A DNA stretch of 64,000 nt from Candidatus Delongbacteria bacterium (GTDB lineage Bacteria > UBA4055), in contig JAFGVM010000016.1 of assembly GCA_016937995.1 (NCBI GenBank), forward strand, positions 62,001 through 126,000. The letters are read 5' to 3'. This document shows positions 1 to 64,000 of this stretch, piece by piece. A model generated the notes under the pieces. The model had not been told where the DNA came from. It worked only from the letters and a program-made list of their open reading frames with translations, and searched no databases. A program made the position numbers and the translations under genes. Every line of letters begins with the position of its first letter. Position 1 is the first letter of the stretch.

Positions 1-292
1 TTCTCAGGATCATTGCAGAAATATCTTCCGGAGTATAGTCTGTTCCTTTGTTGGAAAAATGAAAATCAGAAGAGCCAATATGAGCTTTTATAGACGAAAT
101 CGTTTTATCCGGTTCTGCAACTGACGACTGCTTTGCAATACTGCCTACAATAATTTGATCATCATCAAATAAGACGACCGAAGGTGTTATTCTCTCTCCT
201 TCTTTGTTAGGAATAATTTCAGCTTTTCCAAATTCGTTGACCATTGCTATTGCAGAATTTGTTGTTCCCAGATCTATTCCGATCAATTTCAT
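1..292 (-). CDS. Hsp70/DnaK-family chaperone, N-terminal part (cut by window edge)
   Basis: Only the first 97 codons lie in the window. The protein starts MKLIGIDLGTTNSAIA, the phosphate-1 motif of the Hsp70 ATPase domain, followed by IIPNKEGERITPSVV and, near the edge, GTDYTPEDISAMIL, all typical of DnaK. The loop between the SIKAHIG segment and GTDYTPEDIS is short compared with housekeeping DnaK, which suggests a paralogous Hsp70 rather than the main DnaK. A strong GGAGGA ribosome-binding site sits 5 bases before the ATG. It is last in the order OmpA, GrpE-like, J-like, Hsp70, with an 89-base gap after the J-like gene. The Hsp70 family call is firm; the paralogue call is inference because the substrate domain is not visible. 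Confidence 0.93.
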   Translation of the reverse strand, partial: MKLIGIDLGTTNSAIAMVNEFGKAEIIPNKEGERITPSVVLFDDDQIIVGSIAKQSSVAEPDKTISSIKAHIGSSDFHFSNKGTDYTPEDISAMILR

Positions 293-381
293 TTAATTCC
301 TCCAAAATAAGTGCTGATGAATATAATTTTACTCAATGAGTGCTTTTGTAATACTGAACTGTGATTAATTATATGCCTGAT

Positions 382-918
382 TTATTTTTTTATCAATTTT
401 CTTCTAGCTTGAGAAATAATAGCCAGCATCTCTTCAGCTTCATATCTCATTTTAATATTTGGAGAATTAATCCTGGTTCTCCATTTTCTAAATTCAGCAT
501 TTATACGTTCTTTGATCTCTTCTTCACTTGAATCAGAATCCATCCTTAAAGCTTTAAAATAAAACCTGTCATCCCGCTCTTCGGTGGATCTTATATTCAA
601 TAAATTAGTGCTTTCTTTTTCAAGAGTTTTGTTTACTGCCTGGTCTTTTTTCTTCTGTTTTTCGGCAGCTTCCTGCTTAATATGTTCAATCCTTTTATTT
701 ACGACTTTTAAATTGTGTTGGGCATCAGTATTTTCAGGATCATAATATAACGCTTTTTCAAAGAATTTTTTACTATTTTCATAATCTTCTCTTTTATAGT
801 AAGCAACAGCTTGGTCATAGTGAACCTTACTTTTCTTTTTTTTAATATCATCTAGATGTGATGTTTTATTTTTCTTCGATGATATTTTATCAGTTATTTT
901 TGAAAACAAAGATGTCAT
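382..918 (-). CDS. TPR protein with C-terminal J-like domain lacking HPD
   Basis: This 178-residue cytoplasmic protein has a lysine-rich N-terminus and a TPR-like helical pair around residues 33-70 (AVAYYKREDYENSKKFFEKA followed by LYYDPENTDA). A charged linker follows, then a C-terminal segment (about 115-178) resembling J-domain helices: FKALRMDSDSSEEEIKERIN, then FRKWRTRINSP, then EAEEMLAIISQARRKL. The HPD tripeptide that stimulates Hsp70 ATPase is absent; the equivalent loop reads RINSP. It lies 7 bases after the GrpE-like gene and just before an Hsp70, so a dedicated co-chaperone role is likely. The TPR call is fairly safe; the J-like call rests on helix pattern and context and would need profile comparison. 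Confidence 0.7.
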   Translation of the reverse strand: MTSLFSKITDKISSKKNKTSHLDDIKKKKSKVHYDQAVAYYKREDYENSKKFFEKALYYDPENTDAQHNLKVVNKRIEHIKQEAAEKQKKKDQAVNKTLEKESTNLLNIRSTEERDDRFYFKALRMDSDSSEEEIKERINAEFRKWRTRINSPNIKMRYEAEEMLAIISQARRKLIKK

Positions 919-925
919 TTGATAC

Positions 926-1747
926 CTAATTTGCAGAATGTTTATAGATCTGAACTATCTCAGGCCTGATCACTGATTCTCCCTTCACGAATCCTTCTTT
1001 AAGAACTTTCTTAATAGTATTATCCCTCTCGATTTCGTCTGTCCCAATTTTTTCGACAGCATTACTTTTTTCAGCATTAAATTTATCACCTTCCTTACTC
1101 TTCTCCACCGGAACTACATCATTTCTGTATAGGATTTCAAGTAGTTCATCTCTAAAAGTCATCATACTTTCAGAATGGGTATGATCTTCACTTGATCCAA
1201 AATGATCGATATCAGTACTTATACGGTCATATAGCAATAAAAGGTCGTGAAGAAAAGGTTTCATTGCCGAATCAACAAAATTTCTTTTGTATGAATCCAA
1301 CTGTGAATATAATTCTTCAAAAGCTTTCTCTTTAACTTCGTCAGCATTGATCTTTTCTTTAAAAAGATCTGACACCCTGTTTATTCCCTCTTCTGTTTCA
1401 AATTTGAACAACAAGATATTATTCTGCATTTTCTGAAGTGACTGTAAAATCTCATTCTTATTACTGAATAACATTTCATTGATATTGAGCATTTTATCTT
1501 CGATCTTTTTTATTCTTACATCAAGATCTTCCTTGATCTCATCCATCTGCGAATTTAATCTATCACTTTGCTCAATTATATCTTCCTTTACTCCTTCTTC
1601 GTCACTGTCTATCAAATTATCATCTGAGTAAAGTCCAGAGTCATTCAACTCTTCAATGATATCATCGAAATAATAATCTGAATTAAAAATTTCAGATTTC
1701 ATATCTCTAAGCTCATTTTTACTAAATTCTTTTTCACTTTGTATCAT
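926..1747 (-). CDS. GrpE-like nucleotide exchange factor with long coiled-coil N-terminus
   Basis: This 273-residue protein has an acidic, coiled-coil-like N-terminal half (about 1-135). The C-terminal half has the GrpE pattern: a long helix ending in PFLHDLLLLYDRI, then FRDELLEILYRNDVVPVE, a GDKFN...AVEKI segment, and the closing VLKEGFVKGESVIRPEIVQI, which matches the GrpE beta-wing. GrpE releases ADP from Hsp70. Housekeeping GrpE is usually about 170-220 residues, so this one is longer at the N-terminus. It starts 25 bases after ompA and is followed within 7 bases by the J-like gene, so it probably serves the Hsp70 encoded at the window edge. The family call is good; partner specificity is inferred from order. 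Confidence 0.8.
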   Translation of the reverse strand: MIQSEKEFSKNELRDMKSEIFNSDYYFDDIIEELNDSGLYSDDNLIDSDEEGVKEDIIEQSDRLNSQMDEIKEDLDVRIKKIEDKMLNINEMLFSNKNEILQSLQKMQNNILLFKFETEEGINRVSDLFKEKINADEVKEKAFEELYSQLDSYKRNFVDSAMKPFLHDLLLLYDRISTDIDHFGSSEDHTHSESMMTFRDELLEILYRNDVVPVEKSKEGDKFNAEKSNAVEKIGTDEIERDNTIKKVLKEGFVKGESVIRPEIVQIYKHSAN

Positions 1748-1772
1748 TTTAGATCCTTGGTAGACTTAATGT

Positions 1773-3527
1773 TTATTGTGAATTGGATATCACTCTAAAT
1801 TCGATCCTTCTATTTTTTGCTCTTCCTTCTTTACTTTTGTTTGAAGCGACCGGTATTTCTTCTCCAAAACCTACTGCTTTGATCTGAGAACTGGAAATGT
1901 TCAGTTCTGTTATTAGATAATTGTATACCGATTCAGCTCTTTTTTGAGAAAGGTTCAAGTTATATGCGGCACTTCCCTGACTGTCAGTATGACCTTCTAT
2001 TTGAATTACGATATTAGGATTGTCTATGAATATCCGTTTTACTTTGTTCAAAGTAGGGAAAGAATTTGTAGTAAGTTCAGCTTTACCTGTTTTGAAGTAA
2101 ATATTATCCAGAACAATTCTCTCATCTTTCTTTAGAATTATCGCATCAGGACATCCATCATCATCTTCAAATCCATTTAATGTTTCTGCCATGTTCGGAC
2201 ACTTGTCCAAAGTATCTTTTATACCGTCTTGATCATTATCAAATTCTGGACATCCATCCTGATCTTCGAAACCGTCAAGATCTTCAGGTTCGTTTGGACA
2301 CTTATCAGTTGCATCAGGAATTCCATCATCGTCATTATCCAACTCTGGGCATCCATCAAGGTCCTCATAACCATCCATATCTTCAGGTTCGTTTGGACAT
2401 TTATCATCCACATCCTTAATACCGTCTTTATCATTATCATCCTCTGGACATCCATCTTCATCCTCATAACCGTCTAAATCTTCAGCTATATTTGGACATT
2501 TATCTGCCAGATCTTTAACACCGTCTTTATCATTATCATCCTCTGGACATCCATCTTTATCTTCAAATCCATCAAAATCTTCTGGATCCTTAGGACACTT
2601 ATCCAGCTTATCAATTATTCCATCCTTATCCGCATCCAATGATACAACAAGTCTGGTCATTGAAAATCCTACGAAGGCCTGCCATTTTGGAGATTCCTCG
2701 TTTAGTCCCCCGTAGCCACCGTATGTTAAATAGTAGTATTCTCCAAAATTATGACGCAAACCACCTCCGAGCCTTTGCGGGAAGATATTCCGGTGAGTTA
2801 AATTCAGTTCATATTCTGCATCATATTCCATGAACAGCTTTGTGTTCTTTGATGTTCTTGCATCAAAACCGGCACCTAATGTAAATATATCAGGCAACTC
2901 GGTAGAATATCTTAGTACGTAGCCTGTGTTAAGCATAAAATTAAATTTGTCGTTTCCAATGGATGTGAGTAGTTTTGCCCCTCCACTGATCTTGTTATTA
3001 TACAGAAGTTCATCACTGAAATTTCTATGATCATAATAGTAATTGCCGTTATTTTGGTAATCAGAAAAATCAGGATCAAGTTCATCGTATACAGGGAATG
3101 TTATGAAAAAATAAGATCCAAAATTGACTAAGCCTTTGTTTTTAAAAGAGTATTTAAATCCAAGTTCAGTGTTGTTAATATCTGATAAAGAAACTTTCGA
3201 ACTGTCTGGAATCTGCCTTTTATCGTATGCAAAAGATATCTTTGCATTTAAATCTATTCTTTCAGTCAATCCGTAAGAGACGCTAAAATGAGTAGTTGAT
3301 TGAAAATAATCTGACAAAGATATGGATTCAACAATATTATCTGATATAGTTGAACTGGCACCTAAAACAGAATTCAGACTTAATGACAAGAAACCATAAC
3401 CATTTGTTGATGCATCAAGAAGTTTTATATAGCCTTTTTGACCATTGATCGAAACTTTTGAGAAAGAAAGCGCTGAGATCAATAGTAGTAGGATTATGGT
3501 CATTCTTTTTGCCTTATATATTTTCAT
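1773..3527 (-). CDS. OmpA-family outer-membrane protein with thrombospondin type 3 repeats
   Basis: This 584-residue exported protein has a signal peptide (about 1-23, hydrophobic IILLLLISALSF). Residues 25-295 are rich in alternating aromatic and polar residues, as in an outer-membrane beta-barrel. Five 33-residue Asp-rich repeats (298-460), each with DxDGxxD and a DKCP...DGCP cysteine pair, match thrombospondin type 3 calcium-binding repeats. The C-terminal OmpA domain (about 470-580) has YFKTGKAEL, EGHTDSQGSAAYN and LSQKRAESV, the peptidoglycan-binding signature. It probably links the outer membrane to the cell wall. It heads a cluster with GrpE-like, J-like and Hsp70 genes, which is an unusual partner set for an OmpA protein. 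Confidence 0.93.
   Translation of the reverse strand: MKIYKAKRMTIILLLLISALSFSKVSINGQKGYIKLLDASTNGYGFLSLSLNSVLGASSTISDNIVESISLSDYFQSTTHFSVSYGLTERIDLNAKISFAYDKRQIPDSSKVSLSDINNTELGFKYSFKNKGLVNFGSYFFITFPVYDELDPDFSDYQNNGNYYYDHRNFSDELLYNNKISGGAKLLTSIGNDKFNFMLNTGYVLRYSTELPDIFTLGAGFDARTSKNTKLFMEYDAEYELNLTHRNIFPQRLGGGLRHNFGEYYYLTYGGYGGLNEESPKWQAFVGFSMTRLVVSLDADKDGIIDKLDKCPKDPEDFDGFEDKDGCPEDDNDKDGVKDLADKCPNIAEDLDGYEDEDGCPEDDNDKDGIKDVDDKCPNEPEDMDGYEDLDGCPELDNDDDGIPDATDKCPNEPEDLDGFEDQDGCPEFDNDQDGIKDTLDKCPNMAETLNGFEDDDGCPDAIILKKDERIVLDNIYFKTGKAELTTNSFPTLNKVKRIFIDNPNIVIQIEGHTDSQGSAAYNLNLSQKRAESVYNYLITELNISSSQIKAVGFGEEIPVASNKSKEGRAKNRRIEFRVISNSQ
2148..2636 (-). repeat. Tandem 99-base coding repeat (thrombospondin type 3 units)
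   Basis: Five consecutive units of 33 codons inside the OmpA-family gene encode DxDGIxD...DKCPN...DxDGFEDxDGCPE. The units have diverged at the DNA level but keep the Asp and Cys positions. Copy number could vary between strains by slippage or recombination. Confidence 0.85.
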
Positions 3528-3594
3528 GTTCTTTTCCGTTTTGTTATTGATTTATATCTTTCTTGTTCCTATAAACTGTGTAATACATTATGTC

Positions 3595-3639
3595 ATTATA
3601 TAGTAGTTTAAAATTAACCCTAGCTTAAGCTAAAGTCAA
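3595..3639 (-). promoter_or_regulatory. Candidate promoter region with palindrome, upstream of OmpA gene
   Basis: Reading the minus strand, a perfect TATAAT lies at 3600-3595 but has no good -35 box at 17 bases. A TTGACT lies further upstream at 3639-3634. Between them the perfect 12-base palindrome TAGCTTAAGCTA (3621-3632) covers the place where a -35 box for the TATAAT would sit, as an operator would. The -10 box and palindrome are seen directly; regulation is inference. Confidence 0.4.
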
Positions 3640-3773
3640 GATTAAAATTTTAAGAGTTATGAAATTTTAAAGAAAATCTGGAAATCCGATTTAATTGAAT
3701 GATGCACATCGTTTTATTGGAATTATCTTGTGTCGATTAAGTGACTTTAACTTTTTTTGCATTGGTTAAACAA

Positions 3774-5822
<2,049 letters not shown>

Positions 5823-6599
5823 TTATTTGTTAAGATTTGATCTTAACTTTTTAAGGTCTTCCCAGGCTTCATACTTCCATTTAGGATTTCTTAATAAAGC
5901 TGAAGGATGATAAGTGACCATTACTGGAATGTTATGATAAAAATGAACTTCTTTTCTAAAATCCTTCATTGGAATATCTTTTTCAAGAATTCTTTTTGCT
6001 GCAATTCTTCCTAGAGCCAGGATATATCTTGGTTTTAATATTTCAAGCTGCTTATCGAGGTACATTGAACATTGCTTGATCTCTTCAGATTTTGGATCTC
6101 TGTTATTTGGAGGACGGCATTTTAAGACATTACAGATAAATACATCCTCTCTACTTAGATCTATTGCCTCCAGCATTTTAGTCAGTAATTTTCCCGATCT
6201 TCCTACAAATGGTAATCCTATCTTATCTTCCTCAGCACCGGGTGCTTCACCAATAATTAATAATTTTGATCTATCACTACCAGCACCGAACACTGTATTC
6301 AATCTAGACTTGTGAAGTTCACATAGCTGACATTCTTCTACTACTTTTTTAAGTACCTGAAGTGAATCAACATCAGCAACATGGTTAATATTTTTTTCTT
6401 TTTTAACTTCAACATCTGAGAATTCCGGAATACTGGGAGTTTCTATTTTTTTAGAATTAGCTGATGCTATAGAATAATTGAGCTTAAAATTATCTGAATC
6501 TAAACGAATTGTATCTGAGTATACATTTTGGTAATATTTAAAATATCTTGACAAATGAGTTCTTAAATATTCCAACAGAAAACCCTTGTATTTTTCCAT
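5823..6599 (-). CDS. Uracil-DNA glycosylase, family 4 (iron-sulfur type)
   Basis: This enzyme removes uracil from DNA at the start of base excision repair. The C-terminal two thirds carry the family 4 signature: CQLCELHKSR, GEAPGAEEDKIGLPFVGRSG, CNVLKCRPPNNRDP, a cysteine in IKQCSMYL, and HPSALLRNP. The four cysteines are those that bind the Fe4S4 cluster in this family. The first about 85 residues are low in recognisable motifs. I place the start at the ATG at 6599 (MEKYKG), because GGAAGTGA just before it is a good ribosome-binding site; an in-frame ATG at 6614 is less likely, as it overlaps that site. It is followed by ligA. Confidence 0.93.
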   Translation of the reverse strand: MEKYKGFLLEYLRTHLSRYFKYYQNVYSDTIRLDSDNFKLNYSIASANSKKIETPSIPEFSDVEVKKEKNINHVADVDSLQVLKKVVEECQLCELHKSRLNTVFGAGSDRSKLLIIGEAPGAEEDKIGLPFVGRSGKLLTKMLEAIDLSREDVFICNVLKCRPPNNRDPKSEEIKQCSMYLDKQLEILKPRYILALGRIAAKRILEKDIPMKDFRKEVHFYHNIPVMVTYHPSALLRNPKWKYEAWEDLKKLRSNLNK

Positions 6600-6662
6600 T
6601 GAATCACTTCCCATCTGAATATTGTCCTGATAAATAATATTTTTTATGAAAACACAAAAACT

Positions 6663-7847
6663 TTAGTAATCCATTACACATCTGAAACCAACGTTATTAC
6701 CTTTCCATTTCTTGCCTTTTACCTCTCTCTTGGAAACAGTCAGTTCTGATTTCAGATCTTTCCAGCTTCCACCTCTGATTATTCTATAATCTTCACCATA
6801 TTCTTTATCAAGTTTTCCTCCAGGATATGGTTCAGGAATAGACGATGTCCATTCAGCAACGTTACCTGAAAGATCATATAATTTAAAGTCATTAGGACCA
6901 TAACTCTTGACATCGAATGGTCCGTCAGTAGTTGGGTTCAGATCATAACAGGCATCTTTTGGTGAGATAGAATTACTGTAAGGATATTTTAAACCGACAA
7001 GACCTCCACGTGCAGCTTTTTCCCATTCCTGCTCAGTTGGAAGACGTTTCCCTGCCCATTTAGCATAAGCCTCAGCATCCTCATAGGAAACACCAACAAT
7101 TGGTTGCTTTGCACTGTTAAATCTATCTGATTTCACTCTATCAGGCAGTGTATATCCAGTTTCTTCTACAAATATCCTAAACTGCTGTAAAGTTACCTCA
7201 TGTTCATCAATATAAAATTCCTTAATATACACTTTGTGAACAGGTCTTTCATTAACCGTTTCGTCATTACTGCCGATCAGCACTTCATCTGACGGTATTA
7301 ATACCATGTTCATATTATCTTTTAATGCAGTATAATACTGCATTTCACGTTTGATCCGCTTTATAACAGGAACTGTATCTTTTTTGTTAGCTGAAGATTT
7401 TTTTGCTTCAGCAGCAGCTAATTCCTTCTTTAATCTTTCCTCTTCCTCTAAACGCTTTTTTTCAGCTTCTTCCTTAGCCTTTGGATCAATATTTTTCATA
7501 AATTCCTGAAATAAACTGTCCGCAGTAATAACGTATTGACCGAATTTTTCATTTTTTTTAAGTCCTTCAACATATTCCTTACCCGGTGCTGTAAATTCCA
7601 ACAGATAAATTGCACCAACAAAAATGATTACAAGTAACAATAATAATTTCCCAAGATTCCCTGATTTTTTTTCACCAACTGGTTTTTGTTTTTTTGACGA
7701 AGAAGTATTTGAAGAATATTTACTTGGTGCTTGTTGAACAGCTACTTTTTTCTCTGGTTTTGATGCTCCGGACGCTAATTTAGTACCACAATTCACACAA
7801 TTTTTAGCATCATTTGAATTAAGTGTATTACATTTTTTACAAATCAT
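6663..7847 (-). CDS. SUMF1/FGE-fold membrane protein with N-terminal zinc ribbon
   Basis: This 394-residue protein starts with a zinc ribbon (CKKCNTLNSNDAKNCVNCG, residues 3-21). A low-complexity Ser/Lys linker, one membrane helix (about 68-88, LLLLLVIIFVGAIYLLEF) and an Ala/Glu/Lys coiled coil (about 120-155) follow. The C-terminal domain (about 180-394) has the formylglycine-generating enzyme fold signature: MVLIPSDEVLIGS, HEVTLQQFRIF, VSYEDAEAYAKWAGKRLPTE, YDLSGNVAEWTS and IRGGSWKD. The redox cysteines of true sulfatase-activating enzymes are not visible near RGGSW, so a structural or binding role is more likely than catalysis. The gene has its own promoter; its end lies 63 bases before the uracil-DNA glycosylase start. 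Confidence 0.85.
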   Translation of the reverse strand: MICKKCNTLNSNDAKNCVNCGTKLASGASKPEKKVAVQQAPSKYSSNTSSSKKQKPVGEKKSGNLGKLLLLLVIIFVGAIYLLEFTAPGKEYVEGLKKNEKFGQYVITADSLFQEFMKNIDPKAKEEAEKKRLEEEERLKKELAAAEAKKSSANKKDTVPVIKRIKREMQYYTALKDNMNMVLIPSDEVLIGSNDETVNERPVHKVYIKEFYIDEHEVTLQQFRIFVEETGYTLPDRVKSDRFNSAKQPIVGVSYEDAEAYAKWAGKRLPTEQEWEKAARGGLVGLKYPYSNSISPKDACYDLNPTTDGPFDVKSYGPNDFKLYDLSGNVAEWTSSIPEPYPGGKLDKEYGEDYRIIRGGSWKDLKSELTVSKREVKGKKWKGNNVGFRCVMDY

Positions 7848-7885
7848 GAATATATCCTCTTATAACTCTTTTTCTAATTTGATTA

Positions 7886-7914
7886 AATAAAGCGATATTT
7901 TTTATTAATTTCAA
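7886..7914 (-). promoter_or_regulatory. Sigma70-like promoter of the SUMF1-fold gene
   Basis: On the minus strand TTGAAA (7914-7909) is followed after 17 bases by TTTATT (7891-7886). The start codon is at 7847, giving a leader of about 30 bases with an AGAGGA ribosome-binding site. Confidence 0.5.
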
Positions 7915-7940
7915 GTATAATTATATTTATTTTTGTAATA

Positions 7941-7969
7941 AAAAAGGGTTAAGCTGTGCTTAACCCTTT
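7941..7969 (-). terminator. Rho-independent terminator after tRNA-Pro
   Basis: A perfect 12-bp stem (7943-7954 with 7958-7969; core GGGTTAAGC/GCTTAACCC) with a 3-base loop is followed on the minus strand by a T-rich tract. It lies 5 bases after the tRNA and would end the transcript of tRNA-Pro and possibly of the ribosomal supercluster. Confidence 0.85.
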
Positions 7970-7974
7970 ATCTG

Positions 7975-8049
7975 TCGGGGCGAGAAGATTCGAACTTCCG
8001 ACCCCCTGCTCCCAAGGCAGGTGCGCTAACCGGACTGCGCTACGCCCCG
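7975..8049 (-). tRNA. tRNA-Pro (anticodon UGG)
   Basis: The minus strand folds into a full cloverleaf: acceptor stem CGGGGCG/CGCCCCG, D arm with GCGC/GCGC, anticodon stem CCTGC/GCAGG around loop CTTGGGA (anticodon TGG), T arm with TTCGAAT loop, and discriminator A. CCA is not encoded. It lies 47 bases downstream of rplQ and is probably read through from the ribosomal operon, because no separate promoter was recognised in that gap. Confidence 0.96.
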
Positions 8050-8096
8050 AACAAAAGACTGCGAAATATAATCTATAGAATTCGATTATTCAAGCT

Positions 8097-8663
8097 TTAT
8101 TTATCTTTTTTTTCAATTTCTTCCGTAATCTCAGGTTTTTCTTCTTTAGGCTCTTCTGATTCTTCAACCACAGCTTCTTCAACCACAGCTTCTTCAACCA
8201 CAGCCTCTTCAACCACAGCCTCTTCAACCACAGCCTCTTCAACTTTAGGTTTATCAGCCTTTACTTTTTCGGTTTTAGCTTTTTTAGGTTTGATTTCAGT
8301 TTCGTTATCAAATTCTACAAGTTGAATAACCGCAACTTCGGCAGCATCACCTTTTCTTGTCCCAAGTTTTAAAACCCTAGTATATCCTCCATTTCTTTCC
8401 TTGTAATTTGGAGCGATATCATTAAAAAGCTTGTAAACTACTTCTTTATGCCTAAGAAATTTTAATGCTTGCCTTAAAGAATTCAAATCACCCTTTTTTC
8501 CGAGAGTTATCATTTTTTCAGCATATTTTCTTAATTCTTTAGCTTTTGGCAAAGTAGTTTTTATCTGCTTATGTTCATATAATTGTGCAGACATATTCGC
8601 AAACATAGCTTTTCTATGACTTGCTGTTTTATTCAGTTTTCTGCCTTTAACATTGTGACGCAT
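8097..8663 (-). CDS. rplQ: Ribosomal protein L17 with acidic repeat tail
   Basis: Residues 1-120 are a normal bL17 ([20 protein letters not shown]...[21 protein letters not shown]), a large-subunit protein near the tunnel exit. A C-terminal extension of about 68 residues follows: a short Lys-rich part, then five VEEAV units (141-165) and a Glu/Lys tail. Many bacteria end L17 near residue 120, so the tail is an add-on, perhaps unstructured and exposed at the ribosome surface. It is the last gene of the alpha operon, 12 bases after rpoA. Confidence 0.97.
8161..8235 (-). repeat. Five tandem 15-base repeats in rplQ tail
   Basis: The plus-strand unit TCTTCAACCACAGCT (or ...GCC) occurs five times head to tail, with a sixth diverged unit starting at 8236. 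Each unit encodes five residues of the acidic tail. Units differ only at the last base, so they are recent or kept similar. Being a multiple of three, changes in copy number keep the reading frame. Confidence 0.92.
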
Positions 8664-8675
8664 TTTATTATTCCT

Positions 8676-9674
8676 CTATGATTTCTTTTTTTTGCTTTGA
8701 GAATCATTAAGATACTTATCTACATCCATACCGAACTCGAGTGATTTTTCTTTAAGCACCTTATTAAGCTCAGCAAGTGATTTTTTACCAAAATTTCTAA
8801 ATTTCAGCATTTCACTTTCTTTTTTTCGGGCCAATTCACCAATAGTTTTCACTTTTGCATCAGTCAAACAATTATATGATCTTACTGAAAGTTCAAGTTC
8901 ATCAATAGACATTTTTAGAAGATTTCTCTTCTTAATAATATCTGGATCTTCGTCTTCAAAAGCATCAGTATCTTCTTCAACTTCAAATTTTATAAAGAGA
9001 TTTATATGATCTCTTAGGATCTGACTTGCATAAGTTATTGCTTCTTCCGGACTGATCGAAGCATCTGTATGAACTTCTAATGTAAGTTTCTCGTAATCTG
9101 TCCTATCACCAACTCTTGTACTGTCAATATTGTAACTTACTTTCAGTATGGGTGAAAAAATCGAATCTATTGCAATAGTTCCGATTGGATCACTTTCATC
9201 TCTATTCCCGTCTGAAGATACGTAACCACGTCCAAGTTTAATATTTAATTCGATGCTGAACTCTGAATCTTCATTCAAAGTAGCTATCACAAATTCTGGA
9301 TTAAATACACCTACTTCACCACCGGATGCATCTTCAATATCTTTTGCAGTGAACACTTTAGGGCCCTTCAAATTAACCGTAACTTTGGAAGTTCTTCCCT
9401 CATTAAGTTTCAGTTTAACCTGCTTAAGATTCAGTATCATGATCGCTACATCTTCCTTTACACCAGCTATGCTAGAGAACTCATGTAATACATTGTCGAT
9501 CTTGATACTATATATAGCCGCACCTTGTATCGAAGAAAGAAGAACTCTCTTCATAGCATGACCAATTGTTATTCCGTAACCTCTTTCCAGAGGGGAGACA
9601 ATAAATTTTCCATAATTGTCTTTTAAAGTCTTAATTTCAAGAGACTCGGGTATTTTAAAAGGTAATACAGCCAT
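8676..9674 (-). CDS. rpoA: RNA polymerase subunit alpha
   Basis: The alpha subunit starts RNA polymerase assembly as a dimer and contacts upstream promoter DNA and activators. The 332 residues show the N-terminal assembly domain (PLERGYGITIGHAMKRVLLSS, about 30-50; RVGDRTDYEKLTLEVHTDA, about 185-205; PEEAITYASQIL) and the helix-hairpin-helix C-terminal domain (about 258-320: LELSVRSYNCLTDAKVKTIG, then LKFRNFGKKSLAELNKVL). The linker is acidic (EDTDAFEDEDPD). It sits between rpsD and rplQ with 12-base gaps, the classical alpha operon order. Confidence 0.98.
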   Translation of the reverse strand: MAVLPFKIPESLEIKTLKDNYGKFIVSPLERGYGITIGHAMKRVLLSSIQGAAIYSIKIDNVLHEFSSIAGVKEDVAIMILNLKQVKLKLNEGRTSKVTVNLKGPKVFTAKDIEDASGGEVGVFNPEFVIATLNEDSEFSIELNIKLGRGYVSSDGNRDESDPIGTIAIDSIFSPILKVSYNIDSTRVGDRTDYEKLTLEVHTDASISPEEAITYASQILRDHINLFIKFEVEEDTDAFEDEDPDIIKKRNLLKMSIDELELSVRSYNCLTDAKVKTIGELARKKESEMLKFRNFGKKSLAELNKVLKEKSLEFGMDVDKYLNDSQSKKKKS

Positions 9675-9686
9675 TTTTTTCTCGCA

Positions 9687-10304
9687 TTATTTAGAATAAA
9701 GTTCCACGATTAACTGTTCGTTAACTTTGACCATTATATCTTCTCTTTTAGGTGTTTCAATAAGAGTTCCTTCTAAAGTAGCTTTATCCACTTTTAAGTA
9801 TGGCCTTGGATTTTCACTTACTCTTTTTAGAGATTCGTGAATAATTTCCATTTTATGAGATTTTTCTCTAACAGAAATCACATCTCCAACCTTTACTAAA
9901 TAGGATGGTATATTTGTAGAAATTCCGTTAACCAATAAATGCTTATGAGACACTAGCTGTCTTGCTGCTCTTTGACTTGGTGCAAAACCTAAACGGTAAA
10001 CAAGAGTATCTAATCTGCATTCTAATCTGACAATCAGATTTTCACCTGTGATACCCTTATCTGTTTTCGCTTTCTCATAAGTATTTCTGAATTGTTTCTC
10101 TAATAATCCGTAAATATATTTTGCTTTCTGTTTCTCTCTCAACTGCAAAGCATATTCAGACAATCTTTTTCTTCTTCCTTCAGCACCGTGTTGACCAGGA
10201 GCATAAGGTTTTTTCTGAAGAATTTTATCATATTTCGGATTACCAAAGATGTTTTCACCATACTTTCTAGTAATCTTTCCTCTAGGAGTTAAATTTCTCG
10301 CCAT
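9687..10304 (-). CDS. rpsD: Ribosomal protein S4
   Basis: uS4 starts 30S assembly by binding 16S rRNA and often represses the alpha operon in other bacteria. The 205-residue protein starts MARNLTPRGKITRKYGENIF and has YAPGQHGAEGRRKRLSEYALQLREKQK and the S4 RNA-binding domain (about 94-155: LDTLVYRLGFAPSQRAARQLVSHKHLLVNG). The N-terminal part lacks the four zinc-binding cysteines found in some S4 proteins, so this is the zinc-free form. It lies between rpsK and rpoA. Confidence 0.98.
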   Translation of the reverse strand: MARNLTPRGKITRKYGENIFGNPKYDKILQKKPYAPGQHGAEGRRKRLSEYALQLREKQKAKYIYGLLEKQFRNTYEKAKTDKGITGENLIVRLECRLDTLVYRLGFAPSQRAARQLVSHKHLLVNGISTNIPSYLVKVGDVISVREKSHKMEIIHESLKRVSENPRPYLKVDKATLEGTLIETPKREDIMVKVNEQLIVELYSK

Positions 10305-10325
10305 TGTACAATTCTCCGATACTTA

Positions 10326-10718
10326 TTAAATTCTTCTTTTTTTCTTAGGCCTACAACCATTGTGTGGTACTGGAGTAATATCCTTTATAGAAAGGATCTC
10401 TAATCCTGCAGCATTGAGTGATCTTATTGAAGATTCTCTTCCTGCACCCGGACCCTTTACTATAACATGGACCTTTTTCAAACCCAGGTTAATTGCCTCT
10501 TTTGCAATTTGTTCACTGGCTATTGTCGCAGCAAAACTGGTATTTTTCTTTGATCCTTTATACCCGACTTTACCGCCACTAGACCAATTTATAATATTTC
10601 CGTAGTTATCTGACAGGCATACAACAGTATTGTTGAAGGTTGCTTTGATATGTGCAACACCTATCGGTTCTACTTTTTCTTTCTTTTTTAGCTTTTTTCT
10701 TTTTTTTGCTACAGCCAA
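10326..10718 (-). CDS. rpsK: Ribosomal protein S11
   Basis: uS11 lies on the 30S platform near the mRNA exit. The 130 residues have a short Lys-rich start ([11 protein letters not shown]), then [14 protein letters not shown], the [10 protein letters not shown] segment, [15 protein letters not shown] and the conserved end [17 protein letters not shown]. Standard length and order between rpsM and rpsD. Confidence 0.98.
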
Positions 10719-10749
10719 GATGCCCTCCCTTGAGCAAAATAATTAAAGT

Positions 10750-11121
10750 CTATGCTTTCTTTTTCTTGATAGCCATTTTCTTTTTACCCTTTCTGGTACG
10801 AGCATTAGTTTTAGTTCTCTGACCATTCACAGGTAAACCTTTTCTATGACGTACACCTCTGTAATTACCAATATCCATCAATCTCTTGATAGCTAATTTT
10901 GTCTGAGTTCTTAATGTTCCTTCGATCACATACTCATCGGTAATTGTCTTTCTGATAATATCAACTTCTTCCTCTGTTAAATCCTTGATCTTTTTGTCGT
11001 AATCGATCTTTAAACTATCAAGAATTTCCTTTGAAGTTGAACGTCCGATACCATAGATATAAGTTAATCCTATCTCTACTCTTTTATTTGTTGGTAGATC
11101 TACACCAGCTATACGAGCCAA
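10750..11121 (-). CDS. rpsM: Ribosomal protein S13
   Basis: uS13 sits in the head of the 30S subunit and contacts the 50S subunit and P-site tRNA. The 123 residues begin [26 protein letters not shown], include a helix-hairpin-helix region, and end with [22 protein letters not shown] plus a basic tail. It follows rpmJ by 11 bases and precedes rpsK by 31. Confidence 0.98.
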
Positions 11122-11132
11122 ATTTTCCCCCC

Positions 11133-11246
11133 TTAGCCTTGTCTTTGCTTATGTCTTTTAGTTTTGCAGATAACACGTACAACACCATTTCTTTTTATGA
11201 TCTTGCAGTGTTCGCATATTTTCTTTACAGATGCTCTAACTTTCAT
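11133..11246 (-). CDS. rpmJ: Ribosomal protein L36 (zinc-binding form)
   Basis: This 37-residue gene encodes [20 protein letters not shown] and continues with [16 protein letters not shown]. Cys11, Cys14, Cys27 and His32 are the zinc ligands of the C+ form of bL36. It fills the gap between infA (15 bases upstream) and rpsM (11 bases downstream), exactly where rpmJ lies in most spc operons. Confidence 0.97.
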
Positions 11247-11261
11247 TTTGATACTCCCGAA

Positions 11262-11480
11262 TCATTTGTTTCTGTAAGTAATTCTTCCTTTAGTGAGATC
11301 GTATGGTGACATTTCAACTTTAACTTTGTCGCCAGGAACCATTTTTATGTAGTACATTCTCATCTTGCCGGAAACATGCGCAGTGATAACATGTCCATTT
11401 TCTAGTTCTACTTTAAATGTTGCATTCGGTAATGCTTCCTTGATCACACCATCTACTTTTATTGAGGATTCTTTTGCCAT
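11262..11480 (-). CDS. infA: Translation initiation factor IF-1
   Basis: IF-1 is a single OB-fold protein that binds the 30S A site during initiation. The 72 residues match the family throughout: [40 protein letters not shown], and the end [18 protein letters not shown]. It lies 6 bases after adk; a map gene, often found between adk and infA, is absent here. Confidence 0.98.
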
Positions 11481-11486
11481 AATTTT

Positions 11487-12140
11487 TTATTGAACCTTCT
11501 TTTCTTTAATGTGTCTATTCAGTTCTTCGAAAATGTCTGAGATCTTACCTACACCGTCAATATTGACCAATAGACTCTTTTCGGAATAGTAAGATATCAG
11601 AGGTTTAGTATTCTTATCATAAACATCAAGTCTGTTTCTGACGACATCTTCTTTATCATCATCACGAATAATTATTTCTCCATTGCATAGATCACAATTA
11701 ACACCCTTAGGTGGATTTGAAATCATGTTGTACCCTTTTCCACAGTTCTTACACATTCTTCTAGAATTCAATCTGGAGATTATTATTTCAAATGGAACTT
11801 CTATGTTCACTACTAAATCTAATTTTCTTCCTCTTTCAACAAGTAGATCATCTAACAATTTTGTTTGTTCTATATTTCTAGGAAAGCCATCAAAGATCAC
11901 CCCATTATCACAATCAGATTTTTTAATCCTTTCTGATAAAAGTTTAAGCACACATTCATTCTCTACAAGCTCTCCTTTATCCATCTTTACTTTTGCCTTT
12001 ATACCGACTTCAGTTTTATTACTAACAGCTTCTCTTAGAAGATCACCAGTTGATACTTGAACAATACCATATACTTTTTCAAGTAATTCAGCCTGACTTC
12101 CCTTTCCACTTCCTGGAGCTCCTAATAATAAAATATCCAT
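11487..12140 (-). CDS. adk: Adenylate kinase with zinc-type LID
   Basis: Adk interconverts ATP + AMP and 2 ADP. The 217 residues include the P-loop GAPGSGKGSQA (7-17), the AMP-binding STGDLLREA and DGFPRN, and a LID domain with four cysteines (CKNCGKGYNM...CDLCNGE), which binds zinc in the long bacterial form. The start codon overlaps the secY stop by one base, the usual coupled arrangement in the spc operon. Confidence 0.98.
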   Translation of the reverse strand: MDILLLGAPGSGKGSQAELLEKVYGIVQVSTGDLLREAVSNKTEVGIKAKVKMDKGELVENECVLKLLSERIKKSDCDNGVIFDGFPRNIEQTKLLDDLLVERGRKLDLVVNIEVPFEIIISRLNSRRMCKNCGKGYNMISNPPKGVNCDLCNGEIIIRDDDKEDVVRNRLDVYDKNTKPLISYYSEKSLLVNIDGVGKISDIFEELNRHIKEKKVQ

Positions 12141-13462
12141 TATCTTCTTCCTTTCAACTTACCAGTTTTCAAGAAACCATCGTAATGATGCATTAACAGG
12201 AATGATTCAATTTGCTGAAGAGTATCAAGACCAACTCCAACTAAAATGATCAGACTTGTTCCACCGAAGAATGCAGCCAGATTATATGACACTGCAGGAT
12301 ATATCTTCATAACTATATTAGGCATGATCGCAATTATTCCTAAAAACAGAGCACCCGGAAAAGATATTTTTGAAACCACGGCATCAATATAATCAGCAGT
12401 ATTTTTCCCTGGTTTTACTCCCGGGATAAATCCACCACTCTGCTTTAAATTGTTAGCCACGTCATCAGGATTAAATGTAATTGCTGTATAGAAATAAGTG
12501 AAGAAGATTATGACGAGCATGTATATTCCCATGTAAGAATATGATCTGTAGTCAAACAGTGCTATGATCCATCTTCTTGCAACTGATTCTTCCGGTAAGA
12601 ATTGTGCGAAAGTATTAGGAAAGAACATTATTGATTGAGCAAATATAATAGGCATAACACCGGCCATATTTAGCCTTAGTGGAATATGTGATACCTGATT
12701 TGCTGATGATCTTCCGGCAACCTGTCTTTTAGCGTAATGAACACTTACTTTTCTTATCGCCTGAGTTAGCAGAACTACAGCTGATATCGCTCCTAACATA
12801 CCTACCCATAAGATCAATTCAACTACAATTTCTCTGTTTCCATTCTGTAATTGAACGAATTCTTCTATTACTGCCAATGGAAATCTTGCTAAAATACCTA
12901 ATGTAATTATTAGAGAAATTCCACTACCGATACCTTTATTAGTGATCTGCTCACCTAACCACATTAACAATATTGTTCCTGTAGCTAATGTCAGCATTGT
13001 CATCAAATAAAATCCTAATGAAGGATTTGGTACCACAGCCATTCTATCTGAATTCATACTTACGAGAAACTTAGCAACTCCCCATCCCTGGGCTGCAGCT
13101 AGGAAAACAGTTCCGTATCTTGTATATTGAGTTATCTTTCTTCTACCGTCCTCATCTCTCTGCATCTTAGATATCGTTGGAAAAACAGATCCTAATAGCT
13201 GAATTATGATTGACGATGAAATATATGGCATGATCCCTAAAGCAAAGATTGCAGCTTTTTTAAATGCTCCACCTGTGAACATATCAAACATACCAAATAA
13301 AGAGTTTTGAGCTTGTTCGAAAAAATAACTCAATGCACCGAGATTAATACCAGGCAAAGGTATATGAGCTCCAACTCTACAGATGAATAAGATCCCTAAA
13401 GTAAAAAGTATCTTTTTTCTTAATTCAGGAATTTTCATTATTTTTTGAAGTTTATCAATCAT
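12140..13462 (-). CDS. secY: Protein translocase subunit SecY
   Basis: SecY forms the inner-membrane protein-conducting channel. The 440-residue protein shows the ten expected membrane helices, the plug region FDMFTGGAFKKAAIFALGIMPYISSSII, the cytoplasmic loop RKVSVHYAKRQ, and the FNPDDVANNLKQSGGFIPGVKPG segment typical of bacterial SecY. It overlaps the rplO stop by 4 bases and adk by 1 base. Confidence 0.98.
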   Translation of the reverse strand: MIDKLQKIMKIPELRKKILFTLGILFICRVGAHIPLPGINLGALSYFFEQAQNSLFGMFDMFTGGAFKKAAIFALGIMPYISSSIIIQLLGSVFPTISKMQRDEDGRRKITQYTRYGTVFLAAAQGWGVAKFLVSMNSDRMAVVPNPSLGFYLMTMLTLATGTILLMWLGEQITNKGIGSGISLIITLGILARFPLAVIEEFVQLQNGNREIVVELILWVGMLGAISAVVLLTQAIRKVSVHYAKRQVAGRSSANQVSHIPLRLNMAGVMPIIFAQSIMFFPNTFAQFLPEESVARRWIIALFDYRSYSYMGIYMLVIIFFTYFYTAITFNPDDVANNLKQSGGFIPGVKPGKNTADYIDAVVSKISFPGALFLGIIAIMPNIVMKIYPAVSYNLAAFFGGTSLIILVGVGLDTLQQIESFLLMHHYDGFLKTGKLKGRR

Positions 13463-13893
13463 AATTTAACCACTTTACCTTTGGCTTCAGTTATTTTTTC
13501 TTCTGCTGATTTGCTAAATGCATTTGCTTGAACTTCAATACTTTTTGTTAGTGTACCATTACCCAAGATCTTAACAGGCATGTTAGCTTTTACGATACCT
13601 TTTTCTAACAATATTCCCGGAGTTATAAGTTCTTCTTTCAGATTCTCCAACGCACTAATATTAACTGTTGTGTACTCAATTCTTGTACGGTTATTAAATC
13701 CTCTTTTTGGTAATCTCCTTGTTAAAGGAGTCTGTCCACCCTCGCTGTATAAAGCTCTACTGTATCCGGACCTTGATTTTTGTCCGTTTTCACCTCTACC
13801 TGCTGTCTTACCGTTCCCGGACGCCTGTCCTCTTCCAACTCTATTTCTTTTCTTAACTGATCCTTTTGCAGGTCTTAGTTCGTTTATTTTCAT
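13459..13893 (-). CDS. rplO: Ribosomal protein L15
   Basis: uL15 is a late-assembling 50S protein. The 144 residues start MKINELRPAKGSVKKRNRVG, then RGQASGNGKTAGRGENGQKS, the Gly/Arg-rich part that enters rRNA, and continue with GGQTPLTRRLPKRGFNN. It overlaps secY by 4 bases and follows rpmD by 15. Confidence 0.98.
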   Translation of the reverse strand: MKINELRPAKGSVKKRNRVGRGQASGNGKTAGRGENGQKSRSGYSRALYSEGGQTPLTRRLPKRGFNNRTRIEYTTVNISALENLKEELITPGILLEKGIVKANMPVKILGNGTLTKSIEVQANAFSKSAEEKITEAKGKVVKL

Positions 13894-13908
13894 CTTAATA
13901 CTTCCACG

Positions 13909-14094
13909 TTAAATTTCTTCTACTCGAACCATATGTTTAACTTTAAAAAGCATGCCTCTAACTTCAGGTGTGTCCTTAAATTCCTTTGAATAATTAAGTT
14001 TTCTCAAACCTAAAGCATCAATAGTTCTTTTTGTACCTTGTTTTTGACCAATCAAGCTTTTTACTAAAGTTGCTTTAATCATTTTTTCAGACAT
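13909..14094 (-). CDS. rpmD: Ribosomal protein L30
   Basis: The 61-residue uL30 has KATLVKSLIGQKQGTKRTID, ALGLRKLNYSKEFKDTPEVR and GMLFKVKHMVRVEEI, covering the whole bacterial family length. It lies between rpsE and rplO, as in most spc operons. Confidence 0.96.
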   Translation of the reverse strand: MSEKMIKATLVKSLIGQKQGTKRTIDALGLRKLNYSKEFKDTPEVRGMLFKVKHMVRVEEI

Positions 14095-14116
14095 TTCTTC
14101 CTCTTTAATGCAAATT

Positions 14117-14641
14117 TTAATTATAAAGCTTTTCTTTATTTATCTTTCTTTCTTTCAGCACCATGAACTCACTTTTCATTAACGAAAGACCTTTAATAGT
14201 CGCTTTTACAATATTATGCGCATTTGAACTTCCCATAGATTTAGAAAGAATATTATGATAGCCTGCACATTCTAATACTGATCTTACAACTCCACCTGCA
14301 ATAACTCCAGTTCCCTGTGCAGCAGGTTTTAGTAAAACCTTTCCAGCTCCAAATTTTGCAATTATTTCATGTGGTACTGTTCCGTTAACTATCGGCACAT
14401 CGATCAAGTTTCTTTTTGCCTCTTCAATTCCCTTTGCAATAGCATCTGTCACCTCAAGAGCTTTTCCAAGTCCCCAGCCGACTTTTCCTTTTCCATCACC
14501 AACGACCATAATTGCATTAAAACTGAAGTTTTTACCGCCCTTAACAACTTTTGTTACTCTGTTAATCTTAACCATTTTTTCGATTAGTTGCGGAGCATCA
14601 TCTTTAGTTTTAAAATTTTTCTTATTATTCTCGCGAGCCAA
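14117..14641 (-). CDS. rpsE: Ribosomal protein S5
   Basis: uS5 contributes to decoding accuracy and mRNA unwinding at the 30S entry. The 174 residues show the N-terminal S5 domain ([41 protein letters not shown], about 18-60) and the C-terminal domain ([20 protein letters not shown], then [15 protein letters not shown]). It lies between rplR and rpmD. Confidence 0.98.
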
Positions 14642-14656
14642 ATTTCACCTCTTTTC

Positions 14657-15031
14657 TTAAAATTTTATACCGGACTTTCTTACGCCTTCGGCAAATGATT
14701 TAACTCTACCATGATAAAGATATCCATTTCTGTCAAATACGATATTCTCGATCTTGGCTTCATTAATCTTTTTACCTAGTATAGTCCCGATAATAAAAGC
14801 AATCCCTGTCTTGCCTTTAACATTCTCTGAAGATTTTATCTGCTCTTCAACTTCGGTCGAATTACTGGAAATACTTAGCAAAGTTTTACCATTAACATCA
14901 TCAATCAGTTGACCATAAAAGTGTAAATTGCTTCTAAATACACTTAGCCTTGGTTTTTCTGGAGTACCAAAGACACTGTTCCTTATGCTCATTTTTCTTC
15001 TTGACCTTGCTGTATTCTTATTATTTTTCAT
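14657..15031 (-). CDS. rplR: Ribosomal protein L18
   Basis: uL18 binds 5S rRNA. The protein reads MKNNKNTARSRRKMSIRNSV, then GTPEKPRLSVFRSNLHFYGQ, and ends FDRNGYLYHGRVKSFAEGVR plus KSGIKF. I use the ATG at 15031, because AAGGTGA lies a good distance before it; upstream in-frame codons (TTG AAC) would only add two residues and have no better support. It lies between rplF and rpsE. Confidence 0.96.
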   Translation of the reverse strand: MKNNKNTARSRRKMSIRNSVFGTPEKPRLSVFRSNLHFYGQLIDDVNGKTLLSISSNSTEVEEQIKSSENVKGKTGIAFIIGTILGKKINEAKIENIVFDRNGYLYHGRVKSFAEGVRKSGIKF

Positions 15032-15055
15032 GTTCAATCACCTTATGAATAAATA

Positions 15056-15607
15056 CTACGCTTTAGCAGTCTTACCAGCTTTTCTAATGATCAATTCATC
15101 CTTGTATCTGAATCCCTTACCTTTGTAAGGCTCCGGTTTTCTGAATGATCTTACTTTCGCTGCCATTAAACCTACAACTTCTTTGTTAATACCAGAAATT
15201 TTTAATTCTGATTTATTACTGATTGGATTTGTTGCTTCCATAGTTATTCCTTCTGGAATGCCTAAATAAATAGGGTGAGAATAACCAAGATACATTACAA
15301 GGTAGTTTTGTTTAACTTCCATTTTCCAACCAACTCCTTCCAGGATCAGTTCTTTGGTAAAACCTTCAGATACCCCTACGATCATATTATTTACAAGTGA
15401 TCTAAAAAGACCATGAAAAGCTCTTGTTCGCTTAACTTCGTCAGTTCTCTTTAATTCTACAACTCCTTCGTTGTTCTCAATTGTAATAACATCAGGTAGT
15501 TCAAGGCTTAATTCTCCTTTAGGACCTTTAGCAGTAACGTTTTTTTGGTTTACTTCTAAACTTACACCTTCAGGAAGTTTTATTATTTTTTTTCCAATTC
15601 TTGACAC
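15056..15607 (-). CDS. rplF: Ribosomal protein L6 (GTG start)
   Basis: uL6 lies near the factor-binding site of the 50S subunit. From the GTG at 15607 the protein reads (M)SRIGKKIIKLPEGVSLEV, the standard L6 N-terminus, with two L6 domains and the end SFRKPEPYKGKGFRYKDE. That gives 183 residues, the usual length. AGAGGTGA lies 4 bases before this GTG. The reading frame continues upstream to an ATG at 15655, but that start would overlap rpsH by 35 bases and add 16 residues foreign to L6. Confidence 0.95.
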   Translation of the reverse strand: MSRIGKKIIKLPEGVSLEVNQKNVTAKGPKGELSLELPDVITIENNEGVVELKRTDEVKRTRAFHGLFRSLVNNMIVGVSEGFTKELILEGVGWKMEVKQNYLVMYLGYSHPIYLGIPEGITMEATNPISNKSELKISGINKEVVGLMAAKVRSFRKPEPYKGKGFRYKDELIIRKAGKTAKA

Positions 15608-15620
15608 TAAATCACCTCTT

Positions 15621-16019
15621 TTACCAAATATAACAAAGTACTTCTCCGCCAACATTCAATGTTTTGGCTTTTTTGTTTGTAACAACACCTTTTGAGGTTG
15701 ACAAGATCGCCATACCAAAATTGTTTTTAATCCTTGGTATGTCTTTCATACTTGTATATTTCCTCAAACCTGGTCTACTTACTCTTTCTAAACCACTAAT
15801 TATGCTCTTACCATACTCATCATATCTTAAATACACTCTTATGATTCCCTGTTTTGTATCTCTGATGTTGATGTACTTCTCTATGTAGGCCTGGTCAAGT
15901 AATATTCTTACTATTTGGCGCTTAAGATTAGAAGCGGGTATATCCACATATTTATGTTTAGCTTTAGTTGCATTTCTTATCCTAGTAAGCAAATCAGCAA
16001 TAGGATCTGTCATTGTCAT
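15621..16019 (-). CDS. rpsH: Ribosomal protein S8
   Basis: uS8 is a primary 16S rRNA binder and in other bacteria represses the spc operon. The 132 residues start MTMTDPIADLLTRIRNATKA and end STSKGVVTNKKAKTLNVGGE plus VLCYIW, the family C-terminus. It follows rpsN by 32 bases. Confidence 0.98.
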   Translation of the reverse strand: MTMTDPIADLLTRIRNATKAKHKYVDIPASNLKRQIVRILLDQAYIEKYINIRDTKQGIIRVYLRYDEYGKSIISGLERVSRPGLRKYTSMKDIPRIKNNFGMAILSTSKGVVTNKKAKTLNVGGEVLCYIW

Positions 16020-16051
16020 TTTTTTATCTCCTTGTGAGTATAAACTCTATC

Positions 16052-16237
16052 TTACCAGCTAGCTTTTCTAACACCAGTTATTTCACCGTAACTTGCCAGC
16101 TCTCTAAAACAAATTCTACAAACACCAAACTCACGCATATACCCTCTAGGTCTTCCACATCTTTGACACCTATTGTATTGGCGAACTTTGAATTTTTGTT
16201 TTTTATTAGCTTTTGCAATCATTGATTTCTTAGCCAT
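16052..16237 (-). CDS. rpsN: Ribosomal protein S14, zinc-binding short form
   Basis: The 61-residue uS14 is the type Z form, with [20 protein letters not shown] giving the C-x2-C...C-x2-C zinc site and the end [17 protein letters not shown]. Its start overlaps the rplE stop by one base, indicating translational coupling. Confidence 0.98.
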
Positions 16238-16803
16238 TACTCTTCCTCAGTTTTTGTTTTCTTGAATGGGAAACCCATAACTTTTAATAGCTCAAAAGCT
16301 TCTTCATCTGTTTTTGCTGTAGTTACAATAGTAATGTTAAGTCCATTTACTCTGATAACATTATCAAACTTAATTTCAGGGAAAACAGTTTGCTCTTTCA
16401 CACCAAAATTATAGTTCCCTCTCCCATCAAAAGACTCTCTAGGAAAACCTTGAAAATCTCTTACTCGTGGAATTGAAACAGTTATCAATCTATCTAAGAA
16501 TTCATACATTATCTTGCTTCTTAGAGTTGTGTGAGCTCCAATGTTCATTCCTTTTCTAAGTTTGAAATTAGAAACAGATTTCTTAGCTTTACTGATAGCA
16601 GGTTTTTGACCGGATATCAGTGTAAGTTCCTCTATAGCAGCATCCAATAATTTACTATCTTTTATTGATTCACCCATACCCATATTAAGTTTAACTTTGG
16701 ATATTTTAGGTAGCTGCATAACACTTTTATACTGAAATTTTTCCATCAAGTGAGGACAAGCTGTTTCTTTATATCTTGTTTTCAGTCTAGGTTGATTATT
16801 CAT
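16237..16803 (-). CDS. rplE: Ribosomal protein L5
   Basis: uL5 binds 5S rRNA and P-site tRNA in the central protuberance. The 188 residues include [59 protein letters not shown] and [13 protein letters not shown]. Length is normal for the family. It lies between rplX and rpsN. Confidence 0.98.
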
Positions 16804-16817
16804 TATTTCCCTCTACT

Positions 16818-17126
16818 TTAAACAGGTTTGTTACAGATTTTGCAAACTCTTGTAACACTTCCGTCTTCGTTTCTGTTTGATGAACTCCTTACGGCTTTAC
16901 CACAATTATCGCATACTAGCATAACATTTGAAGCATTTATTGATGCTTCTTTTTCAATTATACCACCTTGCTGATTCGCCTGATTCGGCTTTTGGTGTTT
17001 CTTTACGATATTAACACCTTCAACAATTACGCGATTCTTAGAAAGAAGTACTTTGATTACTTTTCCTTCTTTGCCTTTATGGTTACCGGCTATTACTTTT
17101 ACTTTGTCGTTTCTTTTAATCTTCAT
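16818..17126 (-). CDS. rplX: Ribosomal protein L24 with C-terminal zinc ribbon
   Basis: uL24 starts 50S assembly. The 102 residues have the KOW motif near the start (KVIAGNHKGKEGKVIKVL) and VEGVNIVKKHQKPNQANQQG. The C-terminus carries two CxxC pairs (CDNCG and CKICN), making a zinc ribbon seen in many but not all bacterial L24 proteins. It lies between rplN and rplE. Confidence 0.98.
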   Translation of the reverse strand: MKIKRNDKVKVIAGNHKGKEGKVIKVLLSKNRVIVEGVNIVKKHQKPNQANQQGGIIEKEASINASNVMLVCDNCGKAVRSSSNRNEDGSVTRVCKICNKPV

Positions 17127-17146
17127 TATAATTATAACCTTTTTAG

Positions 17147-17515
17147 TTACAATACTTCCGGAGCCAGTGAAATAATCTTCATATAGCCTTTTTCTCTTAA
17201 CTCTCTAGCTACAGGGCCAAAAATCCTTGTTCCTTTCGGTTCATTCTTTTCGTCCAGTATAACTGCTGAATTTTCATCGAATCTAATGTAAGATCCATCG
17301 GCTCTTTTAATTTCTTTCTTCGTTCTCACTACTACAGCTCGAACCACTTCTCCTTTTTTTACAGTACCACCCGGTATCGCACTTTTTATCGATCCAACAA
17401 TAATATCTCCGATACTTGCATACCTTTTTTTAGTACCACCCAATATTCTGAAAGCTAATATTGATTTAGCTCCCGTATTGTCTGCAACATTTAATCTAGT
17501 TTCTTCTTGTATCAT
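17147..17515 (-). CDS. rplN: Ribosomal protein L14
   Basis: uL14 contacts the 30S subunit in an intersubunit bridge. The 122 residues begin [20 protein letters not shown] and contain [40 protein letters not shown] and [20 protein letters not shown], a near-textbook match. It lies between rpsQ and rplX. Confidence 0.98.
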
Positions 17516-17531
17516 TTCTGAACCCTAAGTG

Positions 17532-17792
17532 TTATTTTTTGCGCTCTACAACTTCAACAAGATACCAAGTTTTTCTTTTACTGAACTTTCTTGATTCTCT
17601 TATCTTAACTTTATCACCTTCGTTACACTGATTCTCAGGATCGTGAGCCAGATACTTCTTGCTTCTGTTATAGAATTTCTTATATGTCGGGTGCTTAACC
17701 TTTCTTGTTACAAGAACACCTATCGTTTTATCCATTTTGTCGCTTACAACGATTCCGGTTCTTTCTTTCTTTAGATTTTCTCTTTCTACCAT
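17532..17792 (-). CDS. rpsQ: Ribosomal protein S17
   Basis: uS17 is a primary 16S rRNA binder with an OB fold. The 86 residues show [42 protein letters not shown] and [18 protein letters not shown]. It lies between rpmC and rplN. Confidence 0.98.
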
Positions 17793-17824
17793 TTATTTGC
17801 TCCAACAAATTTTAAATTCAAGTT

Positions 17825-18037
17825 CTACTGTTCAGCTTTATCCTGATCTGAAACTTTTTTCTCAGTAAAAATAGTATTCATTCTAGCTATTTCTTTTCTA
17901 AGATTTCTGATCATCAATGGATTTTCAAGTTGATTCAAAGAATGCTTGAATTTTAATTCATCTAGATCTTGTTGTGCAGTATGAATTTTTTTTAGGAGTT
18001 CGTCCTTTGTCAATTCTTTGATCTCAGCTACTTTCAT
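17825..18037 (-). CDS. rpmC: Ribosomal protein L29
   Basis: uL29 lies at the tunnel exit. The 70-residue, two-helix protein shows [20 protein letters not shown] and the conserved [20 protein letters not shown] plus KEIARMNTI. It follows rplP by 3 bases and precedes rpsQ by 32. Confidence 0.97.
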
Positions 18038-18040
18038 TTA

Positions 18041-18460
18041 TTACTCCCCAAATTCTTTTCTTGAACAAAATTTAGTTTTAATTGGCAACTTATTTGAAGC
18101 TAAAGTCAAAGCCTTCTTTGCCAATCCCTCTTCTACTCCCTGCACTTCAAAAAGGATCTTACCTGGCTTAACAACTGCTACCCAATGTTCCGGTGCACCC
18201 TTTCCCTTACCCATTCTAGTCTCTGCTGGTTTACTGGTAATCGGTTTATCCGGAAATACTCTGATCCACATCTTACCACCTCTTTTCATGGTTCTGTTGA
18301 TGGCGACACGGGCAGCTTCTATCTGTCTGGAAGTCATCCAAAATTGCTCTAGCGCTTTGAGTCCATAGTCCCCAAATGCAATTGTGCTTCCTTTATATGC
18401 CAAACCCTTTGATAGATTTTTTTGTACTTTTCTGTGCTTAACTTTTCTTGGCATTAACAT
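18041..18460 (-). CDS. rplP: Ribosomal protein L16
   Basis: uL16 helps shape the A site of the 50S subunit. The 139 residues include [53 protein letters not shown] and [20 protein letters not shown]. The first ATG (18460) has a GGAG 10 bases upstream; the second ATG, two codons later, is the common family start and is also possible. Confidence 0.97.
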
Positions 18461-18475
18461 ACTACTTTTTCTCCG

Positions 18476-19120
18476 CTAAGAATTATTTTTCAAGTATCCA
18501 AATTTTTCACCGTTATAAACCCATACTTTCACTCCTAATCTTCCGTAGGATGTGTGAGCTTCAACTAAAGCATAGTCAATATCTGATCTTAACGTATGAA
18601 GTGGTACTCTTCCCTTATGGTAACTTTCAGTTCTTGCCATGTCAGCTCCACCAAGTCTACCACTGCATTGTACCTTAATACCTTGAACATTCGCTTTCAT
18701 TGCCATGTCCATTGACTTTTTCATCGCCCTTCTGAAATTAACTCTTCTTTCAAGCTGTTTAGCGATAGATTCTCCTATGAGATATGCGTCTGTTTCAGGT
18801 CTTTTAATTTCGAAAATGTTTAAATTGATCTTCTTCTTGAAAACAGTTTTCAACTCTTCCTTAAGTAGTTCAATCTCACTACCTTTTCGACCTATAACTA
18901 TTCCAGGCTTTGCAGTATGGATACTGAGCTTAATCTCTTTAGGCTTTCTTTCGATTATCACCTTGGATACTGACGCATCATTCAATCTTGTTCTCAAATA
19001 CTTTTTTATTTTGAGATCTTCTAAAAGATTCTCTGAAAAGTTCTTCTGATCGAACCAAATTGAGTTCCACGTTCTGTTGATTCCCAGGCGAAGCGATATC
19101 GGATTACATTTTTGACCCAA
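18476..19120 (-). CDS. rpsC: Ribosomal protein S3
   Basis: uS3 lies at the mRNA entry channel. The 214 residues begin MGQKCNPISLRLGINRTWNS, have the KH domain with IVIGRKGSEIELLKEEL (about 74-90), and a C-terminal domain with CSGRLGGADMARTESYHKGR and GRLGVKVWVYNGE. It lies 9 bases after rplV. Confidence 0.98.
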   Translation of the reverse strand: MGQKCNPISLRLGINRTWNSIWFDQKNFSENLLEDLKIKKYLRTRLNDASVSKVIIERKPKEIKLSIHTAKPGIVIGRKGSEIELLKEELKTVFKKKINLNIFEIKRPETDAYLIGESIAKQLERRVNFRRAMKKSMDMAMKANVQGIKVQCSGRLGGADMARTESYHKGRVPLHTLRSDIDYALVEAHTSYGRLGVKVWVYNGEKFGYLKNNS

Positions 19121-19129
19121 AAAGTCCCC

Positions 19130-19474
19130 CTATTCTTTTGTCGACACTTTAATAAAAATGTGACTTGTTCTTTTTCTGATTCTGGTAGCCCTGCCTTGAG
19201 CACGCGGCTTGAATCTTTTCATTGTAGGCCCTTCATCAGCATACATTTCAGCAATGAATACATTGCTTGTATCTATAGCTACATCTCTATTTGTGTCAAT
19301 AAGATTTGCTACAGCTGATTTCAATGTTTTTTCTATTGGTTTAGCTGCAAAGTTAGGTGTGAATTTTAATATATTGATCGCTGATTCAACATCTTTCTCT
19401 TTGATCAATTCTAAAACCAATCTAACCTTATTAACAGGATATCCTACCCATTTTGCTTTTGCATATGCTTCCAT
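19130..19474 (-). CDS. rplV: Ribosomal protein L22
   Basis: uL22 lines the peptide exit tunnel. The 114 residues contain AYAKWVGYPVNKVRLVLELI and, in the tunnel hairpin, FIAEMYADEGPTMKRFKPRA followed by QGRATRIRKRTSHIFI. Standard length, between rpsS and rpsC. Confidence 0.98.
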   Translation of the reverse strand: MEAYAKAKWVGYPVNKVRLVLELIKEKDVESAINILKFTPNFAAKPIEKTLKSAVANLIDTNRDVAIDTSNVFIAEMYADEGPTMKRFKPRAQGRATRIRKRTSHIFIKVSTKE

Positions 19475-19483
19475 TACTTCCTC

Positions 19484-19771
19484 TTATTTTTTCTTTGAGG
19501 CTTTTTCTGATTTCTTCTCAGGATGACCTCTGAATGTTCTAGTTAAAGAAAATTCACCTAATTTATGACCAACATGATTTTCCGTAATATATACAGGAAT
19601 AAATTGTTTTCCGTTATGTACAGCGACTGTATGGCCTATAAACTCTGGAACTATTGTTGATCTCCTTGACCAAGTTTTTAAAACACTTTTCTGCTTGGTT
19701 TGGTTCATCTTCATGATCTTATTCATTAAATGATCATCAACGAATGGTCCTTTTTTTACGGATCTTGGCAT
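19484..19771 (-). CDS. rpsS: Ribosomal protein S19
   Basis: uS19 is in the 30S head with S13. The 95 residues begin [20 protein letters not shown] and include [40 protein letters not shown] and [10 protein letters not shown], with a Lys-rich tail. It lies between rplB and rplV. Confidence 0.98.
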
Positions 19772-19788
19772 TTAATAAACTCCGGTGT

Positions 19789-20616
19789 TTATTTTTTTCT
19801 TTTCTTTATTATGTACTTATCAGATGATTTTCTGATCTTTCTGGTCTTATAACCTTTTGCGTAAACTCCCCAAGGTGATACTGGTTGTCTTCCACCAGTT
19901 GTTCTACCTTCACCACCACCATGTGGGTGATCTACCGGGTTCATTGCTGCACCCCTGACTGTAGGTCTTTTACCTTTCCATCTGCTTCTTCCAGCTTTTC
20001 CGCTAACTTGCTTGAAGTGGTCAATATTACCTACCTGTCCTAATGTTGCATAACAGTTCTGATGTACCAATCTAACCTCACCAGATGGCATTTTGACGTG
20101 ACAGTAATTACCATCTTTCGCCATCAAAACTGCATAAGATCCAGCGGATCTTATTATTTGAGCTCCTTTACCGATCTTAAGTTCAATATTGTGTATCATT
20201 TGACCAACTGGTATTGATTTTAAAGGTAATGCATTTCCGGTTCTGATCTCAACATTTTCACCTGTTTCAACTTTATCACCAACTTGTAACCCTGCAGGTG
20301 CAAGAATATACCTTTTTTCACCATCAACATAATTTAACAAAGCAATTCTAGCTGTTCTGTTAGGATCATACTCAATTGCTGCAACTGTTGCTAAAATATT
20401 GATCTTGTTTCTTTTAAAATCAATAATCCTGAAAGCTTGCTTATGTCCACCACCAATATGCCTGGTAGTGATCCTTCCCAAGTTGTTTCGACCGCCGGTC
20501 TTGGTCTTCTTTTGAATCAATGATCTTTCGGGCTTAGTCTTTGTTACTTCGCTAAAATCCGAAATAGTCATGTATCTTCTACTTGGGGTATATGGTTTGA
20601 ATTTTTTTACTGGCAT
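19789..20616 (-). CDS. rplB: Ribosomal protein L2
   Basis: uL2 is needed for subunit joining and peptidyl transfer. The 275 residues show [20 protein letters not shown], the SH3-like and OB domains, and the C-terminal [20 protein letters not shown] with the conserved histidine (HPHGGGEG) near the catalytic centre. It lies between rplW and rpsS. Confidence 0.98.
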
Positions 20617-20653
20617 CTTAACTCCAAATTCTACTACTTTTCAACTAACAATT

Positions 20654-20935
20654 TTACGCTTGACCGTATATGTCTAGCGTTTCTCCTTTACTCAATGTAA
20701 CAACAGCTTTTTTAAAATCGCTTTTTTTGCCGAAAAATTTTCCAACCCTTGCAGCTTTTCCGATATAATTAGTAGTGTTAACATGATCTACTTTTACACC
20801 AAATTTCACTTCAACGGCTTTTTTAATTTCAATTTTATTTGAATTTCTATCGACCAAAAAAGTATATTGATTGTTAGCCTCTTGTAACATACTACTTTTT
20901 TCAGTAACTACCGGCTTTTTTAATATCAGCTTCAT
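20654..20935 (-). CDS. rplW: Ribosomal protein L23
   Basis: uL23 lies at the tunnel exit and docks the signal recognition particle and trigger factor. The 93 residues show KKPVVTEKSSML, YTFLVDRNSNKIEIKKAVEV and FGVKVDHVNTTN. It starts directly after the rplD stop with no gap. Confidence 0.97.
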   Translation of the reverse strand: MKLILKKPVVTEKSSMLQEANNQYTFLVDRNSNKIEIKKAVEVKFGVKVDHVNTTNYIGKAARVGKFFGKKSDFKKAVVTLSKGETLDIYGQA

Positions 20936-21598
20936 TTACGCGTTCACCCTATCAATTGTTTTTAAAGCGTCCTTTTGGATCGCTAAGTAATCAGCATTAA
21001 TTATTTCGTAAGTTGTAACTGTATCCGCAACTTGACATCTAATATTCTTAATGTTCCTTGCAGATTTCAAAATATTAACTGTATTATCATACTTCGAGTC
21101 ATCATCAATGTAACTGTATGAATCTACCAGTACTAATACTTTCTTACCTAACACTTCCATGCCCTTTAAGACATTAAGGAATTTAGTTGTTTTTGGTACA
21201 TCGAATTTAAAATTATCAAAAACGAAAACACCGTCACTGCTTGCCTTATCAGAAAATGCTGATTTTTTCGCCAATAATTTTTGTTTCTTGTTCATTTTTA
21301 GAGTATAATCTCTTGGTGAAGGACCGAATGTTTTACCACCTCCAACCAACAAAGGTGATCTCTTGCCCCCTCTTCTGGCTCCACCACTACCTTTTTGGTT
21401 TATTGCCTTTTTCTTACTTCCGGCAACATCAGATCTTCCCTTTGCATTTGCAGTACCCTGTCTTTGGTTTGCCAGATACACTTTAACAGCCTGATGAAGC
21501 ACATGTGCATTAGGTTCAATACCAAAAATCTGTTCGTTCAATTCTACTTCTTCGGAGGTCTTTTTTCCCTCAATATCATACACAGCAACTTTTTTCAT
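20936..21598 (-). CDS. rplD: Ribosomal protein L4
   Basis: uL4 reaches into the exit tunnel and in some bacteria represses the S10 operon. The 220 residues include LHQAVKVYLANQRQGTANAK, GSGGARRGGKRSPLLVGGGK and FGPSPRDYTLKMNKKQKLLA, the tunnel-loop region. It overlaps the rplC stop by one base and abuts rplW. Confidence 0.98.
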   Translation of the reverse strand: MKKVAVYDIEGKKTSEEVELNEQIFGIEPNAHVLHQAVKVYLANQRQGTANAKGRSDVAGSKKKAINQKGSGGARRGGKRSPLLVGGGKTFGPSPRDYTLKMNKKQKLLAKKSAFSDKASSDGVFVFDNFKFDVPKTTKFLNVLKGMEVLGKKVLVLVDSYSYIDDDSKYDNTVNILKSARNIKNIRCQVADTVTTYEIINADYLAIQKDALKTIDRVNA

Positions 21599-22224
21599 TA
21601 CGCCTCCTGCTTTCTGATTTTAAGTAAACCATTCTTACCACCAGGTACAGAACCTTTAACAAAGATGATATTTTTATCCGGAATAACCTTTAAAACTTCA
21701 AGGTTTTTTACAGTAACTTTATCGTTACCCATTCTTCCAGCCATTCTTTTTCCTTTCCATACTCTTGAAGGCCAAGCACACTGACCTATTGATCCAGGCC
21801 CTCTTTTTGACTCATGTGTACCATGAGTTCTACCTTGTCTTTTCATGCCCCATCTTTTGATAGTACCCTGAAATCCTTTACCTTTTGATGTGCCTGTCAC
21901 TGCAAGTGAGTCTCCTTCTTGAAAGATAGAGACATTAACCTCTGAACCCACTTCAAGCTCTCCAGCACCTTCAAATCTAAATTCTTTTAAGAATCTTTTA
22001 GGAGCAATACCAGCTTTTTCGAAATGTCCCTTTTGAGGTTTATTAACTCTTTTTTCTTTCTTATCAATAAAACCTAGTTGAACAGCCTCGTATTTATCGT
22101 TCTCGATTGTTTTAACCTGAACTACAACACAAGGACCTGTTTCGACTATTGTTACAGGAAATTCTCTGCCGGTAGGACCGAAGAAACTGGCCATTCCTAG
22201 TTTTTTACCCAATATGACGTTCAT
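21598..22224 (-). CDS. rplC: Ribosomal protein L3
   Basis: uL3 starts 50S assembly. The 208 residues begin MNVILGKKLGMASFFGPTGR and contain VTGTSKGKGFQGTIKRWGMK, GTHESKRGPGSIGQCAWPSR and VWKGKRMAGRMGNDKVTVKN. It follows rpsJ by 11 bases. Confidence 0.98.
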   Translation of the reverse strand: MNVILGKKLGMASFFGPTGREFPVTIVETGPCVVVQVKTIENDKYEAVQLGFIDKKEKRVNKPQKGHFEKAGIAPKRFLKEFRFEGAGELEVGSEVNVSIFQEGDSLAVTGTSKGKGFQGTIKRWGMKRQGRTHGTHESKRGPGSIGQCAWPSRVWKGKRMAGRMGNDKVTVKNLEVLKVIPDKNIIFVKGSVPGGKNGLLKIRKQEA

Positions 22225-22235
22225 ACAATTCTACC

Positions 22236-22544
22236 TTACACTTTTACTTCAATGTTTACACCAGCGGGAAGCTCGAGCTTTGTCAAGGCTTCCATGGTTT
22301 CCTGTGATGAGTTAAGAATTTCAACCAATCTTCTATATATTCTTTTTTCGAACTGCTCTCTCGATTTTTTATTAACGTGAGGAGAACGAAGCACAGTATA
22401 TATAGTCTTTTTTGTTGGCAATGGAACAGGTCCGGAAATTACCGCACCTGTTTCTTTTGCCTTTTTAATGATCTTTTCGGTTGAAATATCAATCAAATGA
22501 TAATCGTATGATTTCAATTTGATTTTTATTTTCTGTGCAGCCAT
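22236..22544 (-). CDS. rpsJ: Ribosomal protein S10
   Basis: uS10 lies in the 30S head and also acts with NusB in antitermination. The 102 residues show [40 protein letters not shown] and [20 protein letters not shown]. It lies 31 bases after tuf, with no separate promoter recognised. Confidence 0.98.
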
Positions 22545-22575
22545 TTTTACCTCTTAACTTTTACGCCTTTAGCAA

Positions 22576-23769
22576 TTATTCTACTATGTCAGAAACTGCA
22601 CCAGCTCCGATTGTTCTTCCACCTTCTCTAATAGCAAATCTTAGTCCGTGCTCCATTGCAACTGGATAGATAAGCTCTACATTTATCTCTGTATTATCAC
22701 CAGGCATGATCATCTCAGTACCTTCGTTCAGTGTGATAGATCCAGTTACGTCTGTAGTTCTTATAAAGAATTGTGGTCTATAATTATTGAAGAATGGCTT
22801 GTGTCTTCCACCCTCTTTTTCTGTAAGTACATAAACCTCTGCTTTAAATTTAGTATGAGGAGTTACACTTCCAGGTTTAACAATTACCATACCTCTTTCA
22901 ATAGCATCTTTAGCGATACCACGTAAAAGAAGACCAACATTATCTCCTGCCTGACCTTCGTCAAGAAGTTTTCTGAACATCTCAACACCGGTACAAACTG
23001 ATTTTTTCTTTTCATGTGACAAACCGATGATCTCAACTTCATCGCCAATGTGTACAGCACCTCTTTCAATTCTACCAGTTGCAACAGTACCTCTACCAGT
23101 GATAGAGAAAACATCTTCCACAGGTAACAAGAAAGGTTTAGCATTATCTCTTTCTGGAGTAGGAATATACTCATCAACTGCTTTCATCAGATCAAGTATA
23201 CACTGTGTCATTACAGGATCTTCCGGATGTTCAAGAGCGTTTAAAGCAGAACCTCTGATAATAGGAATTTCATCTGCCGGGAATTCATACTGCTCAAGAA
23301 TTTCCTGAATTTCCATTTCTACAAGCTCTAGCAACTCTTCATCATCAACTTGATCAACTTTGTTCAAGAAAATCACTAGATAAGGTACGTTCACCTGTCT
23401 AGCAAGAAGAATGTGCTCTTTTGTCTGAGGCATAGGACCATCAGCTGCAGAAACAACAACAATTGCACCGTCCATTTGAGCAGCTCCGGTAACCATGTTC
23501 TTCACATAGTCAGCGTGACCTGGACAATCTACGTGTGCATAATGTCTGTTCACTGTCTCGTACTCTACGTGAGCAGTAGCGATAGTAATTCCTCTTTCTT
23601 TTTCTTCTGGGGCTTTATCGATCTCATCAAAAGCCATTACCTTAGCTCCGGTAATCTTAGAAAGAACTAAAGTGATCGCAGCCGTTAATGTTGTCTTACC
23701 ATGATCAACGTGACCAATAGTACCAATATTAACGTGCGGTTTAGTCCTATCAAATTTTTCCTTAGCCAT
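22576..23769 (-). CDS. tuf: Elongation factor Tu
   Basis: EF-Tu carries aminoacyl-tRNA to the ribosome in a GTP-dependent way. The 397 residues show the G1 motif [10 protein letters not shown] (19-28), the G3 [18 protein letters not shown] (G4) and SALNALE (G5), followed by beta-barrel domains 2 and 3 (ETSS-type region [20 protein letters not shown] and the end [17 protein letters not shown]). Only this copy is in the window. It lies 48 bases after fusA. Confidence 0.99.
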
Positions 23770-23817
23770 TCAAATACCTCCGTCTTTAAAAAAATTTTAC
23801 CTTTTTATAATTATCGT

Positions 23818-25887
23818 TTAATAAACGTAACCGAATTTTTTCATTATATTAACTAATTCTACCTCAGGAACAACAACGAACTCACTGAACTCCATAGATG
23901 ATGTTGCTCTACCCTGTGATAAATTTCTTAACCTGCTTGTATAACCGAACATTTCAGATAATGGAACAACAGCTCTGATTATCTGAAAGTCATTTTTAAT
24001 TTCAAGCCCTTCAACCCTTCCTCTTCTGGATGAAAGATTCCCAGTAATTGCACCAACATATGCTATAGGAGTATGTATCTCCACCTTCATTACAGGTTCC
24101 ATTAACATCGCTCCAGCTTTCTGTGCCGCTTCTTTAAAAGCAATACTGCCACAAGTTTTGAAAGCCATTTCTGAAGAGTCCACCGGATGATATGCTCCAT
24201 CATATAACTCAACTTCACAATCCATGATCTGATATCCGGCAATAGGTCCCGAGGCCATTGCTTCTTTGATTCCTTTCTCGATCGCAGGTATATATTCCTT
24301 AGGTATTTTACCACCAACGATCTTATTGGTAAATACCAGACCTTTATTTGACTCGCCTGGTTTTACTCTGATCTTAATATGAGCAAATTGACCTTTTCCA
24401 CCAGTTTGCTTTGAGTATTTATAATCAATATCAACTTCTTTTTTTAATTTCTCTCTGTAAGCGACCTGAGGAGCACCTACATTTGCCTCGACCATGAATT
24501 CTCTCTTAAGTCTGTCTATAATGATCTCAAGATGTAATTCACCCATACCCGAAATTATCGTCTGACCTGTTTCCTCATTATATCTAGTAGTAAATGTCGG
24601 ATCTTCTTCTGCCAACTTTATCAGAGAATCCGTCAATTTATCAGAATCAAGTTTTGTTTTGGGTTCAATCGCGATATGAACAACAGGCTCAGGAAAATCC
24701 AACACTTCGAATCTTATTATGTTATTGCTGTCACATAATGTATCACCAGTTCTTGTGTTCCTTAATCCTACAACAGCTATGATATCACCTACCTGACAGG
24801 AATCTTTTTCCTCTCTTTTATTTGACATCATCTGCAAAATTCTTCCAAGTCTTTCTTTTTTATCTGTATTTGTGTTGTAAACAGAGTCTCCAACTTTTGC
24901 TTTTCCTGAGTAAACTCTCATAAAGATCAATTTACCCACATAAGGATCGGTCATTACCTTAAAAGCATATGCTGCGAACGCTTCAGAAGTCGATGGTTTT
25001 CTATAAACAAAATTCTCACCTTTTTTATCAAGTCCCTGATATTTTTCAGTATCAACAGGAGAAGGTAAATAATCAATTACACCATCCAGTAAACCCTGAA
25101 CACCTTTGTTCTTGAAAGCAGAACCACAGAATACAGGAACTATTTTAATGTCCAGTGTCGCTTTTCTTATAGCGGCCTTGATCTTTGAATCGGATATATC
25201 CTTACCATCAAGGAACATTTCCATTAGTTCATCATCGTAATCTGAAATAGATTCCAGCATTATTTCTCTATATTCATTTGCCTGTTCTAAAAGATCTTCA
25301 GGTATCTCAATTTCCTCGAATATAAGACCGTCATCCTTTTTGTACATTCTTGCTTTCATTCTGATCAGATCAATAACACCGGAGAACATTTCTCCTGATC
25401 CTACAGGTATTTGAACCGCTATAGGATTCGCGCCTAATCTTTCACTGATCATTTCCAATACATTATAGAAGTCCGAACCGGTCCTATCCATTTTATTAAC
25501 AAATGCAATTCTTGGAACTTTATATTTATCAGCCTGTCTCCATACAGTCTCCGACTGAGGTTCAACTCCGCCAACCGCACAGAATAAAGCTATTGCACCA
25601 TCAAGTACTCTTAATGACCTTTCAACCTCCACGGTAAAATCCACGTGACCCGGAGTGTCTATTATATTAATGGTATGGTCTTTCCATTCGCATTTTGTAG
25701 CAGCTGAGGTAATTGTAATTCCTCTTTCCTGCTCCTGCTCCATCCAGTCCATTGTTGCAGTACCTTCGTGCACTTCTCCAATCTTGTGCAATTTTCCGGT
25801 ATAATACAATATCCTTTCGGTAGTTGTAGTCTTACCTGCATCAATGTGTGCCATAATACCAATATTTCTCAGATCATTTAATTCCAT
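23818..25887 (-). CDS. fusA: Elongation factor G
   Basis: EF-G drives translocation and ribosome recycling. The 689 residues begin [20 protein letters not shown] with G1 [10 protein letters not shown], then DTPGHVDF (G3) and [10 protein letters not shown] (G4), followed by domains II-V; domain IV includes [15 protein letters not shown] and [14 protein letters not shown]. Length is normal. It follows rpsG by 3 bases in the str operon. Confidence 0.99.
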
Positions 25888-25890
25888 AGC

Positions 25891-26364
25891 TTACCATCTA
25901 AAATGAGCGAAAGCTTTATTAGCTTCTGCCATTTTATGCATATCTTCCTTTTTCTTAACTGATGCACCTTCATTTTTGAAAGCTGCCATTACTTCATCTG
26001 CAAGTTTAATAGCCATAGATTTGCCACTTCTTTTTCTTGAGTTGGCAATGACCCATCTTATTGCTAGAGCTTCTTTTCTTTCTGCTCTGATCTCAATTGG
26101 CACCTGAACGTTTGAACCACCGATCCTTCTGGACTTTACTTCCAATACCGGCTTAACATTTTCAATTGCCTGTCTGAAAACTTCGTTACCTTTCTTACCT
26201 TTCTCTTTTTCCTCGATTATTGCCATTGCAGTATAAAAGTTATTCTCTGAAATAGACTTTTTCCCGCATTTCATCATATTATTGATGAATTTTGCAATTA
26301 CGAGATCTTTGTAAACAGGATCAGGTAAAATCGTTCTTTTAATTGCTTTGGATCTTCTTGACAT
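25891..26364 (-). CDS. rpsG: Ribosomal protein S7
   Basis: uS7 starts assembly of the 30S head. The 157 residues begin MSRRSKAIKRTILPDPVYKD and include VEIRAERKEA-like VPIEIRAERKEALAIRWVIA, SRKRSGKSMAIKLADEVMAA, and KKKEDMHKMAEANKAFAHFR. It follows rpsL by 26 bases. Confidence 0.98.
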   Translation of the reverse strand: MSRRSKAIKRTILPDPVYKDLVIAKFINNMMKCGKKSISENNFYTAMAIIEEKEKGKKGNEVFRQAIENVKPVLEVKSRRIGGSNVQVPIEIRAERKEALAIRWVIANSRKRSGKSMAIKLADEVMAAFKNEGASVKKKEDMHKMAEANKAFAHFRW

Positions 26365-26390
26365 TTATATCCTCTTTTGCTACAAATTTT

Positions 26391-26765
26391 TTATTTCTTC
26401 GGTCTTTTAGCACCATACTTTGAACGGGACTGTACTCTTCCTTCAACACCTGCTGTATCCTGAGTACCTCTGATAATGTGATATCTCACACCTGGAAGGT
26501 CTTTTACCCTTCCACCTCTGATAAGAACTACAGCATGCTCTTGTAAATTATGACCTTCTCCGGGTATGTAAGCCCAAACCTCTTGAGAATTTGATAATCT
26601 TACTCTGGCAACTTTTCTTAAAGCAGAGTTAGGTTTCTTAGGTGTTAAGGTTGTGATCTTAGTGCATACTCCTCGTTTTTGTGGACATGCATCTAAAGCA
26701 GGACATTTTGTTTTCTTTTTTATCGTTTTACGTCCGAACCTTATGAGTTGATTGATTGTTGGCAT
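26391..26765 (-). CDS. rpsL: Ribosomal protein S12
   Basis: uS12 monitors codon-anticodon pairing. The 124 residues begin [20 protein letters not shown], with [19 protein letters not shown] and [20 protein letters not shown]. The lysine in [11 protein letters not shown], the site of common streptomycin-resistance changes, is the usual one. It is the first gene of the supercluster, behind a strong promoter. Confidence 0.99.
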
Positions 26766-26880
26766 TAACTTTCTCCAAATAATCTATGTTATTTTACTAT
26801 TCTATTTTTTCTAGCGTTTTCAGGCATGAATTTCTGATCGTTTATGTAGCACAGAAAACCTGCTTTTACGCAGAGCAACG

Positions 26881-26909
26881 AATATACTAATATTAAATTT
26901 GAATGTCAA
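26881..26909 (-). promoter_or_regulatory. Strong sigma70-like promoter of the str operon
   Basis: On the minus strand TTGACA (26909-26904) is followed after exactly 17 bases by TATATT (26886-26881). The predicted start lies near 26874, giving a leader of about 110 bases before rpsL, with a GGAGAAAG ribosome-binding site. A small CTGC/GCAG hairpin lies early in the leader. Confidence 0.8.
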
Positions 26910-26990
26910 TCTTTTTTTTGGTAAATAATTAAATTTTTGGAACTTTTTTGTCAAAAAATGAAAAAAAATGAAAAAATAATAAAATTCGTT

Positions 26991-28406
26991 TTATTTATCG
27001 ATATTACTTAATTTCGTGTTTGGAAAATAGAAATAAAGAATTTCTCTGAAATCTTTTCCTTTTGAAGCCATTCCACATGCACCTATCTGGCACATTCCTG
27101 TTCCGTGTCCGAACCCTGCACCCTTAAAAATAAAATCTCCTCCACTTTTGACAACATAAAAATTTGCACTGTATAAAGGTGGATCCGACAGTTGTTTCCT
27201 AATATTTAATTCCTTATTTATAGTAAGTGTAGAATTTGATCCGACAACTGACACGGAAATTGCCTTACCGGATTTACCTCTTTTCAATATTTTTATATCC
27301 TTAAGTTTACCAATGTTCTTTCCGGTTTTATTCTTTATAATCTGTTCGAGTTTCTTACTTGAATATTTCTTTGTCCACCGATAATATTTTTTTGCATAAT
27401 CCAGCGCTTTATCAACATTTTTATCAGCAAGATTACAGTATGCATCTGGCCGGGAATCTATCCATTTTTTAAATAAGCTTTCATTGCTTAGATCATTATA
27501 TTTTTCCAACCCATTTATCTTGTCTGGTTTTGACGGGAGATATTCAAGCTTATTACCACTCCAGATAATATCATTTGATTCAAGGTGTCCGCCACATACC
27601 GAATGAAATAAAGCCTGTATAGGTTTACCGTTGTTCTCCAATATGATTCCTCTGGTCTCATCTACTGCTTTATTGGCTCTTTCATGAGTTTTACTTATTC
27701 CAGTGTATACCTGACTGTATACATCGCTGTAAAGGGAATAAGGTTTGTTCTTATATTTTTTACCAAGATCAGAGAATACATTTGTTCTTGCAAGAACTGC
27801 CTGTGCCTTAAGTGCTTCAAATGGAGATAATGCAGACATTTCTGACGGTACTACACCGTACAGATATTGCTCAATACCGACATCATTGACCACTGTGATC
27901 TTATTGTTGAATTTAATGAATTCTATGTTACCTTTATAACTTCTTGATCTGGTATTTTCCCAATGCCATCCTTTTCCGGATTTGATCTTTCCCAGTGTTA
28001 CATATGATGCTATCTGCTCAGGTTTAAATACAACTTTTTGATCTACTGCTATTTTTTCCCCTGTACTTATATTTTCCAGGCAAATGTATTTTTCAGTTGT
28101 AAAATATACCTTCCATGAATCAGTGGACATTTTTTTACTGAAAATTAATTTTTCATCGTTATAGATAGAATAGGACCCACTGAATGAAAATATTATTTTA
28201 TCTTCATTCTCCATCAAACCAACTCTCACGTTCTTGTTACTTTCTACTATTTCTTTTTTTATTTCAGGAGGTAGTATTTGTACAGGTTCTATAGCGATCT
28301 TGGATTTGATCTGTTCCTTGATAGAAATATTTTTGTTTTGATTTATCGGGGTGCAGCTTAAAAAAAATAAAAATAATGTAAAGACTATTCTGCAATACCA
28401 ACCCAT
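26991..28406 (-). CDS. SpoIID/LytB-domain lipoprotein
   Basis: This 471-residue exported protein has a lipobox (FFLSC, Cys18), so it is probably a lipoprotein. The SpoIID/LytB domain covers about residues 175-465: QYLYGVVPSEMSALSPFEAL, KAQAVLARTNVFSDLG, FHSVCGGHLESND and GAGFGHGTGMCQIGACGMAS. SpoIID of spore-formers is a lytic transglycosylase acting on denuded glycan; members also occur in many non-spore-formers, where they probably bind or cut peptidoglycan. It lies 36 bases after a response regulator gene and shares its promoter by inference. No sporulation genes were seen here. Confidence 0.9.
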   Translation of the reverse strand: MGWYCRIVFTLFLFFLSCTPINQNKNISIKEQIKSKIAIEPVQILPPEIKKEIVESNKNVRVGLMENEDKIIFSFSGSYSIYNDEKLIFSKKMSTDSWKVYFTTEKYICLENISTGEKIAVDQKVVFKPEQIASYVTLGKIKSGKGWHWENTRSRSYKGNIEFIKFNNKITVVNDVGIEQYLYGVVPSEMSALSPFEALKAQAVLARTNVFSDLGKKYKNKPYSLYSDVYSQVYTGISKTHERANKAVDETRGIILENNGKPIQALFHSVCGGHLESNDIIWSGNKLEYLPSKPDKINGLEKYNDLSNESLFKKWIDSRPDAYCNLADKNVDKALDYAKKYYRWTKKYSSKKLEQIIKNKTGKNIGKLKDIKILKRGKSGKAISVSVVGSNSTLTINKELNIRKQLSDPPLYSANFYVVKSGGDFIFKGAGFGHGTGMCQIGACGMASKGKDFREILYFYFPNTKLSNIDK

Positions 28407-28442
28407 TCGAATTCCTTGGTAGATAAATGGAACAACTTATGT

Positions 28443-28820
28443 TTACTCGAATTCGTTGAGTTCTTGAATTCTATCGAGTATTAATAGTAACTCTTTGTTT
28501 CTAAATGGCTTTGCTATGTATCCCTCAGCACCAAGATTCAACGCTTCCGTCTGGGTATACTCTTCTGCAAATCCGGTCATTATCACTGCAGAAATACTTT
28601 TATGATCCTCCCTGATGGCTTTCAGAAGTTCTATTCCGTCCATTTCAGGCATTTTCATATCGGTAATAACAATGTCAATATGGTCATTATTAATAACCTT
28701 TAAAGCTTCAATTCCGTTAGTGGCAGTTTGACATGCATAATCATTGATCAGGAAAAAATTCTTTAACATGTTGAGCATATTTTCTTCATCATCAACCACA
28801 AGTATCTTGAGATTGCTCAT
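28443..28820 (-). CDS. Single-domain response regulator (CheY-like)
   Basis: The 125 residues form only a receiver domain: acidic pair D10/D11, phosphoacceptor Asp54 (IVITDMKMPEMDG), Thr82 (VIMTG) and Lys104 (YIAKPF). There is no output domain, so it acts through protein contacts or a phosphorelay. No histidine kinase gene lies in the window. It precedes the SpoIID-like gene by 36 bases and has its own promoter, so the two may be coexpressed. Confidence 0.95.
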   Translation of the reverse strand: MSNLKILVVDDEENMLNMLKNFFLINDYACQTATNGIEALKVINNDHIDIVITDMKMPEMDGIELLKAIREDHKSISAVIMTGFAEEYTQTEALNLGAEGYIAKPFRNKELLLILDRIQELNEFE

Positions 28821-28876
28821 AAATTCCCTCTATTTTAATATACCTATCACTCTACTTAGAAGTTTATTTTTTTGTT

Positions 28877-28905
28877 AATATACCATTGACTATGGTTAAA
28901 ATCAA
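28877..28905 (-). promoter_or_regulatory. Promoter of response regulator gene with dyad in spacer
   Basis: Minus strand: TTGATT (28905-28900), 17 bases, TATATT (28882-28877). The spacer holds an inverted repeat ACCAT-N5-ATGGT, a possible regulator site between the boxes. The start codon is at 28820. Confidence 0.65.
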
Positions 28906-28939
28906 CATTAAAAAACTTTTGCAAATATATCCTGTAAAA

Positions 28940-29539
28940 CTATTCTTTGGCAATCTTTTTTATCACTAATTCAACTACGTATTTACACAACGACCCTATG
29001 AAAATGCCAAGTATAAATCCGCTAATAACATCTGTTGGATAGTGTACTCCCAGGTACATTCTTGATATACCAACTAATAATGCAATTGAAAGAAATAGCC
29101 AACTCCATTTTTTGTAGAAGAAACTCCATAGAACAGCTACACCCATTGCGTTTGAAGCATGAGATGAAACAAATGAATATGAACTTTTATAGCTGCTTAC
29201 CCCATCAGTTAACACCCAGATCGATCTACCTTTTTTCCAGAACCAGAGATCTGAAATTGTCTGACATGGTCTTGCTCTATGGAACAAAGGTTTGAATATT
29301 CTGCTTGAGATCAGATCTGTTAAAGCTATTGATAAACCTGTCGCTATTAGCATAATATAAACAGTTTTGACCAAGGTCATATTTTTTTCTTTATATCCTT
29401 TGATCAAAAGAACTACAGGAAAGATCAAAAATAGCAAAGCTGCTGATTTGCTTGAAAAAAACACGAATACCGGATTCAGAATATCTGAATGGATAGTCCT
29501 GTTGAAAAAAAATAATATCTGCTCATCAAAGTTATTCAT
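28940..29539 (-). CDS. PAP2-family membrane phosphatase
   Basis: This 199-residue protein has about five to six hydrophobic segments and the three PAP2 motifs: KPLFHRARP (K-x6-RP), FVSSHASNA (SxH variant of PSGH) and SRMYLGVHYPTD (SR-x5-H-x3-D). Family members remove phosphate from membrane lipids such as phosphatidic acid, PGP or undecaprenyl pyrophosphate at the outer face of the inner membrane; the substrate cannot be told from sequence. It starts directly after the HAD gene stop, in the operon headed by ychF. Confidence 0.92.
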   Translation of the reverse strand: MNNFDEQILFFFNRTIHSDILNPVFVFFSSKSAALLFLIFPVVLLIKGYKEKNMTLVKTVYIMLIATGLSIALTDLISSRIFKPLFHRARPCQTISDLWFWKKGRSIWVLTDGVSSYKSSYSFVSSHASNAMGVAVLWSFFYKKWSWLFLSIALLVGISRMYLGVHYPTDVISGFILGIFIGSLCKYVVELVIKKIAKE

Positions 29540-30130
29540 CTACAATCCCAGAAAATTTTGAATTCTTTTAATGGTTAAACTGGTGTCTTTGTGGAGGTAG
29601 GAAGTAATTCTATTTTTTAAAGCACCTTTAATATTCTGCTCAAGATCATCAAAGAAAATTGCATTTTTCAGATCTATGGAATACTTTGATATAAGTTTGA
29701 TATAAAAACCATCCTCCGGCTTTATAAAACCTTCATCATATGAGAAAAATTCAGAATATTCGAACGGTAATGGAAAATTTTCTTTTATATGACCAATATG
29801 GATCGGGTCAGTATTACTAGCGATTACGATCCTTATATCATCCACCGGTAATTTTGAGATATATTCTATCATCTCTTTGTTATATGAAAATATATTTGAC
29901 CAGAGTGTTGCAAAATCATCGTAAGTTACATCGGTTTGGGATGTAGATTTGAACTTTTGATAAAATTCCATCCCGCTTATCCTTCCTGTATAGAATGAAT
30001 GATGATGAGCTTTTTCGAAGTTCTCCATTTCTTCGATAGAAAGAACAAAAGTATCTTTTAGTTTGTTGATCAGTTTATCTGTATCAACATTAATAAGAAC
30101 ATTCCCCAGATCAAAGATCAAAGTTTTCAA
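29540..30130 (-). CDS. HAD-family hydrolase, YihX-like
   Basis: The 196-residue protein starts MKTLIFDLGNVLINVD, the motif I of HAD subfamily IA in the DLGNV variant typical of YihX-like sugar phosphatases. Motif II is IVIASN, motif III lysine is in FIKPEDGFY, and motif IV is IFFDDLEQN. It should be a cytoplasmic phosphatase; the substrate is unknown. It lies between the GNAT-like gene (3-base gap) and the PAP2 gene (no gap), so the three are probably translated from one message. Confidence 0.9.
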   Translation of the reverse strand: MKTLIFDLGNVLINVDTDKLINKLKDTFVLSIEEMENFEKAHHHSFYTGRISGMEFYQKFKSTSQTDVTYDDFATLWSNIFSYNKEMIEYISKLPVDDIRIVIASNTDPIHIGHIKENFPLPFEYSEFFSYDEGFIKPEDGFYIKLISKYSIDLKNAIFFDDLEQNIKGALKNRITSYLHKDTSLTIKRIQNFLGL

Positions 30131-30133
30131 ATT

Positions 30134-31033
30134 CTATTTCCTGATATAATTTTTTACTAAACGACTCTTTCTGAGACCGGATCGTTCCAGTAAGCTGACG
30201 AAACCTGTATCAGATGTATTCACATTCAAAACTAACTGGCTGATTTTGTGCTGTTCTGATAATTGTATCACTCGATTTAGGACCGCATTATAAAATATCT
30301 CATTTTGTTGAGTTTCATAGCAACCGTAATTGATCAGTTCCAGCTTGTTTTTTAACCCGTTTGTAAATACCGGCATCATATAACCTATTGCTTTACCTTC
30401 AAAAATTACTGAATCCCAGATATCTTCACTTTGATATCCTTCCTCAAGCATATCAAGATATACTTTTTCATTAGACAAGTTAGCGTATATATCCTTGTAA
30501 GTACTTTTTGAAATAATATTGAATCTCTCTTCAACGGGGATATTGATCAACTGATCGTAAGTACATTCAGAATTGTTTTGAACTCTTATTTCATTTAATT
30601 TCGCTTCAAAATTTATTTTTGTAAGTATATTTATGAATTTGTAATCCGTTATCAGTTTTTTATAATCAGTAAAATACTTATTATTCTCTGATATAGTGAT
30701 ATGCAAGGCTTTTTCTATAGCACCTGAAATTATTTCATCGTTCAAATATTCAAATATCAGTGTCATTGCTTTTGTAAATTCTTCAGGAGCTAATTCTATA
30801 TTCATAGCTAACAATGGAGGTTTTTCCAGTATTCTCCTGGTATGGTTTCTGAAAATTTCCAGAGATAGCAATGGTATATCCCCATTTGATACTACGAAAT
30901 AATCACCTTCAACAGCTGAACCCTGCTCGAACATTCTTTCAAGCTGATAAGCATATGATTCGACCAGATCTTCAGGGTAAAATCCTATGAAGAATTCTTT
31001 TGAAGTTTTATGTCGTATTACATTTAGTTCCAT
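30134..31033 (-). CDS. Hypothetical protein, possibly GNAT-like acetyltransferase
   Basis: I do not recognise this 299-residue protein firmly. It is predicted cytoplasmic, with no signal peptide or membrane helix. The C-terminal third (about 205-299) has a pattern reminiscent of a GNAT fold: a strand with GKAIGYMMPVF, a strand ending LELINYGCYE, a long helix EIFYNAVLNRVIQLSEQH, a strand LVLNVNTSDTGF and a closing LLERSGLRKSRLVKNYI, like the last GNAT helix and strand. The N-terminal two thirds may be a divergent second copy. Its start overlaps the ychF stop by one base, so it is translationally coupled to ychF. Confidence 0.6.
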   Translation of the reverse strand: MELNVIRHKTSKEFFIGFYPEDLVESYAYQLERMFEQGSAVEGDYFVVSNGDIPLLSLEIFRNHTRRILEKPPLLAMNIELAPEEFTKAMTLIFEYLNDEIISGAIEKALHITISENNKYFTDYKKLITDYKFINILTKINFEAKLNEIRVQNNSECTYDQLINIPVEERFNIISKSTYKDIYANLSNEKVYLDMLEEGYQSEDIWDSVIFEGKAIGYMMPVFTNGLKNKLELINYGCYETQQNEIFYNAVLNRVIQLSEQHKISQLVLNVNTSDTGFVSLLERSGLRKSRLVKNYIRK

Positions 31034-32136
31034 TATTTGCCAAATCTAAAGATTATAACATCTCCGTCCTGAACAATATATGATTTTCCTTCCAATCTTG
31101 CTTTTCCATTCTGTCTTGCTACAGCTCTGTCAAATCCGCTAGCTACAAAGTCATCGTATGATATAACATCTGCTTTTATAAATCTGTTTTCAAAGTCGGT
31201 ATGAATTACTCCGGCTGCCTGAGGTGCTGTCATCCCTTTCTTTATATTCCAAGCTTTGACTTCAATTTCACCTTCGGTAAGGAATGTGCTTAAGCCCAAT
31301 AGAGAGTATGTTTCTTTTAATAATAAGTTCAATCCCGGTTCTTCAAGTCCGTAATCAATTAAGAACTCTCTCTTTTCTTCTTCATCGAGCATTGCGATCT
31401 CAGCTTCAACTTTACCACAGATAGAAACAACTCCGTAATTTCTTTCAGCTGCATATTTCTTTACTGCTGATGTATATTCTGAATCCTTTCCTGCCATAAG
31501 TTCATCTTCAGAAATATTACATACGAATATCATTGGTTTAAAAGTCAGAAGGTTCATGTCTTTAATTAATTTTAATTCATCATCATTCAATCCTATGGAT
31601 CTGGGATGCTCAAGCTCGGACATTACTGAATGAAGTTTTTCATATATCGGTTGCAGAAGGATCGCTTCCTTATTTTTTGCTTTGACCAGTTTATCATTTT
31701 TAGCTAATCTGTTCTCAACTGTTTCAAGATCTTTCATTATCAACTCTGCATCAATAGTTTCCATATCCCTTGCCGGATTTACCGATCCGTCAACATGAAC
31801 AATATTATCATCATCAAAACAACGGACCACGTGAAGTATGGCATCCACCTGTTTTATATCTCCGAGGAATTTATTACCAAGACCTTCTCCTGATGCAGAT
31901 CCTTTTACAAGTCCTGCAATGTCCATTACTTCCATATGATTATATACTTTTTTATTCGAAGTGATATTATTAAATATCTCATCAACTCTCTTATCCGGAA
32001 CATCAACTATCGCTATATTAGGCTTCACAGTTGAAAATGAATAGCTTGTAGATTCTGCTTCAGATGAAGTCAATGCATTAAATATCGTTGTTTTTCCGGT
32101 ATTGGTTATACCAACGATACCTGCTATAATACCCAT
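31033..32136 (-). CDS. ychF: GTPase/ATPase YchF (OLA1 family)
   Basis: The 367 residues show the P-loop GIVGITNTGKTTIFNAL (7-23), the DIAGLVKGSASGEGLGNKFL switch region, a coiled-coil insertion (about 130-200), the VCNISEDEL motif in place of the usual NKxD, and a C-terminal TGS domain (about 280-367, ending QDGDVIIFRFGK). YchF binds ATP more than GTP and associates with ribosomes and stress responses. It is the first gene of a four-gene operon (ychF, GNAT-like, HAD, PAP2) with a clear promoter. Confidence 0.97.
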   Translation of the reverse strand: MGIIAGIVGITNTGKTTIFNALTSSEAESTSYSFSTVKPNIAIVDVPDKRVDEIFNNITSNKKVYNHMEVMDIAGLVKGSASGEGLGNKFLGDIKQVDAILHVVRCFDDDNIVHVDGSVNPARDMETIDAELIMKDLETVENRLAKNDKLVKAKNKEAILLQPIYEKLHSVMSELEHPRSIGLNDDELKLIKDMNLLTFKPMIFVCNISEDELMAGKDSEYTSAVKKYAAERNYGVVSICGKVEAEIAMLDEEEKREFLIDYGLEEPGLNLLLKETYSLLGLSTFLTEGEIEVKAWNIKKGMTAPQAAGVIHTDFENRFIKADVISYDDFVASGFDRAVARQNGKARLEGKSYIVQDGDVIIFRFGK

Positions 32137-32165
32137 AATTTCTCCTTAACTGTAATTCAGCTGTA

Positions 32166-32194
32166 AATATAGAAATCATATTTATTTATATCAA
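32166..32194 (-). promoter_or_regulatory. Promoter of the ychF operon
   Basis: Minus strand: TTGATA (32194-32189), 17 bases, TATATT (32171-32166). The ychF start codon is at 32136, with an AAGGAGA ribosome-binding site. Confidence 0.7.
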
Positions 32195-32210
32195 CTTAAA
32201 TAATTTTGTA

Positions 32211-32240
32211 TAATAAAAAAGGTGGATTCAATCCACCTTT
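32211..32240 (-). terminator. Rho-independent terminator downstream of the 710-residue secreted protein gene
   Basis: The stem AAAGGTGGAT/ATCCACCTTT (32218-32227 with 32231-32240) with a 3-base loop is followed on the minus strand by a run of T. It lies about 100 bases after the stop codon at 32339 and just upstream of the ychF promoter. Confidence 0.8.
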
Positions 32241-32338
32241 GGATTTTTGTCATCCTTGTGCTTGACACGGGGATCCACAATCATTCTGAATTTATTTCTG
32301 AATCTTGAGACTTGGTAAATCACGTTTCTACGGGATCC
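32241..32338. repeat. Possible dispersed intergenic repeat with hairpin
   Basis: Between the stop codon and the terminator lies a stretch with a 9-bp imperfect stem (32252-32260 with 32266-32274; ATCCTTGTG/CACGGGGAT with two G-U pairs) and the phrase CTTGACACGGGGATCCAC. The style resembles short palindromic repeats scattered in many bacterial genomes. Only one copy is in this window, so repeat status is inference. Confidence 0.35.
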
Positions 32339-34471
32339 TTATTTTATTAATATCATTTTTTTAGATTCTGACCTTTCATTTACTTCCAATGTGTAAAAAT
32401 AAATTCCCGAATTCAAATGTGTAGCATCAAAATTAACTCTGTGCAGTCCTTTTATCATTTTGCTATCGACTAGAGATGCAACTTTTTCACCATTAGAATT
32501 GAAAACAGTAAGTTTAACTTTGGAATCATTCTGGATCTTGAAACTTATCTCTGTACTCGGATTAAACGGATTTGGGTAATTCTGCATTAATTCAAAGTCA
32601 TTCATTAACGAAACCTGCTCTGCTGAAATACCTGTTCCGTCAGATATCGACCCTGTGATCTTCCATACATGAAGGAACTGCTGAAAATTAATTTGACCAA
32701 AGATCGGTGGTATTACAGCAACATAATCATAATATTGACAAGCTGTGTAAACTTCTATTTCTCCGGATTCTATTTTTCCGTTAGATGAACAAACCCATCC
32801 ACTTTCATGTAATGTAGACGTTTTTGTAACATTCATCGGATAATAAAGATTATATACATTTAAAGAGTCTTCGTCAAAATAAACTTCATGATGACCGTAA
32901 TCCGATGCTTCATCTGATGAAGGTATCTCCCATGTATCTCCATCATCACAGGAAAAAGAAAGGAATCCGTCATCGATATAAACAGTATCCGGTTCAGGAT
33001 CTTCATTGATCTCAGGTCTGGTATTAGGTCTGTCAAGCCATGTTCCATAGATCTGGCCGAATCCGGCATATCCAATTGATAGAATATTGAAATTTGACCA
33101 AACATATTCTATTTCACCAGTGTCAAGCCCAATTAAAGATGCTACAAAATGAGCAGGGCTCCAGACAACACCGGTATCTGTTATCAAACCTCTTACATGG
33201 TAATAACCTGCAATAAAATCTTCGTCGTTCATATAATAAAGATCATCAGCCTTCCCGGGTTCTGTGGTGCCTCCGAATACTTTGATCAGTAGATGTACAG
33301 CATTATATTCTGTTGCTACAGCTGAAATATTCCAGGTTATAAATGGATCGTTCAATACAGTTTTTATAGTATCTCCCGAAACCGAATCTATTTCAGTAAA
33401 TGTAGTTCCGTACCAGTCAAATAGATCTTCAGGTTCTATCCGGAAGAGTTTATTACCGTCTGTTATCCAGTTGGAAGACCAATTGATAGTATTATCATCT
33501 CCACCCCAGTCTGTAGTATACATGTAACTTATTCTTGGATTATATTCAATATCCATACTGTCAAGAAATATCCTGTCTCCGACATCATTAGCCATGCATA
33601 CAGCGATACCGTACCCGGTACCATTCCCGTAAACATCTTTACAGTAAGCAAACTGAAGTTGGTTCATTTGGATAAGTCCATTCGTATCGTCAGAGCAATC
33701 GAATGTCAGTTCCTGATGATTTGTCCAATCCCAACTGGAAGAATCTGAAGGTGTCATTGATCTGCCTACAACAGAACTTATGATAAAATCTTCCATCGCC
33801 AACAGATCTTGATTCCAAGCTTGTGACCAGTAATAAAATCCTGTTCCCGGATCATAGACCACATCTCCGGTACCGCACCATGCACCCGGGATTCTTCCCC
33901 CGAATGAATCCTCGACAACACCGACTGTGCTGATTGTACTGTCATATCCCCATGTCGCATTTACTACTGAAAACATCGGATATGAATTAGTTGCAGTTAC
34001 TCCATCGAAGTCATTAAATGTACTGAAATAAAAACCATTGATAAATCCACATGAATATGGATATCTACCTCCCGGTGCATACCAGTAATTCGATTCATCA
34101 TAGATCTTAAGTGTATCACTCAAAAGCTCTTCGCCAGTCCAGTCACCTACCATGACTCCCATTGTACCAGAGCCTGTCGATGGATTCAATTTTCTATAGA
34201 TCGATCCGATCAAAGGAGCTCCCGATGAACCCGCATCCCAGCTGAGTTTTTTATTTTCTTGATACCAGCCGTAACCATTTGCTGATTTGTCAAAATAATC
34301 ACTGATAGTACCTTCATAGGGAGTTTTTGTAGATACGACAGATGATAAATCATTTTTTATCTGCTTGATCTTCTTTTGACCATCTTTCATTTTCATTTCA
34401 GACTTTGAAATTGAGAATAAAGGTACAGTAAAAAATGCAGCTAAACATAATACTGATAATCTGTAAAACAT
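32339..34471 (-). CDS. Secreted protein with C-terminal type IX-like sorting domain (paralogue of 40152-42341)
   Basis: This 710-residue protein has a signal peptide (FYRLSVLCLAAFFTVPLFS) and a C-terminal sorting domain (about 625-710) with LMQNYPNPFNPSTEISFKI, KLTVFNSNGEKVASLVDS and LNSGIYFYTLEV...KKMILIK. The large middle region is Trp/Tyr/Asp/Gly-rich and I do not recognise it; motifs include FDKSANGYGWYQ, GSIYRKLNPSTGSGTMG, YYWSQAWNQDL and FGQIYGTWLDRP. It is clearly paralogous over its whole length to the 729-residue protein further on. The name for the end domain assumes a PorV-dependent secretion route, supported by PorV-like genes in the window. It stands alone with its own promoter and terminator. 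Confidence 0.85.
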   Translation of the reverse strand: MFYRLSVLCLAAFFTVPLFSISKSEMKMKDGQKKIKQIKNDLSSVVSTKTPYEGTISDYFDKSANGYGWYQENKKLSWDAGSSGAPLIGSIYRKLNPSTGSGTMGVMVGDWTGEELLSDTLKIYDESNYWYAPGGRYPYSCGFINGFYFSTFNDFDGVTATNSYPMFSVVNATWGYDSTISTVGVVEDSFGGRIPGAWCGTGDVVYDPGTGFYYWSQAWNQDLLAMEDFIISSVVGRSMTPSDSSSWDWTNHQELTFDCSDDTNGLIQMNQLQFAYCKDVYGNGTGYGIAVCMANDVGDRIFLDSMDIEYNPRISYMYTTDWGGDDNTINWSSNWITDGNKLFRIEPEDLFDWYGTTFTEIDSVSGDTIKTVLNDPFITWNISAVATEYNAVHLLIKVFGGTTEPGKADDLYYMNDEDFIAGYYHVRGLITDTGVVWSPAHFVASLIGLDTGEIEYVWSNFNILSIGYAGFGQIYGTWLDRPNTRPEINEDPEPDTVYIDDGFLSFSCDDGDTWEIPSSDEASDYGHHEVYFDEDSLNVYNLYYPMNVTKTSTLHESGWVCSSNGKIESGEIEVYTACQYYDYVAVIPPIFGQINFQQFLHVWKITGSISDGTGISAEQVSLMNDFELMQNYPNPFNPSTEISFKIQNDSKVKLTVFNSNGEKVASLVDSKMIKGLHRVNFDATHLNSGIYFYTLEVNERSESKKMILIK

Positions 34472-34519
34472 CTTACACCTCTCGGATATTTAATCTAACT
34501 TAGAATGACATCAATATTA

Positions 34520-34548
34520 TATATACTACTTATTTCTCAATTAATCAA
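34520..34548 (-). promoter_or_regulatory. Promoter of the 710-residue secreted protein gene
   Basis: Minus strand: TTGATT (34548-34543), 17 bases, TATATA (34525-34520), with an overlapping TATAAT slightly downstream. The start codon is at 34471, with GAGAGGTG as ribosome-binding site. Confidence 0.6.
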
Positions 34549-34906
34549 GAAAATAAAAAAGGTGATCCTGCTACTTCAAAAATTTTATTCACTTTTTATA
34601 TTTTCGATAGGATTACACTTATTTGTTTTTTATGCGTTTTGATTTTTTTTAGCACTTAACGGAATTTTGGTTATCTGACGATAGTGATTATTCACTGTTG
34701 TGTAAAAACTACTTCCAGTATAGTGCGTTTCAGATTTTAAAGTGAATAATACCGGAAGTCCCAAAATTAACGTTCGTGCTGCCCTTTTCTTTCCAACTTT
34801 CTTTTGGGCAAGCAAAAGAAAGCTGAAATAATTCTTTTAAAAAAAAGGGACGGGCAAGAAACCCGCCCCTACAGACTGACCACTGGGCACTGTACATTAT
34901 TCAATT
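34549..34906. other. Intergenic region without a credible gene, with hairpins and repeat-like segments
   Basis: An open frame at 34630-34815 on the minus strand has no family resemblance, no ribosome-binding site and a composition unlike its neighbours, so I read the region as noncoding. It holds a perfect 10-bp hairpin (34797-34806 with 34813-34822, CTTTCTTTTG/CAAAAGAAAG) and the G+C-rich terminator hairpin of argF. The segment GGGACGGGCAAGAAACCCGC and the ACTGACCACTGGGCACTG-like stretch near 34875-34895 look like fragments of dispersed intergenic repeats. Confidence 0.5.
34839..34869 (-). terminator. Likely terminator after argF
   Basis: On the minus strand GGGGCGGG, a 7-base loop and CCCGTCCC form a stem with one mismatch, followed by eight T residues (34846-34839). 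It lies about 40 bases after the argF stop codon. Confidence 0.6.
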
Positions 34907-35908
34907 TTAACTTCCCAGCGTAGCAACCATTACGGCTTTAATAGTGTGCATTCTGTTCTCTGCCTCCTCAAATACCAATGAATTCTCTGATTCAAAAACA
35001 TCATCAGTAACTTCCATTGCCTCAATACCGAATTTCTTATATATCTCTTCACCTTTGATAGTATCTCTATTGTGGAATGAAGGTAAACAGTGAAGGAATT
35101 TTACATTCGGATTTCCAGTTGCTTTTACGACATTCTTGTTCACCTGGTAAGGTATCATCTGCTTAATTCTTTTTTCCCATGCGGAATCAGGTTCACCCAT
35201 TGAAACCCATACATCCGTATAAAGGAAATCAACACCTTTTACAGCTTTTTTCACATCTTCTGAGATAAGTATCTTAGCACCAGTTTGTTTAGCTATTTTT
35301 TTACACTCGTCTACAAGCTTTTTAGCAGGTTGGCATGATTTTGGAGAAGCCATTCTAAAGTCCATACCAAGTTTTGCAGCACCTACCATCAATGAATTAC
35401 CCATGTTGTTCTTACCGTCACCTAGGTAACAGAATGAAACCTGAGAAAGTGGTTTGTCTGTATTTTCCATCATTGTCAAAAAATCCGCAAGTATTTGAGT
35501 AGGATGGAATTCTGTAGTAAGTCCGTTCCACACAGGAACTCCGGCATAAGCACCAAGTTCTTCTACGATCTCCTGACCGAAACCACGGTATTCAATACCG
35601 TCATACATTCCACCTAGAACTCTTGCAGTATCTTTCATTGATTCTTTATACCCTATCTGTGATCCGGAAGGACCAAGATATGTTACGTGTGCGCCCTGAT
35701 CAAATGCTGCCACCTCGAAAGCACATCTTGTTCTTGTTGAAGCTTTTTCAAATATCAATGCGATATTTTTTCCAACCAGTTTTTTCTGCTCAGTACCTGC
35801 ATATTTTGCTTCTTTCAGGTCCTGTGATAATTTTAGAAGAAATTTTATCTCTTTTGGAGTAAAATCCAGAAGTTTTAAAAAATTTCTGTTCTTCAGATTA
35901 AAGGCCAT
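34907..35908 (-). CDS. argF: Ornithine carbamoyltransferase
   Basis: This enzyme makes citrulline from ornithine and carbamoyl phosphate in arginine synthesis, or runs backwards in the deiminase pathway. The 333 residues show the carbamoyl-phosphate motif [30 protein letters not shown], the ornithine-side [14 protein letters not shown] (HCLP) and [21 protein letters not shown] use the ATG at 35908 ([12 protein letters not shown]), because AAGGAGA lies 6 bases before it; an in-frame ATG 18 bases upstream would add MKRRTK. It overlaps the ftsB-like gene by 11 bases. No other arginine genes are nearby. Confidence 0.96.
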
Positions 35909-36221
35909 TTTCGTTCTCCTTTTCAACTTTATATTTATAAATTTTTTCTCCTTCTTTTACCATGCCCTGCTCTCTTGCTTTTTTCTCCATTTCAAAAGGG
36001 TCTTTATTCTTCAGGAGTTCATTACTTTCTTTCTGCTCCTGTATCTTTTTTTCCAGCTCTTCTACTTCAATTTTCTTCTGTTCATACAATTTTTTATCTT
36101 CGATCAGTCTGAAGACAGAATATTGCCCCTGAAAAAAAAGATAATAACTTGCCAGAATGATCAATATACTGGATATAATGATCAGAATTCTTTTTCTTTT
36201 TCTTTTTTTACTCAGTGCCAT
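35898..36221 (-). CDS. FtsB/DivIC-family cell division protein
   Basis: The 107 residues have a basic N-terminus, one membrane helix (about 12-30, [19 protein letters not shown]) and a leucine/glutamate coiled coil (about 38-75), then [20 protein letters not shown], the typical C-terminal stretch of septum formation initiators. FtsB/DivIC joins FtsL and FtsQ in the divisome. Its stop lies inside the start of argF. Confidence 0.85.
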
Positions 36222-36262
36222 AATCCGGTGAAAATATATCAGTTAGATATATATTTCTCAAC

Positions 36263-38863
36263 TTATTTTTTTATATTCTTTATTTTGCTTATAAGAAGGT
36301 CAGCAATACTCATATTATAGCCTTTAGATGAGAATAGTATTTTATTATTACTATCCGCCAGGATAACTATAGGATAAGATTCATCAGCAGTTTCCGGAAT
36401 AAGTATCTCACCCTGTTTCTGTATAATATTAACTGCCTCAATATTTTTCAGGTCATCATTATTTCTCAATTCAGTGTAAATAACGATAGAAGTTTCAAGT
36501 TCTTCAAATTTAGCAGCTTTTTCCAGTAACAGGTTCAACATTCTTTGAGTAGGCTCAGTAGATATTACCCCTCTTACCAGTACGATCTTATTTTTACTGT
36601 TGGATATTGATGAAGTAAGTGAATTTATTTTTTTGACAGCCTCATCCGATAATTCTGATGATATATCTATATATTCCTTTGGAGTGGTCAATTTTATAGT
36701 TATATCAGTATCCGTATTTCCAATATTCTTTATAACAACATTTGCATCTCCGTTTGAATTCCTCACACCTGCTTCAAGATATAAAAATTTATCATCCTGT
36801 TTCGGGAATGTGAGTATGTAATCCAATGAATCATTCTCACCGTCAAAGTATGAATATTGCAATACTCCTTTATCCAATTCCCCCATAAGAAAATTGTTCC
36901 ATGGATCAGCTTTCACCTTCTCATCATCTATGTATAATGACAGTTTCACTTTTCTATCTTCCGGTTTCTTTTTTTCTGAGACACTCTCCACTGTAATGAA
37001 TTCTTTTCCGTTAAAATATTCCAGTCTTCCTTTCCACTGGACCGGAACACCTAAAAGTTTTAGAGAACAATTGAGCAGTTTGATCCTGTAAAATTCCGGG
37101 ATGGATCTCATGTTAAGAATCTCTACGGGATTCAGTGATCCGGCATAATACTCATACACAAAATTACTGTCAACTTTGACCTTGGTATCCACCCATTTAA
37201 CTACATCTTTCACTGTAGTATTAATATTATATGAACGGAGATCTTTAATTTGATCATAAAGTTCAGTTTGCCAACCGTTCTGAGGCGGAGTTCCAGATTT
37301 CCATGTTACTCCGACAACATTACTGGTGAATACAGAATCAGGGATTATCTTTATGTATTTATTTTTCCCTTCGTAGTAAATATTCACTAGATCACTTATA
37401 GCTGTACTGTCAGGTATCTCATTCAATTCTTTTTCATCCCATTCTTCGATCATTGAAGTCAATATTTTCAATTTTGTTTTATTTGTTTTTAAACCTTTAT
37501 ATACTTTTAAGAATTCTGATGTGTTCTGTCCCAGAAGATCGCATTTTTCAAGAAAATGTTTTTGTCTTTTACTGAAAATGATCTGATCGTAATTTTTTAT
37601 ACTGTTATCAAAATAGTAAACAAAGTCGATCGTACGTTTAAAATTTTCAAATTTCATCTTTCTCTTGAGATCTGAAAGTTGATTTTTCAGGTCGAAAGTA
37701 TCTTTAAAATATTCTTTTTGAGTTTTATCATTTTCAAATTCAGAGTTGTATATCTGAAATTTAAAATTTAATTCCTCATCTATTCTTTCATTTCCATCTT
37801 TCAGAACTATCCTTATCTCAGCATCATTTTCAAGACTATTGAAAAGTGCGTAACCAAATTTAGACCTATCATCATAGGCCGTTATAAATACCGAACCCTT
37901 ACCCAGCGGGATCGAGACTTCTCCGAATTTATCCGTTCTGGCATCTATCAGAGGCATCAATCCTCCATATGAAACTGCGTAAAGCGTAACTAAAGCACCT
38001 TCTACCGGCTGACCAAGCTCATCATCTATCATTATCTTTGCATCATCGTACTTATCTGTATAATATTCAATAGAACTTAGAATCGTGGAGTTATCTTCGT
38101 ATTTAATTGTATTTTTCTCCTGATAATCTCCAAAAACTCTTGAAGTTATCAGTGATGCACGTAAAGTCGTATGGGAAAACCATGTTTTGTTTAAACTGTT
38201 GGCCAATTCACCCAGATATTTCCATCCGTCAGGTGTCCAAACTTCGACCCATGCATGATTATTGTCCGTAAAGTTCCAGAATGGTGCACCTGCGGATCTT
38301 ACCGGAATACCTACACTTCTCGCAGCTGCCATATAGAATATCATCATCTCTTCACACCTGCCCCAGCCTCTTTTGATCGTAGTTAAAGGTCCTTGGTCCC
38401 TCCCGTGAGTAGATTTATAGGTCATATGTTCATAAGCCCAGAAGTTTATAGCTATTGCAGCCTCTTCGATATTTGAAATATTTTCCACTACCGGCTTTAA
38501 TTCATCATAAAATTGTTTTCTCCAATTTTCAAAAGGTTCCTGTGAAGATCTTAATGGTAATACAAAATGCTTGAATATATTTTCATCATACTGTTTTGAA
38601 TACAAAAATTCTTTTGATCTTATTGCATATTCCACACTTTCCAGAATGTAAGCAGGTGTTAGTACAGCAAGGTCATTCGGAGATGAATTATTTAAAATGA
38701 ACTCAACATATTCCAGGGTTTTACCTTTTTGTTTATCGACCATTTCCAGCAATGATCTTTTATTTTTACCTGAATATTTGTTGATCTTTTCCACTGTGCT
38801 TTTTTCTAAAGCTGATATCGTTCCGAATATAACAATTAATGCGATTATTAAAATATTTTTCAT
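36263..38863 (-). CDS. Exported transglutaminase-like protein
   Basis: From the ATG at 38863 this 866-residue protein has a signal peptide (MKNILIIALIVIFGTISAL). A transglutaminase-like core lies at about 130-225, with catalytic-type Cys170 (RGWGRCEEM), His203 (NNHAWVEVW) and Asp212. It is followed by a short carboxypeptidase-regulatory-like repeat (PVEGALVTLYAVSYGG), then a long region with a second weakly similar unit and a C-terminal stretch that may be thioredoxin-like. An in-frame ATG 31 codons upstream would put a polar segment before the signal peptide and is less likely. Such proteins often act as proteases or amidases on surface proteins; the substrate is unknown. Confidence 0.8.
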   Translation of the reverse strand: MKNILIIALIVIFGTISALEKSTVEKINKYSGKNKRSLLEMVDKQKGKTLEYVEFILNNSSPNDLAVLTPAYILESVEYAIRSKEFLYSKQYDENIFKHFVLPLRSSQEPFENWRKQFYDELKPVVENISNIEEAAIAINFWAYEHMTYKSTHGRDQGPLTTIKRGWGRCEEMMIFYMAAARSVGIPVRSAGAPFWNFTDNNHAWVEVWTPDGWKYLGELANSLNKTWFSHTTLRASLITSRVFGDYQEKNTIKYEDNSTILSSIEYYTDKYDDAKIMIDDELGQPVEGALVTLYAVSYGGLMPLIDARTDKFGEVSIPLGKGSVFITAYDDRSKFGYALFNSLENDAEIRIVLKDGNERIDEELNFKFQIYNSEFENDKTQKEYFKDTFDLKNQLSDLKRKMKFENFKRTIDFVYYFDNSIKNYDQIIFSKRQKHFLEKCDLLGQNTSEFLKVYKGLKTNKTKLKILTSMIEEWDEKELNEIPDSTAISDLVNIYYEGKNKYIKIIPDSVFTSNVVGVTWKSGTPPQNGWQTELYDQIKDLRSYNINTTVKDVVKWVDTKVKVDSNFVYEYYAGSLNPVEILNMRSIPEFYRIKLLNCSLKLLGVPVQWKGRLEYFNGKEFITVESVSEKKKPEDRKVKLSLYIDDEKVKADPWNNFLMGELDKGVLQYSYFDGENDSLDYILTFPKQDDKFLYLEAGVRNSNGDANVVIKNIGNTDTDITIKLTTPKEYIDISSELSDEAVKKINSLTSSISNSKNKIVLVRGVISTEPTQRMLNLLLEKAAKFEELETSIVIYTELRNNDDLKNIEAVNIIQKQGEILIPETADESYPIVILADSNNKILFSSKGYNMSIADLLISKIKNIKK

Positions 38864-38956
38864 TCTTTTATCTCTTCGATTATAGTTTGTAACTTCTGAA
38901 TTTTTTATCACTTGATCTTGAGTACTAATATTATTCATTTTAATATTATTTTGCAA

Positions 38957-38985
38957 TAAAAAAAGGGAGTAAAAAACTCCCTTTT
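38957..38985 (-). terminator. Rho-independent terminator of the PorV-like gene/surface operon
   Basis: Stem AAAAGGGAGT/ACTCCCTTTT (38961-38970 with 38976-38985), 5-base loop, followed on the minus strand by a T-rich tract. It lies 19 bases after the stop codon at 39005. Confidence 0.85.
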
Positions 38986-39004
38986 ATTTCATTGATGAAA
39001 ATTT

Positions 39005-40021
39005 TTATTTCAGCTTATATCCGAATGTTATCATGTGAGTCATACCAAGATCACCCATATGTTTCCAACCATAATCAAGTTTCATTCCCATTGATTCCAT
39101 GTTGAAACCTATACCAAGTGTTGTACCCATCCAGTTAATTCCACTGTCTGAATAATCCAATTCAGGATCTGCCGGATCAGCGTTTTCAGGGAACTCAGCA
39201 TCGTCGCTTTTTACGATCCAGTACTCATCGTTATCAAATTTTCTGCCGAATCTTACAAAGAACATATTGTTGTAAGAGTATTCTAGACCAAGTGTCATAT
39301 ACTCACTGTTATCAGATGGGTGAGCAGCTTCTAATAGAACATCAAGCTTATTTACACCGTCTTCCAGAGGAGCATATCTAAGACCGAACACAAATAACAT
39401 AGGTAATGGTGTATCCTCATCAAAATAAGTGTAATTACCGCCAAAATTTCTGATGGACATACCAAATATTAAGGACTGCCATCCTGTATTATAGTAAGTA
39501 CCAACATCACCGGCAACAGTCATAGCCTGCTGATCAGCTAATCCTTCGCTCAAGAACTTCAGAGTTCCACCAACATAGAATTTTGGAGTTAACATTTGTG
39601 CATAGGAAGCTCCTATCATCATATCATATGCTCCAAATGTTCTACCTGTACCATCAGGGAATTCAACAGTTGTCTCATCCATATCCCCTGTTGTCAGATA
39701 AGCCATTTGCATACCCATACTTCCGTTTAATTGTGGTAATGGATAAACTACACCTGCATAACTGTACTGAATATCAGCCAGATACATGTTATGAGATGCA
39801 ACAAATTCCATTGATTTCAAATTCAACAGTCCTGCTGGATTGTAATACAAGGTCGATGCATCATCTGACAGACCAATAAATGCTCCACCCATTGCGAACA
39901 CTCTTGCGGTTACATCCATTTTTAAAAACGGCATACCTGATGTTCCGGCTTTATCCTGAGCCATAGTAACAGGTACAAAAACCATGATAAGCATCACGAG
40001 AATTAGCAGTTTTTTGTTCAT
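39005..40021 (-). CDS. PorV/PorQ-family outer-membrane protein
   Basis: This 338-residue protein has a signal peptide (LLILVMLIMVFVPVTMAQ) and starts its mature part with FLKMDVTARVFAMGGAFIGL, then SDDASTLYYNPAGLLNLKSM, the signature of the PorV/PorQ (UPF0164) family. The rest is a beta-barrel with alternating aromatic residues. In type IX secretion PorV shuttles substrates with C-terminal sorting domains from the translocon to the surface. It lies last in the operon whose members carry such domains, which fits that role. A strong hairpin stands between it and the gene before it, perhaps setting its expression level. Confidence 0.9.
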   Translation of the reverse strand: MNKKLLILVMLIMVFVPVTMAQDKAGTSGMPFLKMDVTARVFAMGGAFIGLSDDASTLYYNPAGLLNLKSMEFVASHNMYLADIQYSYAGVVYPLPQLNGSMGMQMAYLTTGDMDETTVEFPDGTGRTFGAYDMMIGASYAQMLTPKFYVGGTLKFLSEGLADQQAMTVAGDVGTYYNTGWQSLIFGMSIRNFGGNYTYFDEDTPLPMLFVFGLRYAPLEDGVNKLDVLLEAAHPSDNSEYMTLGLEYSYNNMFFVRFGRKFDNDEYWIVKSDDAEFPENADPADPELDYSDSGINWMGTTLGIGFNMESMGMKLDYGWKHMGDLGMTHMITFGYKLK

Positions 40022-40109
40022 TTTGTTTCCCCTTTGCTTTATTTTAATTTTTCATTTTCCATATTCTCTTACAGGAACTGTTTTTACAATCCCTGAAAGA
40101 AAACATAGA

Positions 40110-40139
40110 TTTAGACAGGCAGCTCCCTGCCTGTCTAAA
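40110..40139 (-). promoter_or_regulatory. Strong intercistronic hairpin
   Basis: A perfect 13-bp stem (40110-40122 with 40127-40139; TTTAGACAGGCAG/CTGCCTGTCTAAA) with a 4-base loop starts 12 bases after the stop of the 729-residue gene. No clear T run follows on the minus strand, so it may protect or process mRNA, or terminate weakly, rather than be a full terminator. Confidence 0.55.
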
Positions 40140-40151
40140 CAAACAACATGA

Positions 40152-42341
40152 TTATTTAGCTAAAACCATCTTCTTAGTTGATAAAATTCCGTTAACATCT
40201 AACTGATAGAAATAAACTCCTGAGTTTAATTTTGTTGCATCAAAATTAACTTTATGAAGTCCTTTAGCCATTTTGCCGTCAATTAATGAAGCAACTGTCT
40301 CACCGTTTGAGTTGAATACAGTAAGTTTAATATTTGCGTCATTCATTATATTGAAGCTGATCTCTGTACTTGGGTTGAAAGGATTTGGATAATTTTGCAT
40401 CAATTCAAAGTCCATATCAAGTGCAGTATGCTCTGATTGAATACCATCAGTCAAAGTTCCAGTGATCTTCCAAGCGTGTAAGAACTGCTGGTGGTCGAAG
40501 AAACTGTTTACAGGTGGTTCTAACGGGTTAGCTGCATCATAATATTGATTAGCTGCGTAAACCTCGATAGCACCTTCAGTAATTTTTCCGTTTGTAGTGA
40601 CTGTCCAACCTTCTTCATGAAGAGTATTTGTATTTGTCACGTTAGTTGCGTAGTAAAGATTGAAAGTTTTACCAGGTATGTAGTCAGTAACTTCTACATG
40701 ATCTTGATATTCCCAAGTGTCACCATCGTTTCCTGAAAAAGACATGAAACCGTCATCATAATATACTGTATCAGGTTCCGGCCACTCATTTAAAGTTGTT
40801 CTTCCAACAGGTCTGTCCAGCCAGGTTGCATAGATCTGACCGAATCCTGCATAACCTATCGCTAATACGTTGAAATTTGACCATACCCATTCAATATCAC
40901 CAGTGTCAAGACCAACTGAAGAAGCTACAAAATGAGCAGGGCTCCATTGTACACCTGTATCAGTTATTAGACCTCTGATATGATAATAACCAGCAACAAA
41001 ATCGTCATCGTTATCATATAACAGGTAACCAGCGTAATCACCCTGATAAGTTCCACCGAATACACGAACTAACAAGTGAACATAGTCATACTCTGTTGCA
41101 ACTGCTGAAATATTCCAGGTTATGAAAGGATCGTTCATTATAGTGACCATTGTGTCCGGAGGTGTAACTGAAGAATCGATCTCAGTATAAGTACTTCCGT
41201 ACCAGTCAAATAATTGCTTTGGATCCAATTGGAATAATCTTACATCACCGTGTGAAGTATCGTAATTCCAGTTTGGTGACCAGTCACCTGAAGAATCATC
41301 TCCACCCCAGTTAGTTGTATACATGTAACTGATCTTTGGGTTAAGATCAACTCTTGTTTCTACTGGTACCCATGCAGAATCAGGTGGTACAGTAGTTGAG
41401 TCAACTTCAGTCCAGATTGAATCAGCGATCATTACAAAGTCATCAACATCATTAGCCATTGTTACAGCAATACCTTTACCTGTACCGTTTCCGTAAATAT
41501 CCTTACAGTAAGCCCATGAAATGTCGTTCATTATTGTAAGACCGTTAGCATCGTTAGCACAGTCAAGATTTAATTCTGAGTAATCAGTCCATTCCCAGCT
41601 TGATGTAACTGCAGGGGTCATCGATCTACCAACTACACAGCCAAGTGTGAAATCTTCCATTCCAAGAAGGTCTTGGTTCCATGCCTGTGACCAGTAGTAA
41701 TATCCTGTTGCAGGATCATAAACTGTATCACCGGATCCTGTCCAAGCACCCGGAACAGTAGCTCCACCATCAGTAGCTGCAACTACACCAACGTTCCATG
41801 TAGAGAAGTTATATCCCCATGTTGCATCAGCAACAGCGAACATCGGATAAGCATCACTTGCTACACCGGTAGTAGTGTTATAATCATTGAATACTCCAAA
41901 GAAATATCCGTTTATGAAACCACAAGCATAAGGGTATCTTCCACCAGGATCTTGTGCAGGTGTCCAGTTGTTTGAAACGTCATAGATAACCTGAGCAGAG
42001 CTAAGTAAACTTGCTCCCTGCCAGTCACCGATAGTTCCACCGATTGTTCCTGAACCTGTTGCAGGATTTAATCTTCTGTAAATAGATCCTACCATTGGAA
42101 GTCCGGTTGTATTTCCCATGTCCCAAGATATCTTTCTGTTGTAACCCTGATACCAGCCATAACCGTTAGCTGATTTATCAAAGTAAGTACTCACTTGACC
42201 TGAGTAAGGTGTTTTTGCCATCATGGCTTTGTCATTCATAGATGGCTTGATCTGCCACTTACCGCCTTTAATTCCATTAACAGCGAACAATGGAACAGCG
42301 ATAAACAAAGCCAAACTAAGAATAGTCAGTTTTTTTACCAT
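40152..42341 (-). CDS. Secreted protein with C-terminal type IX-like sorting domain (paralogue of 32339-34471)
   Basis: This 729-residue protein has a signal peptide (LTILSLALFIAVPLFAVNG), an unrecognised Trp/Tyr/Asp/Gly-rich middle and a sorting domain (about 645-729) with LMQNYPNPFNPSTEISFNI and LNSGVYFYQLDV...KKMVLAK. It matches the 710-residue protein over most of its length, for instance YFDKSANGYGWYQG, YYWSQAWNQDLLGMED and GFGQIYATWLDRP. It has a strong AAAGGAGG ribosome-binding site and lies 40 bases after the lipoprotein gene, so it is probably in the TonB-receptor operon. Function unknown; a surface protein is likely. Confidence 0.85.
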   Translation of the reverse strand: MVKKLTILSLALFIAVPLFAVNGIKGGKWQIKPSMNDKAMMAKTPYSGQVSTYFDKSANGYGWYQGYNRKISWDMGNTTGLPMVGSIYRRLNPATGSGTIGGTIGDWQGASLLSSAQVIYDVSNNWTPAQDPGGRYPYACGFINGYFFGVFNDYNTTTGVASDAYPMFAVADATWGYNFSTWNVGVVAATDGGATVPGAWTGSGDTVYDPATGYYYWSQAWNQDLLGMEDFTLGCVVGRSMTPAVTSSWEWTDYSELNLDCANDANGLTIMNDISWAYCKDIYGNGTGKGIAVTMANDVDDFVMIADSIWTEVDSTTVPPDSAWVPVETRVDLNPKISYMYTTNWGGDDSSGDWSPNWNYDTSHGDVRLFQLDPKQLFDWYGSTYTEIDSSVTPPDTMVTIMNDPFITWNISAVATEYDYVHLLVRVFGGTYQGDYAGYLLYDNDDDFVAGYYHIRGLITDTGVQWSPAHFVASSVGLDTGDIEWVWSNFNVLAIGYAGFGQIYATWLDRPVGRTTLNEWPEPDTVYYDDGFMSFSGNDGDTWEYQDHVEVTDYIPGKTFNLYYATNVTNTNTLHEEGWTVTTNGKITEGAIEVYAANQYYDAANPLEPPVNSFFDHQQFLHAWKITGTLTDGIQSEHTALDMDFELMQNYPNPFNPSTEISFNIMNDANIKLTVFNSNGETVASLIDGKMAKGLHKVNFDATKLNSGVYFYQLDVNGILSTKKMVLAK

Positions 42342-42381
42342 TTTTTACTCCTCCTTTAAATTACACATTTTATTGTTAAGT

Positions 42382-44418
42382 CTATTTTTGCAAAGGATCA
42401 TCTTCAAGATTGAACCAGTTTATCATAGAAGTGAACAGATCACTTACTTTTCCTTCCGAATTATCCATGAAAACAAGCGGGAATCCGATATATGCCGTAC
42501 GGAATACATCTCCTTCTGAAACATATCTTGTTGCAATAGCACCTGATTTTCTGTAAACATCTCCACTCAGATTTGTTGTTGCTGTTGCAGCAGGGTTACG
42601 CCATTTCAGATCATGGAACAGTGTATCAGTTCCATCAACTTCGAAAGTAAGATCTGAATTGTAATCAGTCGTTGGAAGATCATAAATTGACTTATACTTC
42701 AGTACGATCTCTCCTTTATAAGCTTCAAATACTGGAATACCTGTTAAGACTGTACCGTTTTCTTTAAGTGAGAACTCAAAGATACTTCCTGCAGGACCGG
42801 GATAATTCTTCCAGTACTTATTTACCTGTGCACTGTCTACTTTCAGTTCAACGATACCTGCATCAGTGATATGATCATATTTTGTAACACCGATAAAATC
42901 GTAATTGTCCTTTTTGTAATAAGTCGCAGGAAGCAATGGATGACTCGCATCGTACAGGAACTGAGAGAAGAAACTCTTTGATTCTCCTGTTGAATAAGAA
43001 TAGATCCCGAAATAGTTGTAGAAGAACGTACACATATCTCTGTTCAGCAGAGCAGCGTTATCGAATACATCCCTTACAGGATCTTCATATTTATTTACAT
43101 ACAGATCGTTAAGCAGGATCGCTGAATGACCTATGATCATTACTTTACCACCGATGTTCATGTAATCTATAAGCTGTTTCTTATAACTTGCATAAGAGAT
43201 ACCTGAAGATTGCGATCTGTCCTCTGTTCCGATTATTACAAGTCTGTACTTACTCAATATTTTCAAACTTGGTTGATATAACTGATCAACAGGTACCGGT
43301 GCAAAATCTACAACATCGTAATCCTGTAATAACATCTCTGAACTGTCCGGGTATAGAACATCATAATCTGCATGATAACCTGCATCCTGAAGATATTCTT
43401 CATACATTGCTTTAACTTCAACACCATCAGGGTTACCTGTGAACTGAAGATAATCAACAGAATTGAACTTAGCATCATCAGTATCATCAACATAAAGGAT
43501 ACCGTGATTCAATTGAGGAGCAAATACCGGGAAGTTCACTGTTGCATGATTTTCAGACTCTTCTAAAGCATCATCTCTTACCCAAACTCTGAATGAGAAG
43601 TTAGCTTCTGATTTACCCTCCGGCATATTATCAAAAAGCAAACTTGAGAACTGAACAGAAAGGTTACTTATTGACCATCCCGATTCAGCCAAAGTGTCGA
43701 TATCATAGAAATCACCGCTTAAATTAGTATCGATAGAACACAATTGATATTTGAACTCAAGATCTACTTCAGGTCCGTCCGGATCCTCTCCCATCCATCT
43801 AAAATCTATCGGTTTCCAGAAAGATGTCTCTCTCTTTAGAACCATTTGAGCTGAGTCAGTACCGATCGTGAACCAGTACTGGTCAAATCCGTTCACACCA
43901 AATTTTTGAGAATTGACCATAGGATGTTTAGGAACTTTATTCGTTCTTCCGAATATTTTTGATACAATACCTGTTTCACCGTCCTTATCATCAACACCGT
44001 ATAAGAAAAACTTTGAATAAACAATTTCTCTTTTCACTTCTATAGCCTCAAGAATATCAATGTAAGTGGTGCTGTCAACGAACATTATATCCGCATTAAG
44101 TTTTGCGAACGGCATTGAAATATCAACATAAGAATTTGCTGTTCTTGTCCACAGTGTATCAGCAAGTTCTGTAGCTGCTTCAGCATTGGTCATTGTTGTA
44201 TCAGTTGTCATACAATAATAGTATGTCATACTGGTACCATCCTGATCATTGCCATACCACTGAACTCTAGTTTCTTTGTTACTGATGATATCTGAGGTAT
44301 CATAGATCATCAGCCTTGGATTTGTATTGGCCGGCATTTCGCCCGTAATGTCCTGGGTGCAGGAGAAAAAGAGCATTGATGCGAGTAATACAATAAATAA
44401 TAACATTATTTTTTTCAT
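42382..44418 (-). CDS. Large lipoprotein of unknown function
   Basis: The 678-residue protein has a lipoprotein signal (MLFFSC, Cys20). Early on it has ETRVQWYGNDQDGTSMTYYY, like a beta-sandwich repeat that occurs again as FRWMGEDPDGPEVDLEFKYQ. The middle holds HGILYVDDTDDAKFNSVDYL and, later, a segment with RLVIIGTEDRSQSSG and GGKVMIIGHSAILLND, which looks like a Rossmann-type (flavodoxin or ThuA-like) fold with alternating strands and helices. I cannot name the family. It lies 12 bases after the 1115-residue gene and 40 before the 729-residue gene, so it probably works with the TonB receptor at the surface. Confidence 0.75.
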   Translation of the reverse strand: MKKIMLLFIVLLASMLFFSCTQDITGEMPANTNPRLMIYDTSDIISNKETRVQWYGNDQDGTSMTYYYCMTTDTTMTNAEAATELADTLWTRTANSYVDISMPFAKLNADIMFVDSTTYIDILEAIEVKREIVYSKFFLYGVDDKDGETGIVSKIFGRTNKVPKHPMVNSQKFGVNGFDQYWFTIGTDSAQMVLKRETSFWKPIDFRWMGEDPDGPEVDLEFKYQLCSIDTNLSGDFYDIDTLAESGWSISNLSVQFSSLLFDNMPEGKSEANFSFRVWVRDDALEESENHATVNFPVFAPQLNHGILYVDDTDDAKFNSVDYLQFTGNPDGVEVKAMYEEYLQDAGYHADYDVLYPDSSEMLLQDYDVVDFAPVPVDQLYQPSLKILSKYRLVIIGTEDRSQSSGISYASYKKQLIDYMNIGGKVMIIGHSAILLNDLYVNKYEDPVRDVFDNAALLNRDMCTFFYNYFGIYSYSTGESKSFFSQFLYDASHPLLPATYYKKDNYDFIGVTKYDHITDAGIVELKVDSAQVNKYWKNYPGPAGSIFEFSLKENGTVLTGIPVFEAYKGEIVLKYKSIYDLPTTDYNSDLTFEVDGTDTLFHDLKWRNPAATATTNLSGDVYRKSGAIATRYVSEGDVFRTAYIGFPLVFMDNSEGKVSDLFTSMINWFNLEDDPLQK

Positions 44419-44430
44419 TTCAAAGCTCCG

Positions 44431-47400
44431 TTATTTAATAATTACAAATTTCCCAATGAACTCGTAGCTGTCATCATCCACATCTTTCACACTGTAAAGA
44501 TATATTCCGGATACTACAGCCTGATCGTTATCGTTGATAAGGTCCCAGGCAGCACCGTATTCACCATATTGATATCTTGCATCAACTCTTGCATTACCGT
44601 TATGACCGATAGTCTTAACAAGGTCACCTGCCAAAGTGTATATCTTAATAACTGATCTTAAAGGTATGTTCATGAAAACTATCTTTCTATCCTGCTCTTT
44701 CCAGTCATCAGCACCATCAACATTTTCCCAGCCTAAAGATTCATAGTCTGTATCTCCTCTGTAAGGATTTGGTACTACAACAACATCCTCTGTTCCCAAT
44801 AGTTTTGTAGGGATTACAGAAGATCCATTAATTGCAGGGTTTGACTTAAGTGCCGGAGTTCCGGACTTAGGATCACCGAAGTCTGAAGAAGTTACAGCTA
44901 TATAGCTTTCTTTTGCATATAATTTGTTTTGAAGGACGAATTTATACTTGTAATAATCCACATCAACACTGTCTATCGTTCTTGTTGCCGGTGTAGCTGT
45001 ATATTCATACATTCCTTCCTTAATGTGACTTGCAAGAATATCTCTGTTATCTGCAAAAGGTACCAGTTCATAAAAATTACCACCTGAAGTAATTTGAACA
45101 GGGAATGGATTTCCCGCTGCAAGACTATCCGCAATTTCCTGTGCGGAATAAGGAGATTCAAGATAATCACCTTCTTCATCAACTCTTTCGTAGATGTAGT
45201 TATCTTTGTCAACACTGAAGATCTCTACATAGTTAAGAGAATTTGAATTAGGAGAAACCTGGATCTGATATCCTTCAAAATCCTTTACTCTGGTGAATGG
45301 ATCTAAAAATTCCTCCGGACCTGAATAAGACTCAGTACCGTCCTCTTTCAGGAAGAATTCCTTAGAAGCCCACTCAACTACAACATCATTATTTTCATAA
45401 CTTATCTTTATCTTTGGTGAAGGCGGTGGCGGCGGTCCTGTAAAATCAGGAACTCCGTCTCCTTTATCTATTCTGCCATTATCAAAACCGTATCTTACCC
45501 ACTCACCCGGTGTAATTCCTGGGTATGGATTCAATAGATTATCATATACCACCATATATCCATAACCTTTATCACCGCCACCTTCCTGATTTCCGGTAAT
45601 TCCGTATACTCCCTCAGGATCTACAGCTGGAAGTAATGTTTTCATTCCGTAAGGAAGGAAATGATCTTCATCCACTCCGGTGAATCCCCAAGGATCTACA
45701 AAAGAAGTAGTGAAAGCATCGATCTCAGAGTTTCCTTCAGTATCATCATCATCAGGTCCACCGTATTCACTTACTGGTGTTGTCCACCAGCATTCTGTTG
45801 TAACTTTAGTGTTCGCATATATACCGTCAGATCCGACATCCTCTCCATACCATCCGTCACCTTTTTCTTCATCAAATTTGTCCACTATGGTATCATGCAT
45901 TGGAATATCGTAAACTCTTTCAGCCCATACAACGTTATAGAAAGCATCATACCATCCTTTGTCATAATACGCAGGATCTATTCCAGAATCAGGATATCTT
46001 GCAGTATCATCACCGGTTGCATAATTCGGGTCCTGATCTAGTGAAGTATGGAAATTATCATTAACAATGAATGCTAAAGTAAGTTTCAGAGAATCACCAT
46101 GGGCGAATTCCCAGACAGTTTTACTTTGAAGAACATCATCCAGGATACCGTCAAGATTTCTATCAATAGCAACATTTACCATTTTCTCGGTTCCCAAAGG
46201 TCCGAATGAAAGTATATATTTTGTATCAGCACCGTTCGCAATATCATTTCTTGTTTTAAGATCACCGTCATGAACATCATCAGCTGAAGGTAAAGGTTCA
46301 GAAGGATCAAGCCATTCCTGCCATTTTTCCGCCTGGGCATAAGGTGTTCCTATCATGTATTCAGGATCTGAGAACTCATGATTGTCAACATCAATTATAT
46401 CATACTGATTATAATCGAATTCATCATTTGACATTATCATAAATTTACCTTTATCACCTGCAGGTCTTCCCTCAACTCTACCGCCTGCCAATGGAACAGT
46501 TCCGTTATATTCATCATCCTGGTTGTAATCATCATAACCTTTCTGGAATGGAGTAAGATCATACTTCCATGGCAACGCCAAAAGACTTGGTGAAGGGTCT
46601 GAAGGATGGTCTTCCAAAGGTCTTGGGTGAAGACCTGTTTTCCAGTGTGGTCCCCAGTCTAAAGCTTCATCACCCTGCTCTGCAATATACATGTTGAACG
46701 CGTATCTCAGGTTCGGATTAGGATTTCTAAGTACCCTAACAGTTACAATACCTGTCGCACCATCAAGAGGAGCACCTGCACCCGGTTCACCGGTCGCTGT
46801 TGTTCCCTGAGGTCCTGTATAGTTCCTTCCATCATTATCAGCCGCCCATGCCAGGTTAAGCTCAACGGTCTTTTGAGTATTTGTTGCAGGATCGATATAT
46901 CCGTCCCACTTCTGTATAAATCCGCCAAGATCATCAGCTGAATTAGCTTCCCATTCTCCTCCGATCATTCCGATATCACAATCCAGATAAACACCCATGA
47001 AGAAATCATAAAGGTCTTTTCCTTCTTCACCTCTATTATATAATGTATAGTCGATTATGATGAATTTTTGTGCATAATCATAAGACCAGGCATAGCTTTT
47101 CTGTCTTACCTCGATACCCAATGGAATATGCTCTCTGTTGTCATATTCATCCATACCGGTATAAGGTGTTCTCTGAACAAGTTTGTCAGTAAACATCGTA
47201 TTGAACTGCTCTTCAGCTGTTGCAGCAGGATCATATACCTCTTCGAAAAGGCAGCTTATTCTTCCTTCAACATTTGAAGTTTCATACATTCTTCCAAGGA
47301 TAGAACCTCCTTCATCCTCATCGAATTTTACCGGCCAACACTCAGTAGGCATCGGATTTCCTGACCATCCTTCGTACGCTGTGGTCGCTAACGGACCCTG

Positions 47401-47778
47401 GAACACTTTAGCGGCGATATCTGTTCCATCCACACTAACATTTACATCAGCGGAATCCTTATATCCACCGAACAGCAGTGCTCCCGCGAATAAAAAATCA
47501 GTTCCTGAACCACCTGGCATCTCGCCGGAAACAGCATTCTTACCTGTACAGGGGTCATCATAAGCACTCGGATTACCGAAATAACCCATATTGTTCATAT
47601 TCAGCCATAAAAGACCAGCTCTGTGCACCCTGTTGTTAGGTGTAGGTATGATGGCCTTGGAGTCCTGTCCTGTTTGCAAACCGTCAACACTGCTCGGAGC
47701 GGTCTGAGCGGATCTCGAGAACGCCATCGTAATAAATGCGATCAGTAGTATTGAGGTTATTTGCTTGTAGACTTTCAT
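44431..47778 (-). CDS. Large secreted protein with FlgD/type IX-like C-terminal domain
   Basis: The 1115-residue protein has a signal peptide (QITSILLIAFITMAFSRS) and a mainly beta, Asp/Gly/Tyr-rich sequence. The C-terminal domain (about 1030-1115) has VVVPNPYRGDTDYESLGWEN, NIPLRSVIKIYTLAGDLVKT and SGIYLYSVKDV...GKFVIIK, the pattern of FlgD-like/type IX sorting domains, though with NPYRGD in place of NPFNPS. Residues about 835-930 resemble a fibronectin type III module (EGYQIQVSPNSNSLNYVEIF). It lies 40 bases after the TonB receptor and 12 before the lipoprotein, so it is probably a partner surface protein. Function unknown. Confidence 0.8.
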   Translation of the reverse strand: MKVYKQITSILLIAFITMAFSRSAQTAPSSVDGLQTGQDSKAIIPTPNNRVHRAGLLWLNMNNMGYFGNPSAYDDPCTGKNAVSGEMPGGSGTDFLFAGALLFGGYKDSADVNVSVDGTDIAAKVFQGPLATTAYEGWSGNPMPTECWPVKFDEDEGGSILGRMYETSNVEGRISCLFEEVYDPAATAEEQFNTMFTDKLVQRTPYTGMDEYDNREHIPLGIEVRQKSYAWSYDYAQKFIIIDYTLYNRGEEGKDLYDFFMGVYLDCDIGMIGGEWEANSADDLGGFIQKWDGYIDPATNTQKTVELNLAWAADNDGRNYTGPQGTTATGEPGAGAPLDGATGIVTVRVLRNPNPNLRYAFNMYIAEQGDEALDWGPHWKTGLHPRPLEDHPSDPSPSLLALPWKYDLTPFQKGYDDYNQDDEYNGTVPLAGGRVEGRPAGDKGKFMIMSNDEFDYNQYDIIDVDNHEFSDPEYMIGTPYAQAEKWQEWLDPSEPLPSADDVHDGDLKTRNDIANGADTKYILSFGPLGTEKMVNVAIDRNLDGILDDVLQSKTVWEFAHGDSLKLTLAFIVNDNFHTSLDQDPNYATGDDTARYPDSGIDPAYYDKGWYDAFYNVVWAERVYDIPMHDTIVDKFDEEKGDGWYGEDVGSDGIYANTKVTTECWWTTPVSEYGGPDDDDTEGNSEIDAFTTSFVDPWGFTGVDEDHFLPYGMKTLLPAVDPEGVYGITGNQEGGGDKGYGYMVVYDNLLNPYPGITPGEWVRYGFDNGRIDKGDGVPDFTGPPPPPSPKIKISYENNDVVVEWASKEFFLKEDGTESYSGPEEFLDPFTRVKDFEGYQIQVSPNSNSLNYVEIFSVDKDNYIYERVDEEGDYLESPYSAQEIADSLAAGNPFPVQITSGGNFYELVPFADNRDILASHIKEGMYEYTATPATRTIDSVDVDYYKYKFVLQNKLYAKESYIAVTSSDFGDPKSGTPALKSNPAINGSSVIPTKLLGTEDVVVVPNPYRGDTDYESLGWENVDGADDWKEQDRKIVFMNIPLRSVIKIYTLAGDLVKTIGHNGNARVDARYQYGEYGAAWDLINDNDQAVVSGIYLYSVKDVDDDSYEFIGKFVIIK

Positions 47779-47818
47779 TAATCAGTCTCCTAATTATTTT
47801 AAATTTTATTATTCGTAT

Positions 47819-50800
47819 CTACCAAGTGTAGCTGACGCCAAATCTGTAATGTCTTCTTTCTCCGATATGTGAAGGATCAGCAAATCTTTCAGCATAATTA
47901 ACGTTTTGAGGATTATTATCGTAATACTCCTCACTTCTTGCCCACCAGCTTCCGGTATCTGCCCATACTTCCTCAACATTGATCTTGTTGAAGATGTTAT
48001 AAACATTAAATTCAAGCTTAAGGTTTCCGTAAGAAACATTGTTCTCACCGGTAAACGCGAAAGTTTTACTGAATTTAATATCAGTACTTGAAGTCCAAGG
48101 CAATCTTTCAGAGTTCGTTTCGATATCCTCTTCAGCTACTTCATAGTGGTAATATTCCACACTTGGAGTAAAAGGAGTACCGCTTCCGAAACTTGTGTTC
48201 ATACCAAGGGTCCAGTTATCAGTGTATGGAAGATTGAAAAGGGTCTCTCCCTTTCCGTAAACAAGAGTGAAGTAAGTTGACAATGAATGTCTTTCATCCC
48301 AGATCAACGGGAATTCTTTTACTTCAAGCTCTTCATCGTCCATATTTGACTCTTCGTCAGATGATTTACCATAAGCATAAGATAATGTATAAGAAAGACC
48401 CCATAGGTAATGATCTCTCAAACTTCTGTCTACCGAGATCTCAACACCTCTTGACTTACCGTAATCGGAGTTGTAGTAAACTGTTGCATCTGTTACACCG
48501 TATTCGTAAGTTTTTGTATTGATCATGTCGTAAATGTCTTTAAAATAACCGGTTACATCTATAAGGTAAGAACCCAACTCGTTCACAACACCCAGTTCAT
48601 ACTGAACATTTCTTTGGTAACCAAGGTTCATATTACCGAATAATGGATCAGCACCAACAGAGGTATTAGGTGCAAATACCTGGGTATAAGTTGGTTTTTG
48701 GTATAAATGCCCGTAAGAGAAAAATAGTTTTGATGTTTCTGAAATAGAGTGTGAAATTCCAAATCTAGGACTTATTGCAAATATCGTAGGTTCTAATTCT
48801 TCCTCATAACCGAATGCCTGTGCATCATACTGCTCTTCATAGTAATCTATCGCATCCTGATCAAGAGTTCTCATATCAAGTCTGATACCCGCATTAACAA
48901 CAAGGTCTTCAAACTCCATTTTATCCTGAACGTACATCGAGAATTCAGTTGGAGAATATGCATAAGAAGTTTTCTCTTCACCGTTATACGGATAAGGATC
49001 CCCCTCTAAGAACTGACTTGTAGCTTCGAAGTAATTGATGTAAGGGTTGACGATACTGTAATAATCAAGGTTGTTCAACGAAAGCTCAAAACCTGTCTTG
49101 ATCATGTGGAACTTATTGATCTGGTTCGTATAGTTACCTTTGAACTTCAATACTGTATTGTCGAACTTTTGGTAAGTTATCCCGTCAAGATAGTAATCCG
49201 GCAACAGGAATCCTGCATTTGTATTCCAAGCACCATCATAGTTATAGTCAGAAAAAGATTCTCCATCGTCGTATAGACCATTCGGTGTATCATATGTATC
49301 GTTATCATTAAAATCTTCCCAGGTCGAATAAGAATCCATAACAAGATCTTTATAGTTTGGAATACCCTGATACATATCTTCAGGAGCTCTGTATACCGAG
49401 TATGAACCCACATATTCCACATAGCCACAACCAGGAATGTTGGAAGGAGCATGACCGGGAGTCCAGCCAAGGTTACTGTAATCGGTATCTGAACCTGATT
49501 GTCTCCAGCTTGAATAAGCCTCGAACTCATCAAATCTGTTGTTCCAAGGTCCGTCATAAACATCATTGAACCTTGGGATTGTCTGCTCAACTGATCCCAG
49601 AGAAGACCTTAGATCAGCATATTTTTCTGCAGGATAAGTGATCCTGATCTTCCAGTCCTCGACTTCGAAAGAAACCGGGTTATCGTTAATATCAAAACCA
49701 TTATAAGTTCTTGTTACTTTCCAAGTTAGTGTATCTGCCTCGTAGAACTGGCTATTAGCATGATAATCGACCTCACCCCAGAAGTCAGGGACAGTTGTAG
49801 TGTTGTCGGTCATAAGACTGTCGTCACTTACTCTTTTTGTCTGAATTACAAATTCTGATATTTGACCTTCATCCCATACATCATTCGCAAGTAGCTGTAT
49901 TTTATATTGTGTTCCGGTGTAGATCAATCTTTTATGATCCACGAAAGGTTCACCTGTATCAAGGAATCTGTCTCCGTCAACAAAGTGCTCATAAGAACCG
50001 ATCTGTTCATCATCACTGTAAATAAACTGATCATAGTGACCGCTTAAGTTCTCATCAATATAACCCTCGACAACCGAGCTATTATATATCTGGTCAGTCA
50101 CAGGATTTCCTAAAGCATCAATTGCAAATCCGGTATAAGTTTTTCCGGTATCCCAGTAATCCCATGCATTGTTATCGTTGGAATCATACAGATAGTCACC
50201 ATCGTATTGTCCATTACCGTTGGCATCCACGTAAGTCTCAAGTGCTCCACCATCCTGCTCCTGACCGTTATCCCAGTTTCCATCTTGGTCGAGATCTGTG
50301 AAATACTCCCTGTCAAAGAAACCGTTTTGGTTATTATCAACATAACCCTCTGCATCACCACCATCACGCTTAAAATTTCTAATAAGATCGTCTCTCATAA
50401 ATGAGAAATTATCAAGATCAACTGTGAAAACAAACTCGTCAGGTAATTTACCGCCTGGAAGTCTTTCAAAATCCCTGTTATAGTAAGAGAAAATGAAATC
50501 GTAATAACTCTGTTGGCTAAGTGTATGCTTAAAGTTCACGTTGAACACAGTTACGTCAGTTATAAGCTCATCAGCTGTTTGAGGAGTATATCTGTACAAC
50601 CAGCTGAAATTATAATCATGTGTTCTGGATTTTGTGTACGATGCACTTAGGTTCATCATTGGAGTTATCTGATATGCGGATTTAAGTATGATATTAAAAT
50701 TGTTCTGTCTTTTCTGAGCTATCTCAAATCCGAAATTTGTTAGATCATAATCACCATATTCGTAATAATCACCTTCTGGATCACCAAGTTCTCTGTAAGT

Positions 50801-51664
50801 GTTTCCAAAACCGTTCTGAGTAGTAAAATCTGAAGCTATATAATAAGTCGGCTTTTCACTCATACCAGGAATAGGTATCGGACCGCTTAGACTGAACTCA
50901 CCTCTTGTATAATCAAGTCTGCTGTCACCAAGGAAAGTATCCGTAGTATATTTTGCATGTCCTGAAGTTTTTTCCTGATCACCGATCTTCATTACAATGT
51001 TAACACTTCCTGAAAGTGCATCACCGTATTCCGCATCAGGAATACCTTTTTGTATATTGAATGATTCAACGTTTGCAAAGTTAATAGAAACCGGAGCATC
51101 TTTGGCACCGGTAGGGTCACCAACAGAAATACCATCGATAACGTAGTTAACCTCACCTGATCTACCACCCCTGAAGTGAAGTTCACCGTCAGCGTCTTTT
51201 TTGATACCGGCCTGGCTGCTTAAAACATCTCCAACCTCTGTAACGGCCTGAGTTTCCATTGTTCCCATATCAACGCTTCTGACGGAGGTCGTAACGTCCA
51301 TTTCCACTTTTTCTTCCTGAAATACTTCGATCTCAAGCTCTTTAATTTCAATTGCTTCTGAAATTAATTTAAAATTTTGTGAAGTTGTTAAACCTACTCT
51401 TACCTTCACATTTGAATAAGTTTTCGGGGAGTAACCGATGTACTCACATTTCAATTCGTAAGTTCCGGCTCTGACACCGATGATGTAGTAATAACCATCC
51501 TCATCCGTTTCAGCACCCCACGTTTTACCTACTACCATGATATTAGCACCTTCTAACGGCTCACCATTCTCATCAGTTACAATACCTTTGATCTTTCCGG
51601 TAGTTCCAGAGAACAGAATCGAGGAGAAGAGTGCGATCATCAAAATGACGATACTTCTTTTCAT
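47819..51664 (-). CDS. TonB-dependent receptor with carboxypeptidase-regulatory-like N-terminal domain
   Basis: From the ATG at 51664 (MKRSIVILMIALFSS) this 1281-residue outer-membrane protein has a signal peptide, then a CarboxypepD_reg-like domain (GKIKGIVTDENGEPLEGANI...IGYSPKTYSNVKVRV, about 23-110), a plug (about 125-230, with GGRSGEVNYVIDGISVGDPT) and a large barrel. In the first long loops (about 425-510 and 810-850) there are Asp/Asn/Gly-rich calcium-type loops such as DNNQNGFFDREYF, DANGNGQYDGDYLY. GGAG lies 7 bases before this ATG, whereas the ATG at 51676 overlaps that site. It opens the five-gene operon; the ligand is unknown, and no glycan enzymes lie nearby to suggest one. Confidence 0.93.
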   Translation of the reverse strand: MKRSIVILMIALFSSILFSGTTGKIKGIVTDENGEPLEGANIMVVGKTWGAETDEDGYYYIIGVRAGTYELKCEYIGYSPKTYSNVKVRVGLTTSQNFKLISEAIEIKELEIEVFQEEKVEMDVTTSVRSVDMGTMETQAVTEVGDVLSSQAGIKKDADGELHFRGGRSGEVNYVIDGISVGDPTGAKDAPVSINFANVESFNIQKGIPDAEYGDALSGSVNIVMKIGDQEKTSGHAKYTTDTFLGDSRLDYTRGEFSLSGPIPIPGMSEKPTYYIASDFTTQNGFGNTYRELGDPEGDYYEYGDYDLTNFGFEIAQKRQNNFNIILKSAYQITPMMNLSASYTKSRTHDYNFSWLYRYTPQTADELITDVTVFNVNFKHTLSQQSYYDFIFSYYNRDFERLPGGKLPDEFVFTVDLDNFSFMRDDLIRNFKRDGGDAEGYVDNNQNGFFDREYFTDLDQDGNWDNGQEQDGGALETYVDANGNGQYDGDYLYDSNDNNAWDYWDTGKTYTGFAIDALGNPVTDQIYNSSVVEGYIDENLSGHYDQFIYSDDEQIGSYEHFVDGDRFLDTGEPFVDHKRLIYTGTQYKIQLLANDVWDEGQISEFVIQTKRVSDDSLMTDNTTTVPDFWGEVDYHANSQFYEADTLTWKVTRTYNGFDINDNPVSFEVEDWKIRITYPAEKYADLRSSLGSVEQTIPRFNDVYDGPWNNRFDEFEAYSSWRQSGSDTDYSNLGWTPGHAPSNIPGCGYVEYVGSYSVYRAPEDMYQGIPNYKDLVMDSYSTWEDFNDNDTYDTPNGLYDDGESFSDYNYDGAWNTNAGFLLPDYYLDGITYQKFDNTVLKFKGNYTNQINKFHMIKTGFELSLNNLDYYSIVNPYINYFEATSQFLEGDPYPYNGEEKTSYAYSPTEFSMYVQDKMEFEDLVVNAGIRLDMRTLDQDAIDYYEEQYDAQAFGYEEELEPTIFAISPRFGISHSISETSKLFFSYGHLYQKPTYTQVFAPNTSVGADPLFGNMNLGYQRNVQYELGVVNELGSYLIDVTGYFKDIYDMINTKTYEYGVTDATVYYNSDYGKSRGVEISVDRSLRDHYLWGLSYTLSYAYGKSSDEESNMDDEELEVKEFPLIWDERHSLSTYFTLVYGKGETLFNLPYTDNWTLGMNTSFGSGTPFTPSVEYYHYEVAEEDIETNSERLPWTSSTDIKFSKTFAFTGENNVSYGNLKLEFNVYNIFNKINVEEVWADTGSWWARSEEYYDNNPQNVNYAERFADPSHIGERRHYRFGVSYTW

Positions 51665-51739
51665 AGTTGGCTCCATTGTTTATTAATTAAGTCTTTATTT
51701 TTTTAATAATAACCCTGCCTTCGTGTCAAGGTCTGTGAT

Positions 51740-51768
51740 AATATAGTGTTATGAAAATAAAATTGCAA
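51740..51768 (-). promoter_or_regulatory. Promoter of the TonB receptor operon
   Basis: Minus strand: TTGCAA (51768-51763), 17 bases, TATATT (51745-51740). The predicted leader is about 65 bases, with GGAG before the ATG at 51664. A second TTGACA lies closer to the gene and may form an alternative promoter. Confidence 0.65.
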
Positions 51769-52000
51769 ACTAAAAACAAATTTATTTCAATGAATTTACA
51801 CGCTTTTTAATCCCTGTACAGACGATTTTTATGAACATTCTACAGTGAACCTATCGTGTTATTATATCACAATATACGGCATGAGCTAATTATTTCAAAT
51901 GTTCTTTATCATATCCATACCTGTTTTTCCCGGTAAATTTTTTTTTAATTTTTTTTTTCAGGTGAATGAACTTTTTTTTGATACCGAGTAGTTAAGTTCG
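51769..52000. other. Divergent intergenic region, no gene seen
   Basis: This AT-rich stretch separates the divergent TonB-operon and SH3-like genes. Apart from flanking promoters it shows only T-rich runs and no open frame, hairpin or repeat that I can support. Regulatory sites may be present but are not recognisable by eye. Confidence 0.6.
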
Positions 52001-52029
52001 TTGACATTAGTTCATAAAAGAAGTAAATT
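52001..52029 (+). promoter_or_regulatory. Promoter of the SH3-like protein gene
   Basis: TTGACA (52001-52006), 17 bases, TAAATT (52024-52029), about 35 bases before the ATG at 52067, with CAGGAG as ribosome-binding site. Confidence 0.65.
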
Positions 52030-52066
52030 TTTCTTTTAATTTCACAAAATTTCTCAGGAGCTTTAG

Positions 52067-53296
52067 ATGCTGTCATCAAAAAATTTATCATCGGTAAGAT
52101 TTTACCTGTTCATCCTTTTAATGATCACAAATATTTTTTCTCAGGAGACCGGAATCGTTAAATCCCTCGTTGACAGCAAGACCGGCATCACATTCAACAC
52201 CTTCCGGAGTGATTCTACTGAAACTGTATTTTATGAAGTTAAAATAGACGGAGGACTTGTTTATGATTCTCCGAAAAATAATGCAGAGCTTGTATATTCA
52301 ATGGACAAAAACTCTATCGTCGAATTTCTAGAGGTAGGACCAAAGAAAAATTTTGTTAAGATAAGGCTTGTGGACACTCCCGGAAATTTTGTAGAAGGCT
52401 GGGTAAGGAATAATACTTTATCAAAAACAAAGCTCTACGGCAGGTCATTTATAGCATTTTCTAAAGAAAGTGGTGAAAAAAAAATGATCGAAAAATTATT
52501 CAATCCCAACTGGATCAACATGACCGGGCAGAAACTATACTTTGGAGAAAATTTACAGGAAAATGCCTGCATCATAATGAACAAAGGAGATGTTGTTTAT
52601 ATAGATTCACTGGCAAATGGAATTGCAAAAGTAAAATATTTAAAGAGTGGCGGAGTTTACTCGACCGGCTATATAAAAACAGAAGCTTTATCTTCACTTG
52701 CTGTCATCGACAGTTCAAGAACAGATTTTGATGATCTGTATAATATGATAGATCCACTGGTGTTAGCTCATGACCTGAATAAAAGCGGCTTTATCTCTTT
52801 CACCGGAATGATTATCTCTGATGAGATCCAAAAAAGCATAAATGAAGATAAGATATGCAGAGAGGTCGGCCAGGACTCGCTTATGTATAAATTCACCTAC
52901 AGTGAGAATGTAAACGACATAAAAAAAATATTCATCCGAAAATCAGATAAACCTGAACTACGTTACGCAATGTACAGGATCCTGCCTGATGAAAATATTA
53001 TAACCAGAGCTGACACGATAAAATGTAAAGTTATTGAAATAGTACATACTCCGAAAAGCGCATCAATATCATTGAAGAACATTGAAGAGACAGAGATCAC
53101 AAATGAGATCTCGAAGTTCTATGTTCATCATTTGGATAATTTTGATATGGATATTGTTTTTCAGAAAGAAACAAATGAATATTTCTGGGCATATAAAAAG
53201 GATCTAGCCACAGGGGAATATCTGGAGAAAAATTATAAGCCTACCAAGGTTGTCAAAAGAGTAACCGCTTTTAAAAAATACGATCTTGAAAAATAG
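52067..53296 (+). CDS. Exported protein with SH3-like repeats
   Basis: The 409-residue protein has a signal peptide (VRFYLFILLMITNIFSQ). Two SH3-like beta units can be traced: about 58-115 (GGLVYDSPKNNAELVYSMDK...VKIRLVDTPGNFVEGWVRNN) and about 150-205 (GQKLYFGENLQENACIIMNK...IAKVKYLKSGGVYSTGYIKT), each with the GW/GY near the end typical of bacterial SH3 domains that bind cell-wall peptides or proteins. The last half has no motif I recognise. It is convergent with the ABC-2/CPBP gene, with only 2 bases between the stop codons. Confidence 0.75.
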   Translation: MLSSKNLSSVRFYLFILLMITNIFSQETGIVKSLVDSKTGITFNTFRSDSTETVFYEVKIDGGLVYDSPKNNAELVYSMDKNSIVEFLEVGPKKNFVKIRLVDTPGNFVEGWVRNNTLSKTKLYGRSFIAFSKESGEKKMIEKLFNPNWINMTGQKLYFGENLQENACIIMNKGDVVYIDSLANGIAKVKYLKSGGVYSTGYIKTEALSSLAVIDSSRTDFDDLYNMIDPLVLAHDLNKSGFISFTGMIISDEIQKSINEDKICREVGQDSLMYKFTYSENVNDIKKIFIRKSDKPELRYAMYRILPDENIITRADTIKCKVIEIVHTPKSASISLKNIEETEITNEISKFYVHHLDNFDMDIVFQKETNEYFWAYKKDLATGEYLEKNYKPTKVVKRVTAFKKYDLEK

Positions 53297-53298
53297 GA

Positions 53299-55233
53299 TC
53301 ATTCCTTTTTAAAGATATTTCCGTTAATGATCAATACGGTCAATACCAGAATGACAACTGATGATCCATACATCATCCAGTCAGTCTCCAGAAAACTTAC
53401 TGTGCTCTCATCTATCGTCTTGTCATCTATCATTTTCATGACCGATATTGAATAAGCATTATTTACAAAATGGAAAACAATTGCCGGAATTATAGATCCT
53501 GACCTTAGAGTGATCATTGTCAATAAAACACCAAGTAATGCCGTTTCTAAAAGTGTAAATACGTTCAAATGCATAATGCCGAACATCAATCCTACGATCA
53601 CAGATACTTTTAACAATGAGTATTTTTTCTCCAGCATATACAGAAATATACCTCTGAAAGTAAATTCCTCAAACAGAGCGGGTAAAACTGATATTACAGC
53701 TAATAATTGCCAGTAATTAAGATCTCCCAATCCGGTTTGGAGCAGATCTGAACTCTCAATTATCCTCGGTATCGGGAAAAAGTAAAAGAATCCGTCTTTA
53801 ACTATTGAAATAGGGTATCTTGCAAATAAGCCAAAGAACAATGCTATCAGAAGATAAACAGGATTGAATTTCCTGATCTTCAGTATTTTAAAATAATCTC
53901 CGCCGTTCTTTCTGACCATCAAAACTATGAAAACTCCAAGAATACCTGCCTGGGAATAGATTAAACCTGATACAATATCTTTTCCCTGAAGATATCCTCC
54001 AAGAAGCATATATCCCACCACCAGGATAGCGAATAAAGTAAACACCATTGCAGGTGAATATGTATTTTCCGAGTCTTTCAGGTTTGAATCCGTTTTTAAA
54101 ATAGCTTCGCTGTTGAGGTAAGATGAACTCAGGTTTATGAAAAAGACTGAATAGGCAAGATTGGCTGCGATCACGATCATGCTGTCAAGCATTACAAATT
54201 TATCTACAAGAACTGATTTAATAATACCTGCGGAATTAATTATTGGAATAAAAAGCAAACCTCTTTTTATTTCTACACCTTCGAAAGTACCCAACAATGT
54301 TAGCAGTAAATATACGATCATGATCGGCATGAAAAGTAATTGGCCGGCAGTTGATGATTTTATTTTGCATGAGATAAATACTGATATTGAAGCTATCAGA
54401 GTAGTGACAGAAATTACCAGCAGTAACAATAGAACAATATTGCCTGAATTAAAAGATATTCCAAAGTTGAATACACCGGTGAAATGCCCGTACACCATGA
54501 AAGAGATCATTTCAAGAAATGACATCAGTATCCCTGCTAAGAATATAATACCGAGTTTTCCGTAGATTATATCGCGTCTGTCGACTCCGCTTGCCAGAAG
54601 CGATTCAAGAGTATTATTATCTTTTTCTCCAAGGATAACATAGTTGGATATCATAAATGTTCCGACCATAAGTATCAGTATCAGTGACACCGGTAACATT
54701 ACAGAATGCTTTGAATTTTGCATCTCCTCTATGGTGGAAGTATTGAATTCATCAAACTTTTTTGACACCTCATATTCACTGACCCCGATACTCTGATATC
54801 TTTCTGATCTGATGCTGTCCCTGAGAGCGTATATCTTTCCTGATATTTGCTTTGCTTTTATGCTGTTCTTATCATTTTTTGCTGAATAATGGATCTTGAA
54901 AGTTGCGAAACCGGTCGAATCTCTTTCAATATTTATCGCTGCAGTATATTCTTTCAGTAATGAATCCAGATCTCCGAGCTTTTCAACATACTCAACTACT
55001 AAAGTTGTGTCCTGGGCATCATTAAATTGTGAAAGAACTTCTTCTGCAAGAGAATCCCTTTCCACCAGAACTGTTGCTTTCCTTTCATATATTTTCTCAA
55101 GTTGTGAACTTACGACTTTTGATAGAACTCCGTTAAGCAGCGGAAATGCTATCAATGGTAAAATAAAAACGAAGAATATCGTTTTTTTATCTCTTAGGAG
55201 TTGTTTAGCTTCGAATTTAAAGATCTTTTTCAT
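53299..55233 (-). CDS. ABC-2 type permease fused to CPBP intramembrane protease
   Basis: The 644-residue membrane protein has a NatB-like ABC-2 permease in its first part: an N-terminal membrane helix (FFVFILPLIAFPLLNGVLS), a periplasmic domain (about 45-180), then the helix bundle with SNYVILGEKDNNTLESLLAS. The C-terminal part (about 440-644) is a CPBP (CAAX-like) protease with EEFTFRG (E522, E523, R527), FGIMHLN (H555) and FHFVNN (H588), the metal-binding motifs. No ATPase gene lies next to it, so the partner must be encoded elsewhere. The promoter is so near the ATG that the message may be leaderless. Confidence 0.9.
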   Translation of the reverse strand: MKKIFKFEAKQLLRDKKTIFFVFILPLIAFPLLNGVLSKVVSSQLEKIYERKATVLVERDSLAEEVLSQFNDAQDTTLVVEYVEKLGDLDSLLKEYTAAINIERDSTGFATFKIHYSAKNDKNSIKAKQISGKIYALRDSIRSERYQSIGVSEYEVSKKFDEFNTSTIEEMQNSKHSVMLPVSLILILMVGTFMISNYVILGEKDNNTLESLLASGVDRRDIIYGKLGIIFLAGILMSFLEMISFMVYGHFTGVFNFGISFNSGNIVLLLLLVISVTTLIASISVFISCKIKSSTAGQLLFMPIMIVYLLLTLLGTFEGVEIKRGLLFIPIINSAGIIKSVLVDKFVMLDSMIVIAANLAYSVFFINLSSSYLNSEAILKTDSNLKDSENTYSPAMVFTLFAILVVGYMLLGGYLQGKDIVSGLIYSQAGILGVFIVLMVRKNGGDYFKILKIRKFNPVYLLIALFFGLFARYPISIVKDGFFYFFPIPRIIESSDLLQTGLGDLNYWQLLAVISVLPALFEEFTFRGIFLYMLEKKYSLLKVSVIVGLMFGIMHLNVFTLLETALLGVLLTMITLRSGSIIPAIVFHFVNNAYSISVMKMIDDKTIDESTVSFLETDWMMYGSSVVILVLTVLIINGNIFKKE

Positions 55234-55241
55234 AGAAAAGA

Positions 55242-55270
55242 ATGATAAGCATAAATGAAAAATGTTTCAA
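55242..55270 (-). promoter_or_regulatory. Promoter of the ABC-2/CPBP gene, nearly abutting the start codon
   Basis: Minus strand: TTGAAA (55270-55265), 17 bases, TATCAT (55247-55242). Transcription would begin close to 55235, only about two bases before the ATG (55233-55231), and no ribosome-binding site is visible. Confidence 0.6.
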
Positions 55271-55454
55271 GGACATTATTTTGTTTATTTGCAAATTGCT
55301 GGACATTGGATTTTCGTAGAGTAACAGATTCCTGCGTTCACTACGGATCACTGACCGTTTTATTTTGCTTTAATAAGAAATAAATATAGATATTCACTTC
55401 TTTGTTTTTTATATTTTCATGACACTAATGCTTAGTATAAATTCGGGAAAACAG

Positions 55455-56756
55455 ATGGAAAACTACATATTCATATCAAGTATACTCACACTTATCATAG
55501 CTGTAATAATTCTGATGAAAACTTCAATTGCATCGAAAGATACTGCAATAGATAAACTGATCGAAAAAAACGATTCACTTATAAAAGATGAATTTTCAAG
55601 GAACAGAACTGAGAACGCAACTATTTTTAAACAGAACAGAGAAGAGCAGAATAATTCATTTTCAACTTTTGAAGAAAAACTTGATAAAAACACCAGAGAG
55701 CAGAATGAGCAGCTTAAGATAAAATTTGAAGATCTGATAAATATCCAGAAAGAACTTAACAAAACAGTAGAAGAAAAAACCGAAAAGATCAGAGAGTCGG
55801 TTGAGAACAAGCTTAAAGATATTCAGGAAAACAATACAAAAAAACTCGAAGAAATGAGAGTCACAGTCGATGAAAAACTTCACAAAACTTTGGAAACAAG
55901 GCTCGGTGAATCTTTCAAACTTGTAAGTGACAGACTTGAAAAAGTACAGAAAGGACTTGGAGAAATGCAGTCTCTTGCAAATAACGTTGGTGATCTTCAG
56001 AAAGTACTTACAAATGTAAAGACCCGTGGTATGATGGGTGAATATCAGCTTGAGAATATACTAGAGCAAATACTGACCATTGAGCAGTATGAAAAAAATG
56101 CAGTTACCAAGATCGGCTCTACTCAGAGAGTCGAATTTGCTGTAATACTTCCCGGTAGAAAAGATGATAAGAAAGTTTATCTTCCAATTGATGCCAAATT
56201 CCCTGTGGAAAGTTATATGACATTAAATCAGGCTATTGATGATAATAACTTAGCCGAGATATCTACCGAAAGAAAGAAATTCCAGGATGCTGTGAAAAAA
56301 AGTGCTAAAGATATTTATGAAAAATATATCGACCCTCCAAATACGACTGATTTTGCATTGATGTTTCTTCCAATTGAAGGACTTTTCGCTGAAGTGATGC
56401 GAGTTCCGGGACTTTTTGAGGAGATAAAGAATAAATATAAAGTCATTATGACAGGCCCTACAACCCTATCTGCCCTTTTGAACAGTCTACAGATGGGATT
56501 TAGAACACTTGCCATTGAAAAACGAACAAGTGAAGTCTGGGAAGTTCTTGGTGCAGTGAAAACTGAATTTGGAAAGTTTGGAGATATCCTGTCAAAAACT
56601 AAGAAAAAACTTCAGGAAGCAAGTAACGTAATTGAGACTGCTGATGTAAGAACGAGAGCAATGGAAAGAAAACTTAGAGATGTAGAAGAACTTTCTCAGG
56701 AAAAAACCGATTCATTGCTGGGTGAACAGGAATTGATAGAACATATTGAAATTTAA
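55455..56756 (+). CDS. rmuC: DNA recombination protein RmuC
   Basis: From the ATG at 55455 (MENYIFISSILTLIIAVIIL) the 433-residue protein has an N-terminal membrane helix, a long coiled coil (about 30-180) and the RmuC nuclease-like domain (about 190-410): KTRGMMGEYQLENILEQIL, VEFAVILPGRKDDKKVYLPI, DAKFPVESY and FLPIEGLFAEVMR. RmuC limits inversions at short repeats in E. coli. The in-frame ATG at 55419 has no ribosome-binding site. It ends 16 bases before the 2H phosphodiesterase gene. Confidence 0.94.
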   Translation: MENYIFISSILTLIIAVIILMKTSIASKDTAIDKLIEKNDSLIKDEFSRNRTENATIFKQNREEQNNSFSTFEEKLDKNTREQNEQLKIKFEDLINIQKELNKTVEEKTEKIRESVENKLKDIQENNTKKLEEMRVTVDEKLHKTLETRLGESFKLVSDRLEKVQKGLGEMQSLANNVGDLQKVLTNVKTRGMMGEYQLENILEQILTIEQYEKNAVTKIGSTQRVEFAVILPGRKDDKKVYLPIDAKFPVESYMTLNQAIDDNNLAEISTERKKFQDAVKKSAKDIYEKYIDPPNTTDFALMFLPIEGLFAEVMRVPGLFEEIKNKYKVIMTGPTTLSALLNSLQMGFRTLAIEKRTSEVWEVLGAVKTEFGKFGDILSKTKKKLQEASNVIETADVRTRAMERKLRDVEELSQEKTDSLLGEQELIEHIEI

Positions 56757-56772
56757 CGGATAAAGGGAAAAA

Positions 56773-57321
56773 ATGTCCAAACCGGGAGATGGTGGTTTAT
56801 TTATATTTCTACCTGATGAACTGAGTGAAAAAATCGTTTCATGGCAAAAGAAACTTAATGAGACCGACAAACCGATGCCTAAGCCTCATGTCACTCTGAT
56901 ATATCCTTCTTTCTTTGACCGGTCTGAATGGCCGGAGAACAGAAGGTCTGTGGTCGAATGTATAAAGCAGTTCAAACCCTTTTCATTGGAATTAAACAAG
57001 ATAGATATTTTCAAAGATCCTTACTTTCTATGGGTCGGACCCGGTTACAATGAGCAGAATAGAAAGCTATTTGAAATGAACGAGATGCTCGTTAAAAAAT
57101 TCGAAGATAGAATGACAGGATTAAATCTCGTTCCTTTCACTCCTCATGTATCAGTGGGAACTTATATCTCTGAGAATAAACTGGATAAATCAAAGGCAGA
57201 ACTCACAGAGCTGCTGAAGACCAATACTCTAAGGTTCGATGTGAAAGAAGTATATTACACGGTTCTGGACACAGATTTCAGATGGAAGATCCATGATCTT
57301 ATATCTTTGGGAGTGAAATGA
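56773..57321 (+). CDS. 2H phosphoesterase / 2'-5' RNA ligase family protein
   Basis: The 182-residue cytoplasmic protein carries the two HxT/S motifs of the 2H superfamily, PHVTLIYPSFF (His39) and, near residue 127, PHVSVGTY, about 85 residues apart. Members hydrolyse or ligate cyclic or 2'-5' phosphate bonds in RNA or small nucleotides. It overlaps tsaD by 4 bases (ATGA) and may act on tRNA, but that is inferred only from this neighbour. Confidence 0.9.
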   Translation: MSKPGDGGLFIFLPDELSEKIVSWQKKLNETDKPMPKPHVTLIYPSFFDRSEWPENRRSVVECIKQFKPFSLELNKIDIFKDPYFLWVGPGYNEQNRKLFEMNEMLVKKFEDRMTGLNLVPFTPHVSVGTYISENKLDKSKAELTELLKTNTLRFDVKEVYYTVLDTDFRWKIHDLISLGVK

Positions 57322-58325
57322 TAATTTTAGGAATAGAAAGTTCATGTGACGATACTTCTGCTGCTGTTTTGGAAGACGGTAGAATTTTATCTGTTGTTAC
57401 ACATACTCAGAACGAACATGTTGAATTTGGCGGAATTATACCCGAGATAGCTTCAAGAGCCCACTTAAAATATATTTCCGAGATAATAAAAAAAGCGTTG
57501 AAAGATAGCAATAAAACTCTACAGGACATCGATGCTGTCGGGGTTACTCACGGTCCCGGGCTTGTGGGTCCTCTTTTAGTGGGAGTAAATACAGCCAAAG
57601 GCATTAGTTATTCCCTTGGTGTACCGATCATTCCTGTTAACCATATAGAGGCACATATCTTAGCAAATTACATTGAGCATGATAATGAATTGAAGACGCC
57701 TTTCGTTGTTTTAGTAGTTTCAGGCGGACACACCGAACTTATCTACGTTAAAGAAATCGGCCATTATGAACTTATAGGAAAGACAAGGGATGATGCTGCC
57801 GGAGAGTGTATTGACAAGGTTTCAAAAATGATGGGACTCGGTTTCCCCGGTGGAAGGATCATAGATGAACTTGCAGCAAAAGGCGATAATGATTTTCACA
57901 GATTTCCAAGAGCTATGAGCGATACTTTAGACTTCAGTTTCAGCGGTTTAAAAACTTCCGTTAAAGTTTTTCTGGAGAAACATGATCAGGAATTTTTAAA
58001 AAAGAATATAAACAATATTGCTGCTTCTTTCCTTGATGCAGTCACTGATTCGTTATCAAAGAAACTTCTTAAAGCTGCAAAGGTCTATAAGTGTGATACT
58101 ATACTTCTTGCAGGAGGTGTCTCAGCGAATACTATGCTCAGAAAAAAATTGGATCGTGCCGTCAAACCAAAAAAAATGAAACTATTTTATCCTTCTCCAA
58201 AATATTGCACTGACAATGCTGCAATGGTAGCGATAACAGCATACAAGAAGACTCAGATGTCCTCAATAAACAGCCTCAATGTTATGGATATGGAAGCTGT
58301 TCCTTTCCTTAGGCTTTCAGAATAA
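57318..58325 (+). CDS. tsaD: tRNA threonylcarbamoyladenosine synthase subunit TsaD
   Basis: TsaD transfers the threonylcarbamoyl group to A37 of ANN-decoding tRNAs. The 335 residues show MIILGIESSCDDTSAAVLED, the metal-binding NHIEAHILA (His109, His113), VSGGHTELIYV, GLGFPGGRI and the C-terminal CTDNAAMVAIT. Length is normal. It overlaps the 2H phosphoesterase gene by 4 bases. The partner synthase-like gene is two genes on, beyond nadA. Confidence 0.98.
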   Translation: MIILGIESSCDDTSAAVLEDGRILSVVTHTQNEHVEFGGIIPEIASRAHLKYISEIIKKALKDSNKTLQDIDAVGVTHGPGLVGPLLVGVNTAKGISYSLGVPIIPVNHIEAHILANYIEHDNELKTPFVVLVVSGGHTELIYVKEIGHYELIGKTRDDAAGECIDKVSKMMGLGFPGGRIIDELAAKGDNDFHRFPRAMSDTLDFSFSGLKTSVKVFLEKHDQEFLKKNINNIAASFLDAVTDSLSKKLLKAAKVYKCDTILLAGGVSANTMLRKKLDRAVKPKKMKLFYPSPKYCTDNAAMVAITAYKKTQMSSINSLNVMDMEAVPFLRLSE

Positions 58326-58329
58326 GAAT

Positions 58330-58358
58330 TTGACTTTATAAGAACCCTATTTTATATT
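58330..58358 (+). promoter_or_regulatory. Promoter of the nadA operon
   Basis: TTGACT (58330-58335), 17 bases, TATATT (58353-58358), about 45 bases before the nadA ATG at 58408. It starts five bases after the tsaD stop codon. Confidence 0.75.
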
Positions 58359-58407
58359 GAACGCATAAATAATAACAACCATAAATAAATTTCATAAGTG
58401 ATAAGAA

Positions 58408-59349
58408 ATGGATAAAAACGAATTGATCGAAAAAATAAATGAGCTAAAAAAGAAAAAAAATGCAGTTATTTTAGTTCATTCTTACCAAAGACAGGAAGTT
58501 CATGCTGTTGCTGATTTTATCGGCGATTCTTTGGCCTTAGCAAGAGAGGCAGCTAAAACTGATGCTGACATGATCGTTTTCTGCGGGGTCGATTTTATGG
58601 CTGAAAGCGCTAAGATCCTTTTACCGGAGAAAAAAGTTCTGCTTCCTTCAGAAGATGCAAAATGCCCTATGGCCATGATGGCAAATGCTGAAAGTCTTAG
58701 AGAAATGAAGAAGAAGTATCCTGAAGCTGTTGTGATCACCTATATTAACTCTTCTGCGGAAGTCAAAGCGGAAAGCGATATTGTCTGTACTTCAGCAAAC
58801 GCTTTGGAGATAGTGGAGTTCTATAAAGATAAAAAAATCATTTTTACACCTGATAAACATCTTGGTAATTATTGTAAGGAAGTCACCGGAGCTGATATTG
58901 TACTCTGGGATGGATATTGTTATGTTCATGATGAATTCAGTATCGGTGATATTTATATAGCTAAACACGAACATCCAAACTGTGTGCTTCTGGTGCACCC
59001 GGAATCTCCAAAGGATGTTTTAGATATTGCTGATTTTATCGGCTCAACTTCCCAGATAATGAGGTTTGTAGATGAAAATGCTGGTAAACTGGACGAAGAT
59101 GAGGGTTTCATAATCGGAACTGAAGTTGAGATCGGAAAAGCTTTACAGAAAAAATATCCGGAAGAGAGGATATACAATCTGGCAGAACATGCTGTTTGTA
59201 CCCAGATGAAAAGAACAACACTGGAAAAAGTTTATGAATCTCTGATGGAAGAAGAAACTGAGATATTTGTGGAAGAGAGTATTCGTATTAAAGCTTTGAA
59301 AGCTCTGGACGCGATGCTGGAACTCAGTGAAAAATTAGGGAGTAAATGA
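58408..59349 (+). CDS. nadA: Quinolinate synthase
   Basis: NadA condenses iminoaspartate with dihydroxyacetone phosphate to make quinolinate for NAD, using an Fe4S4 cluster. The 313 residues show HSYQRQEVHAVADFIGDSLA, the cluster cysteines in IVFCGVDFMAES, CTSANA and EHAVCTQM, and FTPDKHLGNY and HPESP. Neither nadB nor nadC lies in the window. It overlaps the TsaC/YciO-like gene by 4 bases (ATGA), so the two are translated together. Confidence 0.97.
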   Translation: MDKNELIEKINELKKKKNAVILVHSYQRQEVHAVADFIGDSLALAREAAKTDADMIVFCGVDFMAESAKILLPEKKVLLPSEDAKCPMAMMANAESLREMKKKYPEAVVITYINSSAEVKAESDIVCTSANALEIVEFYKDKKIIFTPDKHLGNYCKEVTGADIVLWDGYCYVHDEFSIGDIYIAKHEHPNCVLLVHPESPKDVLDIADFIGSTSQIMRFVDENAGKLDEDEGFIIGTEVEIGKALQKKYPEERIYNLAEHAVCTQMKRTTLEKVYESLMEEETEIFVEESIRIKALKALDAMLELSEKLGSK

Positions 59350-59978
59350 TGATAATTTCTTTGCATGAAGAAAATCCGAAGAAAAGAGATATTGATTCCA
59401 TCGTTGAAACTTTGAAAGATGGAGGAGTTATTATTTACCCAACAGATACCGGATATTCTTTCGGGTGTGACTTGTTCAGCAAAAAGGGTGTAGAAAAAAT
59501 AATTCGGTTGAAGAATATTGACAAAAGAAAAACTTTAAGCTTTGTATGCAACAGCTTTTCTCAGATTAGTGAATATGCAGATATTTCCAATGAAGCACAT
59601 AAGATCCTTAAACAGCATTTGCCAGGTCCTTATACTTTTATTTTTAAGGCTTTGAATTCAGTCTCAAAAATAGTATGCGGTGAAAAGAAAAAGGTCGGAA
59701 TCAGGATCCCGAAGAACAATATCGACTTTGCATTAGTAGAATCATTAGGGAATCCGATCATCAGCTCCAGTGTTAACAAATATACTGATCTGCTTGAGGA
59801 TAATATTGTAGCATTGATCGATCCTGTAGAAATAGACAAAATTCTTGGTAAGCAGGTTGATGTTGTAATAGATTGCGGCATCATAAAACCGGAATTTTCC
59901 ACAGTGATCGACCTTTCAACTGATCTCGTTGAAATTATTAGAGAAGGTAAAGGACCGATCGACTGGTTCACCGATTAA
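59346..59978 (+). CDS. TsaC/YrdC/Sua5-family protein, YciO-like
   Basis: The 210 residues form one YrdC domain: IIYPTDTGYSFGCDLFSKKG, IDKRKTLSFVCNSFSQISEY, LPGPYTFIFKA and VGIRIPKNN. The pattern (C after FV, KRKTLSF, VIDLSTD...IIREGKG) is closer to YciO than to short TsaC. TsaC makes threonylcarbamoyl-AMP; YciO proteins have the same fold, but their role is less clear. With tsaD nearby, a role in t6A synthesis is plausible. It overlaps nadA by 4 bases, and an alternative ATG lies 3 bases later. Confidence 0.85.
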   Translation: MMIISLHEENPKKRDIDSIVETLKDGGVIIYPTDTGYSFGCDLFSKKGVEKIIRLKNIDKRKTLSFVCNSFSQISEYADISNEAHKILKQHLPGPYTFIFKALNSVSKIVCGEKKKVGIRIPKNNIDFALVESLGNPIISSSVNKYTDLLEDNIVALIDPVEIDKILGKQVDVVIDCGIIKPEFSTVIDLSTDLVEIIREGKGPIDWFTD

Positions 59979-59994
59979 ACAAAATGGGACCGAT

Positions 59995-60948
59995 ATGAAA
60001 AAACTGTCATCTTTCTTACTGATAATAACATCTTTCTTACTTGCGGACGGAAAATATGCAGGTGAATTCATCAGTTCAGGAACTGAAGCCCGTAGCCTTG
60101 CTCTGGGTAACATCGTTCTTACATCCTTCAATTCATCTTCAGCATCTTATTTTAACCCTGCATATCTGCCGATGATAACTGACAAAAATGTCCAGTTATC
60201 CCACAGTGAGAGATTTGAAGGACTGGTCCGTCAGGAATTTGCTTCTTTCAAAACAAAAATGAACGGACATGATCTTGGGTTTTCAATGATCTGGATGGGT
60301 ATTGATGATATTATATTGACAAAACTTCAGAATGAAGACAGTCTTATCAGCGAAACAAACAGGATTTTACCTGATAAATATGTAAATGATAATGAGTTTG
60401 CTTTTTTTGCTTCGCTCGGTAAAAAATATAATGATAAGATTTTCTGGGGTGTGAACGTAAAATTATTATATAAAACTTTTGAAGAAGAGTCAGCATTCGG
60501 GTTTGGTACTGATATTTCAGGACTTTATTATATATATCCAAATATAATACTTGGTATGAAAGTGCAGGATGTTACTACCTCCACACTGTTCTGGACTACA
60601 GGACTGACAGAGATAGTCAGGCCCTCAATATTATTCAATGCTGAATACAATAACAGAGTTGAATATTTTTTACTGGATTATAAGGTCATAACCGGAACTA
60701 AGATCAGGACCGAGAATTATTCTGAAAATTCTTTTGCTTCTCTCGGTGTAATGGATTTTGTTCTGAGCGGTGGTATTGAGCTGAAATTCAAGAAAGTATT
60801 TATCAGGGGGGGATATAATACCGACAATACCTGGTCGGCAGGAAGTGGTCTTGAGTATAAAAATATAACATTGGATTACGCTTTTAAACCTGATTTTGAA
60901 GATCTTGGTGACACACACAAAGTCAGCCTTGCATACTCTTGGGAATAG
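59995..60948 (+). CDS. PorV/PorQ-like outer-membrane protein
   Basis: From the ATG at 59995 the 317-residue protein has a signal peptide (LSSFLLIITSFLLADG) and then GTEARSLALGNIVL...SSASYFNPAYLPM, the conserved start of the UPF0164/PorV-PorQ family. A barrel of about 14 strands with alternating residues follows, ending LDYAFKPDFEDLGDTHKVSL. In-frame codons upstream run inside the preceding gene and lack a signal peptide. The GGxFxGLSDD signature of the first PorV-like protein is less clear here. It lies 16 bases after the TsaC-like gene and 3 before rseC-like, in the nadA operon. Confidence 0.85.
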   Translation: MKKLSSFLLIITSFLLADGKYAGEFISSGTEARSLALGNIVLTSFNSSSASYFNPAYLPMITDKNVQLSHSERFEGLVRQEFASFKTKMNGHDLGFSMIWMGIDDIILTKLQNEDSLISETNRILPDKYVNDNEFAFFASLGKKYNDKIFWGVNVKLLYKTFEEESAFGFGTDISGLYYIYPNIILGMKVQDVTTSTLFWTTGLTEIVRPSILFNAEYNNRVEYFLLDYKVITGTKIRTENYSENSFASLGVMDFVLSGGIELKFKKVFIRGGYNTDNTWSAGSGLEYKNITLDYAFKPDFEDLGDTHKVSLAYSWE

Positions 60949-60951
60949 TTA

Positions 60952-61356
60952 ATGGATAAAGGTTTAGTAAAAAAAACAGATGAAAAATATGCCTATATTG
61001 AAATGATGTTGAATTCATCCTGTACTTCCTGTGCAAATAAAGGTGTCTGTATGGCCGGTGATAAACCTGCTCTTTTAAAAATACCCAATAAATACGGTCT
61101 TACTGAAGGTGATAAAGTAGATATTGAATTGACTTCAAACACAAAACTTACATCAGGATTTTTATTGTTCATTTTTCCCATAGTAATGATGATAATCGGT
61201 TACTACTCGGCCTTTGTAATTGTACCTTCTGACGGAGCTGGAATGATCGGCTCGCTATTCGGATTGACCTTTGGAGTGATAACCCTGATGATCATCAACA
61301 AGATTATAACAAAAAAAGGTATTTTTTTACCTAAACATATAAGAAAGATCTCTTAA
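60952..61356 (+). CDS. RseC/MucC-family membrane protein
   Basis: The 134-residue protein has Cys24, Cys27 and Cys33 (CTSCANKGVC) in a cytoplasmic N-terminus and two membrane helices (about 68-90 and 95-120). This matches the RseC family, members of which help reduce SoxR or sense redox in other bacteria. The role here is unknown. It follows the PorV-like gene by 3 bases. Confidence 0.85.
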   Translation: MDKGLVKKTDEKYAYIEMMLNSSCTSCANKGVCMAGDKPALLKIPNKYGLTEGDKVDIELTSNTKLTSGFLLFIFPIVMMIIGYYSAFVIVPSDGAGMIGSLFGLTFGVITLMIINKIITKKGIFLPKHIRKIS

Positions 61357-61387
61357 AGATTTAATACACCTATATCACTTATAACCT

Positions 61388-62215
61388 ATGAAATATCACC
61401 TGCAAATAATACGCCCTTTAAACCTCCTTATCACTGCGTTTGCCTCTGTGATCGCATATTTTATCGTTGCTGAAAATGTTATATACTTAAATCTTTTGCT
61501 CATAATTCTTTCTACCGTTCTGACTGCTGGCGCAGGAAATATTATAAACGATATAATTGATATTGACATAGATCTGATAAATAAACCTGATAGACCACTT
61601 CCCTCCAAGAACATGAAGATCCACTCAGCATATACTTCTTATTCAATACTTGTCATTGGTTCTCTTACATCAGGATATTTCTTAGGATACCACTCATTCG
61701 CAGCCGTACTTCTCGTTAACTTTGTGCTGTTGTTCTATACTATTTTTCTGAAAAGAAGACCTTTCTGGGGTAATTTCGTCGTTGCTTTCATCAGTGGATA
61801 TCTTTTTTATTTTTGCAGCATAACCACTGGAAATTTTACAAGTATAATTCCGTTGGCGATCTCAGCATTCCTTTTTCATTTCATAAGAGAGATCATAAAG
61901 GATATTGCTGATATTGAGGGGGATAAGAACCAAAGAGCAAATACAATGGCTATAAAACTTGGAGTAAACAGAACTGTACTCATTGTCAAATTTTTGATAT
62001 TAACTTTAATTGCATATTTAACCTACTTAATGATCTTCGGAGAATATAGATACTATTTCTCCGCCACTATTCTAGTAGCTGTCTTTCCTGTTCTGATTTT
62101 TGTCTTCAGCTTTCTTTTCAGGGACATTAAAGATATTAATTACGAAAAACTCAGTCTGATCATGAAGATCGATATGTTTTTCGGCATACTTGCATTCTAT
62201 TTTGGAATGTTGTAG
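61388..62215 (+). CDS. UbiA-family prenyltransferase
   Basis: The 275-residue integral membrane protein has about eight helices and the two Asp-rich motifs of the UbiA superfamily: NDIIDIDID (N54, D55, D58, D62) and DIADIEGDKNQRANTMAIKL (about 175-195). Members attach prenyl chains to aromatic rings or to glycerol phosphate; the subtype cannot be told with confidence, although the style resembles the geranylgeranylglycerol-phosphate and chlorophyll-type branch rather than UbiA itself. It lies 31 bases after the rseC-like gene. Confidence 0.92.
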   Translation: MKYHLQIIRPLNLLITAFASVIAYFIVAENVIYLNLLLIILSTVLTAGAGNIINDIIDIDIDLINKPDRPLPSKNMKIHSAYTSYSILVIGSLTSGYFLGYHSFAAVLLVNFVLLFYTIFLKRRPFWGNFVVAFISGYLFYFCSITTGNFTSIIPLAISAFLFHFIREIIKDIADIEGDKNQRANTMAIKLGVNRTVLIVKFLILTLIAYLTYLMIFGEYRYYFSATILVAVFPVLIFVFSFLFRDIKDINYEKLSLIMKIDMFFGILAFYFGML

Positions 62216-62325
62216 GTTTAATTGTAACCGATTTTAATAGTCAACTGTAAATTGTCCATTGTAAATTTTAGTAAAATTACTTATCTTATGTCCATTAATA
62301 AAATCAACGGTGATCCGCTAAAGTT
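62216..62325. repeat. Intergenic region with a decayed dispersed-repeat look
   Basis: Between the UbiA-like and VCBS genes lie two related phrases, CAACTGTAAATTGT and CCATTGTAAATTTT, an internal near-repeat of the kind often found in scattered AT-rich intergenic repeats. No gene, clear promoter or terminator was seen. Confidence 0.35.
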
Positions 62326-64000
62326 ATGAATAAATTACTGATCATAGTTATATTCATTATTCTGATTATAAGTTGTACAACTCAAAAACAGCTTGTAACT
62401 TTTGAACTTGATTTCAAAGATCTTGAAGTTAACTGGCAGGAGTCACTTGATAAAGCAAAAGATAATCCAGGCAGAATAAAGACTATTAAAAATAATATCC
62501 GGTCAAGATGTAGTAAACTTATCGAGTATTACAATGATCCGGAGAAACTATATACTGCATATCAGGGATACCTTTTAATAGAAGATAATAATAATGCTGA
62601 TTCTGTTAAAAAAAATATCATTAAAAAATTCCCCAAGTCAAAATTCACATTTGAACTGGCAAGCTCAGAATTTTATGACAGACTAAGATCTATCTGGACA
62701 AATGATTCTGCGAAAGTAGTCGTAGTTACAGAACTGATCGATAAATATCCAGAGACAAACTGGCGAAAAACAATGTATCAGTACCTTGTTGCATCATTGA
62801 GCAAACTTAATAAAAAAGCACAATTGACCACAGCATTAATAAATTTCAGGGACGCATTTCCCGAAGACTATCTCCCTTATACCACTTTTGCGAACTATAT
62901 GTACAAAGATAAAATTGATACTGTTTCAGCTTTGGAACATGCTCAGAAAGGATTTGAGCTGTCAAAGAATTACCCTAAACTTGACCACTATCCTGAAATG
63001 GAGTGGAATCTTGAAAAAAGAGCTGCCTGTATAAAAGCAGCTTCAACTCTGGCTGAAATATTGATCGGTAAAAATAATTTCGAAGCTGCAAACAGCATAT
63101 TAAATGAAGTTCTGACAGGATGTCCTCTTACTGTGGATGATGAGATCACGTTAGGACAGGTTCATTATCTAATGGCAAAATCTTATACTAAATCCGGCGA
63201 TAAAGATATGGCTGTTATTAATTCGATCCTTTCTCTGATCAGAGGTGATTCGAGAAACATTTATTCTGCAAAATCAGACTCACTTCTAAGAAAAATGTCC
63301 GGTATGGAAAACTCTACCAACAATGAAGTTCTTAATTTTGCACGTGAAAGACTTGGATACATGGGCATAACGTTCACAGATGTATCAGCTGAATACGGAT
63401 TAAGTGATATTTCTGCGGGAAGAATCGCATGGGGTGATTACGACAATGATGGATTTCAGGATATGATGCTGGACGGCAGCAGGATATTCAGAAATATAGA
63501 TGGAAATAAATTCATTGAAGAATCCATTAATATCCTTCCAAAAAACATGAAAGGAAATGGAGGTCTCTGGGCTGATTTTAACAATGACGGAAAACTTGAC
63601 ATTGTAACAAAAGACCCAGAATGTATCAGAATAAATGTTGATGGCCTTTTCCATAAGATCATGGGAAATGGTTCTATAAAAGACAACAAAATGTCTACAG
63701 AAGGTATTGGAGTAGGAGATGTTAATAATGATGGGGTTCTTGACATTTATTTTGCGAATTATGAGAAGAATTATGTCTTCGAACATGATGAATTTTATCT
63801 TGGAATGGGAGACGGAAAATTTAAAGATGCAACAAAATCATCCGGAATTTTACCTAAAGATGGAATTACGAGAGCTGGTAGAGGAGTAAATTTTGGTGAT
63901 TTCGATAATGATAAGGACCTTGATATATTTGTTTCAAACTACCGGCTTACTGAAAATTTTCTGTTAGTAAATGACGGAAAAGGAAATTTTACAAATAAAG
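62326..64000 (+). CDS. Lipoprotein with VCBS/FG-GAP repeats, C-terminus outside window
   Basis: 558 codons are open from the ATG at 62326 to the edge. The N-terminus is a lipoprotein signal (LLIIVIFIILIISC, Cys17). Residues about 25-340 are helical, with TPR-like pairs. From about residue 350 FG-GAP/VCBS calcium repeats appear: WGDYDNDGFQD, WADFNNDGKLD, VGDVNNDGVLD, FGDFDNDKDLD, spaced about 40-60 residues apart, in the arrangement of the VCBS/UnbV-like family. The protein is probably a surface-exposed lipoprotein. It comes 110 bases after ubiA-like; no strong promoter was recognised, so it may have its own or share the operon. Confidence 0.85.
   Translation, partial: MNKLLIIVIFIILIISCTTQKQLVTFELDFKDLEVNWQESLDKAKDNPGRIKTIKNNIRSRCSKLIEYYNDPEKLYTAYQGYLLIEDNNNADSVKKNIIKKFPKSKFTFELASSEFYDRLRSIWTNDSAKVVVVTELIDKYPETNWRKTMYQYLVASLSKLNKKAQLTTALINFRDAFPEDYLPYTTFANYMYKDKIDTVSALEHAQKGFELSKNYPKLDHYPEMEWNLEKRAACIKAASTLAEILIGKNNFEAANSILNEVLTGCPLTVDDEITLGQVHYLMAKSYTKSGDKDMAVINSILSLIRGDSRNIYSAKSDSLLRKMSGMENSTNNEVLNFARERLGYMGITFTDVSAEYGLSDISAGRIAWGDYDNDGFQDMMLDGSRIFRNIDGNKFIEESINILPKNMKGNGGLWADFNNDGKLDIVTKDPECIRINVDGLFHKIMGNGSIKDNKMSTEGIGVGDVNNDGVLDIYFANYEKNYVFEHDEFYLGMGDGKFKDATKSSGILPKDGITRAGRGVNFGDFDNDKDLDIFVSNYRLTENFLLVNDGKGNFTNK

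Follow-up and report, generated by a model that had tools for sequence, protein, structure and literature searches.

Within the window, by which we mean the whole 64,000-nucleotide stretch of DNA analysed, five minus-strand genes run head to tail from 51676 down to 39005. Their order (5' to 3') is a TonB-dependent receptor (TBDR), a secreted protein of 1115 aa (P1115), a lipoprotein of 678 aa (LIPO), a sorting-domain protein of 729 aa and a PorV/PorQ-family barrel (PORV). The features of the region are:

47819-51676, minus strand: TBDR, TonB-dependent receptor, 1285 aa (Pfam)
44431-47778, minus strand: P1115, secreted, 1115 aa (AlphaFold model and VIA-align)
42382-44418, minus strand: LIPO, surface-type lipoprotein, 678 aa (invariant Cys, model and VIA-align)
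40152-42341, minus strand: T9SS type A sorting-domain protein, 729 aa including a signal peptide (Pfam and TIGR04183)
40140-40109, minus strand: inter-gene hairpin of 14 pairs with a weak T tail, in the gap that follows the 729-aa gene and precedes PORV (hairpin scan)
39005-40021, minus strand: PORV, PorV/PorQ-family outer-membrane barrel, 338 aa (NF033709)
38985-38961, minus strand: terminator-like hairpin of 10 pairs with a T-rich tail, just past PORV (hairpin scan)
36263-38956, minus strand: transglutaminase-core protein, beyond the 38985-38961 hairpin (Pfam PF01841)

The coordinates confirm the arrangement given by an earlier sequence-only reading of this DNA, namely five genes on one strand separated by gaps of 40, 12, 40 and 130 bases. 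That reading had also placed a promoter at the front and a terminator at the end. The latter is matched by the hairpin at 38985-38961, although the terminator scan as a whole performed at chance level and the hairpin at 40140-40109 is the stronger of the two. This inter-gene hairpin is a possible attenuator or processing site, and may set the expression of PORV apart from that of the rest of the operon. Promoter-like sites were located upstream of TBDR at 51898-51871 (10/12) and 51768-51740 (9/12), but the promoter must be regarded as unproven, because such sites are no more numerous in the region than in shuffled sequence (58 vs 55.9). A riboswitch or other leader RNA 5' of TBDR was considered and discarded, since Rfam gives none.

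The transglutaminase-core ORF comprises 897 aa from a TTG codon, with a likelier start at about 38863; its product is secreted, and a gene of this kind also follows the operon in Delongbacteria relatives (L056-L059). Upstream of the operon lie a protein of 409 aa that has a weak SH3-like match (52067-53296, plus strand) and a 644-aa fusion of an ABC-2 permease and a CPBP protease (53299-55233, minus strand), and in several genomes of Delongbacteria the same side of the operon is occupied by genes of similar size to this pair. A Pfam scan of the operon proteins and their immediate neighbours revealed no glycoside hydrolase (GH) family, and the operon itself contains neither a glycoside hydrolase nor a sugar catabolism gene.

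The window belongs to a genome of 2.75 Mb (97% complete) that groups with genomes named Candidatus Delongbacteria. Its operonic TBDR is composed, according to Pfam, of CarboxypepD_reg (aa 29-104), Plug (126-223) and TonB_dep_Rec barrel (724-1228) domains. The Oar protein of M. xanthus shares this layout; unlike the operon TBDR, Oar has a Ton system of its own encoded with it, and the source consulted mentions no PorV or SGBP-like partner for it. Assignment of TBDR to the SusC type (TIGR04056, SusC/RagA) was rejected, as it scores 55.9 bits against a cut-off of 368 and matches only the N-terminal 183 model positions. No receptor in the window's genome reaches the SusC/RagA cut-off, and TBDR has no close paralogue there. 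Calcium-loop-like D-x-[DN]-x-[DN]-G motifs occur four times in the receptor, as against 0.25 times in shuffled sequences. Three of the four lie in the stretch separating plug from barrel, with a cluster at aa ~447-490, and operonic TBDR homologues across phyla present similar clusters at the same position. The absence of a SusD-like protein, already proposed in the sequence-only reading, is supported by two SusD models (SusD_RagB/SusD-like_3; PF07980, PF14322), which detected a Bacteroides control and yielded no match in 13 genomes (that of the window and 12 others, eight of its genus or family); none of the operon proteins has a SusD Pfam match.

LIPO carries a lipobox cysteine (Cys20) that is invariant in 24 homologues, followed by a weak acidic surface-export signal. 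Its structural model (mean pLDDT 74.9) comprises two Ig/FN3 domains (30-301) and a C-terminal ThuA/class-I-amidotransferase-like domain (304-678). VIA-align matches the model to the ThuA-like structure 4jqs (Z 14.4) and, over the second Ig domain and the ThuA-like part, to chain 8aa2_G of the levan utilisome (Z 11.2, rmsd 5.4, 268 residues aligned). The levan-binding lipoprotein SGBP-lev consists of two Ig-like domains and a C-terminal domain found similar to ThuA by DALI (PMC7618045). The LIPO model thus shares the three-domain architecture of SGBP-lev, for which reason the label of odd lipoprotein that it had been given should be abandoned; LIPO may bind glycans. A search of PDB sequences with the LIPO profile gave no link to SGBP-lev and no other credible match.

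P1115 has no Pfam match, and a sequence search of the PDB gave nothing credible. Its AlphaFold model (pLDDT 83.6, pTM 0.83) resolves into a supersandwich (~44-780), an FN3 region (782-992) and a T9SS type A-like C-terminal domain (CTD; 997-1115). The supersandwich aligns with domain N of glucodextranase (1ug9; VIA-align Z 16.9, rmsd 2.8, 231 aligned). Further matches include the N domains of GH94/GH116, PL26 and aldose-1-epimerase-like proteins, and also copper amine oxidases, so that the fold occurs in non-sugar enzymes too. Model comparison detected no (alpha/alpha)6 catalytic barrel in P1115; the Foldseek and VIA lists are incomplete in folds, and a missing enzyme match is no argument against activity. 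The earlier claim of two sorting-domain proteins in the operon holds for the 729-aa protein, whose type A domain (residues 651-726) exceeds the cut-offs of both Por_Secre_tail PF18962 (36.4 bits, cut-off 27) and TIGR04183 (37.6 bits, cut-off 23). For P1115, which matches neither TIGR04183 nor PF18962 at E up to 1, the sorting domain is visible by structure comparison only: residues 997-1115 align with PorZ (5m11, Z 9.7) and PorU (6za2, Z 8.6) at 22-24% identity (VIA-align). In this domain an Asn-Pro pair never varies, and 64/66 homologues retain Lys1110. A highly conserved lysine of Type A CTDs touches PorV in the translocon (PMC10994853), and Lys1110 may well be its counterpart.

The barrel encoded by the last gene of the operon belongs to the PorV/PorQ family (NF033709, 183.3 bits against a cut-off of 90). 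Its top-scoring paralogue in the genome is 29% identical and it has no close one, and it would appear to be a dedicated paralogue. The operon resembles the T9SS attachment complex (PorV, PorQ, PorU, PorZ) in combining a barrel of this family with CTD-bearing surface proteins. It differs from that complex in that PORV falls under the PorV, PorQ and PorV2 equivalog cut-offs (PorV model NF033710, 70.5 bits against 250) and is coupled to a TBDR, while PorU is encoded on another contig, where it and two PorV/PorQ-like genes lie within 16 kb (C78:13344-15097 and 25986-29240). This region is likely to be a T9SS attachment locus, distinct from the operon's PORV. The genome encodes SprA outside the operon as well, together with two ExbD and two TonB genes. 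The earlier proposal of a self-contained surface assembly or uptake system is therefore too strong in its first term, since SprA, PorU, TonB and ExbD are all supplied from elsewhere; that the operon forms a conserved surface module is upheld by its distribution, described below.

A FadL/PorV-type barrel and a surface lipoprotein beside another barrel also recall the BAM canopy of Bacteroidota (BamG, BamH-K), in which BamG, a FadL homologue, uses its extracellular loops to bind a surface lipoprotein (PMC12578637). An accessory complex for outer-membrane biogenesis, analogous to the assembly of FadL/PorV-like BamG and surface lipoproteins over BamA, would account for a conserved, single-copy locus that pairs a PorV-like barrel with an extracellular lipoprotein. 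We consider it very improbable, given that PORV, a PorV/PorQ-family member, was rejected as BamG (NF053685, 14.8 bits against 250), that the operon lacks BamA and has a canonical plugged receptor in its TBDR, and that P1115 possesses a CTD for secretion, as well as several paralogues that stand alone.

Comparison with other genomes, for which TBDR, PORV and LIPO profiles were built in this analysis, reveals that TBDR, P1115, PORV and LIPO co-occur in Delongbacteria, Zixibacteria, LCP-89, Calditrichota, Electryoneota, Gemmatimonadota and Cloacimonadota, with one member absent in some. Genomes of the same family (e.g. L056-L059, L060) have the operon gene set in identical or near-identical order. 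The TBDR-P1115-PORV-LIPO set, often accompanied by another sorting-domain protein, was found in LCP-89 (L105, L106) and in a Caldithrix-named genome (L121), and the set is also present in Zixibacteria (L128, L141, L155, L156) and UBP14 (L143). Across these phyla the genes follow the order TBDR-P1115-(729)-PORV-LIPO, from which individual operons deviate slightly. The full set occurs in Gemmatimonadetes (L125, L150) with LIPO on the opposite strand, and TBDR, P1115 and PORV are present in Hatepunaea/Electryoneota (L114) and Cloacimonetes (L134), where the LIPO profile detected no LIPO. Flanks were counted for the 26 distinct P1115 genes that have three or more genes on their upstream side and six or more on the other. 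A same-strand TBDR lies no more than three genes upstream in 14 of these 26, and these 14 TBDR-linked genes are accompanied by PORV in 10 cases, by LIPO in 10 and by both in 8; the background of 125 genes at least eight genes away from P1115 contains one PORV, no TBDR and no LIPO. Gene-order conservation is thus far above background, both in relatives and in several phyla, which answers the survey suggested in the sequence-only reading and rules out a chance arrangement of the five genes in a single genome. Unlike typical, variable PULs, the window operon is present in a single copy in its own genome and its neighbours are conserved in Delongbacteria relatives. The accessory proteins of distant operons include beta-helix lipoproteins (Pfam Beta_helix/NosD; pectate-lyase/NosD-type), small TPR lipoproteins and Ig-like sorting-domain proteins, some of which have a beta-helix too.

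Taken together, these results are best read as describing a utilisome-like, SusD-less variant of known uptake systems with T9SS-type subunits. We assign a probability of roughly one half to the reading that the operon encodes a TonB-dependent uptake complex of this kind, the extracellular parts of which are the lipoprotein and the T9SS-exported proteins, and in which PORV acts as shuttle or anchor; the substrate, the formation of a complex and the direction of transport are what we infer. Like the levan and dextran utilisomes of B. thetaiotaomicron (SusCD, SGBP and GH), the operon encodes a TonB-dependent barrel together with a surface lipoprotein in which two Ig domains are combined with a ThuA-like one; unlike them, it has no SusD, no receptor at SusC level and no GH, and contains instead proteins with T9SS-type CTDs and a PorV-family barrel. 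The sequence-only reading was right in that the operon encodes no glycoside hydrolase. The further implication of its wording, that nothing ties the operon to glycans, does not stand, for both LIPO and P1115 have sugar-associated folds, and the SGBP-lev-like fold of the former and the sugar-enzyme-type supersandwich of the latter point towards glycan-type uptake.

In the mechanism that we propose, P1115 and the 729-aa protein would cross the inner membrane via Sec and the outer membrane via SprA, directed by their C-terminal domains. PORV would take the CTD of P1115 and either hand it on or stay as its outer-membrane anchor, in the manner of SprF-type barrels with Type B substrates. The ThuA-like part of LIPO and the supersandwich of P1115 would be placed over the receptor, catching a large, probably carbohydrate ligand and standing in for the SGBP and the SusD lid, and the ligand would then be imported through TBDR with energy from TonB/ExbD.

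The same architecture could serve the uptake of something other than a glycan, such as a peptide, a metal chelate or a calcium-bound polymer, if the ThuA-like and supersandwich domains were simply generic binding folds. The conserved calcium-loop-like cluster of TBDR, the transglutaminase-core protein adjoining the operon in Delongbacteria and the absence of glycoside hydrolases nearby are all in accordance with this possibility, yet two core subunits present carbohydrate-type folds and distant operons include beta-helix/pectate-lyase-like accessory proteins, and we deem a non-glycan ligand rather doubtful.

It might also be argued that the operon is not an importer, but a secretion or assembly module in which an Oar-type TBDR exports or assembles the co-encoded proteins, P1115, LIPO and PORV forming a surface layer or adhesin. 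Oar, a Myxococcus TBDT, is needed for PopC secretion (PMC6434023), and P1115, with several solo and some tandem paralogues per genome, resembles an abundant surface family more than a receptor subunit; the single-copy state of the window operon and its conserved neighbours in Delongbacteria fit such a role as well. Nevertheless, the T9SS core genes and the T9SS-type CTD of P1115 make a separate exporter unnecessary, the CarboxypepD_reg, plug and barrel layout is frequent in nutrient TBDTs and dominant in Bacteroidetes, and the SGBP-like and sugar-enzyme-like folds would be left unexplained, all of which makes this explanation unlikely. The three alternatives are judged less likely than utilisome-like uptake because the T9SS supplies export, the BamG model is not matched and two core subunits have sugar-associated folds.

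The presence of a CTD protein gene near a dedicated barrel that may collect or place it brings to mind the SprB/SprF pair of F. johnsoniae (Type B with PorP/SprF), from which the operon differs in that its CTD is Type A-like, resembling those of PorZ and PorU, and its barrel is of the PorV/PorQ rather than the PorP/SprF family. For Type B CTDs it is established that a T9SS substrate can have its cognate barrel, a PorP/SprF protein, encoded next to it, while Type A CTD substrates all share one PorV (PMC12618676). A PorV-type barrel dedicated to a Type A-like CTD would therefore be new. It is tempting, if tentative, to go one step further and postulate that the module is the counterpart of SusCD in the phyla that carry it. 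Its lid would be, in place of a lipoprotein, a mutarotase-fold protein exported by the T9SS and kept above the receptor by a PorV-family barrel of its own, a PorV paralogue turned into a permanent one-substrate anchor, and the T9SS would thereby contribute to building a nutrient importer. The papers searched on Delongbacteria, Zixibacteria, Calditrichota and Gemmatimonadota describe no locus with this set of components, in line with the earlier impression that the system had not been described. If the proposal is correct, a conserved candidate importer can be named for candidate phyla, many of which seem to be polymer degraders and in which the import of large substrates is little known. Moreover, SusD would not be the sole way of capping a TonB-dependent receptor, and the module would provide a testable example of a PorV-family barrel serving one Type A-like substrate. 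A fold and a candidate role are also gained for P1115, the representative of a large Pfam-less family with many paralogous copies.

The window's genome contains five copies of P1115, if C47/C81 is taken as a single gene interrupted by a contig end. The four further paralogues (C66, C75, C79 and C47/C81; L022-L026) are 53-65% identical over the matched part; two are solo, one (C79) is paired with a LIPO paralogue whose N-terminal part is longer than that of the operon LIPO, and one (C47/C81) is apparently cut by the contig end. Relatives likewise hold several solo or tandem paralogues. In a quick tree of P1115, TBDR-linked copies appear in all major clades and solo copies often form groups of their own, while the window copy falls, with strong support, in a group whose members are linked or paired with LIPO. 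With linked copies in every major clade, the tree lends no support to the idea that solo copies are remnants of decayed operons. Some Delongbacteria (L066 in G006:C10, L069 and L068) have two to four P1115 paralogues arranged in tandem, with no TBDR alongside. In L066, a gene of ~390 aa starting MQYIKRELSGKL, DUF4143-type ATPase-like by eye, lies between P1115 copies, and a similar gene adjoins P1115 in L037. Finally, the P1115-family genes of L112, L119 and L153, from records titled Acetofilamentum sp. and Desulfuromonas sp. SDB, group outside those phyla, and these records are possibly misnamed bins.
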